Part shown: piece by piece, positions 1-64,000 of the stretch
How the letters are laid out: every line of letters begins with the position of its first letter
Position numbering within the stretch: position 1 is the first letter of the stretch
Assembly: GCA_030295235.1 (NCBI GenBank)
Contig: AP026127.1
Coordinates: forward strand, 126,501 to 190,500
Source of the DNA: Fistulifera solaris
Taxonomy: Eukaryota; Bacillariophyta; Bacillariophyceae; Naviculales; Stauroneidaceae
Length of the DNA: 64,000 nt
Direction: 5' to 3'
Program-made: the position numbers and the translations under genes
The notes under the pieces: model-generated
Told to the model about the DNA's origin: nothing
Database searches by the model: none
The model's input: the letters and a program-made list of their open reading frames with translations, nothing else

Positions 1-95
1 CACGGTAAGGCGACGGGGCTGCCGCTGTTGCGGCGATTCGGCATGGTCTTGGCAATCGCCAGGCGACCGTATTCGTCGCAATCTTGTTGTTGCAT
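1..95 (-). CDS. 5' end of an unknown gene, cut by left edge
   Basis: An ATG on the minus strand at 95 opens a frame that stays open to the window edge (31 codons). It begins MQQQDCDEYGRLAIAKTMP and then becomes rich in Asn, Arg, Ser and Pro. The fragment is too short to name. The open frame and the ATG are the only evidence, so this may be the first exon of a gene to the left or chance. Confidence 0.35.
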   Translation of the reverse strand, partial: MQQQDCDEYGRLAIAKTMPNRRNSGSPVALP

Positions 96-789
96 GCTTA
101 TTATAGGCTCAAATGCGTTGAAGATGTCTAGAATGAATGTGAAATGGTTTATGCAAAGTAGGTAAGAAAGGATTATGTCAAACGAGAATTGTAGCGTCAG
201 CAAAAAACGCAAGAGCGCAGCGAGCAATAAAAAGCGCGATACCTGGTAAGGCCGAAAACACGCAATTGGGAATCGGGAACCGGGAACGTGCGACGTGGGA
301 GACGCGCGCTCGTGCAGCGCAGGTTAGGTGCAGCGTGATAAGCGTAGAGGCGGATGACTTACCGGTACTTAAAAACATTAGAGCATCATTGACTGGGTAC
401 CGATGCGATTGAGAAAGACGAAATGAATGTTACACGCGAAGAGTTGTTTTGTTGCATTGCATCTGATCACATCCACCATCTGGTGGATGTGATGAGATGC
501 AAGTTTCTTCGTCAATAAGGTCGCGTTCTACTAGTACCGTTCCAAGTGTCAATTTTTTGCTTTAGTGTTCGAAGGTGCGCGAGGTCAGAACAACAACTTG
601 CGCCCGTGCTGCATTCAGCGGGTGTAAAAAGGATCCTACACTCTTGATCAACTGCAAATGGTGCCTCCGATTTATTCACCGAAATTGCTGTGAGACTCAT
701 CTCTCTGCGAAAACATAATCTACCATTGAACCGCAGTTTCCTCTGCACAAAACACTGCTACTTGATGCGGCAGAAAATACGAACAAATC
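96..789. other. intergenic, no gene recognised
   Basis: Short open frames on both strands lack ATG starts or any recognisable composition. A short inverted motif (CATCCACCATC / GGTGGATGTG) lies near 470-490. Nothing else is supported. Confidence 0.5.
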
Positions 790-1330
790 GTAAGTACATG
801 TGGAAGTTTGACGGGAAACACGACAAGGAGGACCCCAATACATCCGAAGTCATGTCACTTCGCTTGCTGACAACGCCCGGGTAATTACAATCGCTACCGT
901 AGAGTTTGATGGAATGCACCGCATTCGAATGTCACGAGAGATTGCGAAATACATCAATGCTTCGAGTGTAGTCCGCAAAAGACAACTGCCGAGGTCAAGG
1001 AGAGGATTGATTTGATTGAGGAACAAATGCATCGAGCCAATCTCTCGAGATGGAATAACCGAGAGAGATTCAGAAACTCGGATCCGAAAGTCTTTCTTGA
1101 AGAAATGACAAAGATTTGCGAGCACTACTGAAGCCTTCATTCAAATATATGACAATCGCATCTGTCCCCTTCCAACGGTCACGTCAGCTACCGTCTTTGG
1201 CACAAAATGGTGAATGCTGTGACTTTTAAGCGACAAGACACAAATGAGTTCGCTGGTAGTGTGTCGAGAGCGTCGTGGGATGCTGTCGATCGGCACTTTG
1301 CAGGAGTCGTCGAGGAGGTTAGCTAGTTTG
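790..1330 (+). pseudogene. broken coding relic, family not recognised
   Basis: Protein-like sequence runs along the plus strand in three successive frames. KFDGKHDKEDPNTSEVMSLR (about 810-860) is followed by VEFDGMHRIRMSREIAKYIN (about 900-955), then by EEQMHRANLSRWNNRERFRN (about 1018-1080), continuing with DPKVFLEEMTKICEHY to about 1130. A further open stretch containing SRASWDAVDRHFAGVVEEV ends at about 1327. The mix of charged and hydrophobic residues looks coding, but the frame changes at least three times and stops lie between the parts. It could be a gene damaged by assembly indels, a transposon relic or a true pseudogene. I do not recognise the family. Confidence 0.3.
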
Positions 1331-1421
1331 AACTGTTCAAAAAAATTAAATAAATAAACTATATTGTAATGTACAAAACATGTAAACTCGCAGTCAATCG
1401 AATCAAAAGTAATCGCATGAC

Positions 1422-4400
1422 TCAGAGGAAATAAAGTGTGTTGGCATATCTTTCGGCGCTAATCGAACCGCCATGATCCGGCATATTTCCCGCCAACTCG
1501 GCTAACTTGTGCGCGTACTGCGTTGGTGCAGGAAGCTTGACGGGACCGGCCCAATTGGCGTAGTTGTGACACGACGACCAAGTAAGGGAGGGAATATCGA
1601 CTTGAGCAAGTCCTGCATCGCGGTGCACGGTAATAAAGCGCACGGGCTTTGGGGTGCTAAACGGCGGAGCTCTTCCATTGATGTAAAAGGTGTGGTGTCG
1701 CAAACCTTGGAAGCCTTCCACCAATGTCCCACTAGGAGAGCCGAATGGCTGCTGTCCCTCCATCGCAAAAAAACTTAGTTGCGATTCGTTTCTGGCAGAC
1801 GGCGTAAGCAAGAGGGACCGAATTTTCAATCTTTTGGTTCCTACGACTGCATCTGCACCGAGTCCTTTTCGAATACCTTTCATTTCGTCTATTGCGTCCG
1901 TAGCGAATGCACCCTCTCCGATTCCATCGCGCCAAATTACGCATGATTTAGGTTTCTCGTGAAGAAGCTTCAGTGCGGCTTTTACTGTTTGTTCCAAGCA
2001 CTCATTCAATTGATATTCTTGGCCCGGTTCTTGAACGAACGTCTTCGTGTACGTCAAAATGTCATTTTCTTTTCGAACAATCTGTACAACTATCGCAGCA
2101 ACAGACGCTTTCCCGACTTTTTCTTTAGTGATAGGATTGAACACACGGGGGGCGTGATAGACATCTATCGCCAACAAGCACAGAAGGTAAAGGAAGCTCT
2201 TTTGGGATTGAAACCCACCAGATACGTCGCCAACCTTTTCCAAAATTTGCCGAGCCACTCCTTGCAAGATGATGTTTGATCGCTTCATGTCACGCGGTTC
2301 ATCATGACGATACGTATTGAAATTCACAAACTAAGAAGGAAAGAGAGCGAAGAAGTGAGCAAGGGATCGAAAAGCAATATACGACGTCTCCTCTTACCTG
2401 AGATATGTAACCGTTCTGAGCTAATATCATCTTCACGACGGGATAATCAGGGTCCATAGAACCACGGGGTTTTGTAAAATCGAGAATAAATACGTTGGCA
2501 GGAACTTTACCAGAAAAATGCTTTTGGACAGCTCCATGATGACTTTTGTTCGCGTCTGGAACAGCGTGTTACGTAAGAAACTACATTATCATTAAAGATT
2601 CGGTGCACTTAGTTCAACACAGACTTACCCACTTTCACCACCTCGTGAGGCTTATTGCCCAAAACGAAACTTTGCATTGTGCCCGTTCACAAGGTCGCGA
2701 ATTCGATCGTACGTGTCCTTGTACCCGCCGCCTCTTCGATCAAAAATGCGCTGCACACCAAAACGACATTCAAAGTCGTTGCTTGAGACGTATTGACATT
2801 GAATTTTGCTTTGCTCAACACCGGTGCCCAATTATCTGCTTTCTCTTTCGGAACTGAAACACCAGCAGCAATAATCGAAGGGACAGGCATGACTTTGCAA
2901 GTGGCATTGATCGGCGATTGCAATGCAATACCCAAGGCGGGCAAAAGACCACCGGCACCGCTGAGTTGTCTGTGCTCCGGGAATTAGATACTCGCGGACA
3001 ACATCAATTGCTTTGTTTCTTTCTTGGGGATTGAAACCAGCAATCATCGGAAGTTTTTCTTTCACTTCGGGGTCCAGTTCATTCCCAGTCACAAGCTCAG
3101 CGGGTAAGAAAATTTTACTCTTGTTTCCGACCTTCGACAACCATGGGCTTCGCACTGGGATATTTCAATTTCATTTTCTTGCGAGTTGCAAAGTATTGCG
3201 TATGAGACGTCTGCGTCCCCGGAATCATTAAGGAGTCTGGACTATGATCGAACAGCAGATCGACAACAGGGTAGCACTTCTTGTCATACGTGGTAATAAC
3301 GGTCTCACCTATCCATGTGCGCTTTGCATTATCCATGTCGGCCTTGGATAAATTACCCTTGGAAGGCGAATAATTGCCTTTGTAAAGGGGCGTCTAGCAG
3401 CGTCGCGGTGCGAATCAGTTTGGCACGAAGATCAATCGTCAAAGTAAGACGAGCCACAGCACTTTTCGTGTTCGACTGTCGCATCAGGTTAAAGTTGCAT
3501 CGGTAGGCTTTGAAGATCTTGACACCCAACGACTGACCATTACGATCCGTTGGCTCGGTAAACGACTGTGGGTCGATAAATTCACGTCCCCATCGAGCCA
3601 TGCGTTCGCGTAAAGCACCTTCCAACGCCACGTTCGCAAACATTTCGAATTCCGCAACTGATGCCGGTTTAGTCACAGAAGTCTCGTCGGAATAGACCGG
3701 TTGATGTCCCTTTGTCGACTTTGCAAAAGTAAAAGCATGAAGTTAGTTTGACTAGCATATGCGCAGGCGCATATACTACAAAACAATGAAACATACCAGT
3801 GCTGCAAAAGCGACTGCTCATCCCGAAAAGCTTGCGTACAATCCGCGACATCGCAAGTCCGCCAACACGACATGTTCTTCGGCAGGATTCCACGCGACCG
3901 ACAATTCTTTTGGGGCCGACAGTTTTTGCATGTGCACAATGCGCATGACATCTCCGTTCGTGGTGGATCCATCACACAAGGTAAGCGGCAATTGATCAGG
4001 TGTCGATAATCCAGGAATGTCACGACCCGACATGAATGTCAAATTTTGAAAAAAGACTACGCAGGAACGGTACACGTGAGAAAGTTTTCGCTTGTTTTAA
4101 TTTCTCTTTCGTTTTACGTACCCACTCGCTTCAAATCTTCAATTTGCTGCGGTGACAGCTGCCGAGCCATAAACAGATCCCAAAACCCTGTTTGAAAGAG
4201 TTGAAAGCGTCGAGTACGTCCATCAATCAATTTGTTATTCTTATCGCGACATTCGAGACTAAACATCCAAAAGGAAAAGCTGGGAGAGACTTGAGCTGTA
4301 ATAAAAGAATGTGCGAAAGTAAGACACGATATTCTCAAAAAGTGCAGAGCGATCAAACTATTCCTCTTCAATACTCATACCTGATAGTATATTCGTGCGA

Positions 4401-4709
4401 CCACGAAGTCAATTGAGAGAAATCCGGTCCTCGGCCTCGACCTTCACGTCCACCGCGGCCTCCTCCTCCTCGAAAATCTCTACCACCGCCACCGCCACCG
4501 CCACCGCCTCGACTACTATCACCACCTCTTCCTCGACCTCCGCCTCGATTACCGTCACCACCACGTCCGCGTCCTCGATCGCTGTTTATGGGGGAAAACG
4601 AATGAGACAATCGTTCTCAGCGCAGCTCACAAGCCCTAGCGAAGAAAAGCGTACCCTCTGCCAGAAGAGCCGCGACTTTCAGCGTCCTCCCTCGACCACC
4701 GCGATGCAT
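1422..4709 (-). CDS. AGO: Argonaute protein (PAZ-MID-PIWI), slicer residues present
   Basis: Small-RNA-guided effector of RNA silencing. The start I prefer is the ATG at 4709 (MHRGGRGR...), which joins through an intron at about 4582-4654 to a glycine/arginine-rich (RGG) N-terminus. Further introns lie near 4296-4380, 4076-4123 and 2328-2395. Domains in order: N domain (VSPSFSFWMFSLECRDKNNK), PAZ at about 3115-3336 (GETVITTYDKKCYPVVDLLF), linker and MID at about 2400-3155 (LPMIAGFNPQERNKAIDVVR; ALQSPINATCKVMPVPSIIA) and PIWI at 1422-2327. PIWI shows IDVYHAP, WRDGIGEG and PAPTQYAHKLAEL, which supply the two Asp and the His of the DEDH slicer set; a Glu is available in the helix before WRDG. 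The protein ends TLYFL, like other Argonautes (YFA/YFV). Several one-base frame changes occur: near 2170-2230 one shift and its opposite restore WWVSIPKELPLPSVLVG followed by IDVYHAP. The Dicer gene is divergent and adjacent. Confidence 0.95.
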
Positions 4710-5359
4710 GTTTCTTATCAGCTAGTTAATAATGAGACAAATGTTAATTATGTTAAAAGGAATCAGGCATAGACATAGAAACGTGAATATTTGAGCAAAA
4801 GATTTTTTCTGTTTATTAGGTTATTGCGCTGCTGCGTTTCAAGTTTCAATCGTGTCCCGCTTTCCACGGTTTGTACAGTTCTAGACTATACTGTACCACC
4901 CAAAATATTCAACAGCCAATCAGAAGCCGTACCTGGTAGGCGGTACCACTGCGAAAAATTCATCCGCCAATCAAATGCATCGGAGCGATCGCTGATGCGA
5001 GCCGTGTTCGCTGCTGTTCGCGATGAAAAACGGGGAGACAATAAAACTCGAACAAGAGGATGTAGGAAAGGAGAAAGTGATACTTATGCGCAAGTACTTG
5101 TTTTCGCCGCGTAAGAAATGCGAGAAAATCGGAGGCGAACATGAATGAAGCGAAAGAAATGGATCGCAATCCATTTTGAGCCTGTTCTTTGAGTGCATTT
5201 TTGAGTGATTTCTCTTCCCTGTTCTGCTGAGAAGAATCATTCTTTGCAAGCGGAAGACTTGCATTTCCTCTTTGACTCTGCTTTTTCGTTGACAGATCTA
5301 CTTGACTGAAATCCACAACAATCTGTCGCCAGGCAACGCATCGAAGCGAAACGCCAATC
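4710..5359. promoter_or_regulatory. shared intergenic region between Argonaute and Dicer, with CCAAT boxes
   Basis: This 650-bp stretch separates two divergent start codons (minus ATG at 4709, plus ATG at 5360). It holds CCAATCA at 4916-4922 and 4967-4973, both on the plus strand and 51 bp apart. A third CCAATCA at 5354-5360 abuts the Dicer ATG. CCAAT boxes are common in eukaryotic bidirectional promoters. The open frames in this stretch have no recognisable protein content. That it drives both genes together is inference. Confidence 0.55.
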
Positions 5360-8300
5360 ATGAGTCGTTCTCATTCCTCTTTGCACGAGGATGTTCGACA
5401 ATTCCTCTTTGAAACGTCGGTGACGCCGGAAGACGTGGCGCAAGTTCAAGGAATTGTCGAAGGCAATTACACAAAGTGTTGCGCATTATGAGCGAGAAAA
5501 TCGAACGTCGTTCCGCTGATCCTGTCGTCGTCTGTCCATAAGAAGACCAAACACACGACCCTCAATGACGCGGAACGCGATCAGTTGATGGATTCTCTGG
5601 CGAAAACGACACACGATCCACGTTCCTATCAGCGCATTTTGTTCGAACGTGCCAAACACGAAAATATTATTGTTCATTTGGGGACCGGAACCGGTAAAAC
5701 GTGGATTGCACTATTGTTATTGCAGCATTATGTCGAACAACAACGACCCATGGTCTTTTTGGTGCCCAGTGTCGCCTTGGCGGTTCAACAACATGCCGTG
5801 TTGAGTGTGCATTTGGAGCAGGTGCAGTTGGCGTGCGCGTATCACGTTGCACCGTGTGGCGGAAGAAACTTCGAGCAAAGTCTTGGTCGCGACCCACGGG
5901 GCGATATTTGGATTTGTTGCGACATTATCCCGATCAATATTCACTCGGGCAAGTCAGTTTAATGATCTTGGATGAATGTCATCATTGTATTGGGAATTCT
6001 CCGTGCTTGACGATTTTGCGAGACTACTATCATACGTTACCACAGAATCAGAGGCCGCGTGTTGGGTTTGACCGCCTCGCCCTTAATTGCCGTCAAAGTC
6101 AATCATACCGAAGAACAATTGACGCAATTGTTGACGCAACTAGAAGTTCAAATGGATGCCAAGATTGTTGCACCGCCGGCCGATGATGAAGATAGTCGTT
6201 ATCACGAACAGGAATGTTCCGAGCATTGCATCCCGTACCGTATGGATAGTGGTGTGTCGACTAGTCCGTTGCCACGGATTCCTGCGAACAGTTTGCATCC
6301 GGCGCGTCTCAAAGAATTCAAGCAATTGGAACAGCTAGAACTCGATCTGGGGCCTTTGCCAGTGATCTGGTATTGTCGATCACTGCAGTTGAAGCGGAAT
6401 CAGTATCAAAACGAAAAACGAGAACAATTTCAAGCGGGCGCAACAATATTTGGAGCGTGTGGCGGCGTGTCGTGAAAACGCATGGGACCAGTCACAAATT
6501 ACAATGCCTCGAACAATTGTTGGAGCAAGAATTGTCGCGGAAGAAACATGCCGTGGGGGTCGTCTTTGTGCAGCGTCGGATCACGGCTTGTGCTTTGGAT
6601 CAGTCCTTTCAGCATCGGAATCATCAACAAAAGAAGAACGACTTGCAGCAAGTCCGCCATGACAAATTCAATGGTCAATTTGCGGATGCGGAAGACGACA
6701 ACATGAGCTGGGAGGGGCTATCACCGCATCAGCCATTGATTCGGTGTTGCAGTATGATTCGAAAGAGCACGGGAAGCCAAATGTTTCGTGCCGGTGCCAA
6801 GCTTTCGCAAGAGGAAATGAATCAACAGAGCGCAGCTAATGGAAGAAGAAGAAAACAACATTCGAAAGACGTTAGATGGATTGCGAAAAGGAACGTTCAA
6901 TGTCCTAGTAGCCACTTCCGTGGTGGAAGAAGGTGTTGACCTTCAAGCCTGTTCGTTTGTAATTGCGTTTGATGCTTTAACGACAATTAAAAGCTACATC
7001 CAAATGAAAGGACGGGCCCGACAAAAGAGCCAAATTTTACTTTTTTGAAAACGATCACGTCGCTGGTTTGAATCACGAAAGACGCAAGCCGCCTGGAGAA
7101 GCGCATTGAGAATGCTGTGGCAAACGAAAGTAGAAAGCAAGAGGAGAATTATCGCGGCAGTTCGTCTGGTCTGGCATTTCTCGATGTGACGCCAAAATCA
7201 AGAGCTAAGCACTGAAGAGCTTTTTGTTCTGCGCAATGGAAGTTACACGGCGGAACTAGGTGCTGTCTTTTTGAATTCGGCCAAATCCTTGTTGTATCGC
7301 TTTGCATTGAGCCAGCCCATCGATTGGGTGACCCGATCATCGAAACGTTCCTTGCAATCTTACTTACCCTTCTTGACGAGCAGTGCAACCAGCTCACACT
7401 ACCCGCTTACTGTGGAGCTGGAAATGGTTTGCGATCCATCTCGCTTCCCGAAACGACTCTCGTTATGCCGAAAAAAGATAAGCAAAGATGCTAGCGCTGA
7501 TCGCGTGCGTTCGATTGCATAAGAATGGGTTATTGTCTCGGCGATTGTTGCCCTTCTCAAGATCCGAACTCCGCCAGAAGATATTATCTTTCGTCAAGCC
7601 AAGGCCAAATCAGAATGATGTGGCAACTAGACCGACAATCTTTTCATTTCCGTCTTTGACTGACAAAACGACTTGCTACATTAATATACTTTGTATGGAA
7701 GGGGAGAGAATGGAAGAAAACGCGCAAGTCGTTTGGCAATTTTGGTAAATCTTTGGCCTTAGTTTGCTTCGAACCGTTACTGGAACCTAAAGAGATGTCT
7801 GTCATGCATCATGACCATCCTCAGTTTGGTCGATTGGCCTGTTCTATGAAAAAAAGCCGCCCGATTCAGTGCACTAAAAGCCAGATCGCGCTTCTTCGTG
7901 AATTTTTCGTAGTTCTTTTCAACGCTCGCTGGAAGAAACGGACTAAGGATGGTGTCTTCAAACTCCAGCGAATCGAACGAATCAATGATAACTCCTTCCT
8001 ATGTGCTGGGCTGCATAGATGATCAGCACAACCTGGACTGGATGTACATGCAAAAGATCGTTGACGAAAGCAAGCGTAATGCTGCTGAGTTGAAAGCTGC
8101 GGCCCAGCAAGTGTCGAAGGGGCAGCCCTTTGTCCGTCCTCGGCTCTGGATTCCGGATCATGATCCGATGAGCGTTTTGTAGTGTATGGCGGCGGGTTTC
8201 AGAAAGATAGTGAAAAAGTTGATGACAAAAATGAATCGATTTTCTGTCAATACTGCTGGCAACTTCCCATCACTATCTTGCATAAAGATGGCAGCTCATG

Positions 8301-9963
8301 CGAGGCAGCGACCACGCAGAAGCTTTTGAGTCCAGCATTCCCATCTGCCCTTTTTTGAAAGGACGAATGCTCCCAAAATCTATATTCCATGAAGCCCCTC
8401 TGGCAGGCGCGCAGTGTATTTCGAGGCTTTGCTGTTACCGCAGTCGTTGTACTTCCCTCGAGCGAATACAAACAACGCGAGCATTTGTTGAGCATTGTCG
8501 CAAGCACATTCCCATTTTGGCCCAATGTCTCGAAGAAAACAGTACAGATGCGGAGATCGCTACTCTTCTGACAGCCGCTAGTTGTGCAGGCGAAGATAAT
8601 TATGAACGCTGGGAATGGTTTGGCGATGCAGTCTTACAGTTGGTAATGACCGACGTTTGTTTCCGATCACCACATCTCCGACCCTGGATGCGCGGCTTTC
8701 ACGAAGGAGATCTGGATGTGATTCGGTCCGCATTGTGTTGCAACGATCGTTTGGAAGAAGCTTGCCTCATGCTGTCCATCGATCGATTCCTCTTCACCTC
8801 CGAGCTTGCTCGTGGTCAATGGACCCCGCGCGTCATGAAGTTGGTGTTCAGTGAAAGTACAAGCTCGAAAAGTAGCAGTAAAGCACCCCGAGGCAAGATT
8901 CTGGCCGATGTGATAGAGGCTATACTCGGTTTGGTGTATATGCGTTGCGGTGGCTATCCAGCCGCCCGTCCGGCCGATGAGCTGGGCTTGACGATAGAAT
9001 GGGATCCTTCCATATCGTACACTGAAGCCATGAATGGAAGCCGCTCCCCTCCTGCATCGTTGGAACAGACTATATCTCAGGGGACTGGTTATATTGCGTT
9101 TACGCGCCCGGCTTTACTGCTCGGGCGTTCACCCATCCCACTTGTTTGGACGTTCATGTCGCTGCCTCACGAACGTTTAGAATGGATCGGTGATGCTGTC
9201 TTGGCGTTGGCTGCCCGGTTGTGGATATTTGATCAGTACAGCGACAAGGAGGATGGCATGTCGGTCGGACGCATGGTGACTTTCGAAAAGCAGTTTGTTT
9301 GCAATTCGACTTTGGCATTTTTGGCCTGTCGAATGGGATGGCACCGTCACTTCACGTCATCACGATGCTACCTTACCAGGTCGTATCGAAGCGTATTGGG
9401 CCAGTGTGAGCCGAGAGAGTCGCGGCATTTGGAGCACACAGCCTCCCAAAGCGTTGGCGGATGCCGTGGAAGCCGTGTTAGGAGCCGTCTTTGTCGACGG
9501 AGGATGTGCGGCCGGAGTGCAAGCGGCGCACGAACTACTGCGTCCTTTTCTTGAAACAGTCATTGGGAACGAGGATCAGATCCGTCACCCGCAACAAGAG
9601 TTGTTGGAATTGTTGGGAGATATGGCAAAGATATCGGTAAAGTTGCGTGATGCAGATGAAGACGAGGACGATAATGGGCAAGACACATTTGGTCTGACTG
9701 CGGTTGCTACTATTTCACTATGGGGAGTCCCTGTTTTGACGTGCGTCGCCGACCATCCGCCCCGCTGCGACACATCGAGCTTGTGCTTTGCTATTGTCGA
9801 TTCTGGAAAAGGACAGTTCTTGGATGCAACAGTTGCAAGCGATTCGAAACAAACAGATTGGGTTGCCGAAGAAACAAGTGACAGAATCTTTAAAACGTCA
9901 GAAACAGTAATTGATGTACATAAAGACTTCTATAGTCCTATTGAAAGTTTCATTCCATCTTAG
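5360..9963 (+). CDS. DCL: Dicer-like ribonuclease: helicase plus two RNase III domains
   Basis: Cuts double-stranded RNA into small RNAs for Argonaute. Starts MSRSHSSLHEDVRQF. Helicase part 1 (about 5585-6150) has Walker A (LGTGTGKTW), DECHH (LMILDECHHCIGN) and LGLTASP. Helicase part 2 (about 6839-7060) has NVLVATSVVEEGVDLQ and QMKGRARQKS, typical of the Dicer/RIG-I helicase branch. The middle third (7100-8500) is poorly conserved; I do not see a clear PAZ, though LPQSLYFPRA resembles the connector near it. RNase IIIa (about 8580-8960) has YERWEWFGDAVL and KILADVIEAILG. RNase IIIb (about 9150-9510) has HERLEWIGDAVL and ALADAVEAVLGAVFVDGG. The acidic catalytic residues are thus present in both. 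No C-terminal dsRNA-binding domain is obvious. The frame changes at many points (about 5445-5510, 5875, 5912, 6055, 6470 and 8450, among others), yet domain order and motifs are conserved, so I read one gene with sequence errors. Confidence 0.93.
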
Positions 9964-10357
9964 AATAGACTCTTGTTGGAGACCAAGCAGCTCGTCGCTT
10001 TAGTTTGGTTCACAACGATGATGTATTCCATTATCAACATCAACAGCGGTCAGAGGTCTGTAAGCTACTTATGGAACCATATAATAGATCGGACCGGTAC
10101 ACATTATTTTTACTTTGCCTTTGTCTCTCACGCCATTGCATCGAAAATCGAAAGCAAATAATAAACATACTTCTTCTGTTTCTATAGGATGTTGTTTATT
10201 CCTTCCTAATGGTATCATATTTAGATCTTCAATCATATTGAAAAGAGACAATGATTCATTTCCCGTTTGCTGTATAGGAGGCCTGATGATTGCTGTTACT
10301 TTGTAAAGATCCCCAGGCAGTCATCGTCCACTCTACCCGGCCGATAACCGTGAAATC
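9964..10357. other. intergenic between Dicer and the membrane protein
   Basis: No gene seen. The region is AT-rich with short open frames lacking ATG or known composition. Confidence 0.5.
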
Positions 10358-11656
10358 ATGACATCACGGCTTTCTTTGTATGTTCTCTGTTTCATGATTT
10401 CCATCCTGTGCTATGAATTGATGGCTCGGAATCGTGTTGTTCCTTCAAATACTCCGGAATCTACCATGACGACGAAGAAAACAGAATCGTTTCAGGAAAT
10501 CTCGAAAGAAGAATTGAACAATTATAATTCCCCGCAGGATCTCAATCCAAATTTAACAAATGACGACGCCCTCGACATTGTGTATCGACAAGAGAATATG
10601 GTGAAGTTCTTGTATCATGCGCTGCGAAAAGGAAATGTGCTTTGTCGTGACATGAAACATCGTCGAAATGAATCATCTCTCGTAGCGTATCGCTTCGAAT
10701 TAAAATGCGCCGATATGTACGAACATCAACACATGGGAACCGGGAATATTCTACAAACATTGTATGGCGTCCGACTCGCGGCACGAGCCATGGGGAACAT
10801 TCACGTCCAAATGTGTTGCCTTGATGCCCGAGAGCAGCAATCCGCCTTGGTGTTGCCATGGATCATGGGAAACTTTCCGCCGACGAGACATACAGATACC
10901 GGAGGTGCCGGATGCTGTTTGTAAGTCACTAATGTATGCGCCTATTCATTGGCTGATAGAAGAAGAGATTCAATACGAGCTACGACGCATGGCCATTGCT
11001 TTGGTTGGTATTCCCTATCCAACACATCCTGCATCTGATTTTTGTGTTGTCGGCCGATCGAGAAACAGCATTGCAAGTGCCCATGCCGACCGTACCATTG
11101 CTCTCCAATGTGGAAGTAGACGATGTTGCAATTCATTTCCGTTGTGGTGATATTATCGAAAAACGACCTCATCCCGATTACGGATATGCGCGCTTTTCTT
11201 TCTTGCTCCGATACATATCGGCGGAAGCGCGATCGATTGGGATTGTGACACAACCCTTTCAAGGACAGAATCGAGGTATCGACGGTACTACACATACGCG
11301 ATGTTCGATTTTGGTCGGGCCTTGCAGCAGTATTTGCAAGGGCACTTCCCTCGGGCAACCGTCCATATTCGAAACTTCGCCGAATGAGACCATTGCTTTG
11401 TCGTTTGCCCGATTCATTCTGGGCGAATCAAAGTGTGGCGGGTGATTCCACATTTGTGACATTGCCCTTTTGGCTTCCTTTGGCAGTTCGTGATTTGGCC
11501 AGGCCCCAATTTATGATGGACGATGCGTTGAAACAGTATGGTAGTGCGCAGTTTATCGAATCTGACGACAAAATGACGTCCGTGCGATTGTTCAAGCTGT
11601 GGAATGAAATTGATGGTCAACAGCAAATATTAGATTGGTTTATGGGCATTGAGTGA
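10358..11656 (+). CDS. type II membrane protein, glycosyltransferase-like
   Basis: The ATG at 10358 opens MTSRLSLYVLCFMISILCYELMARN..., a single hydrophobic segment near the N-terminus that fits a signal anchor (Golgi/ER type II topology). It is followed by an Asn/Ser/Thr-rich stem. The lumenal part contains VDDVAIHFRCGDI (about 11118-11156), resembling the HxRCGD-type motif of fucosyltransferase-like families found in algae and oomycetes. It ends with SVAGDSTFVTLPFWLPLAV. At least three one-base frame changes (near 10880, 11020 and 11230-11380) interrupt a protein of about 430 residues. Enzyme activity is inferred only from overall pattern and topology; the donor and acceptor cannot be predicted. 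Confidence 0.6.
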
Positions 11657-13309
11657 TCTTTCAATACGGCTGAGTCATATCTTTTGGAGAATTATTTGGG
11701 GAGTGACTCAAGACACATTGACCTGTCAAAGAAAAAGTTTGTTTCTCGTATTTTTAATTCATTTGGGTTACAAATTTGAGAGATCATGACAATTGAGCAA
11801 CTGTAATCCTAACGATCTTGCGGGTTCTTTGGTGAGTGTTAATATAATATCTCCTTGTTGACCACGAAGGATGATCGTTCAAATAAGGTACGCGGCGCCT
11901 TCATGCTTGCATCAGTCTCCAATTGCAAATTGCATGGCCAAGATAGGAATAGACCCAAGACTAAAACGGGAACTACCAGTACGACTCTCACGTGCAGTAT
12001 CGACTTAATGAGAAACGGTTCTTTTGCTAAATTGTAGCCTTCACCGCAGTGGTTATTCGTACGAGCATCAATAGGGAATGGCTTTAGCTGCAAAAATGTT
12101 TTGGAGGTGGACAGTTGTGAGAAGATGCCGTCGTGCTGTCTGCCGTCAACGAAGCAGCGATCGACAGAAAACCATCCATCGCCTTTCTAGACGCTGCCGC
12201 CCCCCGAGGCTCATTTGTGTGGATGTCTACCATCGCTTTGATTGGTCCTTATTCACCAGATGCAGAGTTACGGATCCGATTATTTGGCTAACGCAATCAC
12301 AAACATTTAATAGGGAGTATATTTTTAAAACAAACTTTTAACTTATCGAATTATGGATGATGATATATAGCACAGCAAAGGCGACAGCAAGTGACATCAA
12401 AGATCATGCATTCAAAAGAACTTGTTGCACAACCCAAACGGCGACAATTGGATGTGAATACGAATAGCGGAAGAGTTGTACCAAGTACGTGAATTCAGAT
12501 CGACGTACTCAGCGGGTGGCGAAACGAGGACCAAACGTGGGTGAGCTAAGAGAGTTCCCAGCAACAGAAGAGGAACGAGGCCGAAACGAAGCTGGGACTG
12601 CATGTTCTTCCTCCAGCACATTCTCTACGCAATACAAACTGCGCTCGAAATGGCAGCACCTTACCAGTACTCTCGTAGCGAAATCGTCTCTCTCGCAATT
12701 CAGCCTCGAGTCAGTGCTTCAAATGATCGAAGCGACGAAACTGTGTCAGTCAATTGTAAGCTCAGCATCAGACTGACCTAGTTAATCGACTCTTATCTCT
12801 CTCTAGAGAGGGGAGCCCGCGCATGTCATCGTTCCCAACATGAGGCAGAGATGATTTTCAAGAAAATGAAAGAATAAGCCGTGCACCTCAAAACCTCAGA
12901 AGACGCCGTGTGACATCGTATCCTACTCTGTAGAACGAGTATCCGATACCGGATAACTGACGTGGGTTTGCGTTTGCGTCGTTTTGCACAATTTTCGGTT
13001 CCGTATTCCGTTCCACGACCAAAGACACTGGAAGAAACTGTACTGCAGCAAATAGTCGTTCCCTTGGATTTCCTAAGTAAGTTTGGCTCGGTATTGTTAC
13101 TTAGTGGCGAGGTCCATCAAATTTTCATTTTCTAGCCAGTGACTTAAGCGAAATAACTCATCAAAAGTATTTTAGCTACAAGTAGCGTTACCAGGTACAC
13201 TCGTTGTGACTCTGCCACGCTGGCAAGCCCGCCTTGTTCAACGTCATTGTATCTTTGGCTTGCGGCGGACCTCGCACCTCGCGTGTCCGCAATCTCTCGG
13301 AAGCATCGA
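11657..13309. other. 1.65-kb region without a convincing gene
   Basis: Small open frames exist on both strands (for example 11839-12093 minus with a run of Leu/Val, and 12489-12776 plus), but none has a recognisable family, a convincing ATG context or a codon pattern that stands out. A purine/pyrimidine-rich stretch with TCTCTCTCTAGAGAGG lies near 12799. I see nothing else. Confidence 0.45.
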
Positions 13310-13799
13310 GCATGAGTAAATGGTAAACCCTGGGGTGAAGACAAGTCTGTCCTCGCCCGTCTCTAGTGGCACCTGTTTTTCAACGTTTGACCGTCGTCAG
13401 AGTCTTTCGCGCTGCTCAAAAAAATATTGCAGCGAAACTTCACGGTGTAACATCACGGCATAATGCTGATCTTAGTTTGGTTACCTTAATTTCAAAGTAT
13501 GGTCCTGCCATTAGCCGACGACGCAAATCGTTCCAAAATAAATAATTAAGTCATTTTGCTGCGACGGCTAATGGCAGGACCATACTTTGAAAATGGTGTT
13601 GGCATGCAAAGTTCGATCATTTCGTCGTGATAATTACACGGTGAAAATTTTTCACGGCTCGATTTTCGACGAATGTCGCACCTGACAAAATTCAAAATGG
13701 GGGACACCAATGCTGACATGCGCACAAGCACGGTGTATCACGTAAAAAACGGTTGAGAACAGACACATCTTCACCCCAGGGTTTACCATTTACTCATGC
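13310..13799. repeat. long imperfect palindrome with two nested perfect inverted repeats
   Basis: A perfect 32-bp inverted repeat occupies 13310-13341 and 13768-13799 (core AGTAAATGGTAAACCCTGGG). Inside it is a perfect 28-bp inverted repeat at 13490-13517 and 13565-13592 (core GTATGGTCCTGCCATTAGCC) with a 47-base loop. The inner pair extends imperfectly by about 10 bp on the loop side. The midpoints of the two pairs differ by only about 13 bp, so they may be remnants of one hairpin with a diverged middle. The ATG of the next gene (13796) lies inside the outer right arm. A foldback transposon or MITE is possible. Confidence 0.85.
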
Positions 13800-14451
13800 A
13801 TCGAGAACGAAACATTCGCAAAAGTCCAAAGCCATCGAGCCGCAAAGCACGCGACGTGCAGGAGGATGTTGAGAACCTTTCTCAACAAACCAGCTTTTTG
13901 ACAATCGATGTTACAATTGACAATAGTGCACATAAAACAAACAGCATGAATGCAACAAACGATCTGTGTTGGCTACGACGGAAAACGTCGACCGATTTCA
14001 AACGACAACGCACGCATACGGAAGAGACCGTCTCGGAGCAACAAGAAGAAGATGAATTATTATACCAAGAAGTCGCGCTGACCCTTAGCAGCACTTCACT
14101 ACACACTAATACCGTAACAGGCAACAACAAGAAGTCCGTCTCGTTTTGTTCTACCGTCTCGGTCTATCATCATCCATTAATCTCGGTGACCATCCCGCTG
14201 TGCGGAATGGCGTTCCCTTAATGCTCGACTGGACGGCAATTTATATCGAAGAGCGATCCCTGCGCGAAAAGAAGTCTTCCAAACAGAAGTTGGTACCCGC
14301 CTTGTCTATGTATGTCCGAGAAGTCTTGGCTCAACAAGGGGGTGCCACGAAAGACGATTTGCGGGCGGCGCGTGAACAAGTTCGTGCCATTCAACAATCC
14401 AGGCAACAATCGATGGCTTACCGGAAATGGTGGCCGTTTGGACCGAGATGA
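13796..14451 (+). CDS. small ILGD-motif family protein, member 1
   Basis: Unknown function. The ATG lies within the right arm of the palindrome. The first 130 residues are polar and low in complexity. The conserved core follows: KKSVSFCSTVSVYHH, then after a one-base frame change near 14180-14190 LILGDHPAVRNGVPLMLDW, and a C-terminal helical part (GGATKDDLRAAREQVRAIQQ). The same core occurs in two other genes of this window. I recall similar V-F-x-x-V-x-V-H-x-x-x-x-I-L-G-D-x-P sequences as uncharacterised conserved proteins in diatoms. The protein has no signal peptide or membrane segment and is probably cytosolic or nuclear. Confidence 0.65.
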
Positions 14452-15780
14452 CACGGCTGTGAATAATATTATGCTTGTGAGAGATTACGAATGGACGTTT
14501 TGGAAACAAGGAGCCAAAGTAAGACAATCGTTCATTATTGGAGCTACGCTATGATGACTATACAACAGGTTAATATTGTTAGTTTAGGTTATACATCGAA
14601 TCTTTTTTTTGCTTTTGTCGTTTTTACCAAGCACTGTTCTTGTACAAACACACAAGAAGATAGGAACAGTTGAAATTTATGTGAAAGTCTAGTAACCAGC
14701 ACACAAGTGAGAAATAACGGATAGGAAAAAGTATAACCGGCTTACTGGAATTATGTCTCAACAAACAAATTACGCTGTTAATTCGGATTGGCTGTTACGT
14801 TACGAAGAAGCTATGAGCTTTTGATCCTGATCAAGGCGGAGAATTGCCTTAAAAGAGTCAGGTTTGTTGTTTCAGCACATGTCGTAACGAACTGTAACAA
14901 GCTTCTGATTGAATAAGTCGTCACTCTAGCAATGGATTCCTGCTGGTTCAATTGTGGCCTAACTACGACTACTGTACGTTAGCCCTTTTTGCTCAAAGTG
15001 ATCTTGCCGTTCTTCGCGGTCTCTGGCGACGACAGACTGAAGCAAACCGTAGGCTTTTGCTTACATTCTACGACCTCTTTTTCATGCAGGTGGTGATGAT
15101 AGAGGTTAGTAGAGCTTTACACCTAATAAAGAGAGTTAGAGAGAGAAGGGGGAAGAAAGAGCATAGAACTCAATTTTAACAGCACCCTAGCTAGATCATG
15201 AGAAGAGAGAGGAGAGACGCTTGAGAATCCCAGATCCCACTTCACTGTGTAGAGTAAAGTACCATCGGAACAGGATCCAGACCTAAAGCCCGTAGTCCAA
15301 CGCTTCTCTGGCATAGAAATTGGCCAAACGTAGACGTTATAATTACTGATCCCCGCACAGTTCTCCATCTTATGGATGAATAGTCCCTTTCCCTTTCGGA
15401 GTTTTATTGTCGACTTGTCGATGTCACTGGCAATTTTTTTACTTTTTGGACCACACACAAAAGATTTGCGTGGCTGCAGCAAACACCGCAGGCAGAATTC
15501 TAAGAATAGATTTCGGTCATTCGCTATTGACTATAACATCACGTGTACGGAGGTTTAAGCGGGTGAATAAAGATGAACAGTTTCGTCGTAGTGTCTTCTA
15601 CTGAGTTAGTCGTAGATCAAAAAGTTCACTCCGCGGACAATATCATAGTACTCTTTTGCTCAAAGCCGAAAACGAGACAATGACTGCGTTGTGTAGCTCA
15701 CTGGGAGGCTTTTTACCCATCGACACCTCTTCACCTCATAAAATTTTATTTATTTTACCCATTCACCACCAAACACCAAC
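14452..15780. other. 1.3-kb region without a recognised gene
   Basis: Open frames such as 15123-15482 minus contain no recognisable motif. The last 100 bases contain the 5' flank of the von Willebrand D gene. I see no RNA gene. Confidence 0.45.
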
Positions 15781-18219
15781 ATGAAATTGTCGTTTGGCGT
15801 GTTCCTTTATCCGCTCTGGCACCTTCGGCCATCCATGCTTTGAAGGAATGCGATGAAGATAGCACGATCCCCCTGTGCATTGCCGAAAACGGCTCTTGTC
15901 TCGATAACAAGGACGGATGTTGTGATGGCTTAGCGTGCTTCGGATACAACTTCTTCAAAAAGTGCCAGCCGCCTCCTTCCTGTCTCCCTGAATGGTATGA
16001 TTGCAGTTCTGGAATGGGATGCTGTGATGATCTTGTCTGTGCCGAAACGGCCACTGGAAACGCTGAATGCCAAGTCCAAACCGTCGATACTCGCCTCTTT
16101 GATCCGGGTAATTCCGTTACGGAACCCACCTTGCCTCCTACCAAAGCCGATGAACCCGATAACATGATCACTTTGGGCAAATCGAACCTCGAATTCGCTG
16201 GAAGTTGGGGTGACCCGTAAGTGCCGAAAAAAATTGTCATTGCTATTCATCTCTTGCTTCATTCCCTCACAATATTGAATACACAGACACGTCCAAACTT
16301 ATGATGGTCTCGGTTTCGATTGCCAAGCCGGTGGTGAATTCATTTTGATGAAATCCGCTGTCACTCGCCGTCAAATTCAAGCCCGATTCCGCTTCTTGCC
16401 CGGTGTTTCCGGACCCGGTTGGGCCTGGTCCAGTATCAAGGGTATTGTCATGCAAGACGAAGGCCCTGTTCCCAAAGTTGAGATCAGTTTCCCCTTCAAG
16501 GATACCACCTTTACTGGAAACAGCAACACAGTCGATTACGGATGCAAAATGCTCTTCTTCGTTGACGGTGTCAAGCGTGAAGTCGCGGACGGAACTGGTT
16601 CCGATGATGTTGTTCTCGAATTCTCCGGAAGCCGCATCAACATTGTGTACCCCGCCACCGGTTTCAAGGTTGAGGCGAACGTGCATTATGCCGACAATGG
16701 ATGCTTCTTTGACATGTACGGATGGGTTCCCGATGTCGATACTTTCCGCGGATTGTGGGGTGACGCCGATGGCAACCCCATGAATGACTGGATGGATCGT
16801 GACGGCAAGCCCCTACCGGTTCCTGCCGATATCAACGCGCGCCTGCGTCAAGATGGTTACGAATACTGTGTCAAAAACTGGTGCATCAACGAACACGAAT
16901 CGCTCTTCACGTTCACCGAGGGAGTTGATTACCAAGACGACATTCGCCACTGCGAGCTCCCCTTCGGCAACACGCTCGATCAGTTCCTCAAGGATGTCAG
17001 CCCGGAGATCAAGAAAGCCTGTAACGATGAAATCACCTGCATCATCGACACCGCCCTCATCGGCATTCAACAAGCGACTGCCTCCAACGATGGCCGTGCG
17101 GCGGCTGCTACCACCGCCACATGCAACAACGAGTTCGGTATGTGCACTACCGACGCCAACTGCTGTGCTGGCTTCCAGTGCTACTCGGTTGGCTTCACGC
17201 ACCAATGTCTGGCCCAAAAGCCAGCTTGCTTTGACGAATGGAACCTCTGTCAAAGCGAGGCCGACTGCTGCAACGGCATGTCCTGTATCTCAGAAAGTGA
17301 CGGCCCAAAGCAATGCCGCGTCGTCGAAAAGTGCTACCCTGAATTCCGAACGTGCGAAATGTCGGACGATTGCTGCGACAGTTTGGAATGCAAGGACATG
17401 GGTGGCGGTAACAAACAGTGTCGCGCCATCCCTAAATGCGTCCCCGAACACGAAACTTGCGCTTTGGGTGAATGCTGTGAAGGTACCAAGTGCTTCCAAA
17501 ATCAGTACACCGGTATGAGCACCTGCAAGAGCACGGCGGTCTGCCAGAACCAAGGACAGCAGTGCAGTGAAGACTTTGCCTGCTGCGGTGGATTGACGTG
17601 TGTTGACGACAACGGCATCAAGACGTGCATGGACTTGCCGACGTGTGCGGCGACATGGCAAAGCTGTAAATTTGTCGGTTGCTGCCAAGACCAAGTTCCT
17701 CAAGCGTGTGTGGTCACCAACGGCAACAGCCAGTGCCAACCGACGTGTGCGGCCAACGGTGGACAGTGCAGTGCCGATCGCAAGTGCTGCAACGGCGGTT
17801 ACACGTGCCAAAATGGTACGTGCCAACCCGAAGCGACGTGCGGATTGGCCTACCAGAGCTGTGCTTCCAGCAATAAGTGCTGCGACAATACCTTCTCGTG
17901 CGAAGCCGATGGCGTCTGCCGTCCCTCGTTTGGCAACAACTACGGCATGTGCGGTATGCTCGGCTGTTCCGATCCTAAATTTGCCTGCGAGGCGGCCACG
18001 AAGACGTGCAAACCGGCCTGTGGTGGCGACTATCAACAATGTGGAGCGAAAGACAACTGTTGTGCCAACAGTGGTTTTGAATGCCGCAACGGCCAGTGCC
18101 AACCGAAGCAACTAGCGTGCGGTGGTAACTGGCAGCCCTGCACGGTCGCCAATGGCTGCTGCAATGCCGGTTACAAATGCAAACAGAACGGTGCCGCGAT
18201 GCAGTGTGTGACATGGTAA
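15781..18219 (+). CDS. secreted von Willebrand factor type D protein with cysteine-rich repeats
   Basis: Probably an extracellular or cell-wall-associated structural or adhesive protein. It starts at the ATG at 15781 (MKLSFGVFL); after a one-base frame change near 15815 the leader ends with SALAPSAIHA and the mature part begins LKECDED. Cysteine repeats at about 15850-16060 are followed by SWGDP, a 71-bp GT-AG intron (about 16217-16287), and HVQTYDGLGFDCQAGGEF. Together these give the GDPHxxTYDG hallmark of a vWD domain, with the intron falling inside it. The vWD domain runs to about 17020. The remainder (17120-18210) contains roughly ten repeats of about 40 residues with a C-x(5-6)-C-x(3-6)-CC-x(4)-C-x(4-9)-C pattern, resembling cystine-knot-type folds. 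The protein is about 770 residues long, GC-rich and well preserved relative to neighbours. vWD domains occur in diatom adhesive-trail proteins, but that role here is inference. Confidence 0.85.
16217..16287 (+). other. intron inside the vWD hallmark motif
   Basis: The donor GTAAGTGCC follows GACCC and the acceptor ATACACAG precedes ACACGTCCAAACT. Splicing restores GDP-HVQTYDG. The intron is AT-rich with TTGC and CTCAC tracts. Confidence 0.8.
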
Positions 18220-19212
18220 AACAAAGAGTGAACAGGGGTGTTCATTTGTTGCGACAGAAAGACAAACGCTTGCCAATCAATTCATAGTCTTATTTCATGG
18301 GAGTATTTTCAAAATCGTTATTAATAAAGAGTAATAATAAGAAACACAATCATTCAACAACTTTGTTCTTGATGCGTCTTTTTGTTTTTATTTTGGGTCG
18401 AAAAGATGAACTAATGTCTAATGTCATCGCGATTATGACGTGTCATTCGTTATTCGTCCTTCAGTCATAAGTCATAAGGCATCAACATAATGATGTGTTT
18501 CGTTCAAAGCCCATCGCAATAAAGCATCCAAGCCAAGACTCTAGAGAAAATTGTTCAAGCTACGATGTTAAATGGAAGGTTGTTATGCTCATGATATTGC
18601 TGCTTATGAAAGGAAGTAACTCTTTTCAAAATGGAATACGCGAGCGAAGACGGAGCAACAATATCTTCCGTTCATTGCTTTCTGAACAGTATGCTCAAGC
18701 GGCTTGGGCGAGGAAAGTGAATGGCCGGGGACAGGAGAATTTGAAATATTTATTTCATTGCAGTAATGAATCACCAAATTTCTTCTTTGCGCCTTGCATT
18801 GCAAAGACGAGCGTCCCACGACTTCATCGTGGATCGATAGGTTCTAAGAAACACAACGTCCTCTCACGTTTGAACAATTCATTGGTAGACGCGAAAAAGT
18901 AACGACTGCGGGGTTCAGTTCTAGGCTTACTCTTGGGGGATACATCGTAGCTTGCACCACGCAGCACACAGCAAGGTTGGCTTTCTCCTCTCTCTAACTT
19001 CCGACTAAAAACGCCCAAGAAAGAGTCTCGGTGAAACAGTCTTGGGACTTGAGATGAAGTTGTAAATCGGCAAGAGGCAAACGCATGAACAAGAGACGAA
19101 CGACCAAGACGTAACGAGAAGCCCGACTCCAGACGTCGTTGTAAATTGTGATAAGCCTGCTTGGGACGTCACCTAATGTTCGGTGTTCTGGGTTCTGGGC
19201 TTCGGCCATGAG
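18220..19212. other. 1-kb region without a convincing gene
   Basis: A 135-codon open frame on the plus strand (18495-18902) lacks an ATG at its start and recognisable motifs, so it is not called. The stretch after 18220 is AT-rich with AATAAAG-like signals that may serve the upstream gene. Confidence 0.45.
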
Positions 19213-20456
19213 GTAGGGTACTTCAGGAATTTGGTTGGCTCGTACAAATTCTACATACGCAAAATCGAGTACCGCGTACGTACACCACGTACAAATTATA
19301 CGGGCCACGAAATCGAATCACTAAGGAGCACGTGCAAATTTAGAAGCGCAACTATGATTACATAAAGATTAGATATCATTTCGATTTAACAGAAAATTAG
19401 TCTAGTAACTTGTTTGGAGCCTCCCAAGGATCTCAAAATACCTAAGGCCAAGTATTTACGCTACTCACTTGTAGTACGTAGAATCTAGGCAAGCTCAATG
19501 CCGAATTTGCCACTCGAAACCGCTTTGAAAGAGTTCCCCCGGCGTAAATTGGTTGCTTGTTTCGCTTACAAGGCATGTAGGTAATCCCTTTGTCAAAATA
19601 TTTGCAAATTGTTTCTACTGCTGCCCTTGGATCCCGCTCATTAAAATACACCGCTACATCCAAGAATGACCGAGTTCAAAAAGCATGTTACTGAGCACCC
19701 TGTAATCTTGTCACGCCAATTCACTTTGTGTAGGTTACTGATTGCATGAGTTGCACGGTTGAAAGAAGCCCTGTGTCTGCACTGTAGATTGCATGAACTT
19801 TCACGACATGGCTGGAAAGGTAACAGGTAACAGACACTGCACCCTATCTTATCACTCCGGGACGAGGTGAACTCTCAGGCATCATTCAGAATCACCACTG
19901 TCGCATCCTTAGCCAAAGCTGAGGTATACGAAACGGATCGTCAACAAGGAACTTCGTTAACACTCGCGACACTCGACAGATCGTTGTTGAAAAGCACGGT
20001 AAAGACGCCATTTCCATCAGCACGATCGACACAATGGCCATCATACCGGCAGTGGATTGTCAAGAATATCCTTTGAATTCACGTATTATAACACTGATGC
20101 TAATATTCCCATGCCCTCTCCAGCTCCATCATTGATCATCGATGGTTCGGCTTTGACGGCCGCCATTTCTTATTTCGATCGACATGTTCCTCGGAATAGA
20201 ATTGACCGCTAGCACCGCCTCTCTACATTCAGAATTGATGAAAAAAGCTGGGTTTATTGCTAAGAAAGAGAGTTTGCCATCTTTGTATATTGTAAGATGA
20301 AGATCTGAAGCATCATGCTGAAAGCATTGTGAAACTTCGAGCCAGAACTCGTCAACGGCAAGAAAAAATGACGACGGTACATATTCTACACAAACCTACT
20401 TGCAGAGATATGTACTGAGTTTCTACGAGCCAACCAAGTTTCGTGAAGTACCCTAC
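19213..20456. mobile_element. candidate non-autonomous element with about 40-bp terminal inverted repeats
   Basis: The left end 19213-19253 (GTAGGGTACTTCAGGAATTT and onward) matches the reverse complement of 20416-20456 at roughly 36 of 41 positions, including an uninterrupted TTGGTTGGCTCGTA. The enclosed 1.24 kb has no intact gene; the open frames at 19442-19663 (minus) and 19867-20076 (plus) are short and unidentified. I could not find a clear target-site duplication at the ends, so an old DNA transposon or MITE is only a candidate explanation. Confidence 0.5.
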
Positions 20457-20786
20457 TCACTCATTGGCATTTGGCACTTGGCATTTGGCATAGGGCAGTT
20501 GTTATTCCTTGCTTCTTCCGAAGTTGAATCCTGTGTAAACAGTAGAGAAGCGAGTTTTTGTCGTTGACTGTTTTTGACGACTTAAGTACAATCTGTGCCT
20601 TTGTTTCTTGTTTCGCCTTTCCTAATGACCCAAAACCCAAACCATCAAAATTAATTATGACCGACAAGAAAATAATCGCTCGTCAACGAAACAGTCACAC
20701 AAAATCCGTTCTCCCCCCATCCTCATCCTCCGCATACCTTGATTGCTCTCTGTCTCTCCCAATACTCCACGAAAAAATAATTCAAA

Positions 20787-21553
20787 ATGAAGTTTGCGTT
20801 TCCATCGTTCCTTCTTTTCGTATCGATTGCCCCCACACAAGCCGGGCCCTTGTGCGACGGACTCATGAGCCAAGCCATCACCGCCATCGATCCTCCTTTC
20901 CCCTTCGAATGCGAATGCGGTCTTCGTCTCCTTCGTCGTCCCCGCTTCGATTGCGCCACCGAAGTATGTATCAGTGATGTCGATGGATTGTTCGGTGGTC
21001 TTCTGCCTGTGGAGTTGCCCATCATTTACGCAGAATCGACTTGCTTGAACCCGACGTTCAAAGGACGTTTCCCCAAACGAGCCAACGGAAACGTGGAGAT
21101 TGGTGGCTGCACTGGACAAGCCCTCATGGTCGTTGATGCCGAACAGCTTGTCGATGCCATCGATAGTTCCGGCCAATATGACGCGGCCGATGTTGATCTA
21201 CCCCCTAAGTTGGATTTCAACATTCCCAACTCGTGTTTGGACGTGACCAGCAGCAGTCGTCCAAGTCTCCGGGACCGTACGATCAGTGTCAGTGGATGTT
21301 CCGCATCGATTGGCGGAGAATCCTGTCCCTGCACGCCCTGCGGGGTGGCACGGGCGTTGAAATTGGCGCCGAATGTGTCACGAAACTCTTCAACAAAATG
21401 ATTCCTGAGTCCTTGTCGACCAATGAGAATCAGGAGATTAAGGATGCCTTTACTTTTACAGCGTCCGATCCCATCTGCGTAAGCACGGAGAACCTCCGCA
21501 CCGGACGCGGTGTGGTGGACGTCATGTTGAAGCCTTACTTGACTCAATTGTAG
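20787..21553 (+). CDS. secreted cysteine-containing protein of unknown function
   Basis: The ATG at 20787 starts a classical signal peptide (MKFAFPSFLLFVSIAPTQA) followed by GPLCDGLMSQ. The mature part carries spaced cysteines (FECECGLRLL, FDCATEVC, STCLNP, GGCTGQ, NSCLDV, GCSAS, SCPCTPC). After CPCTPCG a missing base in a G-run near 21337-21341 shifts the frame; the protein resumes as GTGVEIGAECVTKLFNKMIP and ends LKPYLTQL. Total length is about 255 residues. No membrane anchor is seen, so it should be secreted or vacuolar. I do not recognise the family. Confidence 0.7.
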
Positions 21554-22185
21554 GCATCGTTTTAGAAATTGGGGATTTCACGGAAGATCATTATGATATG
21601 CAAAAGTAAAAATACATAATTTCATAGCTGTTTTAAAAATAGTTTTCGGCCACTCCGTAGGAGCGAAATGTGATGCTATTATTTTGAAAAACAAATTGGC
21701 AGCATCCTTCATCGACGCAGTGCATACTCGCCTGGAACGGTTAGCAAAAGACAATTTATGAATGCAACTACCCAAGGATTTGAGAAAAATGGGGTCCTCC
21801 GACACCTTGGAAGTCGACACCTAGCTAGCACGAAAACGAGCATCGTACTGGTAAGGAACTACGGAGTAGCAAAGACCGTGTTAGCGTTCGGGACTGGGCT
21901 TAAGACAATCCCGGTTGGGCGAAAGTACAATCTACCCGGAAAGCGAAGCCGAAGAACAATTATGCGCTGGCACCAGCAAATTTTCCTCGTAGTTAATAGA
22001 AAGCGCTTTTTCATTGGTTCCTGCTTTACAGCAATGCTCATACTCATTGTTGGTTTTTTCTTTTTTCTTTCTTCGTCCGGCAGACTATGTTGAAGTTGCA
22101 ATTGCAAAAATTGCAAAGCGGACATCCACCATCCACCATCCACCATCCATTCTTTTGTAGGCGAGAATTGCCCCTCTGGCGCGAG
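21554..22185. other. intergenic, with a short heptamer repeat just downstream
   Basis: No supported gene. A (CATCCAC)n tract of four units lies at about 22123-22150, just before the next gene. Confidence 0.45.
22123..22150. repeat. (CATCCAC)4 microsatellite
   Basis: Four perfect seven-base units in the 5' flank of the gene at 22186. Confidence 0.85.
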
Positions 22186-22700
22186 ATGAAAATGGTTTCT
22201 CCGACTCCCTCGCAAAACATCACCAACGCGCCAACAATTTCTCCGATTGCATTCCAACGTTCGACGAACCCTTTTCAAAAGATCATTATTTCGATAATAA
22301 TTTCCACATGCCAATGCAACGATATACGACGTTGTTGCAACAACTGGCGCGAAAACAACAACGACAAACCCAAAGATCGCTGTCGTTGCCGACGTCTTCC
22401 ACTCATCAGTGCTACTTTACGTACTGGAGTCTTTTGGGAGCGTGTGCCGGATGGAGCATGACCGCGTCGTCCGAGTCTCCACCTTCGTTAGCCATGACAC
22501 AAGATGCCGTCCTCTATTCGACAGTCTGGGCCATTGCTTCGCTGGGTGTGACGCGCAATTTATCGTTGATGGCTTGTCACTTGTCCAATGTCGGTGCCGT
22601 CCTGTATCATTATTTGGATACCCACGCGGAGCGCTTTCAAATGAAATCGTATCACACAGACGATTGGCAATGTCACGGGGAACGCACCGAGTCCTCTTAA
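22186..22700 (+). CDS. small membrane-like protein, duplicate A
   Basis: Unknown function. The ATG at 22186 starts MKMVSPTPSQNITN; a one-base frame change near 22265 leads into SKDHYFDNNFHMPMQRYTTL. The conserved core is YWSLLGACAGWSMT, SLAMTQDAVLYST, CHLSNVGAVL and YHTDDWQC (ending near 22680). A second gene at 27786-28220 has the same core in the same order (YWSGLAACAGWSVT, LQMTQDIALFSS, CHLLNVMAIV, YHTTDWQC). Two moderately hydrophobic segments could span a membrane. Each copy lies next to a Na+/phosphate cotransporter paralogue, suggesting the two genes were duplicated as a unit. A role in phosphate handling is a guess from context only. Confidence 0.7.
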
Positions 22701-23104
22701 AAAGAGAACACACGATTCTCACTCGGTAGAATAGTAGAAACGCATAACGAATATCAACTTACAGATACAGCTTGAATTTCCAACAGAAACACGTCATTTG
22801 CTACATAGTTGAACGACTTAATCTGATGTGTTGAACTATCATAATACGGCTGACTGTCCGAGAGCTGGTGTTGCTGGATCGAAGTTTCTCCTACCGTTTC
22901 GTAGTGTTCACAAGTCAATGAAAGGAGGTGCCCTTCCTACTTCGTAACAAAGAAGGCCCGCTGAGAGAAATCATTCATACATCAAATACTAGCTACAAAT
23001 ACAAAGTAGAATATATCACTGTGCAAACACGGAGTTCTAATAAAAGTTCGAACGAACTCTACCCCACAAGAGAAATAACTACCACATATAGAACGTCCAA
23101 GAAT
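22701..23104. other. intergenic between convergent genes
   Basis: This is the 3' flank of two convergent genes (ends at 22700 plus and 23105 minus). No further gene is seen. Confidence 0.5.
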
Positions 23105-25028
23105 TTAGGCCGCCACTTCTTCTTCATCCTCGTCCTTGATCTTGTCCGTCTCGCCGTGTTCTTCATCGTCATCCGGAAGACCCGTATGTTCCATCAAGGC
23201 CGTCACCTTGGCCTTGAGGAATTCCATATCATCCGGGAGATCCTTCATGGTAAGACGGACGCGTTCGCGACGTTCAAAGCACGTATTGAGAGTCTGCTTG
23301 CCGTCTTTGAAACGCCACCAGTACGCCAAGTAACCCAAGGACAAGATGAGAACCACCACCAAGAGCGATCCGAGCACCGTCAGTCCCTTGCTACCGTCCG
23401 AAAAGAGGAAAGAGATACCCAAACAAATCGCAGGAAGGATAACAAACATGACGAAAATGTACAAGAACGGGAATCCACGCCACTGACGGGTGGCTTTTCC
23501 GAGCTTGACGAGCGGCGTGAATGGGCATCGCGCGCATAAAGGGGATTGGGTAAAAGATGGCAATACCGGTAATGTTAAAGAACAAGTGGCACATGGCGAC
23601 TTGCAAGGACTCGGTTCCTTCCGTGACCATGGAAGCCAACAAAGCCGTGACGGTAGTACCAATGTTGGATCCCAACGTCAAGGGGTACATTTGGTTCAAA
23701 TGAATCGCACCAATTCCCACGAGAGGGGTCAAGGCGGAAGTGACGACGGACGAGGACTGAACCAAGATGGTCAAACCGCAACCCACGGCAATCGCCACGT
23801 ATCCATTGACATTGGTGGCCTTGTGCACGACACGGGTCGACAAGCCGAGCAACATGCGCTGCAAGACATTCACCAAAGCCAACAAGCAGGTAAAGAGAAT
23901 GACAATGGAGATGAAGAAAACAACTCCACCAGAGACCTTGTCGTCCTTGGCAGTGGCATTGGGCTGGAAGAAGGAGGGGCAGGTGTTCTTGTCGCTGTTG
24001 CACGAAATGAGACCAACTTGCTTGCACTTGGAGGCGGTGGGTTCTCCTGGCTCGCAAAGAACGGGATAAAAGCCATCACCGTCGTCACAAGAGCCGGTTC
24101 CCTTGGCCACGGCAGTAATCAACTTGCTGTTGGACTTGATGATGCGTTCTCCGAGCGGTGCAACGAACTTCTTGACGGGTCCTTCCCAAGTTTCACCATC
24201 CGACGTCGAGGCATTCTTGACCATGGCTCCCGTCAAGTGACGAAGATAACCGGTTGCAATCTCGAGGGGGAAAAGGACGCACACGGTCATGTAGTTGAAC
24301 ATATCGTGCACGGTGGCACCGGCAAAGGCGCGTTCCAACTGATCCGCATCTCCCAATTGACCCAAAGACACCAACGTGTTTGTGACGGTAGTACCAATGT
24401 TGGCTCCCATGACCATGTAAATCGCTTGACGAACCGAAATGGCCGAACCGACGAGCGAGACAATGATGGAAGTGGTGGTCGAAGACGACTGCAACAAGAC
24501 CGTCGACAAGATACCCACCATGAGACCAGCGACGGGGTTAGTTTCGTCACCAAACAAGGCACCGGCGGTGCAGCCCGTCATGACCTTGGCGCTGGTGCCC
24601 ATCAATTCGAGACCAAAGAGGAAGAAATAGAGGAAGAAGCAGACGACGAGGAATCCTCCAAACGCGTAGCCCCATTCCGTAGGCGAGCGTACGCAGCAAG
24701 CTTGAAAGACTTCACCCCAGGTGGCATCGGCCGGTTCTTCGTCCGCGTTGAAATCATCATCACCAAAGTGAATCGATCCAGTAGGACGATCCTTGCGCGA
24801 GGTGATGGGCTTCTTGGGTTTGTTATCTTCGTCCGACTGTGTTGTGAAGAATGGGGATGTGAGAGCGAGGAGCGAGCGCAAAAAATAAGCAACAGAGAGA
24901 AGAAGCGAAAGATAGTGTATTTATCAAGAAATAACCGTTTTCGAATAAAAGAAGCAATACGCTGATGGAAAGCCCGCGCTGAAGAAGCAAGAACATTAGC
25001 CACGAGAGCAGATACAATCACTTACCAT
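23105..25028 (-). CDS. NPT: type II Na+/phosphate cotransporter, paralogue 1
   Basis: Plasma-membrane sodium-coupled phosphate importer of the SLC34/NptA family. The ATG at 25026-25028 is followed at once by an intron (24837-25025); exon 2 starts SDEDNKPKKP. The two inverted repeat halves are clear: the first has GDETNPVAGL, LLQSSSTTTSIIVSLVGSA and GANIGTTVTN; the second has LVQSSSVVTSALTPLVGIG and GSNIGTTVTALL. The QSSS motifs form the substrate site in this family. About eight hydrophobic helices are visible, with a loop containing paired cysteines between the halves and an acidic C-terminal tail (DDDEEHGETD). One extra A (about 23514; CAAG where paralogue 2 has CAG) shifts the frame at AARQ/LGKATRQWRGFP; the rest is intact. 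The coding region is GC-richer than its flanks. Confidence 0.93.
24837..25025 (-). other. intron directly after the start codon of transporter 1
   Basis: The donor GTAAGTG abuts the ATG and the acceptor is CACAACACAG. The only coding bases of exon 1 are ATG. The same arrangement occurs in paralogue 2. Confidence 0.85.
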
Positions 25029-25219
25029 TGCAAATAGAAAGAGTTTTCAACAGAGACTGACCTGAAGGAATGCAAAAAAAACGTTTTCAGATCCAAATTG
25101 TGTTTTTGACACGATCTTGATGAAAAGAAAGGAGTTGGTGGAGCTGGAGCCCATTTGGTTGGCATCTCGTACATCTCCTACAGATAGAATCTTGTCAACG
25201 AATCAACAAGATTCGTGTT

Positions 25220-25237
25220 GCGAGCTCCGAGACTTCT
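25220..25237 (-). promoter_or_regulatory. 18-bp element shared by both transporter promoters, copy 1
   Basis: GCGAGCTCCGAGACTTCT lies 191 bp upstream of the ATG of transporter 1. The identical 18 bases lie at 30581-30598, 216 bp upstream of the ATG of transporter 2 and in the same orientation. The surrounding sequence shows little similarity. A regulatory role is inference. Confidence 0.6.
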
Positions 25238-25420
25238 CAAAAAGAAAGTTTCTGCGTCAACAAGATCATCAAAAAACAGTTTTTGAAGGAGTGATGCTTT
25301 TTGTGTGTGATTGTCTTTGGATTTTTGGATCCTTCATGGTCGCCAACGAAAAGCATTTTCGTTTGCGTGGGTGCGGAAAGTGGTGGAGAAGAAGCATCGC
25401 GCGGTGCGCGCGATTATTAC

Positions 25421-25560
25421 CAGGTACCAGGTACCAGGTACACCGCGGTTTAGGCGCGGATTTGCGCGAACAATGGATCATGCGAGTCCCGTAGGAGCAG
25501 TCAAGAGTCAAGAAGTTACCGGTTACCGGTTACTGGTACCGGTACCGGTACCGGTACTGT
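25421..25560. repeat. GGTACC/ACCGGT-rich simple repeats
   Basis: Three CCAGGTA units at 25420-25441 and a longer alternation of TTACCGG and GGTACC units at about 25517-25558 are followed by GATCCGGATCCGGATCC. All are internally palindromic. A similar tract recurs at 27182-27214. Confidence 0.85.
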
Positions 25561-26104
25561 ATAATGAGCCAGTCGATCCGGATCCGGATCCTAGCGAGGC
25601 GTAGAAAGACGCACTTGTAGAAGTGGTACAGCTGTTTGCTCCTGGTCACCGACCTATGTAAAATACGTAAAAAATGTACCACGCAGTACAAAGTCTACGT
25701 CCTATTTTCACGTAGAAGCTAAGTCCTCTTCACGAAAGCCAGTAATTCAACTCAAAAACTTTTTTTAAGACTAAAAAATCAATGATAACGACTTTAATCA
25801 TCTTTGGAAGAGATGTCCTGTCGTCATTTCTGCAGAAATGTCACCCTCCTTATGGAAAAAATGATCGGTAAACTATTTACTGGCATTCCCGAGTCAGTCA
25901 CGCATCACGGCAACTAGCGCCTGACAGACCATCGCAGTCGAGACGCTCATTGTTCCGCGCATAAAGATCTCGCTTTTCTTTCGGCTTTCGGCAACCTACT
26001 CATGGCCATTCTTTTCATGTTGCAGAGCTTAAAGCCAACGTTATAAAAAGTAAGTTGTAAGTACATGTAACTATTTCTTTGATGTTGAGGCGATGCAGCG
26101 CTTT
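25561..26104. other. intergenic, no gene seen
   Basis: AT-rich sequence with short open frames only. Confidence 0.45.
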
Positions 26105-26888
26105 TTAATCTGTTTCATCCTCTGATTCGCTCTCGGACGAAAAATCAGGAAGTACGAAATCGTCCATATCGTCGTACTCCATAATGTTGTCTTCGTCACT
26201 TTCGTCTTCATCCTCGAATTCGTGCTCCGCTTTCTGTGGTAGTTGTTTCTTCTTTGAAAGGAAATTATTGTCTGTTGTTGTTTTCACCACCATCTCAATG
26301 AAGCCTGCATCAAAGTCCAGCGCACAGCGGTGCGTCTTAAACTTTTCATGAGTCGTTCAATTTCAAGGTGCGAGATGGTGACTATTTTCTTTCCTTTAAG
26401 CTTTGCTTTCTCTCGTTTTGCTTTGTAACGCTCTTGTACTAACAAACGATTGATACCCAATTCTTGAAAGGGTATAACGCCATCATCGCTGTCACTGCCG
26501 TCATCTTGTAAAGATGAATTCTGCTCCAATTGTTCACGGCGGTTGTAGGTATCGAAGCGTGAATTATTGTTTTTGACACCATGTAAAACCAGATAACGCG
26601 CTGGTTGTTTGTGTTTTCTCCGAATGGACACTTCATGTATTGACGAAATCGAAAAATACCTTTGTCGTTGTCCATGTTATCACAATAATAGAAAGTCTTT
26701 GAAATGGCTTTATTTAGCAATGCTCGTGTCAATTTTGTTGAACCAAGCTCTCTTTGAAGTGAGGGGTGATGATCTCTCAATATCCGAAAGAAATATTCGT
26801 CGCAGATCCATTTGTCTTGATAGTCCGCAAACGCATCAGTGCAGACAAATTTGTGCCAACTTTCAGCGACAATTTTGAGAACCGACAT
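26105..26888 (-). CDS. unknown protein with basic middle and acidic tail
   Basis: The ATG at 26888 starts MSVLKIVAESWHKFVCTDAF. The N-terminal 80 residues (W-I-C-D-E-Y-F-F, then PSLQRELGSTKLTRALLNKA) look like a compact helical domain, perhaps winged-helix-like. After a frame change near 26620 comes a basic region (RRKHKQPARYLV, KAKREKAKLKGKK) with an acidic patch (DDGSDSDDG). After a second change near 26290 comes an acidic C-terminus (EDEDESDEDNIM, SSESESEDETD). Total length is about 260 residues. Base composition is more AT-rich than in neighbouring genes. I do not recognise the family; a DNA-binding protein is possible. A 12-bp inverted repeat lies just upstream of the ATG. Confidence 0.5.
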
Positions 26889-26895
26889 GTTGCAG

Positions 26896-26969
26896 GTCAG
26901 GCACGATATATATACCAATCGACGCCGATTAAAAAAAAAGAAACAATATATGTTTAGATCGTGCCTGAC
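26896..26969. promoter_or_regulatory. 12-bp inverted repeat flanking a TATA-like stretch
   Basis: GTCAGGCACGAT at 26896-26907 and its exact reverse complement at 26958-26969 enclose GATATATATACC and an A-run. It starts 7 bp upstream of the ATG of the minus-strand gene. A partial third copy (GTAGGCACGAT) follows at about 26974-26984. Operator-like spacing is inference. Confidence 0.6.
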
Positions 26970-27785
26970 TAAAGTAGGCACGATGTATTATTAGCAATGT
27001 AATGATAGGATCGGCGTTGTCGAAAATAACACGAAATTTATCTCGATGGAAAGAGGGCGGAGGAGTTTTTGAACCGGCACTCAAATCCGTTGTGGTAGGT
27101 TTCTACAGAGCTTACATGGGTTCTGGGCCATCATGCAAACAGCTGTACTGGTACTTGTATACTGTAAATGCACGGGAAGCTGTACTGGTACTGGTACCGG
27201 TACCGGTACCGGTAGTAGTCCGCGTCTGTCTGCAGTCTGCCTGTCGCTTTCAACCGGATCGACGTCCAGACGAGGTTCGAACGAAAAAGCTAGAGTAGCT
27301 AGGAAGAGGAAGATTACTTTCTCGAAGTGTGAAAGTAGCACTCAGCTACTCATTACTAGAAAATTGAAACAAAAGTGAATTTTATCTTTCACTATAATTT
27401 ACAACTTCTACTTGTATTTCTATGTCGTTTGTAGCTGCAGCAAGTTCGAAATTCGATTTCCGAACATCCTAGATGTTCATTCGCTCTCGCAGGATAGTCA
27501 TTTTGCAAATCATCAAGTTTTTGATACATGTGATTTCGTCTCCTACAAATCACTCAAATAATATCCGTGCTCCTTGTATGTACTTAGTCGCTCATCGTCG
27601 AGCCAGGAAAGACCCACGATCGTAGGAGAGCTGTCGCCGGGGCCCTCCGTCTGCCGGTCGGGTGTCTTGCACAAGTGTGTCTTTTTTCTCCGCGCACAAT
27701 CAGCAAGTTTCTCCAAATGCTTTCTTTACTGTGGTACCGTCGTACCTATTCCGTGCTCCGTTTCTTGGCTGAGTCGATCGATCAA
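26970..27785. other. intergenic with a GGTACC repeat at 27182-27214
   Basis: No convincing gene. The tract at 27182-27214 repeats GGTACC and resembles the tract at 25517-25558. Confidence 0.5.
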
Positions 27786-28220
27786 CTATACAATTTTCTC
27801 CTTACTGGGTCGGTTAAGTAGAGAGTGTTCGTCTTGATGTTTCGTTTGCCGTATTTCTTCTCGACATTGCCAGTCGGTTGTATGGTAACGTTGTAATAGC
27901 GGCGTCGACGGCAAAGGATTGATAGCAGACCCGACAATGGCCATTACATTCAAAAGGTGACAGCGAAACAGCCAAGCGGAATTCCAAGAAAATAAAGCAA
28001 AGATAGAACTAAAGAGAGCAATGTCTTGCGTCATTTGGAGAGAGGATGATGAATGACTATCGTGTGGATACAGCGTCGATAAGGTCACCGACCAGCCGGC
28101 ACACGCCGCGAGACCGCTCCAGTACATGGCAAAGGGATCGCGGGATGGCGTCGATGGCGTCGAAAAGGTTCGTTTGCTGCAGAGTTTTGGTTGTAAGAGT
28201 CGCGTGTATCGAAATATCAT
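27786..28220 (-). CDS. small membrane-like protein, duplicate B
   Basis: The open frame is intact from an ATG at 28220 to the stop at 27786 (144 codons). The N-terminus MIFRYTRLLQPKLCSKRTFS is basic and hydroxylated, like a mitochondrial or other organelle leader, although the fit is not decisive. The core shares YWSGLAACAGWSVT, LQMTQDIALFSS, CHLLNVMAIV and YHTTDWQC with duplicate A at 22186-22700. The C-terminus (EEIRQTKHQDEHSLLNRPSK) is charged. It is followed on the same strand by transporter paralogue 2, whose stop lies 330 bp upstream of this ATG. Function unknown. Confidence 0.75.
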   Translation of the reverse strand: MIFRYTRLLQPKLCSKRTFSTPSTPSRDPFAMYWSGLAACAGWSVTLSTLYPHDSHSSSSLQMTQDIALFSSIFALFSWNSAWLFRCHLLNVMAIVGSAINPLPSTPLLQRYHTTDWQCREEIRQTKHQDEHSLLNRPSKEKIV

Positions 28221-28551
28221 TTTGTTATTGGAAGGTATTGAAGGCTACACCTGGTGCTTCACAAAACAATAACAAAGCAAACTTTGCTCTTCATCATCGA
28301 CGGTTATATTATGTATGTGCGTCTCGCTAATCGTGATGTCATCGTGTCCGCGCGCAGGCCGGAAGTCATTACAGGGCGCGGTGGCGCGCGACACGACTTG
28401 AAGCGCCAAACGCCAAACACGACCGAAATCCCCTGACCCCTATGGAAGGTCCAAAGATTGAAACTAGGACTTCGTCGTAAGAAATCTGTCAATCAATCAT
28501 CTAATCATGCAAAATAACAAGCTTAGTACTATCAATACAATGAGCTTCCTA

Positions 28552-30364
28552 TCATCTTTCATCATCGGCACTCGCTTCATCATCCTCACTGTCCGGCAGA
28601 CGCGTATGTTCGATCAGCAAGGCAATCTTGGCCTTGATGTACTCCATATCCTTGGGGAGATTTTGCAACGTCAACCTAACGCGTTCGCGTCGTTCAAAAC
28701 GATCGCTACAATACCGTTTTCCGCCCTGGAAACTCCACCAGTAAAAACCATACGCACAGCTGATCACCATGATTGCTACCGAAAAGGAACCCAGAACAGT
28801 GAGCCCCATACTGCCGCTGGAGAACAAAAGGAGAGACCGAACGAAGTTATCGGGAACAAAAAGAACATGAAACCAATGTACACAAAGGGAAAGCCCCGCC
28901 ATTGCCGCGTGGCTTTTCCGAGCTGACGAGCGGCCTGTAGAGGAAAGGCCCGCATGAAAGGAATAGGATAGAAAATAGCAATTCCAATCAGATTGAACAA
29001 CAAGTGACACAAGGCAACTTGAATGGATTCGGTTCCTTCCGTGACCATGGCCGCCAATAGTGCCGTAATGGTGGATCCAATATTGGCGCCCAGCGTCAAC
29101 GGGTACATGTGATTCAACTTGATTACACCAATGCCCACCAGCGGAGTTAAGGTCGAAGTCACGACCGAAGAGGATTGTACCAGCAGTGTCAGACCACAGC
29201 CAAGAGCCATATTGACATAGCCATTTAGATTGGTAGCTTTGTGAACAATACGGGTCGATGATCCCATCAGCATACGCTGCAAGATATTCAAGAGCGCAAA
29301 TAGGCAAAAGAAGAGCATGACCACGGCCAGTGTAAAAACGACTCCTCCCGAGATTTTGTCTTCTTTAACGGTCGCATTTGGTTGAAAGAACGACGGACAG
29401 GTATTTCGTTCCCGATCGCAGGCAATCAAACCAACTTGAAGACATTTATTATAAGAAGGCTCCCCCGGCTCGCAGAGAATGGGATAAAAGCCATCGCCCT
29501 CTTCACACGAGCCTTCTCCATGCGCAACCGCCGTCAACAACTCCTTGTTGGCCCGAATGATACGATCCCCCAACGGCGCCACAAATTTCCGAATCGGTCC
29601 TTCCCACAATCCTCCGTCGGTCGTAAACGTATGCTGCACCATGAGTCCGGTCAATCGCCGCAAATATCCGGTCGCAATTTCGAGCGGAAACAAGACAGCG
29701 ACGGTCATCATATTGAACATATCGTGCACCGTCGCCCCGGCAAACGCCCGTTCCAGTTGATCCGCATCACCCAATTGCCCCAACGACACAATCGTATTGG
29801 TGACCGTCGTCCCAATATTCGCTCCCATGACCATATAGATGGCTTGCCGCACCGAGATCGCCGAGCCCGCCAACGATACCACAATGCTGGTGGTGGTCGA
29901 AGAGGACTGCAACAAGACAGTAGACATCAAGCCCACGGTCAATCCGGCCACCGGATTCGTTTCATCCCCAAATAAAGCACCGGCCGTGCAACCCGTCATG
30001 ACTTTGGCACCGGACCCCATCAATTCGAGGCCAAAGAGAAAGAAATACATAAAAAACAGGACACCACACAAGCCTGCGGCAGCGCGCATCCACTCTTGCG
30101 ACGTCCGGACACAGCACGCTTCCAAGACTTCACCCCATGTCGCGTCTTCGTACTCATCATCATCATCGTCATCATCCGCGTACGGTAACGAGTGATGCAA
30201 GGACGAATGCAAGTGGTCTTCTCGAATGGGTTTGTGTGTGTCACTTTCCGTGTCGGACTACCAGGATCGAACGGCAGGAATACATGAGAACGAAGAAAGT
30301 AAAGATGCCATACAACACAGAAATACAAGAAAAACACAAGAATAGTCACTGAGAAACTTACCAT
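28552..30364 (-). CDS. NPT: type II Na+/phosphate cotransporter, paralogue 2
   Basis: Same family and architecture as the gene at 23105-25028. The ATG (30362-30364) is immediately followed by an intron (30258-30361); exon 2 starts SDTESDTHKP. The motifs GDETNPVAGL, LLQSSSTTTSIVVSLAGSA and GANIGTTVTN mark half 1; LVQSSSVVTSTLTPLVGIG and GANIGSTITALL mark half 2. The soluble loop with paired cysteines (CEEGDGFYPILCEPGEPSYN) is conserved between the two. The acidic N-terminal stretch ADDDDDDDEYEDATWGEV precedes the first helix. One frame change near 28825 (FGLSF to LLLFSSGSMGLTVLGS) divides the C-terminal tail, which ends DSEDDEASADDER. Two copies could differ in affinity or in regulation by phosphate; that is not visible here. 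Confidence 0.93.
30258..30361 (-). other. intron directly after the start codon of transporter 2
   Basis: The donor GTAAGTTTCTC abuts the ATG, and the acceptor CCTGGTAG precedes TCCGACACGG. It is phase 0 after codon 1, the same position as in paralogue 1, but shorter (104 against 189 bp). Confidence 0.85.
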
Positions 30365-31370
30365 ACTGGTAGTTATCAACACGAGAAACGAGTCGTCAAG
30401 GAGACAAAGAAATGGCGTCGCAATGCACGGAACCGTCGGGCTTTCAGAGAATAACGTTTGTTGCGTGAAGAAAAAGAGTCTAACTTTGCAAAAGTGTTGC
30501 TTGTCTTCATAAGCAACAAGGAATACAGAAGGTCTAGAAAGAAAATGAATGCTACGTTATTTAGCAACAACAACGAGGTCGCGAGCTCCGAGACTTCTGA
30601 AATTGCGACACGAGGACCTCGCGTTGTGGAAAATGTCGCGCTCTTCTTCGTGGCGTTGACGTGATGGGAAATGGGACCTTGATTTTCCCATCCGTCCCGT
30701 TACCTGTACTGTTTTTTTATTAAGCATAAAAGCAGCGCTACGACAATTTTGTGTACTTAATAAGTCGTTAATTGTACTATGGGATATCGTACATCGTACA
30801 GACTTTCTAGTGCTGACGTGTATGTGCGACGTGCGACGCCTAAATAAGACTACGCAGCGAGGGATTTATTATTTGAAATGAAGCTGCAAATGAAGGATCA
30901 TCTTCTTTTGATTCCAGAACGCCCTGTCTTTACAAATATTTCCATACCAGGAAAGCACATCCAACGGGCATCATGGTGTTGCTTCAAGTGGAGGCTAAAA
31001 TGGTTGAGAAGGCATTCGTTGCAATAGCTGTTCGTGTGTTTACAAAGTAGAGAAAAGAATAATTAGGTGGTGTAGCAATAGCAGCGAGGAACAGAAGCAG
31101 GGTTACAGATAAGGTAATATTGAATGATTGTTTTGATTTCGTGCTTTAATGCGACAAAGAGTCATGCGATGCGCGATACTCATGATGTTGTAAGTCACGT
31201 GAGCTCGTGACCTAAACGTATACGTTTTTCAAATGACTCACTCGTCATCGCGACACGCCATTGAAATGAATCCGATGAGCCCCATTTCGAAAGCACAAAA
31301 CAGGCTAAAATAGCGAGAAAGTCTCCCAATTAATTTCAGCAAGAATAACAACACAATCAACAAAAGAAGA
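30365..31370. other. intergenic between divergent transporter 2 and PsbP-like genes
   Basis: About 1 kb with no supported coding frame. It contains the second copy of the 18-bp shared element. Confidence 0.5.
30581..30598 (-). promoter_or_regulatory. 18-bp element shared by both transporter promoters, copy 2
   Basis: Identical to 25220-25237 and in the same orientation relative to the transporter ATG (216 bp upstream). See copy 1. Confidence 0.6.
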
Positions 31371-31994
31371 ATGCTTCGATTTACGACACTCAATCTGCTG
31401 CTAGCATTCACTGCCGCGTGGTCAACAACAACTCGTCGTGAAGCCCTGCACCACATGACAGCAGCCGTCATCGCTACTTCCGCAGCTCCCGCATTCGCAC
31501 TACCGACGGAAGAAACGCCCCGTGTCGTTACTCGCATGGGTGGATTGTTGGAACCTTACCAAGATGGTCCTCGCGGTTTTCGTTTGCTCGCACCGTCCGG
31601 ATGGAACAAATTCGATGGCGAAGTCGGTGCTTACGACGTGAAATGGCAAGATTTGGTCGATCCGCTCGAACAAATCAAGCTCAGTAGTACACCGGTCAAA
31701 TCGAGTATCGAAAGTGTCGCCGCTTTGGGCACTTTGGAGGAATTAGGACCCAAATTGGCCGCTAAACGCAACCAAGCGACGCTCGTACAAGCCAGTGAAC
31801 GCCTGACCGACGGTATCTTGTTTTATACCTTCGAATTTGCCCTTCCGGATCAAACGCATCAAATGCTGTTGTTGACTATCCACAAGAGTAAATTGTGGAG
31901 TTTGGATGCGAATGCGCGCAATGAAGCCCGTTGGAAGAAACGATCGGAATTGTATGCCAATGTCGTCGGCAGTTTCATGCCCAAATTGACGTGA
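31371..31994 (+). CDS. PsbP-like thylakoid lumen protein
   Basis: One intact frame of 207 residues from the ATG at 31371. The leader is tripartite. The signal peptide MLRFTTLNLLLAFTAA meets WSTTTRR at the predicted cleavage site, which resembles the diatom ASAFAP motif with Trp at +1. It is followed by a twin-arginine (TRREALHHM) lumenal leader with TSAAPAFA before LPTEE. The mature part has GFRLLAPSGWNKFDGEVGAY, the start of a PsbP domain (photosystem II oxygen-evolving complex family), and ends FMPKLT. Length fits PsbP-domain proteins. It should act on the lumenal side of photosystem II or in its assembly; which member it is cannot be decided by eye. It is one of the few genes here without a frame change. 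Confidence 0.85.
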   Translation: MLRFTTLNLLLAFTAAWSTTTRREALHHMTAAVIATSAAPAFALPTEETPRVVTRMGGLLEPYQDGPRGFRLLAPSGWNKFDGEVGAYDVKWQDLVDPLEQIKLSSTPVKSSIESVAALGTLEELGPKLAAKRNQATLVQASERLTDGILFYTFEFALPDQTHQMLLLTIHKSKLWSLDANARNEARWKKRSELYANVVGSFMPKLT

Positions 31995-32388
31995 GGGATG
32001 AACTACAAAATTAAGTGAGAAATTGACTACGAAATACAAAACAATAATCCTATTAGTTAGATACCGAGCACGCATTTGAGGAACGGAAGAATGGTTCTTG
32101 CGCGCTTTCCAGTTTGTGAAATCGGTTTGTGGTTATATATTTCGTGTTTTGTCTTGTACAAGTTCAATTTTCTTTCATTGATCTGGTTTGCAGCAAATAT
32201 GATCTATTGTCTTCTGAAAATTTGATTCAAATTTGTAATGTTCAGGTTATAAGTATATACATGCATACATTGATTTTTTCGGCAATAAAGCTTATGCAAC
32301 AGAAATAGTACAGCCAATGCAACCGAACAAGAGAAACATGCATCCGCCTCTCTCCTTTCGATAAAAATGGAACTTCTGTCACCCGAGG
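31995..32388. other. intergenic, 3' flank of PsbP-like gene
   Basis: AT-rich. No gene seen. Confidence 0.5.
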
Positions 32389-32856
32389 TCATACCATACA
32401 CAGCGAGGCGCCGTGCAATTCATCACATACCATCGTGACATCCATAAATTCGTCATTCGTCATGGCGAATGTTCGACGATGATGTTGTCTGTGGGGATGT
32501 TGGGCACGGTGGACCAACTCGTTCCAATCCGTTGCAGACGTGCGTCGATGAGTCTTGACGACAGGTTCGCGTTGTTCCGCGTCTTCGTGGTCTTCGGTAG
32601 GCGGCAATTCTTCCTTGGAGTCATCCTCTTTCATGGTGCTATCGTGTCGCTCATCTTCTTTACAATTTTCGCCTTTGGGTTCTGGTTCTATTGATTTGTT
32701 GTTATTGTGTGCGGTGCGTCGATGATAAATGTTTTGAACGATCGTCTTGAGTGTCAACGAAGAGGATGACGAGGAGTCACTTGCTGTCGGGGAAACCACC
32801 GGTACGCTTGAATGACTATTTTGTCGCTTGCGACGAGAAGGGAATTTGTAAATCAT
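32389..32856 (-). CDS. hypothetical low-complexity protein
   Basis: The ATG at 32856 starts MIYKFPSRRKRQNSHSS. An intact frame of about 155 residues follows, with a serine run (SSSSSS), a charged middle (GENCKEDERHDSTMKEDDSK) and a more ordered C-terminus (MTNDEFMDVTMVCDELHGAS). There is no signal peptide or membrane segment. The clean frame, ATG and biased but protein-like composition support a gene. I do not recognise it. Confidence 0.45.
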   Translation of the reverse strand: MIYKFPSRRKRQNSHSSVPVVSPTASDSSSSSSLTLKTIVQNIYHRRTAHNNNKSIEPEPKGENCKEDERHDSTMKEDDSKEELPPTEDHEDAEQREPVVKTHRRTSATDWNELVHRAQHPHRQHHRRTFAMTNDEFMDVTMVCDELHGASLCMV

Positions 32857-33547
32857 GACTTGAGCAGGGTCGATTGATTTTAGCAGCAATAGAGTCACCA
32901 GTCTTTCGGTTTGGTTCGTTGGATAGTTTGATTTGAATTATGAAAGAATTGAGGTGTCAATGTTGCGTGAGAGAACCGCTTGATGCCACAATAAAAGCAC
33001 GGCTTTGATTTCGTTCCGCGGAGAGGATCTTGTTTCGTTTTATTTGTTTTGTTTGTTTGAATTATAAATTCATCTTTATCTCCTAATTGTGATGTGATGT
33101 TTTTGTCGTTGTTTTTGTTCCGTTGTGATCGCAAAACACCCACAGGACGCGGAGTCGATCAAACGTTTCTTCAACGAACCGCTCGAATTTCGACCTATTG
33201 ACTATCAAGTTAAAGTACTCGACTACGTGGAATCTGCGATCAGTATCCTTGCAACTGTAGAAACGGAGTACCACTCTTATTTCGCGTTCGGAAATTTGGG
33301 ATCACAACGGAAGTGTCAGTCTGTCCTTCTCTTCACTCACTTGTGACTTGTGACGCTATCTTGTTTCCGTACGACTGGACCCGATTATTTTCGAACAGTC
33401 GAGATCTTTCGAGAGAAAAGGACGCCATCCAAAAGAAGATCGATTGACGTTGCCGGCCTTCTCTGAGTTTCAACTCATCATTTGTTCTGAGCTTCTCTTT
33501 CACGCATACCATGCATCACTTTCGTTGCTTAGAGATGCACATACGAA
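32857..33547. other. intergenic, no supported gene
   Basis: Short frames such as 33125-33346 (plus) have no recognisable content. Low-complexity GTTT/TTTG tracts lie near 33030-33060. Confidence 0.4.
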
Positions 33548-34020
33548 ATGAAAGAAACAAAAAGGATCATGGATCATTCAACCAACAACAACTCTTCGCG
33601 AAGATCCCAACACCCGACGCGAAAACGAGGATGGAAACAAACATTTCAATCTGTGTTTTCATGTTGTCGACCTCATGACCATATAGCGGACAATTCATCT
33701 TCTTCGACAAAAAGTATAAAGGGAGAACCACTAATATCTCCGCCACCTCTGATCGTCGACGACGAGGACATGATGATTACTCCCTCAGATATTATATTAG
33801 AAGCCGATCGGAATGAATCGCACTTGTCGTTGATGGGGCTACGGAGTCCGCCGCCGGTTCTTACGACCATACCGGAAAACATTTCAACGACGAAAGCAAG
33901 TCACTCCGATGTTGTAGCGGCACAATCAAAAGCAGTGTTTTAGGGAATTGTTGGACGAAATGATACAACATGAGTCATTACGAATTCAAAAAGCACTTCG
34001 ATTTGTTCTAGACTTTTGAA
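33548..34020 (+). CDS. hypothetical protein with serine/proline-rich body
   Basis: The ATG at 33548 (MKETKRIMDHSTNNN) opens 131 codons. A basic N-terminus (RKRGWKQTFQSVFSCCRPHD) with two adjacent cysteines is followed by an acidic/serine-proline region (SPPPLIVDDEDMM) and SPPPVLTTIPENIS. The frame stops at 33943. Dropping one T there continues as RELLDEMIQHESLRIQKALR and FVLDF to a stop near 34020, a plausible C-terminal helix, so the stop is probably a frame error. There are no membrane segments. Function unknown. Confidence 0.5.
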
Positions 34021-34290
34021 GGAGCTGAAAGGAAAAGCGTCTTTAACATACGACTTGAGTGAATGAGAAAAAGATGAAGCCTTGTCACTCGAGAGCAATC
34101 AAATGCGCCTTGGAAGAGCCTTTTAAGTAACGGATGGCGTAAAATAAGCCCAAATTGTGTGGCCTTTTACTCACGAATAAAGCCTTTTACGTTCAAAATT
34201 GCTCTTCATCTTCATCGTCCAATTCTTTCCTTCCTTTACATCATCGCGATTACTTTTGAATGGACGATATTTGTTGACTTATCTAGTAGT

Positions 34291-35894
34291 ATGTCGACTA
34301 GAATGATTCAACCACGTATCTTTGTTCCATTGTACGACCCTGTGTACTTACAAGACATGACGGAAACGCAACGTTTGGCGATACGGAATGCAGCGTTGCG
34401 ATTTCGAAAGTATGCCACCACCAGCGTCGTAGTGGGTTGGAATCCCGAATGTTGCATGCTGTTACATCCCCGACGTGCGTGTACGGCAAACTCACAACAC
34501 CATCACGAGTATACCTCCCATTTGATGTTGCAGTTCACCGATGTGCGACAGACGACAACCATTTCAGTGTTAGGATCGTCACACGCGGCTGTAGGACGAC
34601 TCGCAACTTGGCTGTGGAGTGGACCCACGAAGCCTTCGCATGTACACATTTATGGATTGATGTTCGATTTTTCCATCCTTTCTACAGATTCGTTGCGTAA
34701 CCTGGCCCATTGTTCCAGTGTTCGGTTCACGAATTGCACCATGACGGCTGAACAGACGGCTCTCGTGGCTTCTTTGTTGGAAAACGACAAAACCATTGCA
34801 TTTTCGGACTGCAAATTTGCCGATGGTGGTTCCGCGTTTCTGGATGCGTTGTCCAGTCGTGACAATAGTGGCGGTAGATTGGAAATTGTTCCGCGCCAGG
34901 AATCAATGCGTGTTGAACTACTGGACAAGCCATCTTTATTGCGACTGTTTCAACAAGACTTCTTCCTGGAATGCCTCAAAGTAACCTCCCATTTATTCCG
35001 CACCCACCCAAATATGCTGCTGATGCCATTTTCCGCGAAAACTAAAATGGAGTACACCCTGTACCACGCCGATGAAGCTGCCTGGCAACAGCATACGAAC
35101 GGTACCGACGGCCTCCATATTCGTCCAAGCGACTTTCATTTGATCGTACACGATGCCCAGCAACCCGAACTAACGCATTCTGAGCATGCGAATGCGACAG
35201 CAACGGATATGGTGTTACCGCAACTGTTCTTTCGCGCGTGTCGTCACTCGAAACATCTTAAAAATTGGGATTCTCGTATCATCGTTCCGGTGGCTCGACT
35301 CCTGTGCCTCTGCCACAAGACATTCAAACCAGTCTCTGTCAAGCTTTGGATGCGAACGATGGTATTCAAGAATTGACGTTGGATTGTGGTTGCACGTATG
35401 ACTGGAAAGCGGAAACAAAGGGCCCAAGTCTGATGAATGTCTTGGCCACACATCGCGGACTCCGTACACTCACATTGGTGGTCCATCAAAAGTCCGACCC
35501 TACGCTGGTGACTCACTTATTCTCTCTGTTGCAGCTGAATCGACATTTCGAAGTCCGCTTTCATAAGAGTTCCGACAGTGGCTTCACGCCACTGGTATGG
35601 GAACATCAACTCCGATCCATTCTCGTATTCAATCGCTTTTATCGATCCACGTTGGCGTTGTGTCAATGGGATCCATATCGATTCCATGTGTGGTGTGCCG
35701 GAATTCGGCGACTCCAGCAAAAGAATCACTATCGTGTCTACCATTTGGTGCAGTGTGAGGATCAACCGACTGCCTCGAATCATCAATCCATCCGGAAGAT
35801 GGCTTTATTCTTGCAGCATCACACGGATCTTTTGTGTCTTTTGGTCAATGAAGTGATACAAGATCAATCTACCGACACGCATAACATTGAGTGA
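34291..35894 (+). CDS. repeat-type (leucine-rich-like) protein of a large diatom family
   Basis: The ATG at 34291 starts MSTRMIQPRIFVPLYDPVYL. The body alternates short hydrophobic strands and helices (VRFTNCTMTAEQTALVASLL, FSDCKFADGGSAFLDALSS), as in leucine-rich-like solenoids, without a strict consensus. A frame change near 35270 joins DSRI to SGGSTPVPLPQDIQTSLCQA and ALDANDGIQELTLDC. The C-terminal part has VFNRFYRSTLALCQWDPYRF and LQHHTDLLCLL, similar to the minus-strand gene at 59816-60750 (SFNRLFL; LLSEHTDTLCESL). The total is about 530 residues. Such proteins are numerous in diatoms and uncharacterised. No localisation signal is seen. Confidence 0.6.
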
Positions 35895-36530
35895 CTTTCA
35901 GCCGTGTCGTGCTCCGAAGCAGGTTGGGATAGAATAATCGATAATGCTCGTTGAGCGAAGGAAACTGTGAAGTTTGCTTCCATTTATTCGCTTATGAGTC
36001 AATCAGTAGCATTTTGTTTTAGCGATGTCGACCAGTATTGTTAGATACCAACCGAATTCATCGCATCGAACTGTGCGCCTTCCCTGGTAGCAGACATTAA
36101 ACGGCGAAAACAAACCAAACTTTGAGATGGGCTGTTCGGAATTGCTCGAGACGGACGACAGGCCAGTTTACTTGTTTGTCGTTTGTCGTTCCGTCGTTCC
36201 GGTCCACAGTCCACCCTCCACACATTTCGCATACAGTAACGTAATTCTAAGGCTGTGTTTTGGGCGAACAGTTTGCGTTATAGAGATTATAGAGGTATTC
36301 CACTACATTAAGTACTTGGTTGATGTCATTCGTCATCCGTAATCCGTTTATCGTCATCGTCATCGTCATCGGTCATCGGTCATCTTCGATGCGATGAGCT
36401 TCGAGCTTCGAGCTCGTAATTCATTCGTAAATCGTTAGCCATCGTACGGTATGGAGAGCGGAGTATGTTTTGTGTTTTTGTGTTTTGTGTCTCGTGCTTT
36501 GTAAGAAGGACTACAATTCGAGGTAATATG
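35895..36530. other. AT-rich intergenic with simple repeats, target of the gypsy insertion
   Basis: No gene seen. A (TCGTCA)n / CATCGGT tract lies at 36351-36384 and repeated GAGCTTC at about 36397-36411. The last five bases (ATATG, 36526-36530) are the target duplication of the retrotransposon. Confidence 0.6.
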
Positions 36531-36741
36531 TGCGTAAACCTACGATGAAGAAAAGGGTTCACAGAGATTTTATGATTACAAGACTACGGGTTGATAGAAA
36601 AGGAATGAAGAGGCCGACCAGTGAGAGGTCGGGAAGGAACATAGACGAGGTCTAGAGCCGAAGGAACAAGGACCTTAGGTGACGCGTCACTTGAGTACCG
36701 ATTGGTGTCTGATAGGACATGACGCGCTGGAGGGTAACGCA
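36531..36741 (-). repeat. 3' LTR of the gypsy element
   Basis: 211 bp, identical to 41495-41705, with TG...CA ends (as read on either strand). The purine tract next to it (GGAGGCAG on the minus strand) is short. Confidence 0.95.
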
Positions 36742-36856
36742 TACTGCCTCCAAGGTTCATGACCGAGAGGAAAGAAATGAAAAAAGGGAGAGGAACCTTT
36801 AGAATAGGAGAAAACCTCACCGATGATAGGGCTTGAGTTGGCGGATGTTAAGCCGT

Positions 36857-38166
36857 TCAAGAGTGTGCGCATCGCGCCCGAAAGGTAACTGTACCATTCG
36901 TATGAACAGATTCAATCCGATAAGGACCAATAGCTCGCGTAGCTAGCTTTTTGGGATTGTAGACTAGTTTTAAAACTTCGTCACCAACATGGTAGTCGTG
37001 AGGCAAAGCGTTTGCGATTAGCAGCGTTGAGACGCTCGCATCAACGAGCTGTTGCCGATTTTGCTGAATCGTGATCCAGTCGGCAATCACGGGTAGATCT
37101 AAGATCATATCGCGGCCGAAAACTAAAGAACCCGGAGTTGCTTTAAGTCCGCTATGAAGCGAGGCGCGAATAGCGAAAACACAGTTTGCCAGCGCAGTGT
37201 CAACCATTTTGGTTGCAGTAGACATACTGTCAATTGGGTGGAGAGTTTCCAATGTACGGAGAGTGTTTCCGACAGTTTGATGCATTCGTTCACAGATGGC
37301 GTTTTGCAGTTGGAGTTTTTGGACCTGCTGGTGCACGTCTGATTCGGTGACGATTGAGTAATGACTGGAAACCAATACCAAGAAATTCGCCGCCTTGGTC
37401 GTATGTACAACGCAAGGGCTTAGGATAACGAGAAAGCCACGTATTCTCAAAATGCATGGCGACATGTTCCGATTGTTTATTGTCGATGCGAACGAGTTCG
37501 ACAAGGTTTGTGACCGGATCGATCATTGTAAGTGCTGAAAATGTTGTTGTTTGACCACCTATTGTAAGTTCCCATGGACCGATAAGGTCAACATGGACTT
37601 CACGCCAGGGGTGAGCGGAAACTTCGGCTGGCGAGATGGCCGAAAACCACGAAGCGGTTGTTTGTTTCGTTGACAATTGTCGCACTTTGAAACCAAATCC
37701 TCAATCTTTGTTCGAAGATCAGGGTTGTAAAGATGGAGTCGCATGGTGTCAAAAAGACGCTGATTGACCGAGATGGCCGAGAGCGGTGTGATACCAAAGG
37801 ACGGCTTGGTGAAGAAGCTCGTCGGGAAGATAAATTTTCCAAGGTTTATTTTTCTTCGGAAGAAAACAAGTAAGATACAAGTCGGGTGCGAGCAGCTGAT
37901 CCGCAAAATGCTCGGGATGTTTCTCACGAAGGGCTTTCAATCGGGTGTCCCGGCGATTGAGCCTCGCCGAATTGTGTTGTAGTCGAAAGTACAAACGGGG
38001 CCGATTTGAAATCGGGTAAATTGACGAAGCAATCAAGAAGATCGTCATCGTCGATGGCCATGGAATAAAATGAAGTAGTTGCTGCCTCCTTGCAAGAAGC
38101 AGGGGATCCTTTGAGTGATTCATCAAAATCAAGACGCTGAAAGAGCGTTGGCAAGTTCGTTTTCAC
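36857..38166 (-). CDS. integrase region of the gypsy element
   Basis: Split over at least three frames. The zinc-binding part has LLHQAVLWYHTALGHLG and later CDNCQRNKQP (HH...CC). The catalytic core shows VHVDLIGPWE and CTYDQGGEFLG for the two Asp, and NAICERMHQTVGNTLRTL for the Glu. The C-terminal part has YHVGDEVLKLVYNPKK and a chromatin-binding-like tail GPYRIESVHTNGTVTF. It inserts the cDNA, leaving the 5-bp duplication seen here. A degraded relative of this C-terminal region lies at 45605-46107. Confidence 0.85.
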
Positions 38167-38366
38167 TGCCTTTGACGTAAGAAAGTTTTACCGTAGTCTT
38201 CGAGAAAAAAGACGCCAACGAGCGATTCGTTGAGTAGTTAATGTAGTTAAAACATTATTAGAATGATCGGTGTAAACATGAATGTTCTGACATCCGTAAA
38301 GCATAGTACGAAACTCTTTGAGAGTCTCTCACGATTGAAAGAAGTTCTTTCTCACCGACGGTGTAG

Positions 38367-38705
38367 TTACGCCATACCGAAGTTTAACTTTTTAGAAAAG
38401 TAAGCGACAGGGGCGCCTTCCTGAAAAATAGCGGCACCCATTTGCTTATCGGACGCATCGGTGTAGATGTGGAAAGGTTTGTTATGATCGGGATACCGAA
38501 GGAAAGCATCTTGTGCAAGTAGCGCTTTGATTTGATCGAAAGCGGCAACCATTTCCTTGGTCCATTTGACTTTTCCGGTCCCGCCGGAGACGGCCGTAAG
38601 AGGGGCTAAAATGTGAGACCGGCGAGGGTACATATCACGATAGAAATTGATTGCTCCAAGGAAAGAGCGGAGTTGTGTGTGAGTTACCGGCTGTTTGATC
38701 GCCAA
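38367..38705 (-). CDS. RNase H region of the gypsy element
   Basis: The frame has LRSFLGAINFYRDMYPRRSH (connection from the reverse transcriptase), then PFHIYTDASDKQMGAAIFQE, whose TDAS is the first catalytic aspartate of gypsy RNase H, and PVAYFSKKLN. It is joined to the RT by a frame change near 38680-38705. Confidence 0.85.
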   Translation of the reverse strand: MAIKQPVTHTQLRSFLGAINFYRDMYPRRSHILAPLTAVSGGTGKVKWTKEMVAAFDQIKALLAQDAFLRYPDHNKPFHIYTDASDKQMGAAIFQEGAPVAYFSKKLNFGMA

Positions 38706-39614
38706 AAGGCGTCGATCTTTTGCGCCAAGGTTTTAATCCCTTGGGAGTAAGCCAATGGCCAAGCCAGTCTGTCTCTTGGACACCCCACTCGCATTTGGAG
38801 GGGTTGACGGTGAAATTGTTGTCCTGTAAAATCGTGAGGACTTTGTCTAAAGACGCGAGATGGTCTTCCCAAGAGGAAGAAAAAACACCCACGTCGTCGA
38901 TGTAACAATTGACTTCGTCGAGGGCTCGGAAAAGCGTTTCCATGACTTCCTGAGCAATGTCTGGCGCTTGCGACACTCCCATAGGGAGTCGGTTATAACG
39001 GTAATTCCGAAAGGTGTCGTGATGACGCATAGGTCTTTACTGGCTTCGCCGAGTTCGAAGGTGTAATAGTGCATAGAAACGTCGATTTTCGACATAAAGG
39101 CATAGCCGATGCGGCGAGATAGGACCTCGGAGATCTTTGGAAGATGATAAACACGTCGTTTTATCACCTTGTTGAGTTGCCGAAAATCTGAGATCCATCG
39201 GACTCGTCCATCTTTTTTCGGAATAATGAAGGACGGCGCGAGCCAACGGGAGGCACCGCATGGAGTGAGGACACCGAGTTTGACAAGAAACTCGAGCTCT
39301 GATTTAAAAGTTGGCGCATGGGTTCGAGAAACCGCATACGGTCGACAACTAAAAGGTTTGGCGTTTGGATCGATCTCAAGAGAGAACTTTTTCTTGGCAT
39401 AACAACCGAGCTTCCCAGAGAAAAGTTTTTTGTATTTTTTGAAAAGCTCGGCGAGCTGAAGTTGTTGAGTGGCACTGAGGTGCTTCTGATTTCTTGCAAC
39501 AACGAAAGGATCGACTTCTTCGTATTTAGACGGGAGAATATCCTTGGATTTATATCCGAGTTCGTGAGCAAGTTCTTCAGCGATCTGCGAACGGATTGTC
39601 CGATTCCGATGCAA
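38635..39614 (-). CDS. reverse transcriptase of the gypsy element
   Basis: Ty3/gypsy type. It has LVKLGVLTPCGASRWLAPSF, IIPKKDGRVRWISDFRQLNK and LPKISEVLSRRIGYAFMSKI. After a frame change near 39000-39030 it has NYRYNRLPMGVSQAPDIAQE and the YxDD active site in CYIDDVGVFS. All main RT blocks are recognisable. Confidence 0.9.
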
Positions 39615-40418
39615 AGCTAGCCGAGAAGGCTGTTGGATGAAAATAATTCGGGGGATGATACGGAATCATGTATTCGTGCCATTGAACAGTCATGGTAGAC
39701 GATTGGATGTCGATTCCAAGTGTTGTTAAAACATCATTTCCGATAATAACATCGTAAAGAGAATCATTATTGTTATAGACCATAGCTGTATGGGCCCGCT
39801 CACTCGGAGTGAACTAGTGAACTCGGGAAACATGATTTCCTCGAGCATGACTTCATGGCGATGAACTCCGACACCATGAATGCCGAGAACCTTTGTGCCC
39901 GGCACCGTGGTGCACTGGGTCTTCTTTGGAAGAGCGCGACGATTAATCATCGTGCGATCGGATCCGCTATCGAATAGCACGCGAAGAGGTTTATCATTCG
40001 CTTTTTTCTGAATTAGTTTGCACGACATAACAGTAGTTGGACGAACACGTTCGTTAACAAATTGAAGACTATTATTTGGTTTAAGATTAATGTCTGTTTC
40101 TCCTGAAAGGAAATGCAAATCACAGAGAGCCGTAAAACAGTTCGGAACTCCCTCCTCATTTGGCTCCGGATTCGGAAACATCTGATTCACAGAAGAAAAA
40201 GAAATGAGGCCGCATTCGGCGGAAAAAGCGTGAGATGCTGACAAGTAATCTGTTGTACCAAACACGTCAGTTGTGAACATACCAGTAAGGTCGTCAATGT
40301 CAAAGACATCATCCATGTTGAACTTGGCGGCCGTGTCGTCAAGATTCATGGCGGAGTACGCGTCGTTAATTGCCGCTGACTTTTCCATCGTCCTCGGGGG
40401 CAATAGTTTCGGTGACAA
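39577..40418 (-). CDS. aspartic protease region of the gypsy element
   Basis: RVLFDSGSDRTMINRRALPK contains the D-S-G active-site motif of retroviral-type proteases. It is followed by HGVGVHRHEVMLEEIMFPEF. The N-terminal side is acidic. A frame change near 39750 leads to NDSLYDVIIGNDVLTTLGID, where the family usually has the second conserved block (IIGxDxL). Confidence 0.85.
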
Positions 40419-41464
40419 GCGTTTCCGCTTCCGATGTCCGTGTCCATTGTCTCTGCCACGTGAGTAGCGGTAGAGTTTTTACCGGACCAAGCGACCTTCA
40501 ACTTGGAGGTCACATTTTGGAACAAGCCTTTTGCTTTGTTGGGATTCATGTTGCATTGGAACCACTTGTGGCCCTCCTTGCCGGCTTGCTTCGGGTGAAG
40601 CTCGCAATCGAGTTTCGGGTCCTGTTTGTGGTCCCAAGCGTAGCTATTCTGGATAGCACGTTCGATTTGCGCATGGGACATGCGGGGTGGTATTTGTGTT
40701 TCGCCGCGAGAATCCTTTTGGGCGGGCGATGTCCGGAGCCCGATGAATTTTTCTGGCCGTTGCCGGACGGTTTTGCGGTCGCCTGAGCGTTGTTGTTCGC
40801 GGTTTTGGCCTGTGCAAGGCGCTGGAGAGTCGACATATAGTTTTTGATCTCAATGGTGGAAAAATCCGTGAGCGCCGTGGTGCCCTTAAAAGCGATCCAG
40901 CGATCGCGCCAAGCCGGGGGCATGGAGTTGAAGAAAGCGGTTTTGAAAGCCAGCTTCATCGAGGGCTTTGTGAGGCCCGGAAATACGCTCGATGCGTTGG
41001 TTTGCTTGCATTAAAAGCAGGTAGAAGTTGTCGACGGGGTACCCGTTCGTTGGAAACTCCGGGTTACGGACTTCCTCGACCAAGCGGGCTTGGTGTGTGT
41101 CCTGGAAAAATTCCTTGACGTAAAGTCGGACGACTTCGTCAAAAAATTGTTTCGACTTGTTGAAGTTGTTCTGAGTGAGAACCTGGGTTTCAACGCTCTG
41201 ATAAGCAGATGAGTAAGTGTTGCTGTCGAGCGTGCGCCCGAAAACGATCCAGCAGCTCTTAATGAACTGGTCGCCGGTGTCCACACTGTTGCGGATGCCG
41301 TTGAAAACACGGTCGAGGTGCGACATGAAATCGCTGAAGCTGTGTACGTCCTGAGACAAATACGGGAAGGCAAACTCGTAGTTCACTCTTCCAAGTGACC
41401 ACTTGATGTTTCTGGTCGGAAGCGGGCGGGCTTCCGGGTTAAACATTTTGAAGTCAATCTTCAT
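40346..41464 (-). CDS. gag region of the gypsy element
   Basis: The ATG at 41464 lies only 30 bp from the 5' LTR. The capsid-like part (MKIDFKMFNPEARPLPTRNI; FFDEVVRLYVKEFFQDTHQA) is intact to 40886, then changes frame twice (near 40930 and 40680). The C-terminal part has a possible metal-binding pattern (CELHPKQAGKEGHKWFQC), not the classic CCHC knuckle. It would form the particle that packages the RNA. Confidence 0.75.
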
Positions 41465-41494
41465 GGTTGGTGTTTGGGGAGAACAAGATCTTGA

Positions 41495-41705
41495 TGCGTA
41501 AACCTACGATGAAGAAAAGGGTTCACAGAGATTTTATGATTACAAGACTACGGGTTGATAGAAAAGGAATGAAGAGGCCGACCAGTGAGAGGTCGGGAAG
41601 GAACATAGACGAGGTCTAGAGCCGAAGGAACAAGGACCTTAGGTGACGCGTCACTTGAGTACCGATTGGTGTCTGATAGGACATGACGCGCTGGAGGGTA
41701 ACGCA
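41495..41705 (-). repeat. 5' LTR of the gypsy element
   Basis: 211 bp, identical to 36531-36741. It is followed directly by the ATATG duplication at 41706-41710. The 55 bp after that include repeated GATAGAC units (about 41718-41738). Confidence 0.95.
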
Positions 41706-41844
41706 ATATGGACTATGGACGATAGACGATAGACGATAGTGAATAAAAGAAAGGAACGAGGACGATGCGCTACCACACATGGCTCAAACCGTCCCACTTG
41801 GCTTATTGTTTATTCATGGGAGTTCTCGATGGGAGTTCATCTTT

Positions 41845-41930
41845 GAACTCCCACGACTGGTGGGAGTCCTTTCTTGGACTCCCACGACCGGTGGGAATCC
41901 TTTCCCGGAACTCCCACGACTGGTGGGAGT
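41845..41930. repeat. three tandem hairpin-forming units, left arm
   Basis: ACTCCCACGACTGGTGGGAGT recurs three times at about 30-bp spacing with few changes, and each unit can fold on itself. The inverted copy is at about 47120-47206. A further loose repeat (CTCTCGAAGACAACAACAGT and variants, about 42085-42205) follows in the same arm. Confidence 0.8.
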
Positions 41931-44900
41931 CCTTTATCAAAACTCTCTCGAACCTTTTACATTTCATAGAATAATCCAAATAGGCTCACAATTTCATTCT
42001 CAAGCTTTTCCTCACCGTAGGGCAAGGCATAGTGATCACTCGTCGATTTTTTGTTCAACCATGAACACAGCCCTTTACAACAATAGTCTCTCGAAGACAA
42101 CAACAGTCTCTCGCAGACACAACTTACTCTCTCGAAGGCAAACAGCGCTCTCGCGCAGGCAAGCCGTCTTTTGATGACAAACAATGGTCTTTTGAAGACA
42201 AAATTCGTCCTTCCGCATTGACGTACCATCAGTCTTTTCGACTGCCATTCCCCCACAGCGGACACACCGAACGACCCGTTCGACATCAGCTTTCAGCTTG
42301 AAAGCATGTTATTATCATTCACACGAACCGCGCCTGTTCATACCTTTCATTTGCTGTTTATTCAGCCCGTTAACATCGCAACGTCGCTTCAAAGCGCAAC
42401 ACGACGGTCTCCGTCTACCCAAATCTAATGATGGATCTAGTATCTAAATCGTAGAAACAAGCTTTCATAAGCGTACTTATGTATTTATTACAAGGAAACG
42501 CAAGTCTTCTCGACTCGGCTTTCGAAGCCACACCGAATTTTCTTTTGAATCGTACCCATTTGGGTCGGGCGACACCCTAGCTCATTAGCATGAATGCAAC
42601 CCCTTTCGTTCTTTCGAAAAACAATTAAATGTTTCTATACAACCAATTCCTCAAGAAGGAGAATAAATGAACATGTTTTTCATTCGAATCAGAGAGGCAG
42701 CATCGTCTCTCGTTCACGCAACAAAAGTTGCTACCGAATAGCGAATGTCGCACTCAGTGCTGCTGGTGTCGACATGGCTCAACCAATCAGAATTCATTTC
42801 TCCTTTTTAAATCCCTGGATAACTCTGTTATTCATCAATCCATCGACCACGTGTCTGTTTCAGTTCTTTTTCGAACGCTCGTCCTCACGGACTCGATGAC
42901 ATTCATTTCGTCAAAACGCCGAAAATTCGATTATTTCGTTTTCGTGCTGACTTCGACACTCGTGTCAACCGCACGCGCAACGCGCACTATAATTTTGAAT
43001 TTTGAATTCAATAATTGCCCTCCGTTTAAACCAATCAGAATGGTCAATGCGTCGAGGCAGTACAGGCAACGCCTACTTAAGCTTTTATATTTGCTTTTAT
43101 GTACCTGTCCGGTACCCAATCACCTAGATCTTTGATCTACTCGAGAGCAAACTAAATTGCCTTTCTACATCAATACTGCATGTGGTACTCAAGAATTCTC
43201 GAAATTCAACTGTATAGACAATACTAGTTGTTCTTCAACTTTGATCTTCACATTAATTCCTCCGGAATTGAGTTTTACTCTACGGTACATTGTACACAGG
43301 CACGGACACGCGACATTCGATGTCGCCTCGTCGCCGCCGCTTTTTTTTCTTTCAACTTACTTCATTGCAAGTTTCGCTCATCTCTCCGAGCCGATGATTC
43401 TTTCATCAGTCGCATCACCCTTGTGAACAACCAGCCTTAAGGCAACTTTAAAAGCAAGATCCGCTTGCATACTTCAGTTGCACTGCAACAGACGCGATAG
43501 ATATCGCCACAGAGGCAGGACCTCGCACAACATGTTTACGATGTTTTATTTTGCGATATACTCGGTCATCAATATCGATCAATCGTTCATCCTGGAACTC
43601 ATTCCAGCAAAAAGCCAGTCGTACGCCGACCTTATTGCGGTTTTCGCAACGGTTTACAGAAAGCCAACTGCATGTCAAACTTGACCCCTTGTCGCCGCGC
43701 GAGCGACCTATGATGGGCACCATCATTTACCCCACAAAACGAAGCTCAGCTTCCCATACTCTCTGATCTTAGAGAACAAAATAACGTTATTAAACAAACG
43801 TTTATCCTATTCCGCGCTTGAATAATATTATCTTAGCGATGCGCTACGAATTTTTTCTAACGATCAAGTCATCTCGAATACTCGTTTCACCTTCGAGCCA
43901 ACGAAGCAAACCCTTGGCGATTATCGCCATAACCTTAACAAGGGTCACATCAAAGATTCCTTAACTTGCTCAAGAAGCAATGGGAGATCTCTTCCGCCAC
44001 CTCTACGAGGTACCTTTAGCGTAAAAATGCAAAACTTTCCAATTCTTGGAACTGTCATTATACTTGACAAAAAATCTATAATTCAACATAGCACAGTGCA
44101 TTCGCACGCGCTCCCTTGTGAGCTCTAAGGCAAAACCGCATCGTCGGCCAATCCTTCGGACCTTGACTAATAGGTTTTCTTTTCTTTAAAAAAAAAAAAA
44201 AAAAAAGACCATAGCCACTCACGAGATACTCGATATCCCAAACCTTACAGAACTTCGTTCATTCAACAAACTATCTACTCGATAGTACGTAAGGAGCACC
44301 CTAGCTTCTATTAAAGTCGATTCAATCAACCAATCCATCAAACAATCGCGATAAAGCAAATCTTGCGCAACACGCACTTCCGCCAAATGCATGGCGACAT
44401 GAAGGCAATTCACTTGCTGTTTATCACAAGCTCACTGCAGCTTACCAAAATTACACTACGCGTGTCAATTATATTTATTAAAATATTTTTAACCCTTCTG
44501 GTCCCCATGCTAATCATGACCATAACTTTACTCGGCTAAGGTTACACACTGAAAATTCAGCCACCCAGCGCAAGTCGCTGCATCCTCCGATTCGAGGACG
44601 TCCGAGTACTACTCTACGACATTATTGCCGACGCATCAACGCCGGCCAGACTTCGCGTAAGTCGTCTAAATCCGGTTCCGGCGCAGATTGCCCTGCGCAA
44701 AGACACAAAAACAATCCATGGTACCCGACATAATCGATCGGCTCGATCATTTTGTCACCCTACCGCCTTCTAGGAGGTGCAGTTCGATTCTCGCTTATCG
44801 AACACCCCGCCAAGCCAACCTGAGGGACGCCCAGTGTACACTTCAACGCGGTCTACAGTCTGGTGAGCCAAAATGGCCCAGATATCAACAACTTTTGCTC

Positions 44901-45604
44901 GCTCAAACTCACTTCAATGATCAACGCCCCGCACATCAATGCACCAATATTTTATTGTTTATTGCTTCCAGCAATCTTGATCATCTGTCACGACAGAAAC
45001 ACTCTCAAACGCAAACATTGCAATACAAACGATCAGTCGTTGCTCGCGACACACACAACTCCATACGAGTCCTTAGAGACCGAAACCGAACTCTTCATCC
45101 CGAAGATTTATACTCCATTAACAATTATTTTGTTGGCCTTCGGCCTTTGTTTTCGTTTCACGAAAAATACCAATTGCATACCTTGCAAACCTACGAGCAC
45201 CGCTCTGCATAATTCATTTCCTCCAACAAAGCTTCAATAGCAATGGAGGTCATCTTCCTCGCGAAGTAGCCGCAGGTGATAGAGCACGTCCACTCTGGAC
45301 CTCATTTTTTCATCGACCTTCGGTCGTCCTTTTGTTATCAACAAACCTTTCATCGCGCGCCGATGCACACCCTCAGATCCCAGTCACGCACCTGACTGTA
45401 GAGTCCAGTACAATCTGACTCTCCTGTATCACGTCATACACACCGACAAGAGGAGGAGTAACTTATGACTTACAACTTACGACAACAGTACTGAGCTTAC
45501 CGGCAACTGTTTTCAAAATCTACTTTCCAACTGTCCCATAACGACATCAATGGTCGTTGGTCGTTCCACGACTGTAAAAACCCCAAGGGAAATTCACTCT
45601 GTGA

Positions 45605-46107
45605 ATGTATGCACCAAGTAGTGGGCAACACACTGCGACTATGACGCTACTTGCCACCGCAACTGGAAGTACTTCTGGTAAAGACATGGTAGATACGGCT
45701 CTATCAAACCTTATGTACGCCTTTCGAGCGTCTCTACAAAGTGGGCTTAAACCCACACCAGATTCTTTGGTCTATGAAAGAGGCCGTCGCTGACTGGATT
45801 TATATCCAACACCATTGTCAATGCTTTTTGACAAACCGGCTTATCACTTATCAAGCCAACAGACAACGTTTCTCCTACGACTTGGTCTACCAAGTCGGAG
45901 ATCAAGTTCTCAAACTAAGTCGATAATCCGACTAAATTACAGCCCTGCGCACACGGACCATTTACCATAGTCCCAGTCCACACGAATGGTACAATCAGCA
46001 TTCGCCGTAATGCCTTTACAACAGAACGCATCTCTACACGACGCGTCAAAACCCTTCCGCTTGCGCGTGCGGTTGACACGAGTGTCGAAGTCAGCACGAA
46101 AACGAAA
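45605..46107 (+). pseudogene. degraded gypsy integrase C-terminus
   Basis: DMVDTALSNLMYAFRASLQS and GLKPTPDSLVYERG parallel MVDTALANCVFAIRASLHSG and LKATPGSLVFGRD of the intact element. Then YQVGDQVLKLS parallels YHVGDEVLKLV, and PVHTNGTISIRRN parallels SVHTNGTVTFRAR. Several frame changes and at least one in-frame stop interrupt it. It reads into the right arm and ends at a stop near 46107. Confidence 0.75.
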
Positions 46108-47119
46108 TAATCGAATTTTCGGCGTTTTACGAAATGAATGTCATCGAGTCCGTGAGGACGAGCGTTCGAAAAAGAACTGAAACAGACACGTGGTCGATGG
46201 ATTGATGAATAACAGAGTTATCCAGGGATTTAAAAAAAGAGAAATGAATTCTGATTGGTTGAGCCATGTCGACACCAGCAGCACTGAGTGCGACATTCGC
46301 TATTCGGTAGCAACTTTTGTTGCGTGAACGAGAGACGATGCTGCCTCTCTGATTCGAATGAAAAACATGTTCATTTATTCTCCTTCTTGAGGAGTTGGTT
46401 GTATAGAAACATTTAATTGTTTTTCGAAAGAACGAAAGGGGGTTGCATTCATGCTAATGAGCGAGAATGTCGCCCGACCCAAATGGGTACGATTCAAAAA
46501 AAAAAAATTTCGGTGTGGCTTCGAGAGCCGAGTCGAGAAGACTTGCGTTTCATTGTAATAAATACATAATCACGCTTATAAAGGTTGTTTTTCTATGATT
46601 AAGATGCTAGATCTATCATTAGATTTGGGTAGACGGAGACCGTCGTGTTGCGCTTTTGAAGCGACGTTGCGATGTTAACGGGCTGAATAAACAGCAAATG
46701 AAAGGTATGAACAGGCGCGGTTCGTGTGAATGATAATAACATGCTTTCAAGCTGAAAGCTGATGTCGAACGGGTCGTTCGGTGTGTCCGCTGTGGGGGAA
46801 TGGCAGTCGAAAAGACTGATGGTACGTCAATGCGGAAGGACGAATTTTGTCTTCAAAAGACCATTGTTTGTCATCAAAAGACGGCTTGCCTGCGCGAGAG
46901 CGCTGTTTGCCTTCGAGAGAGTAAGTTGTGTCTGCGAGAGACTGTTGTTGTCTTCGAGAGACTATTGTTGTAAAGGGCTGTGTTCATGGTTGAACAAAAA
47001 AAAATCGACGAGTGATCACTATGCCTTGCCCTACGATGAGGAAAAGCTTGAGAATGAAATTGTGAGCCTATTTGGATTATTCTATGAAATGTAAAAGGTT
47101 CGAGAGAGTTTTGATAAAG

Positions 47120-47206
47120 GACTCCCACCAGTCGTGGGAGTTCCGGGAAAGGATTCCCACCGGTCGTGGGAGTCCAAGAAAGGACTCCCACCAGTCGTGG
47201 GAGTTC
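47120..47206. repeat. three tandem hairpin-forming units, right arm
   Basis: Inverted copy of 41845-41930, with the same three units in reverse order. Confidence 0.8.
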
Positions 47207-47283
47207 AAAGATGAACTCCCATCGAGAACTCCCATGAATAAACAATAAGCCAAGTGGGAAGGTTTGAGCCATGTGTGGTAGCA

Positions 47284-49941
47284 GACGAAGAACAAGAACT
47301 TCAACCTTGAAACTCTCATTCTTCATTTTTCACCTTTGACTGTACAATTTCTATCTTGGAAATTTCGCCATCGAACCTCACCGAAGAACATCGGAACATA
47401 CCACGTATTCTTCAATAGTGACAAAAACACCGAAGACAAACCGCACTATTGCCCTACTCTCTATATAAATCGTTCCAGCTACGGAGAAGCCGAAAGGGAG
47501 TCACCGAAAACCGAAAATCCACCACCTTTTTCTCCGTTCTCGCAAGCTTACTCCATCGATCCATCGATGCCACCTCTTACTTCCTTTCATAAAATAAAAT
47601 AATCCGCTTCCCGTTTGATTACACTTCCCGAATAACGAAAATATGCCAGCATCGTTGCCCCAAGCGGCTACCCCGAAAAAGTTCGAATGAATTTGGACAT
47701 GAACCAAATTGTTTACTTCTCCACGCCACCGTTAAATTCAGATCGGTGGCAAACGGAAACGAGCCAAAACAATCGAATAAATGCGTTCAATTGCAGGTGG
47801 TCGGAAAGGAGAATACCTTTCGTCGAAGTAGCTGCGAAATAGGAGCCATTTCAATTGTAAATAGTGCGATCTAATGTTAAAACATAATTCATCTACAATC
47901 ACTATTCGCCTGAGGTATAGGGAAGCATTTGATTGTCCACCGTTCATGCAGCCAACTAGGCGCTTTATAGGCCTGACGTTCGAGAGTGCCTAAAACTGAT
48001 TGCGACTATTGCACGGGCAAGCTTTTTCATCCAAACGAATTTATCGTTGCGAATTTTGAAATCTGCCATGCTTCAACCATGGCGTAGACGCAGCTTTCGG
48101 GTCATTACCTCGAATTAGAGCGCTAACACAATTTTCTCACTTTTCGGCTACTCTTTCATACCACAATCGCATAATTAATGTAGAGAGGCTTGGACCCAGC
48201 AACCACAACGGATTTAAAGAATGAATGGAACACTCGAAATTCCATGGAGCTCGTGATTGCTTGGATCCCCCTTTCTGCACACTTAGAAGCATCTATTCAC
48301 TGCGGAACTGGCAGTAAAATAAGAGCAAGAATCAGTGTTATGTCAATATTGATAGAAAGTTCCACGACGACTCCTCATCACTTACTGGTGGAGATTACTG
48401 TACGTTACTCGTTGCGAGAGATTAATAATAAAGTCTTCCTCGTCAAATGTGGTTTGCGTTTGGTTAAAAGTGTGATTTGGGCGAGAGCTTGAAACTTTTT
48501 ACAACTGAGGTACAGGCGGGAGATACCGTGCTATCAATAGTTTAAACATCCAACTTTGGCTGGTATGCTCGAGGCTAGAAGCTGCTTCCAATGATGAGCT
48601 AATAAATAAGAACCAGCTTTGTCCATGGGCGTATCCTCTTTCGTCGTCGCAGCTCGTGATTGTGGCGAGTTTCGATTGTTGACGCAGCTGGATTTCGCGT
48701 TACTGACGGAATACAAACCTTAGGGTAAGACGCGTTAGCAGTTGACTTTGTACATCTCCGATGCGCCATGGCGTCGATCGCAAATTGCGGTAGGATAGTC
48801 TGGTATAGGATGATTCTTACTCTCAAAAAAATCTGGCATTTTGAGTATCTCTTTCCATACTGACATTTTTAAATTCAGTTTAGTGAATTCCAATAGTGTT
48901 TTGAAACTGCTGATATGGGAACATTGTCAAATCCGATCGATTCTGACACTCACTCACTTTTATCAACTGTTTCTCAGCTTTCGTTTGGAACCACTGGATC
49001 GACGATACAATTAAAGGATTCGGGCGGTCTAACGGCATCGTCGATGGGAAGATTGGCGCTCTTGTTGCATCCTGAAGGCCATCGTAGAACCCATTCCGCC
49101 TTTCAAAAATACGTGTAATGAGGAACGATTTGTTGTTAGCACTCAAAGTATAATATCGAATGTATGAATTTATCGTCGTCGTCGCTCCTTTTGTCGTTGA
49201 AGGCCAAAGCTAACCGGGCGAGCGAAAATGAAGTTGAAAATGGCTAAAAATAATGTCAACGGTACTCAGAAAGTCTACTCAATGACCTACTTTCACTTTT
49301 GCTCGTTCCGTCCTAACCGAAAAAGTGCTCAAATCTGACCATTGGACAGAAAACAGACTGAAAAACGCGCCAGCCAGACTTCCCCCTTCACAACGTGTCC
49401 GCAACAACCCATTGAAATGCAACAAAAACGGATGAAAACCACACCTTTCAAATCAACAGTGATTTGTATTTCCATAAAATGTACCTTTCCTTGTAGCTAA
49501 TGCTCTCCCGGTCACAATGGTGCAAGAATTGTAGAGGATGAGGCGCACTAGTTACGTCAAAAGTCATAAGGGTCAAGGATACTGATACTTTCTTTTCGTC
49601 CACCCCTCGGCCTCGTCCACGTCACGGTGGTCGTCGCCACGTTGCCACAAAAAATGTGAGATGTGAGCCTAATTGAAGGTGGAAAGATCGCCTCACTGGA
49701 AACGCTACTGGTATCGCAAATGCGCAAGGCGCAAAGCCTACGTCCTACGTGGTCCGTAACAGTCGGAACCTGACTACTAAATCTATCTCATTCTTCCATT
49801 CTCCAAAGAAAAACATGAGGAGGAGTCATTTTTTCGTTATTAGTACTGCACAAAAATTCCGATAATTATTCGGGGGCAATTGCACAGGGGCGAAATGCGA
49901 AGCCTGTAAAATTATGGGACTATTGAGTCTTGAGATTTGAG
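47284..49941. other. 2.7-kb region without a convincing gene
   Basis: Open frames such as 47336-47602, 48190-48492 and 48915-49118 (plus) and 48880-49146 (minus) are short and unidentified. Base composition is AT-rich. Some may be real small genes, but I see no motif, signal peptide or paralogue that supports them. Confidence 0.45.
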
Positions 49942-50385
49942 ATGTGCCGTCTGCGACCATTATTTCTTTCCTTTCTCATTTCGCAGCGTTCGATGGAGAG
50001 CCAGCCTGCCACTGCTGCACTGCAAGCATTGCTTGAAAGCCTTTCAACACCCAAGGAACGTGCGGGGAGGACGCCATTCTGTCTCGTTGATTTCCCCCGC
50101 ATTGAATGGCACTTTGACGATGTATCAAGAGAGCACATGGAACTACTTCGATCGGAGACGAACTTACTTCGATTACTGCCCGTCGAAGAATCCGTGGCGC
50201 TGCCGGATCAAACCACGTTGGTGGCAAGTGCGTTTACGCTTTATAAGAACACCGCCGCTGTCGATTCATCGGCACTTCTACATCTTATTCGTTACCAATT
50301 GCGCGTTTCGTCGCAATTGACACTTGGCGAGAAACGCGAAATTGTATCGGCGCATGATAAACGGTGGTGCGACAAGACCACTTGA
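49942..50385 (+). CDS. small FPxIEWxFDD-motif protein, member 1
   Basis: An intact frame from an ATG at 49942 or, more likely, 49993 (MESQPATAALQALLESLS) to the stop at 50385. The bases before 49993 (TTTCTTTCCTTTCTCATTTCGCAG) look like a 3' splice site, so the earlier ATG may lie in an intron. The core RTPFCLVDFPRIEWHFDD is shared in part with the gene at 51170 (FPEFPLIEWKFDD). The remainder is helical and charged, with no signal peptide or membrane segment. I do not recognise the family. Confidence 0.55.
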   Translation: MCRLRPLFLSFLISQRSMESQPATAALQALLESLSTPKERAGRTPFCLVDFPRIEWHFDDVSREHMELLRSETNLLRLLPVEESVALPDQTTLVASAFTLYKNTAAVDSSALLHLIRYQLRVSSQLTLGEKREIVSAHDKRWCDKTT

Positions 50386-51169
50386 TTTGATGACACAAAG
50401 TAGGACACATTCTCTATGTCGTTCAATCGATCGGCAGCGTCGAAGTCGCATACGTTTGCGAGGCATTGTACCAGTAGTAAAGCACCCTCATCAATATTGA
50501 ACCACTTTTATTATTAACTCCTTAGCAGCCTGGCCCAAAGGACCACATACCACATCCTGTTGAATGAAACTAAAAAAGAACTTTCGCCCCTTCATAGTTT
50601 CGCCTTAATTAGTTGTTAGCACGTTGTTAGTCAATTATTCAACATATCTCTAGCTGTTTTCTCGCATGTTCCAAGTTTCATTCACTTAAACCTTAGACTA
50701 GTAGTTCGTAGTTCGTAGTTCGTAGTTCGTAGTTCGTAGTTCGTCTCAAAATTTGACTAAAAACATGCCTTCGTGGCCGGAAGCTCGAGTTTCTTCCGTA
50801 TACATCTTCATCTGGCCGAACTGACTGAAAGCTCAACGCTCAACGCTCAAAGCTGATTTCCGGAAATTTGAAATTTGCGGTGTTCGTCCGATCGATGATA
50901 GAGGAGAGTAGGACTCACTGTTCTTCACTAATGTTCGCTCTTCCAATACTGTGCGTAGTACAAACCGAACACCGAACACAAAACTTGTTGTGTACTGGTA
51001 CTGTAGAGACATCCAACGACGGAGGATCTGGCGAAAGAATGCTGCCCTGCCATTCCCTGGAACCCGGAACTGTTTCGTTTGCATGATCAAATCCTCCATC
51101 GTTTTTTATAACATGAAACACGGTGAACTGTTTGCTTTCAAATAACCACAGTTATCACATTCAACAACC
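50386..51169. other. intergenic with a 7-bp microsatellite
   Basis: No supported gene. It contains the (GTAGTTC)6 tract and a short (GCTCAAC)n run near 50832-50850. Confidence 0.5.
50701..50742. repeat. (GTAGTTC)6 microsatellite
   Basis: Six perfect seven-base units in tandem. Confidence 0.95.
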
Positions 51170-51433
51170 ATGAATTACCGTCACACTACCATGGAATGGT
51201 CTCGACCGTCGGTCACGTGCCCTCTCGCAGAGGACCTGGCACAACGAAACGAAACATCGTTTCCCGAATTCCCACTCATTGAATGGAAATTCGATGATGA
51301 TGAAGAAGAAAACAAGGTTCTACAAACTGTTTTGTTTCCCCGGAGTACCCATCGACGGCTACTGGTCCGATCGAAACCCTTTGTCACCCATTTATCCCTT
51401 GCGGGACGACACAAATCCGTCCTTCGCTTTTAA
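51170..51433 (+). CDS. small FPxIEWxFDD-motif protein, member 2
   Basis: The ATG at 51170 starts MNYRHTTMEWSRPSVTCPLA. The core FPEFPLIEWKFDDDEEENK matches member 1 (DFPRIEWHFDD). After the acidic run the frame continues to VLRF at 51433, but the other two frames stay open beyond this (to 51524), so the C-terminus may be affected by a frame error. The two members are about 1.2 kb apart on the same strand, which suggests tandem duplication. Function unknown. Confidence 0.5.
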   Translation: MNYRHTTMEWSRPSVTCPLAEDLAQRNETSFPEFPLIEWKFDDDEEENKVLQTVLFPRSTHRRLLVRSKPFVTHLSLAGRHKSVLRF

Positions 51434-51903
51434 CGAAAGAGAACACAAAAGTGGAGAACCGTCGCGAATATCTACTGTGCGGGTTCTGGGTAAAGTGGGA
51501 GCTTCGCCGTCATCCATTTGTTAAAAGTGTCGTCCTGAGAGTCGCCGACTCGATGATTCGACAGAAGCTTTGTTTCACTTATCGGGACAAGATATCTCCC
51601 CTTTCTGAACCCTTCTATTGAATCTCGAAAGCAGAATTCATCCTATTTACAAAATCATTCATTTTTTATACTTCGTATAAAAATACTCCGTAATTGTTAT
51701 TTATTCAAACGAATAATTCTACGTCATGCTCGTGATCCAGTTCGTGATTGTTTAGATCCAGCGTTCGGCACGACTCAATGTTCACTCTTGTCGCACTTAT
51801 TTTGTTGCAACGCATCTCTTCTATTTTACTCTTCTCTTTCATCCTTTATCTTATGTATCACTTTCGATTCCTCCTTCTACACACATATGTATAACGCAAA
51901 AAA
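51434..51903. other. intergenic upstream of CHMP1
   Basis: AT-rich; no gene seen apart from a possible extension of the previous frame to 51524. Confidence 0.45.
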
Positions 51904-52511
51904 ATGGGCAACAAAATCAGTTTAGAAGAAGAAATGATCAATATGCGGATTGTCGCAAAACAAATGCAACGGTCCGCCCAAAAATGTCAAAAGAACGAAA
52001 AAGCCGCCATCGAAAAACTCAAAAAAGCCATTGCGGCCGGTTTGAGTGAAAATGCTCGTATTTATGGACAAGATGCGATCCGGGAAAGAATCAAGCTCTC
52101 AATCATCTGCGCATGGCGAGTCGTCTCGAGGCGTGTTGCAGTCGCATTGAAACGGCCGTTCGAATGAATCAAGTTACGAGCAGTATGAAAGGAGTCGTCA
52201 AAGGCATGGATAAGAGTATTCAATCGATGAATATTGAGCAACTCACGGCGACAATGGACAAATTTGAACAACAGTTCGAAGATCTGGATGTCAAGGCGGG
52301 TTATATGGAAGGTACCATGAACGCGACGACCGCGACATCGACACCGGCGGAACAAGTCGATGAATTGATCAGTGCGGTGGCAGATGCAAATAACCTAGAA
52401 TTGGGAGAAGCGTTTACGGAAGCGGGACCGATTGGGAAGAAGAAAGTACCCCAAGAGAAAGTGGGGGATACGAGTGATTTGGAAGCTCGTCTGGCGAGCT
52501 TGCGGAATTGA
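51904..52511 (+). CDS. CHMP1: ESCRT-III subunit CHMP1 (Did2/Vps46)
   Basis: Membrane-remodelling protein of endosome sorting and cytokinesis that recruits the AAA ATPase Vps4. The ATG at 51904 starts MGNKISLEEEMINMRIVAKQ. The basic helical N-terminus (SAQKCQKNEKAAIEKLKKAI) and the CHMP1 signature IYGQDAIR...NQALNHLRMASRLEA are clear. One missing base at about 52082-52088 splits the frame between AIR and NQALNHL. The second half (VTSSMKGVVKGMDKSIQSMN; FEQQFEDLDVKAGYM) is typical. The C-terminus DLEARLASLRN is the MIT-interacting motif that binds Vps4. Total is about 202 residues, the normal size for the family. It converges with the sorting nexin gene 106 bp away. Confidence 0.95.
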
Positions 52512-52617
52512 GAAGAGCAAGTCAACCGCTTATTCGATACTATCAAGTCACGATGATAACGTTTACTTGTTTATTCCTGTGCCTTTTAATACTTATTATA
52601 TTAACCTATCATTTGAT

Positions 52618-54927
52618 TTAGTTGTATTGAGAAATTCCCTGTGGAACAGTCGAATGCATGATTTGACTTTGTGAAAGGGTTGATCCTCCGCCCGAATGCA
52701 AAGATGCTTGTGGCTGCGCATACTGCTGTTGCAAAGGCTGCTGCTGCTGCGTCTGCTGCTGTTGGGCATACTGCGGCTGCTGTGCATACGACTCAACATA
52801 ACCAGGATAGTGTTGATCGAATTGGGTCAAGGTGGCTTCCCAAATCGCCGCTCGTTCCGCGGCAGCTTCTTTGAAACTGGCGGCAATGATTTTTAGACTA
52901 GCCGACCAGTCGCGACGACGATCGACTGCAATCCGACTCACTTCCGACAACAAACGACGACCAATTTCGTCTGCTTCTTGGCCGGCGGGATAGCCGTATG
53001 CACCGGCATAACCAGACATCATACTTTTGCGTTCTTTTGAACGACGTTGTAATGCGGCTCGACGATCACTGAACGCCAACCGTTCATTCCGACACAATTT
53101 GTATTGCTGTGAATACGAGGCACAGGCGGCCGACAGTTCCAACGAAAGTCGCTTCGAGCGACGACCACTTCGCAGTAAGGCACCGGCCACGATCTCCATG
53201 CCTTCACTGCTACCATCGGACGGTTTCAACCAGCGACCCATTTCCATACCCGCCGTTCCGCACAATTCCGAATGCTCTTGAACCAACGACAAAGCCCCTT
53301 CGAGTTTGGGAACGGCTTGTAGTACCGCACCCATCCGAATACTTTCCATCGAGTACAAACCCAACAATTCGGCGTTGTCTTCACTGTCCGTTTCGGGTGT
53401 CCATTGCTCGGCAGTTTTCACAGCGGCTTCCACACCGGCATTTGCTAACCGTGTAATGGCATTGCTACTGACTTCGGGCCAAGCCGTGCCCAATTCGTCT
53501 TGCAACGACAAAAAGAAACGGAGTGTTCCTGATTGGGAAGCCATGGGATGTTGTACGAGTTTTTGCAAATACACTTGGAGTTCGTTAGCACGTTGAATGG
53601 CGAATTCTTGCGATTGTTGTGCCGACGCTTCTTCAATCGCGCGGGTCGCGTGTTTGTCCGGTCTGTAGAAAAAAAACGAACACAAAACATGAGTCTCCGG
53701 AACTTCTTTCACCGGTTCATACACTCACAAGACACAAACTCACCGCGGGGGCAGAATACATCCTGGACAATCTTGTCTTAACCGATCTTCCAAGGCCACC
53801 ACATCCCGAAAACGACGTCTCACGACCCACACATGCGGTGGAACCTGCGTCGCAATTTGGTACGACCAAAACGGCGTCGATTTGACAAAAAGGCTTCCTT
53901 TTCCTGTCAATAGTAAAGGTTGATCCACCGTGACCGTCCCGTAGTGCGTCGGCGCCGCCGGAACAGGATACGACCGCATTTGGGGCGGCAATCCTTGTTG
54001 TGGATGAATGTTGTGCATCCCCGCCATGGGATTGCCCAAGGGTGGTCCATACGAATTCGTGGCAGGCGGATGGGGTGGTCCGTACGAGGCGTTTTGATTC
54101 ATGGTAGTAGTAGAAGAAGAGGCATGATTCATCGTCATGTGCTGTTGTTGCGGAGGATGATTCATCGAAGGATGATTCATCATCAAGTGTGGTTGTTGTG
54201 AAGGATGATTGATCATCATGTGATTGGGATTCGGATGCGGCTGATACGACGACGCGGGACGCAGCATCATGGACTGATTCATCATTTGGTTATTCATATT
54301 CGGTTGAGACGGCGGCATCATCATAGATTGACTCATCAGCTGATTGGATGTCTGTTGCTGCGGTTGTGCATTCATCGGATAGCTCGGTTGCTGCGGAGGC
54401 ATTCCCATGGTCGACATGCCCGATTGTTGCGGTAATGGAGGCATGGTTGGCTGTTGCTGTTGTTGCACTGGCATTCCCTGTTGCGTCATGCGCGGAGGCG
54501 TTGCATATACGGGATGTTGCTGCTGCGGATACGCTGGTTGTTGCTGTGTCATAACAAAGGGATACGCTTCTCCATCTCCTAACGAAACACTTTCCATCAA
54601 TTGTTGATTCATTTGTTGTTGCTGATTGAGCTGTTGTTGTTGCTGCAATTCGGCTTGCTGTCGAGCCGCCTCCTCTTGCTGCTGCTGTCGAGCGGCTTCT
54701 TCTTGCTGTTGCTGAACGCGTTTCTGTTCTTCTTCTTGTTGTTGCTGTGCATCGACGGCATCAAACAAACCATCTCCCGCCGAAACATCTCCCAACAATC
54801 CCGATTGCATCAATTTCGAGGTTGTCGGATTTGTCGATGTCGTGTGATTAGCAGCAGCGGGTTCCTGGAGAAACAAATCGCTGCCGCCCGTCAAGGACGG
54901 TAACAAATCGTTCGTTGCGTGACTCAT
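52618..54927 (-). CDS. Q-rich sorting nexin (PX plus BAR-like), retromer type
   Basis: Probable Vps5/SNX1-2-like endosomal coat protein. The ATG at 54927 starts MSHATNDLLPSLTGG. A long glutamine/methionine/proline-rich region (about 280 residues; QQQQEEAARQQQQEEAARQQ and PQQP/NHM repeats) precedes the PX domain (VDQPLLLTGKGSLFVKSTPF; VWVVRRRFRDVVALEDRLRQ; CPGCILPPR). An 81-bp intron (53663-53743) lies just after the phosphoinositide-binding Arg-Arg-Phe region and splits the PPR-PDK codons. The helical C-terminal part (FLSLQDELGTAWPEVSSNAI to AAWEATLTQFDQHY-like helices) fits a BAR domain, and a short Q-rich tail follows. The whole two-exon gene reads without a frame change, about 740 residues. 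Confidence 0.85.
53663..53743 (-). other. intron in the sorting nexin gene
   Basis: GTGAGTTTGTG donor and TTTTTTTCTACAG acceptor; joining restores LPPR-PDKHATRA. Confidence 0.8.
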
Positions 54928-55612
54928 TTCGTCTTTCACAATAGAAGATATCGAAGCTCGTAAATAAAGGCTTTCGATGACGCCTCAACACGATTGAAAC
55001 AAAAAGAGTCCGAGAAACAAAAATCCTGTTTTGAAATAGCTCTTCGCGTTTGGTGCTTTTTCACTCGTTCTCTCTTTTCTAGACGGATTTTCTGAGTTAC
55101 GTTGTTGAAAACGAATAAGGGAAAAAGAAGCAGCACTTCAATAACAATAGCGCAGTCATCCTCCTCATGGTCGAAGATGCGACATGCGACGGAGTGACCG
55201 TGGAGAAAGAAAAAGATCGTTCCCGTGTACCGTTCGACAGACAGACACAAATTAGCGGCAGACGGACGAACTGTGATTCCGGCCACTCGCTATATTATAC
55301 GTTTCGTTTGGGTTGGCAATAAAACCGATCCGTTCGATCTAGCGCAGGCTTTCTTCCTAGCTAAAGAGGATCGATTTCAAGTACAGCTTAGGTATCTAGA
55401 CGAACGCTCTTAACATAAAATCCTTTGCATGCGAAACAGAAAAGGGTCTTGAGAGCTCTTTCGGCGGTAAGTGTGTGCAGGAATAAGAATTGTTTTAAAC
55501 TGCTATCTTTAGAACCGTTCGTAAACGTCAAGAACAGAATAAGTTGTTACTTATAAGTATATTTATATTAATAATAGCGATAGCGCTTTAGCACAGGATA
55601 CAAAAGATACGT
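54928..55612. other. intergenic 5' of the sorting nexin
   Basis: Short frames only. A purine-rich stretch (GGGAAAAAGAAG, near 55118) lies here. No gene supported. Confidence 0.45.
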
Positions 55613-56044
55613 TCAAAATTCACAACTCGCACAATGATTTGTGATCAACAAGGCCTGCTCCAACAATCGTGCGGTATCTCGGCCAGGTTCGAAGGAATTC
55701 ATGCGGCGCACGGGTTTCTTGGGTGGTGAACTGTCGTATACGCAACGGGGTTGCGGGGCCATCAGTCCTTGTGGACAATTCGTATCCCAGCGGTTGGTAT
55801 AATGGGGACGCGACGTTGTTTTTAAGTCCAGCCACGAGTGATTCAAATGCAGTGGCTGTTGTTGATGTTGTGACTGTTGTAAATCACTGCAACTCGAACT
55901 CCTCCGTTGTTTCCATGCATCTCGATTCCGACGTCGTCGAACGGGAGGAACCGACAAGGTTTCACTACGAGCGGGTAAACGGGCATTGTCATTCACTATT
56001 TGCACCGAATCGAAGGATCGGTGATCGAGGAGTAATGATATCAT
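55613..56044 (-). CDS. hypothetical basic/serine-rich protein
   Basis: A clean 143-codon frame from an ATG at 56044 (MISLLLDHRSFDSVQIV) to a stop at 55613. It has a basic patch (RRRRNRDAWKQRRSSSCSDL), a glutamine-rich part (QQSQHQQQPLHL) and a more ordered C-terminus (ARLLEQALLITNHCASCEF). There is no signal peptide. The intact frame and ATG support a gene. I do not recognise it. Confidence 0.45.
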   Translation of the reverse strand: MISLLLDHRSFDSVQIVNDNARLPARSETLSVPPVRRRRNRDAWKQRRSSSCSDLQQSQHQQQPLHLNHSWLDLKTTSRPHYTNRWDTNCPQGLMAPQPRCVYDSSPPKKPVRRMNSFEPGRDTARLLEQALLITNHCASCEF

Positions 56045-57618
56045 TGTCGCGAAAAGAATAAATGATAAGCAGAATTCGAATACTTTTCAAAATAAATGTC
56101 AAATGAGGAGATGGCAAAGGTGTCAAACACAACCGATGAGAATTATGGACCATCCAACATCCAACACGGCGAGAGGATCATCAAGGAAAATGGCTTCGAC
56201 CAAAGCAACGCCCAGTCGAGCCGGCCGGTGTTTTCATCGTACTTAATTAACCACATTCGGAAAGACCAGGCTTCGTTTCTAATCTTGGAACGAAGTGTTC
56301 GGGTTCAACCATATAGTAGTTTAGTACCGGCAGCGTCAGTTTCAACACAGAAACGAGAATGCCGTCGGATAATGTTGGATTTAACCCCATTTTAGTCCCC
56401 GCTTTGAATGTCTCAAAAGGTGAATACCGAACAACTGTGACGACGTGACGACAAGTGCATCCGAATGTACTATAAGCTTCATTGAGGTATCGCTGGAACT
56501 TTTTCTGTCAAAGAAACTTAAAGTGCTCGTAGTAGGCGCGAAATGACTCAGTGTTCTTTTGGTGAAGTGTCATTAAGAATATAAAAAAGAACAAAGGATG
56601 GCCAGAACGTTTAACGTTTCAGAATGTTTCCCAACGAATATTTAAAGACTACTTACTACATTACAACGAAATTCCGCTGTTTTTCTCTATGCGGTCATTC
56701 GAATTTCAGATGCGGTTTTGTGTTTTGTCGTACGTCGTTTTTCAGCAGTTCTGACACCTTCAAACTTCAAAATGCGAAGCTCAAAGAAGCTCAATGGCCC
56801 CATTCTAAATAGTCTTGGAAGTAGTGAAAACTTCATGGGAAAATCGCAATAATTTAGTGAGTAAAAAACATTTGGTCCAATGTTCTCTCGCCAGCTGATC
56901 CCTTTTCCCGCCTTTTTTCGGAAGGTGTGTCAGTTTCGTGTGTGTCGTTATCTGTGGAAGGTGTGTGTCTCAGTGGGAATTTTAAATTTCAAAAGCATCG
57001 TTGCCCCTTTGCGTCGCCATCTGTTTTTCGTTCGGGCGCAACGAAGGAATAGCCTTGTGATTGAGATTGATAACCTCTGTATACCGATGTTATCGCCGTT
57101 ATCTTCGTTCATTGAGATTCCTTGCTCCTTGCTTATGAAAGGAGAAACATAGACCGTTGATCTGAGAGGGTGATGAATAATGAATAATGAACCATCATCG
57201 TGTTGGTCTTATTTCTTTTGTGGCTGTCATGAACCATAAGAACCAACGAAAAGTAGTGGCCCACTATTTCCTTCGAACAAGTTTGACAGCTGTGCAGCGC
57301 AACGTCGCCCGCTTGTTAGCGTAGGTGATCACAAAACCAAGGTGAATACAGCAATATCGATTACTCCTTGACGAAATACTTCTTTGGCCAAGAAAATTCG
57401 ATTTTTTGCGTAGAGATAATTGTCGAGCTATACAACGTTGCGAAAAGCTGATTGTAACGATTGTGAAATCAAGGCGCTGCTTTGAAGCCTACGAAGACAC
57501 AAAATTGTTAGCAGTACTTTTGGTCGGTTCCGTGGTGAAAGAGCTACATACATCAGTGCTTGAATTTAAATGGATAACCCGCCTTATTGGTATTAGTGAG
57601 ATGATGACAAAACTTAAG
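56045..57618. other. 1.6-kb region without a convincing gene
   Basis: Several small plus-strand frames (56096-56395, 56624-56812, 56880-57152, 57406-57678) have ATG or near-ATG starts but no recognisable motifs; none is called. Confidence 0.4.
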
Positions 57619-58038
57619 TTACTCGTCCATCGACTGCGAACGTTTAACAAAATAACTACACCAAAATCCGCATCGTGAATCGGGATTGCACAGTTCTCGT
57701 GACAGTTGTATTTGTTGAATCTCTTTGCACGTCCGTAGCAAAGATATATTTGAAGCACCCTGTTCACGCGCCATGGCCTCTCGTTCGTCCGCGCAGAGAA
57801 CTGTGGCTGGTCCTTCCCTCCGGCGATGTGTTTCAAAATAATCAACATCCCACGTTTCCGAAAACTCTACTTCCCAGTCCAACGTGACTGGTACTCCTTC
57901 ACTGACTGCCGGATTGTCTCCTAGTATCATTTTATGTTCATGGACGCGGACGACCGAAAACTGGACACTCCGTTCGTCTTCCTGGATAGTTTTCGTGCCT
58001 CGGAAGGGCCAACAATGATGTATCATCGTCGTGATCAT
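57619..58038 (-). CDS. small ILGD-motif family protein, member 2
   Basis: The ATG at 58038 starts MITTMIHHCWPFRG and the frame is intact to the stop at 57619. The core RSVQFSVVRVHEHKMILGDN, then PAVSEGVPVTLDWEVEFSET, matches the members at 13796 and 59264. The second half has a helical motif ADEREAMAREQGASNISLLR, with a counterpart in member 3 (SEREEMARHHGASDQCLLET). Divergent from member 3, about 1.2 kb away. No targeting signal. The family is uncharacterised, and this entry and member 3 share the whole length of the protein. Confidence 0.7.
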   Translation of the reverse strand: MITTMIHHCWPFRGTKTIQEDERSVQFSVVRVHEHKMILGDNPAVSEGVPVTLDWEVEFSETWDVDYFETHRRREGPATVLCADEREAMAREQGASNISLLRTCKEIQQIQLSRELCNPDSRCGFWCSYFVKRSQSMDE

Positions 58039-59263
58039 AGTGAGCAATGAGTTATTGAAACAAAAGACGATTTTGTGGCAATGTTTGTTTGCTAAATTTG
58101 TGACTGCTTTTGGTAGCTCTGAGCTTCGTCGATAGGTGTGTTCTTTGTCGAGAAGAACGGCACCCGATTGCGATTTTATGTAGGCTTAAAGTGTAGAAAT
58201 GAAACGCATTAGGACTCCTTATCCATTTTCATTGCTGAAATGAGAACATCTATTTTCGGCTCATGACACACGATAATGAACACGCCCCTTCTTACACAAA
58301 AAGGATCACGATGCGTTTTTTTTATTTTGAAAACTCATGAATTTGGTGCGGCGTTGTCGGTCGTGCAGCTGTGCTCAAAGCTCCTCCGATGCTGCTTGTT
58401 CCTCCTCCAGGAAACGGCGAACGACTCTGTACGCCTATGGAACTATTCGTGACTGATTCCAATATCTAGAGAATATTGGCGACTTTCAATCATTTCTTCG
58501 CTTGATAAGGAAGTCCGATAGGTATCTAATAGGTTGATCGTTTCGATGGACTGACTGTCAACTGTGACTTTTTCCTCATCAAACTACAGACACGGTCCAA
58601 AATATCAGGCCGAGACCTCGAAACCTCGACAGTCTTTATAGCAGATAATTTGTTGAAACTAATTCTGCATCGCTCCGAATAGATAGGATGTGATCTTGCT
58701 AAGGAATGCATTCAAAAATTGTTGTTTGGATTTTACTTTATTTTTTTGGAGTGTTGTAAATGTGCAAAAACAGTGCGGCCAAGGCAGCCTGGGACATAGT
58801 ACTGAAAAGAGGACAGTTCTCAGTCAGTGAGTATTGAGTATGCCTTGATCTTGAAATGGCTCGAAGCGGTTCTCGATTCTACATAAATGATCATACTCAT
58901 GGTCGTGAGGCGATTTCCAGAAATCAGCGTCTCTCGATATTTTGCCTTAGGTTCACGTTTGGCGCAGAACTGGCGGTTATTGATACGGTAATGAAGCATC
59001 TAAGTAGTTTGAAATCCGTGAATTTCAGTTTTAGTACTTACAACCATTAAGAGTTAGTATACCTTACTCTTGATAGTCGGTATCAGGGCAATAGTAGAGA
59101 AAAATTCCCCGTTGCCTTCCCATCGGATTATTTGCGCACACCGAAAACAACACATGGATACCTTGTACATTATTTTTTCTCGTCTTGACGAGAAGCAGCT
59201 CGGAGGAGGAAAGCAGAAAGGGACGATGGAACCTTTTGCAGCATATGGTGGTCATTTCATAGA
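58039..59263. other. shared upstream region of two divergent ILGD-motif genes
   Basis: 1.2 kb, AT-rich, with no gene supported. A T-run lies at 58316-58325. Confidence 0.5.
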
Positions 59264-59683
59264 ATGGAAAGCAAGGGGCCGCCGCAAACCGCCATGATGC
59301 CCGGAAAACGCAAAGTCGCATTTTCACCGACCGTCGAAATACACCATCACAAACTGATTCTAGGAGATCACCCTTCGGTGTCAGAAGGCATTCCCCTCAC
59401 ACTCGACTGGAGTGTCGAATACAGTGAAGCCATTGATTTAGATGCGCACGAAAGTCGGTGTCGGAATGGTCTCCCGTTGTTCGAGTCGTCGGAACGAGAG
59501 GAAATGGCCCGTCATCATGGGGCGAGCGATCAGTGTTTACTGGAAACGCGCAAAGAGCTATCGCTCATACAAACATCACGGCGCCTCTCGGAACTCGACC
59601 AGCCGTGGGGACTGTGGGGATCCATGAGTGATTCGTCGCATTGCTACCAACAACAGCGATGTGGCATTTTGCTCACTTTATGA
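59264..59683 (+). CDS. small ILGD-motif family protein, member 3
   Basis: The ATG at 59264 (MESKGPPQTAMMPGKRKVAF) opens an intact frame of 139 residues. The core VEIHHHKLILGDHPSVSEGI, then PLTLDWSVEYSEAIDLDAH, is nearly the same as member 2 (ILGDNPAVSEGVPVTLDWEV). It is followed by the shared helix SEREEMARHHGASDQCLLET and a Trp-rich end (PWGLWGSM). Soluble, small and acidic in the second half. Function unknown. Confidence 0.7.
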   Translation: MESKGPPQTAMMPGKRKVAFSPTVEIHHHKLILGDHPSVSEGIPLTLDWSVEYSEAIDLDAHESRCRNGLPLFESSEREEMARHHGASDQCLLETRKELSLIQTSRRLSELDQPWGLWGSMSDSSHCYQQQRCGILLTL

Positions 59684-59815
59684 TGACTCAATTCTTTTTC
59701 TTCATGCAACAGCCTTTCATATTACTGCTGTGACTACCACACAGCTAATAAAAATAAATATAGACTTATTAAGTTAACTTATGTGGCGTTTCTCCATGTT
59801 CATGATCTTCCGTTA

Positions 59816-60750
59816 TTAATCTTCGGATTCCAGCGATTCACATAGAGTATCCGTATGCTCTGATAGCAAAACCGCAGTGCGTTGAAAATCATGGGCCGCT
59901 TGTTGATTCCAAAGCTTGAATATCAGAGAGGGTCGCGACGCCCTTTCCGCCTGTTTGAAAAGGAAAGAACAAAGGAACAATCGATTGAACGAATACAGAC
60001 GTCGGATCAACATGCCATCGTCGGCGATCAATTGATCATTTAGATTTTTGACTCTTATCATCTTATTCTTTTCAATAAGCGTTGGAGCCACAGGTAATTA
60101 GGATCGACCTGTGTCGGGTACGTGTCAAGCTTGATCGTTGCCGGGCGTTGGCGGTCTTCCACTGCAGCAAAAATAGCCTCGATGTTGGAAGCCCACTGTA
60201 CCGCATTGAGCAATTCCAGAGTGTCTAAACTTTTATTTGTGGCCATAGCTCTGATGAGCGGCTTTGCCATGTCATCAGCGACTGTCTCCTCCGTCGTTTC
60301 GAAGTTCCATCGTAACTTTCTTAGGTGTTCGGATTTGGCCACCTGGTCGAAAAAGGAAGTTATGAACTGCATGGGATGACTGCTGCTCAAATCTTCCACG
60401 TTGGCGCAAAGATTAGTTGCTACAATATCAACCGACGAGATATCCACGTCGAAACCTTCGTCCGCCTGCACGCCAAACGTAAGATGTTCCACCGGCCCTG
60501 CTAAAGCAAGAGGGATCAGATCTCTGGATAAATTAATTGCCAAGCGTAACTTCATCGAAACGATTCAGATGCAAACAAAGACGTCGCAGGAATCCCTCTT
60601 CAACGCAGTCCAATGTCAAGGAGCCAAACATTGACTGGCGTCTCTCAATAAGATTGCAAAATTCAACACCGCCATCATGAAAGGAAACCCTCCTTAACGC
60701 CAAGGGAATAAGTGTAAACAAAAATTTGTTGCACCCATCAATCAAGCTTT
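59816..60750 (-). CDS. repeat-type protein, 5' end unresolved
   Basis: Solenoid-like sequence runs in two or three frames. CRLESLIDGCNKFLFTLIPL and RRVSFHDGGVEFCNLIERRQ (about 60600-60745) join after a frame change near 60545 to LRLAINLSRDLIPLALAGPV and EHLRKLRWNFETTEETVADD. Another change near 60060 gives NDQLIADDGMLIRRLYSFNR and LLSEHTDTLCESLESED. The end resembles the gene at 34291-35894. I cannot place the start: no ATG is in frame near 60750, and the end of the MYND gene abuts it. Either there is an upstream exon or the two belong to one gene split by an indel. Uncharacterised diatom-type family. Confidence 0.5.
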
Positions 60751-61815
60751 CAAGGCGACATATCCCAATTGTAGATCGGATTACTACCAAAAACCTTTTC
60801 AAGCAACTCGACAGCACCGGGAACTCGCTGAAAGCATCGAACACAGTCCCAAACCGTTCTATATATATCCGAAGGATGTTCGTGAATGATTTTTATGGGT
60901 GGTGGCTGATCGATGATGGGTCTCGGACGAATAAGCGCCGGAAGCATGGAGGGATTCTTCCAGTGAATCGTACCCAGCCTACGCTGAATGAGATGTCGAT
61001 CAGCTTCAACGTTGTAGCCGGGACGAACGAGCATTTCCTGAAGGTTGAATTGCACTTCTTGAATTCGATGCCTCGTAACAGAGCTTCATGAGCCGCTACA
61101 ATCCGCTGTTTGATAATGACAAGGGCTACCAAGAAAGGTCGTTCAATCTTGCACAAATCAGCATCCGACATGTTTTGAAATAGCTCCGAGTAGCGACCAG
61201 CGGGGTCTCGAGGATAGATCCACTCGCCTTCTCTCGTGTTGGCGCTGTTAGCATACATTTGTTCAAGAGCCAAAATGACATCTTCGTCCAGCTCTACCCA
61301 GTATCGAATGAACGACAACGCATCATCATCTCGATTCACGCACAGCAGAAAGAACGGAGCCCGCAAAACACGCTCCCAGGTAATCATTGGCCCCCAATCG
61401 GAGATTTTCCAAAATGTAAAAGACGGCCTTTTCCCAGACTTCCTTGACTTCACTTTTCGTGCGCGGCCTCCTAATACCCATCCGCCAAGTCGTAGCTTGC
61501 TTCCATGTACGTTTGTGTGTGCGGTAGATCCCAAAAGTAACCGACTTCGGTTTCAAAGATGTTATCGGTCATGCTGACACCGAGGAGGACAGTTTGTTGT
61601 TGCATAATTTTGGTAAACTTGGCAATTTTCTGGCACGTTTTTCGATGCTTTTGCTTATAATGGTTCTTCTGACAAGCGCTGTCACAGTACCAGGCTGATT
61701 TACATTGTGAACATTTTAACAACTTCGGGGGTTGTTTCCAGCAGTGTAAGCAACACGGTTCTTGTCGTACATGTATATCCTTTCCTTCGTACATCGGAGT
61801 AGTGTCGTCCGTCAT
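60750..61815 (-). CDS. MYND-type zinc finger protein
   Basis: The ATG at 61815 starts MTDDTTPMYEGKDIHVRQEP. The MYND finger follows: CCLHCWKQPPKLLKCSQCKS, then AWYCDSACQKNHYKQKHRKTC, with the expected C/H spacing. It probably mediates protein-protein contacts. Downstream, in several frames, are RRPRTKSEVKEVWEKAVFYI, APFFLLCVNRDDDALSFIRY and IYPRDPAGRYSELFQNMSDA, ending VFGSNPIYNWDMSP at 60750. At least three frame changes (about 61470, 61370 and 61040) are needed. The pattern VNRDDxxxSFIRYW matches MYND-plus-helical-repeat proteins common in diatoms. Divergent from SHQ1. Confidence 0.8.
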
Positions 61816-62229
61816 TTTTCGCAACAGAGGTATGTATGAATTAACAACTTGAATTGATACCTTCGAAAGCACTCGAGAGCTTTTCACGAGCCTCCTCTTC
61901 CGTTTGACTTGGAATGATTTTTGTGTTTGCTATATGTTGTCGCTTACGCGTCTGTACGTTGTACGTCCGTTTTGGGAGAAACGTTAAAATCCCCGCGAGG
62001 TCGCAAAGATGCTACCAAGGCTACAAAGCATTCTATACAGCGACGCAAAATTTTATACGGAGTAATCCACTCTCGTCTCGTAGCAGTTCCCCCCGCAACA
62101 AGGAAAGTCAAAAACATCACCCGATGAACCTATATCGCGTCTGATTGAAAGCTTAGATAAGCGTATCGAAGAACTTGTATTGTCTTAGTCATTCAGTATC
62201 CTTCTTCATTCAGCAGCGCGACAACTAAA

Positions 62230-63724
62230 ATGCCGATTACACCACGCTTTCATCTTTCGCAAGACGAAACTGACATCATTCTACGGATTTCGGTGCCTCA
62301 TTTTCGTGTCTCGAGTGAAACCATTCAAGTCGTCATTACCGATGATTCAATCTTGCATTTTTCCAGTTCACCGTATTTGCTGGTGTTGAATTTTTCACCG
62401 CATCGGTTTGCGGAACAAGCGGACGAAGCTTGCGCCCAATACGAAATCGCGACCAAAGAGCTCGTACTGCGACTCCGGAAAGCGCAAGAACACGAAATGA
62501 TTTGGGACAATCTTCATTTGTTGGGGCAGTTAGTATCACCGAAATCGGCAGTAGGAGCCGAAGCGCCGTGGTTGCAAAAAAGTCGTAGCGAGTACAGAGG
62601 TGGAGGATATTCCGACGGAAGATACGACGAGTGCATTGGATGGTTATGGCTTTATGAATATGTTTCAGAATATTTACGAAACTCTCGCCAGAGAAGAAGC
62701 TTCGTGGTTAGAAGTTCCTTGGAATTCATCAGAGTCTCGAGAAGAGCGTCGGAGGAAACGAATAGTCTCGGAAAACGAATGCTTTGATCAAGAACGCTAC
62801 CTACAAGACTTGGATGTGTCGGATGACTATATCTATCAAAACGCAGTATCTTTCATACCATTTTGGACTGAGACGATTGAACAGCAGCTTGATTCATTAT
62901 CGCTTCAGTCGTCAGCACAGGGTTTCTCCGATCAAGAACAGCAGGACCTTCTGTCGATACCCTATCCCATCCTGCCGCAAACAACAAAGTTTTCGTCTCG
63001 ATCGCTCCTGATGAATCTCCTCGATATTCTATTTGCCTATGTCTATGATCATTTGACCACAGATGGCGAGCCGACCGTCGAGTCCGCGTGGACTGTTACA
63101 AAGCTCAGTGCTTCGTTGTCCTGTCTCGAGGACTGGAGTCATGACACTGTAGAAACAGTTATGATTTCTTCGTGCCGAAGGACTCTCTTGTACCCATACT
63201 TAAGGAACATGGATCTGGCTTGCTTGTGTTGGCAACATGTTTCCAACATCATACCCAGCGTCGATCACATTGTGCGTGCTCTACTCCAATTACGCAACAT
63301 TCTGCTGAAAACAGATCAGTATCACTACTTGTCGAATCAAATCTGGATTGATCCCTACTTGGCATGGATACAACGAGAAAACGATGCCTTGGTGAAAGAT
63401 CTGAGGTATCTGTATTGTACTGTTCAAGAAGTACTGAAAAAATGGAAAGAGGATCCATCTAGTCTCAAAGAAGCATTACAGCTGGGCGTCCTGGAATTGG
63501 AGCAGTCTTTGAATACTTTAGGAGAAAGTGAAGAAGAAGACGACGACGACGATTCTGCTGATTTCGATAGTGGTTCGTCCGGAGAAGATGATGATGACTG
63601 TGGCGGAGAAAGTGAAGTACTTAGTGTGGGAGAGGCAGTTGTTCAGCGTCGGCACGTCTCCGATGCCTTGTTAGATTCGAAAATCAATGAGTCAAAGCTA
63701 TTCATAGTCAAAAATCTACTTTAG
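62230..63724 (+). CDS. SHQ1: SHQ1, H/ACA ribonucleoprotein assembly chaperone
   Basis: Binds dyskerin/Cbf5 before it joins box H/ACA particles (rRNA pseudouridylation, telomerase RNA). The ATG at 62230 starts MPITPRFHLSQDETDIILRI. Residues 1 to about 95 form the CS (Hsp20-like) domain, including SSSPYLLVLNFSPHRFAEQA. After WLQK one extra A in an A6 run (about 62576-62581) shifts the frame; the protein resumes VVASTEVEDIPTEDTTSALD and GYGFMNMFQNIYETL. The SHQ1-specific helical domain follows (FSSRSLLMNLLDILFAYVYD; YLSNQIWIDPYLAWIQREND). The C-terminus is acidic (EEEDDDDDSADFDSGSSGED). Total is about 495 residues, normal for the family. Divergent from the MYND gene. Confidence 0.88.
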
Positions 63725-63781
63725 TGAACAATTTCACGGGTTTCGCTGCAAAATAGAATAAGATGGCTCACTTTGGCTCGC

Positions 63782-64000
63782 CTAAGCCGCCGCTGACGTT
63801 GAGTCGTTACTGGTATGATGACGCGGTAGCGAACAGATGATCTCCCCTAATACAGCACTGACAGTGCTTCCGACAGCGCAAGCTAGACTCATCTTTTCAG
63901 CGACAATCAGCGACGAGTGACTCAAATGTGCCCACAGTGCATAGACGATCCAAATATGAAGGACCATGTCAACAAAATCGGTAACAGCCGCCACGCCGAA
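63782..64000 (-). CDS. 3' end of a probable membrane protein, cut by right edge
   Basis: The frame is open from the window edge to a stop at 63782 and gives 72 residues. It has two hydrophobic segments (VDMVLHIWIVYALWAHL; SLACAVGSTVSAVLGEII) and a polar C-terminal tail (RHHTSNDSTSAAA). The start lies outside the window. It is too short to name; an integral membrane protein is likely. Confidence 0.45.
   Translation of the reverse strand, partial: FGVAAVTDFVDMVLHIWIVYALWAHLSHSSLIVAEKMSLACAVGSTVSAVLGEIICSLPRHHTSNDSTSAAA

What the first reader, a model, noticed from the sequence alone, without database searches (positions are those of the whole stretch)
1422..9963. Argonaute and Dicer genes sit head to head as a compact RNA-interference locus
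The minus-strand Argonaute (start 4709) and the plus-strand Dicer (start 5360) are neighbours separated by about 650 bp. The two core enzymes of RNA silencing are usually scattered in eukaryotic genomes. A divergent pair would allow co-regulation and co-inheritance. Seen directly: both domain sets and the spacing. Inference: shared promoter and functional coupling. I do not know of this arrangement being described in diatoms, but I cannot search.
Basis: partly seen in the sequence, partly recalled or inferred. Interest (0 to 1): 0.88.

Follow-up and report, generated by a model that had tools for sequence, protein, structure and literature searches.

The report
Neighbouring PIWI-like Argonaute and Dicer genes
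In an oil-making diatom the gene for an enzyme that cuts small silencing RNAs and the gene for a PIWI-like protein that could use them sit back to back on both sets of its chromosomes, a real but apparently lineage-limited arrangement whose shared control is untested.

Summary
The minus-strand gene (1422-4709) is an Argonaute with PAZ and PIWI domains; the plus-strand gene (5360 to about 9910, not 9963) is a Dicer with a helicase and two RNase III domains. They are divergent, 650 bp apart. The genome is the allodiploid diatom Fistulifera solaris, and the homoeologous contig C8 carries the same pair. A third, unfetched contig probably does too (inferred from equal contig length). Both frames are broken by many 1-2 base slips, but intact near-identical proteins exist and dN/dS is 0.13 (Dicer) and 0.07 (Argonaute), so assembly error is far likelier than decay. 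The Argonaute is nearest to animal PIWI proteins by sequence, narrowly by fold, and keeps the DEDH slicer residues. The Dicer's PAZ region is shortened; a second, PAZ-bearing Dicer lies on other contigs. In Nitzschia inconspicua and Epithemia clementina the listed Argonaute and Dicer hits are on different contigs, so the pairing looks lineage-specific. The surrounding region is largely collinear between homoeologs, so retention alone shows no selection. A shared promoter is unproven; two CCAATCA motifs in the gap are conserved. No paper row I saw describes the pairing.

The parts
1422..4709 (-). PIWI-like Argonaute gene with short introns, broken by assembly slips; the intact protein of its C8 homoeolog is P0001 (936 aa, named 'aubergine [Fistulifera solaris]')
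1425..2330 (-). last exon, PIWI domain; motifs holding the DEDH residues at 2148-2165 (D), 2010-2024 (E), 1911-1931 (D), 1500-1517 (H)
   Evidence: PF02171 E 4.7e-25; motif positions; P0001 aligned to solved Piwi
3118..3393 (-). PAZ domain of the Argonaute
   Evidence: PF02170 E 4.6e-8
3692..3843 (-). C2H2-type finger of the Argonaute; its two halves are separated by what looks like an intron
   Evidence: halves at 3799-3843 and 3692-3709; C201, C204, H217, H223 of P0001 are each kept in 90% or more of 49 aligned homologues
4371..4616 (-). RGG-rich N-terminal tract
   Evidence: open frame; tandem repeat rows
4710..5359 (.). 650-bp divergent intergenic region
   Evidence: C8 counterpart about 665 bp, placed by alignment (the C8 Dicer start codon was not read)
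4844..4859 (+). 16-base block TTTCAATCGTGTCCCG identical in C8
   Evidence: window position read
4916..4922 (+). CCAATCA motif conserved in C8
4967..4973 (+). CCAATCA motif conserved in C8
5360..9910 (+). Dicer gene, no intron in the path found, broken by assembly slips; intact near-identical protein P0103 (1502 aa)
5492..7045 (+). helicase: Walker A 5681-5701, DECHH 5971-5985, Helicase_C within 6821-7045
8094..8300 (+). region (approximate) where ten other aligned Dicers have a longer, PAZ-like stretch
8592..9480 (+). RNase IIIa (motifs 8604-8630, 8901-8921) and RNase IIIb (9171-9197, 9454-9474)

Best explanation
This is a real, functional pair of RNA-silencing genes in Fistulifera solaris: a helicase-type Dicer with two RNase III domains and a PIWI-like Argonaute that keeps the slicer residues, transcribed away from each other from one 650-bp gap on both homoeologous contigs. 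The likely mechanism is that the Dicer cuts double-stranded RNA, mostly from transposons, into small RNAs that load into the PIWI-like Argonaute, which then directs cleavage or heterochromatin marks. Shown: gene identity, order, catalytic motifs, purifying selection, presence on both homoeologs. Inferred: that the two act in one pathway, and on transposons. Open: whether the gap is a shared promoter.
For: Domains; profile alignment of 13 such Dicers with 8 others over most of the length, E 7e-118; catalytic motifs in the window; dN/dS 0.134 and 0.067, out-of-frame controls 1.4 to 3.1; the pair also on C8; probable linkage on an independent 40,946-bp contig. In Phaeodactylum, Dicer processes 26-31-nt small RNAs mostly from transposons (review PMC11910954, passage).
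Against: Animal PIWI proteins work without Dicer (recalled), so a PIWI-like partner is not automatically in the Dicer pathway. The genome has other candidates: a smaller Dicer-like protein on C19/C20 with two RNase III domains and a PAZ match below cut-off but no helicase in its open frame, RNase III matches on C27/C29, and a second Argonaute pair on C25/C26. There are no expression or small-RNA data. The window's own frames are broken.
Confidence: 0.65

Rival explanations
1. The adjacency is a chance product of rearrangement in the Fistulifera lineage; the genes are functional but their neighbourhood has no regulatory meaning, and they may even serve different pathways.
For: Listed hits lie on different contigs in Nitzschia inconspicua and Epithemia clementina. 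The region around the pair is also largely collinear between C7 and C8, so co-retention needs no selection. The gap is only 58% identical. A second Dicer-like gene and a second Argonaute pair exist elsewhere.
Against: By hand arithmetic with about 10,000 genes per subgenome (9007 homoeologous pairs and 2441 other genes, PMC5935921, passage), a named pair shares a divergent border by chance about once in 10,000; about 0.004 for any shared border among 21 pairs of seven RNAi loci. The choice of what to call surprising was made after the fact.
Confidence: 0.45
2. The gap is a true bidirectional promoter, with CCAAT-type boxes driving both genes, and the pairing is kept by selection for balanced dosage.
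For: Starts 650 bp apart in C7 and about 665 bp in C8; two CCAATCA motifs and identical runs of 17, 17 and 13 bases survive in a region 58% identical, against longest runs of 5-6 bases and about 40% identity in 3 shuffles. Two of the window's 13 CCAATCA copies lie in the gap and a third overlaps its edge, with 11.3 expected in the whole 64 kb.
Against: The motif was picked after seeing the alignment; its total number in the window is as expected by chance (38 of 100 shuffles reach it). Conservation of other C7/C8 gaps was not measured for comparison. 650 bp also fits two separate promoters.
Confidence: 0.3
3. Both genes are decaying pseudogenes.
For: Many 1-2 base slips in both copies: 48 small indels in the Dicer and 24 in the Argonaute alignment (10.5 and 7.4 per kb), against 0 in an HSP70 pair, 2.9 per kb in the 15.2-17.3 kb block and 1.8 in a C25/C26 block.
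Against: An intact protein identical to the window in three open stretches (P0103) and an intact F. solaris Argonaute (P0001); strong purifying selection; other blocks of the window show small-indel densities as high or higher.
Confidence: 0.03
4. The pairing is an assembly join.
For: The assembly has slips here.
Against: The same order occurs on a second contig, 81-83% identical, and a third contig, inferred from equal length, holds both proteins.
Confidence: 0.02

Closest known systems
Canonical Dicer of plants and animals (best solved relative: Endoribonuclease Dicer homolog 1, 7eld)
   Same: N-terminal helicase, sub-cut-off Dicer-dimerisation stretch, two RNase III domains, profile alignment over most of the length
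   Different: No PAZ found by Pfam; the PAZ-like stretch is shorter than in ten other aligned Dicers; no dsRBD called by Pfam
Dicer-like proteins already annotated in other raphid diatoms (Seminavis robusta P0110, Pseudo-nitzschia multistriata P0122, both named 'Dicer-like protein 1')
   Same: Helicase and two-domain RNase III families in one protein (precomputed Pfam)
   Different: 33 and 32% identical; their neighbours could not be read
PIWI proteins of animals (solved: EfPiwi 9iiy, MIWI 9s0z, MILI, Siwi)
   Different: C2H2 finger before the PAZ; gene sits beside a Dicer gene
RNAi genes of Phaeodactylum tricornutum and Thalassiosira pseudonana
   Same: One Argonaute and proteins with two RNase III domains reported (PMC3145265, PMC3155517, passages)
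   Different: Those Dicers are described as lacking the helicase, or the helicase protein as lacking RNase III; the passages seen mention no adjacency. The C19/C20 protein of this genome resembles them more than the window's Dicer does
Phytophthora tandem Argonaute duplication (PMC6284064, passages)
   Same: Stramenopile RNAi genes as neighbours
   Different: Argonaute beside Argonaute, not Argonaute beside Dicer

Membership tests
Dicer | two RNase III domains with the signature motifs | tested here: met
   PF00636, 2 stretches, E 8.8e-36 in P0103; motifs in the window
Dicer | N-terminal DExD/H helicase and helicase C | tested here: met
Dicer | Dicer dimerisation domain (DUF283) | tested here: inconclusive
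   PF03368 at 18.4, 20.3 and 19.7 bits in P0103, P0104, P0105, below cut-off 23.7; 26.2 in the Epithemia relative P0113
Dicer | platform and PAZ | tested here: inconclusive
   no Pfam PAZ at E 0.1 in 4 of 4 scanned; residues 740-1045 align with residues 696-985 of P0149, which hold its platform and PAZ, at probability 80.9, E 1.2e-5; PAZ-like stretch shortened in P0103, P0104, P0105 (by eye)
Dicer | C-terminal dsRNA-binding domain | tested here: inconclusive
   none called by Pfam, though the profile alignment reaches column 1493 of 1592
Dicer | cuts dsRNA to fixed length | not testable with these tools
   no assay
Argonaute superfamily | PAZ and PIWI in order, Argonaute fold | tested here: met
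   model residues 59-936 match solved Argonautes
Argonaute superfamily | DEDH slicer tetrad | tested here: met
   aligned residues (which four residues they are is recalled); window motifs
PIWI clade | groups with PIWI and not AGO proteins | tested here: inconclusive
   similarity and fold rank PIWI first, the fold by a margin that is partly a tie; no tree was made; a published tree left diatom Argonautes in neither clade (PMC6284064, passage)
Bidirectional promoter pair | divergent starts within 1 kb | tested here: met
   650 bp between start codons
Bidirectional promoter pair | co-expression from shared elements | not testable with these tools
   no expression data

The most novel reading that the evidence does not exclude
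A compact PIWI-Dicer module: one bidirectional promoter drives a PAZ-reduced Dicer and a zinc-finger PIWI protein that receives its products directly, giving Fistulifera a Dicer-dependent, PIWI-executed transposon-silencing unit that is inherited as one block and was carried intact by both parents of the hybrid.
Probability: 0.15. Interest if true: 0.72.

Novelty: new variant of a known kind. Interest (0 to 1): 0.48.

Why it matters
Core RNA-silencing genes are normally scattered in eukaryotic genomes (recalled). A divergent pair in a diatom that can be edited (a CRISPR paper on F. solaris, PMC13276009, seen as title and start of abstract in a listing) offers one locus whose removal would take away a Dicer and its possible Argonaute together, and a way to test whether PIWI-like proteins outside animals take Dicer-made guides. 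The contrast between a helicase Dicer with reduced PAZ here and a smaller Dicer with a weak PAZ match and no helicase found elsewhere in the same genome would let the two pathways be separated. If the pairing is only chance, what remains is a further example of the helicase-type diatom Dicer, already annotated in Seminavis and Pseudo-nitzschia.

Tried and rejected
Pseudogene and misassembly readings were considered and set aside. Rfam (gathering threshold) and tRNA scans of the window gave nothing. Viral contigs yielded no relative of either protein, singly or as alignments, nor bacterial/archaeal genome contigs one of the Dicer alignment, so no further flanks could be read. Linkage elsewhere was therefore tested only through the longest-contig column of the protein tables: compared by eye, only 40,946 occurs both in an Argonaute list and in the Dicer list; one search listed the best 120 of 194 hits, and searches scored only the 7998 candidates sharing most words. 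P0103, P0104 and P0105 carry no species name; calling them Fistulifera-type is my inference from identity (92, 82 and 64%). In Chaetoceros tenuissimus the Dicer and Argonaute accession numbers given in PMC8613185 (passage) are about 16,000 apart, a weak sign of non-adjacency. No AGO/PIWI tree was made, for want of reference sequences. Foldseek 'pdb' was not obtained; only the VIA re-alignment was. A search of the genome with P0103 did not complete. P0103 is not identical to C7: it lacks about 15 residues that C7 and P0104 have.

Literature: in searches I saw listings only (20 of 146, 20 of 649, 6 of 6, 15 of 1,078, 15 of 240, 15 of 9,273, 8 of 92 and 12 of 20 papers), and no title or abstract start shown describes an Argonaute-Dicer neighbour pair in diatoms; only open-licence papers are held. 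The main diatom Dicer paper (Grypioti 2024) and the F. solaris genome paper are not held, so a description there cannot be excluded. Of the eight papers opened I saw found passages only.
Full report
What is there. Pieces of the minus strand between 1422 and 4709 match PIWI and PAZ, and pieces of the plus strand from 5360 match helicase and two RNase III domains. The start codons leave 650 bp between them. The Dicer ends near 9910: the intact protein P0103 matches 9761-9907 exactly to its last residue, while 9963 belongs to another frame.

Which organism. The window is C7:126501-190500 of a 51.7-Mb, 61-contig genome in which gene families come in contig pairs (C7/C8, C19/C20, C9/C10 and others). 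The protein P0001, named as Fistulifera solaris, matches C8 at 100% in four stretches of 16, 56, 53 and 94 residues, and at 60-85% in longer stretches that cross slips or introns. This fits the allodiploid F. solaris, for which 9007 homoeologous gene pairs are reported (PMC5935921, passage).

Same pair on the homoeolog. C8 carries the Dicer on its minus strand and the Argonaute on its plus strand at about 100.3-108.8 kb, 81-83% identical to the window by blastn. Other blocks along the window also align with C8 in order, apart from cross-matches between a duplicated gene, so retention of this pair is part of general collinearity and is not by itself a sign of selection.

Independent support. 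The Dicer P0104 (1514 aa) and the PIWI exon P0210 (98% to P0001) are both listed with a longest contig of 40,946 bp from NCBI. I infer one contig from the equal length; it could not be fetched and bears no species name. In Nitzschia inconspicua the Argonaute hits lie on contigs of 6,358,255 and 6,574,884 bp and the Dicer on one of 2,684,404 bp; in Epithemia clementina on 1,812,712 and 1,517,376 bp. The pairing is therefore not general in diatoms, though unlisted paralogues remain possible.

Broken frames. The alignment of the two copies shows 48 one-to-two-base indels in the Dicer and 24 in the Argonaute (10.5 and 7.4 per kb), against 7.2, 3.4 and 2.9 per kb in three neighbouring blocks, 1.8 in a C25/C26 block and 0 in an HSP70 pair. 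By blastn, five other blocks of the window have 14.0 to 25.5 per kb, about as many as or more than the blocks holding these genes (14.3 and 12.3), so the density is not special to this locus. Intact near-identical proteins exist: P0103, 92% to the read-through by the search table, 95.6% over unmasked columns and 100% in three open stretches of 20, 136 and 49 residues; and P0001. Codon-wise comparison of C7 and C8 gives dN/dS 0.134 over 1440 Dicer codons and 0.067 over 913 Argonaute codons (codons taken where the reading agrees with P0103 or P0001), with third-position changes dominating and frame-shifted controls from 1.4 to 3.1. Assembly error is the best reading. The 72 slips lie near CG more often than random positions (0.74 against 0.45 within 3 bases, z 4.8), as methylation-linked nanopore errors would; GC is enriched too (z 3.0) and AT depleted, so base composition may explain it.

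Other RNAi genes. C19/C20 carry a second Dicer-like protein: in C20 one 590-residue open frame with two RNase III stretches and a PAZ match at 25.7 bits (cut-off 28.8), no helicase in that frame or in the neighbouring frame scanned. C27/C29 have RNase III matches, C25/C26 a second Argonaute pair, C5/C6 and C34/C35 RdRPs.

How it would work. Dicer cuts double-stranded RNA, and the PIWI-like Argonaute uses the product. In Phaeodactylum, Dicer processes 26-31-nt RNAs mostly from transposons (PMC11910954, passage). That these neighbours act together is inference, since the genome offers other partners for each.

The gap. It is 58% identical to C8 over 624 aligned bases, against about 40% for three shuffles, with identical runs of 17, 17 and 13 bases. 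Two CCAATCA motifs, 51 bp apart in C7, are kept. Other gaps were not compared. This is compatible with a shared promoter but does not show one.

Verdict. A real, functional and unusual arrangement of known kinds of gene, so far seen only in Fistulifera and, by inference, an unnamed close relative, and untested for co-regulation.

Noticed in passing
window 1422-9910 and C8 100.3-108.8 kb: One-to-two-base slips between the copies sit near CG dinucleotides more than expected (0.74 against 0.45), which might reflect DNA methylation in nanopore reads or only base composition; other window blocks are as rich in small indels.
   Followed up: partly
P0103, P0104, P0105 (window about 8094-8300): These Dicers have a shortened PAZ-like stretch compared with ten other aligned Dicers, while the second Dicer of the same genome (C19/C20) keeps a weak PAZ match and shows no helicase in its open frame.
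   Followed up: partly
window 3692-3843: A C2H2 finger lies before the PAZ of the Argonaute; its ligands are kept in 90% or more of 49 aligned homologues.
   Followed up: partly
window 34696-47397: About 12.7 kb without a blastn match in the fetched C8 stretch, where the flanks are 0.5 kb apart; it holds a sub-cut-off reverse-transcriptase match and two tandem arrays, at 41.8 and 47.1 kb, that are reverse complements of each other. Probably an insertion specific to C7.
   Followed up: no
window 23391-24920 and 28776-30257, minus strand: Two similar Na+/Pi-cotransporter-type genes lie near each other; Pfam was run on the first only.
   Followed up: no
C25:223376-223843, C26:203711-204193: A second, divergent Argonaute pair in which the residue aligned with the catalytic His of AGO2 is Gln (C26 aligned, C25 read by eye); no RNase III match on those contigs.
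   Followed up: partly
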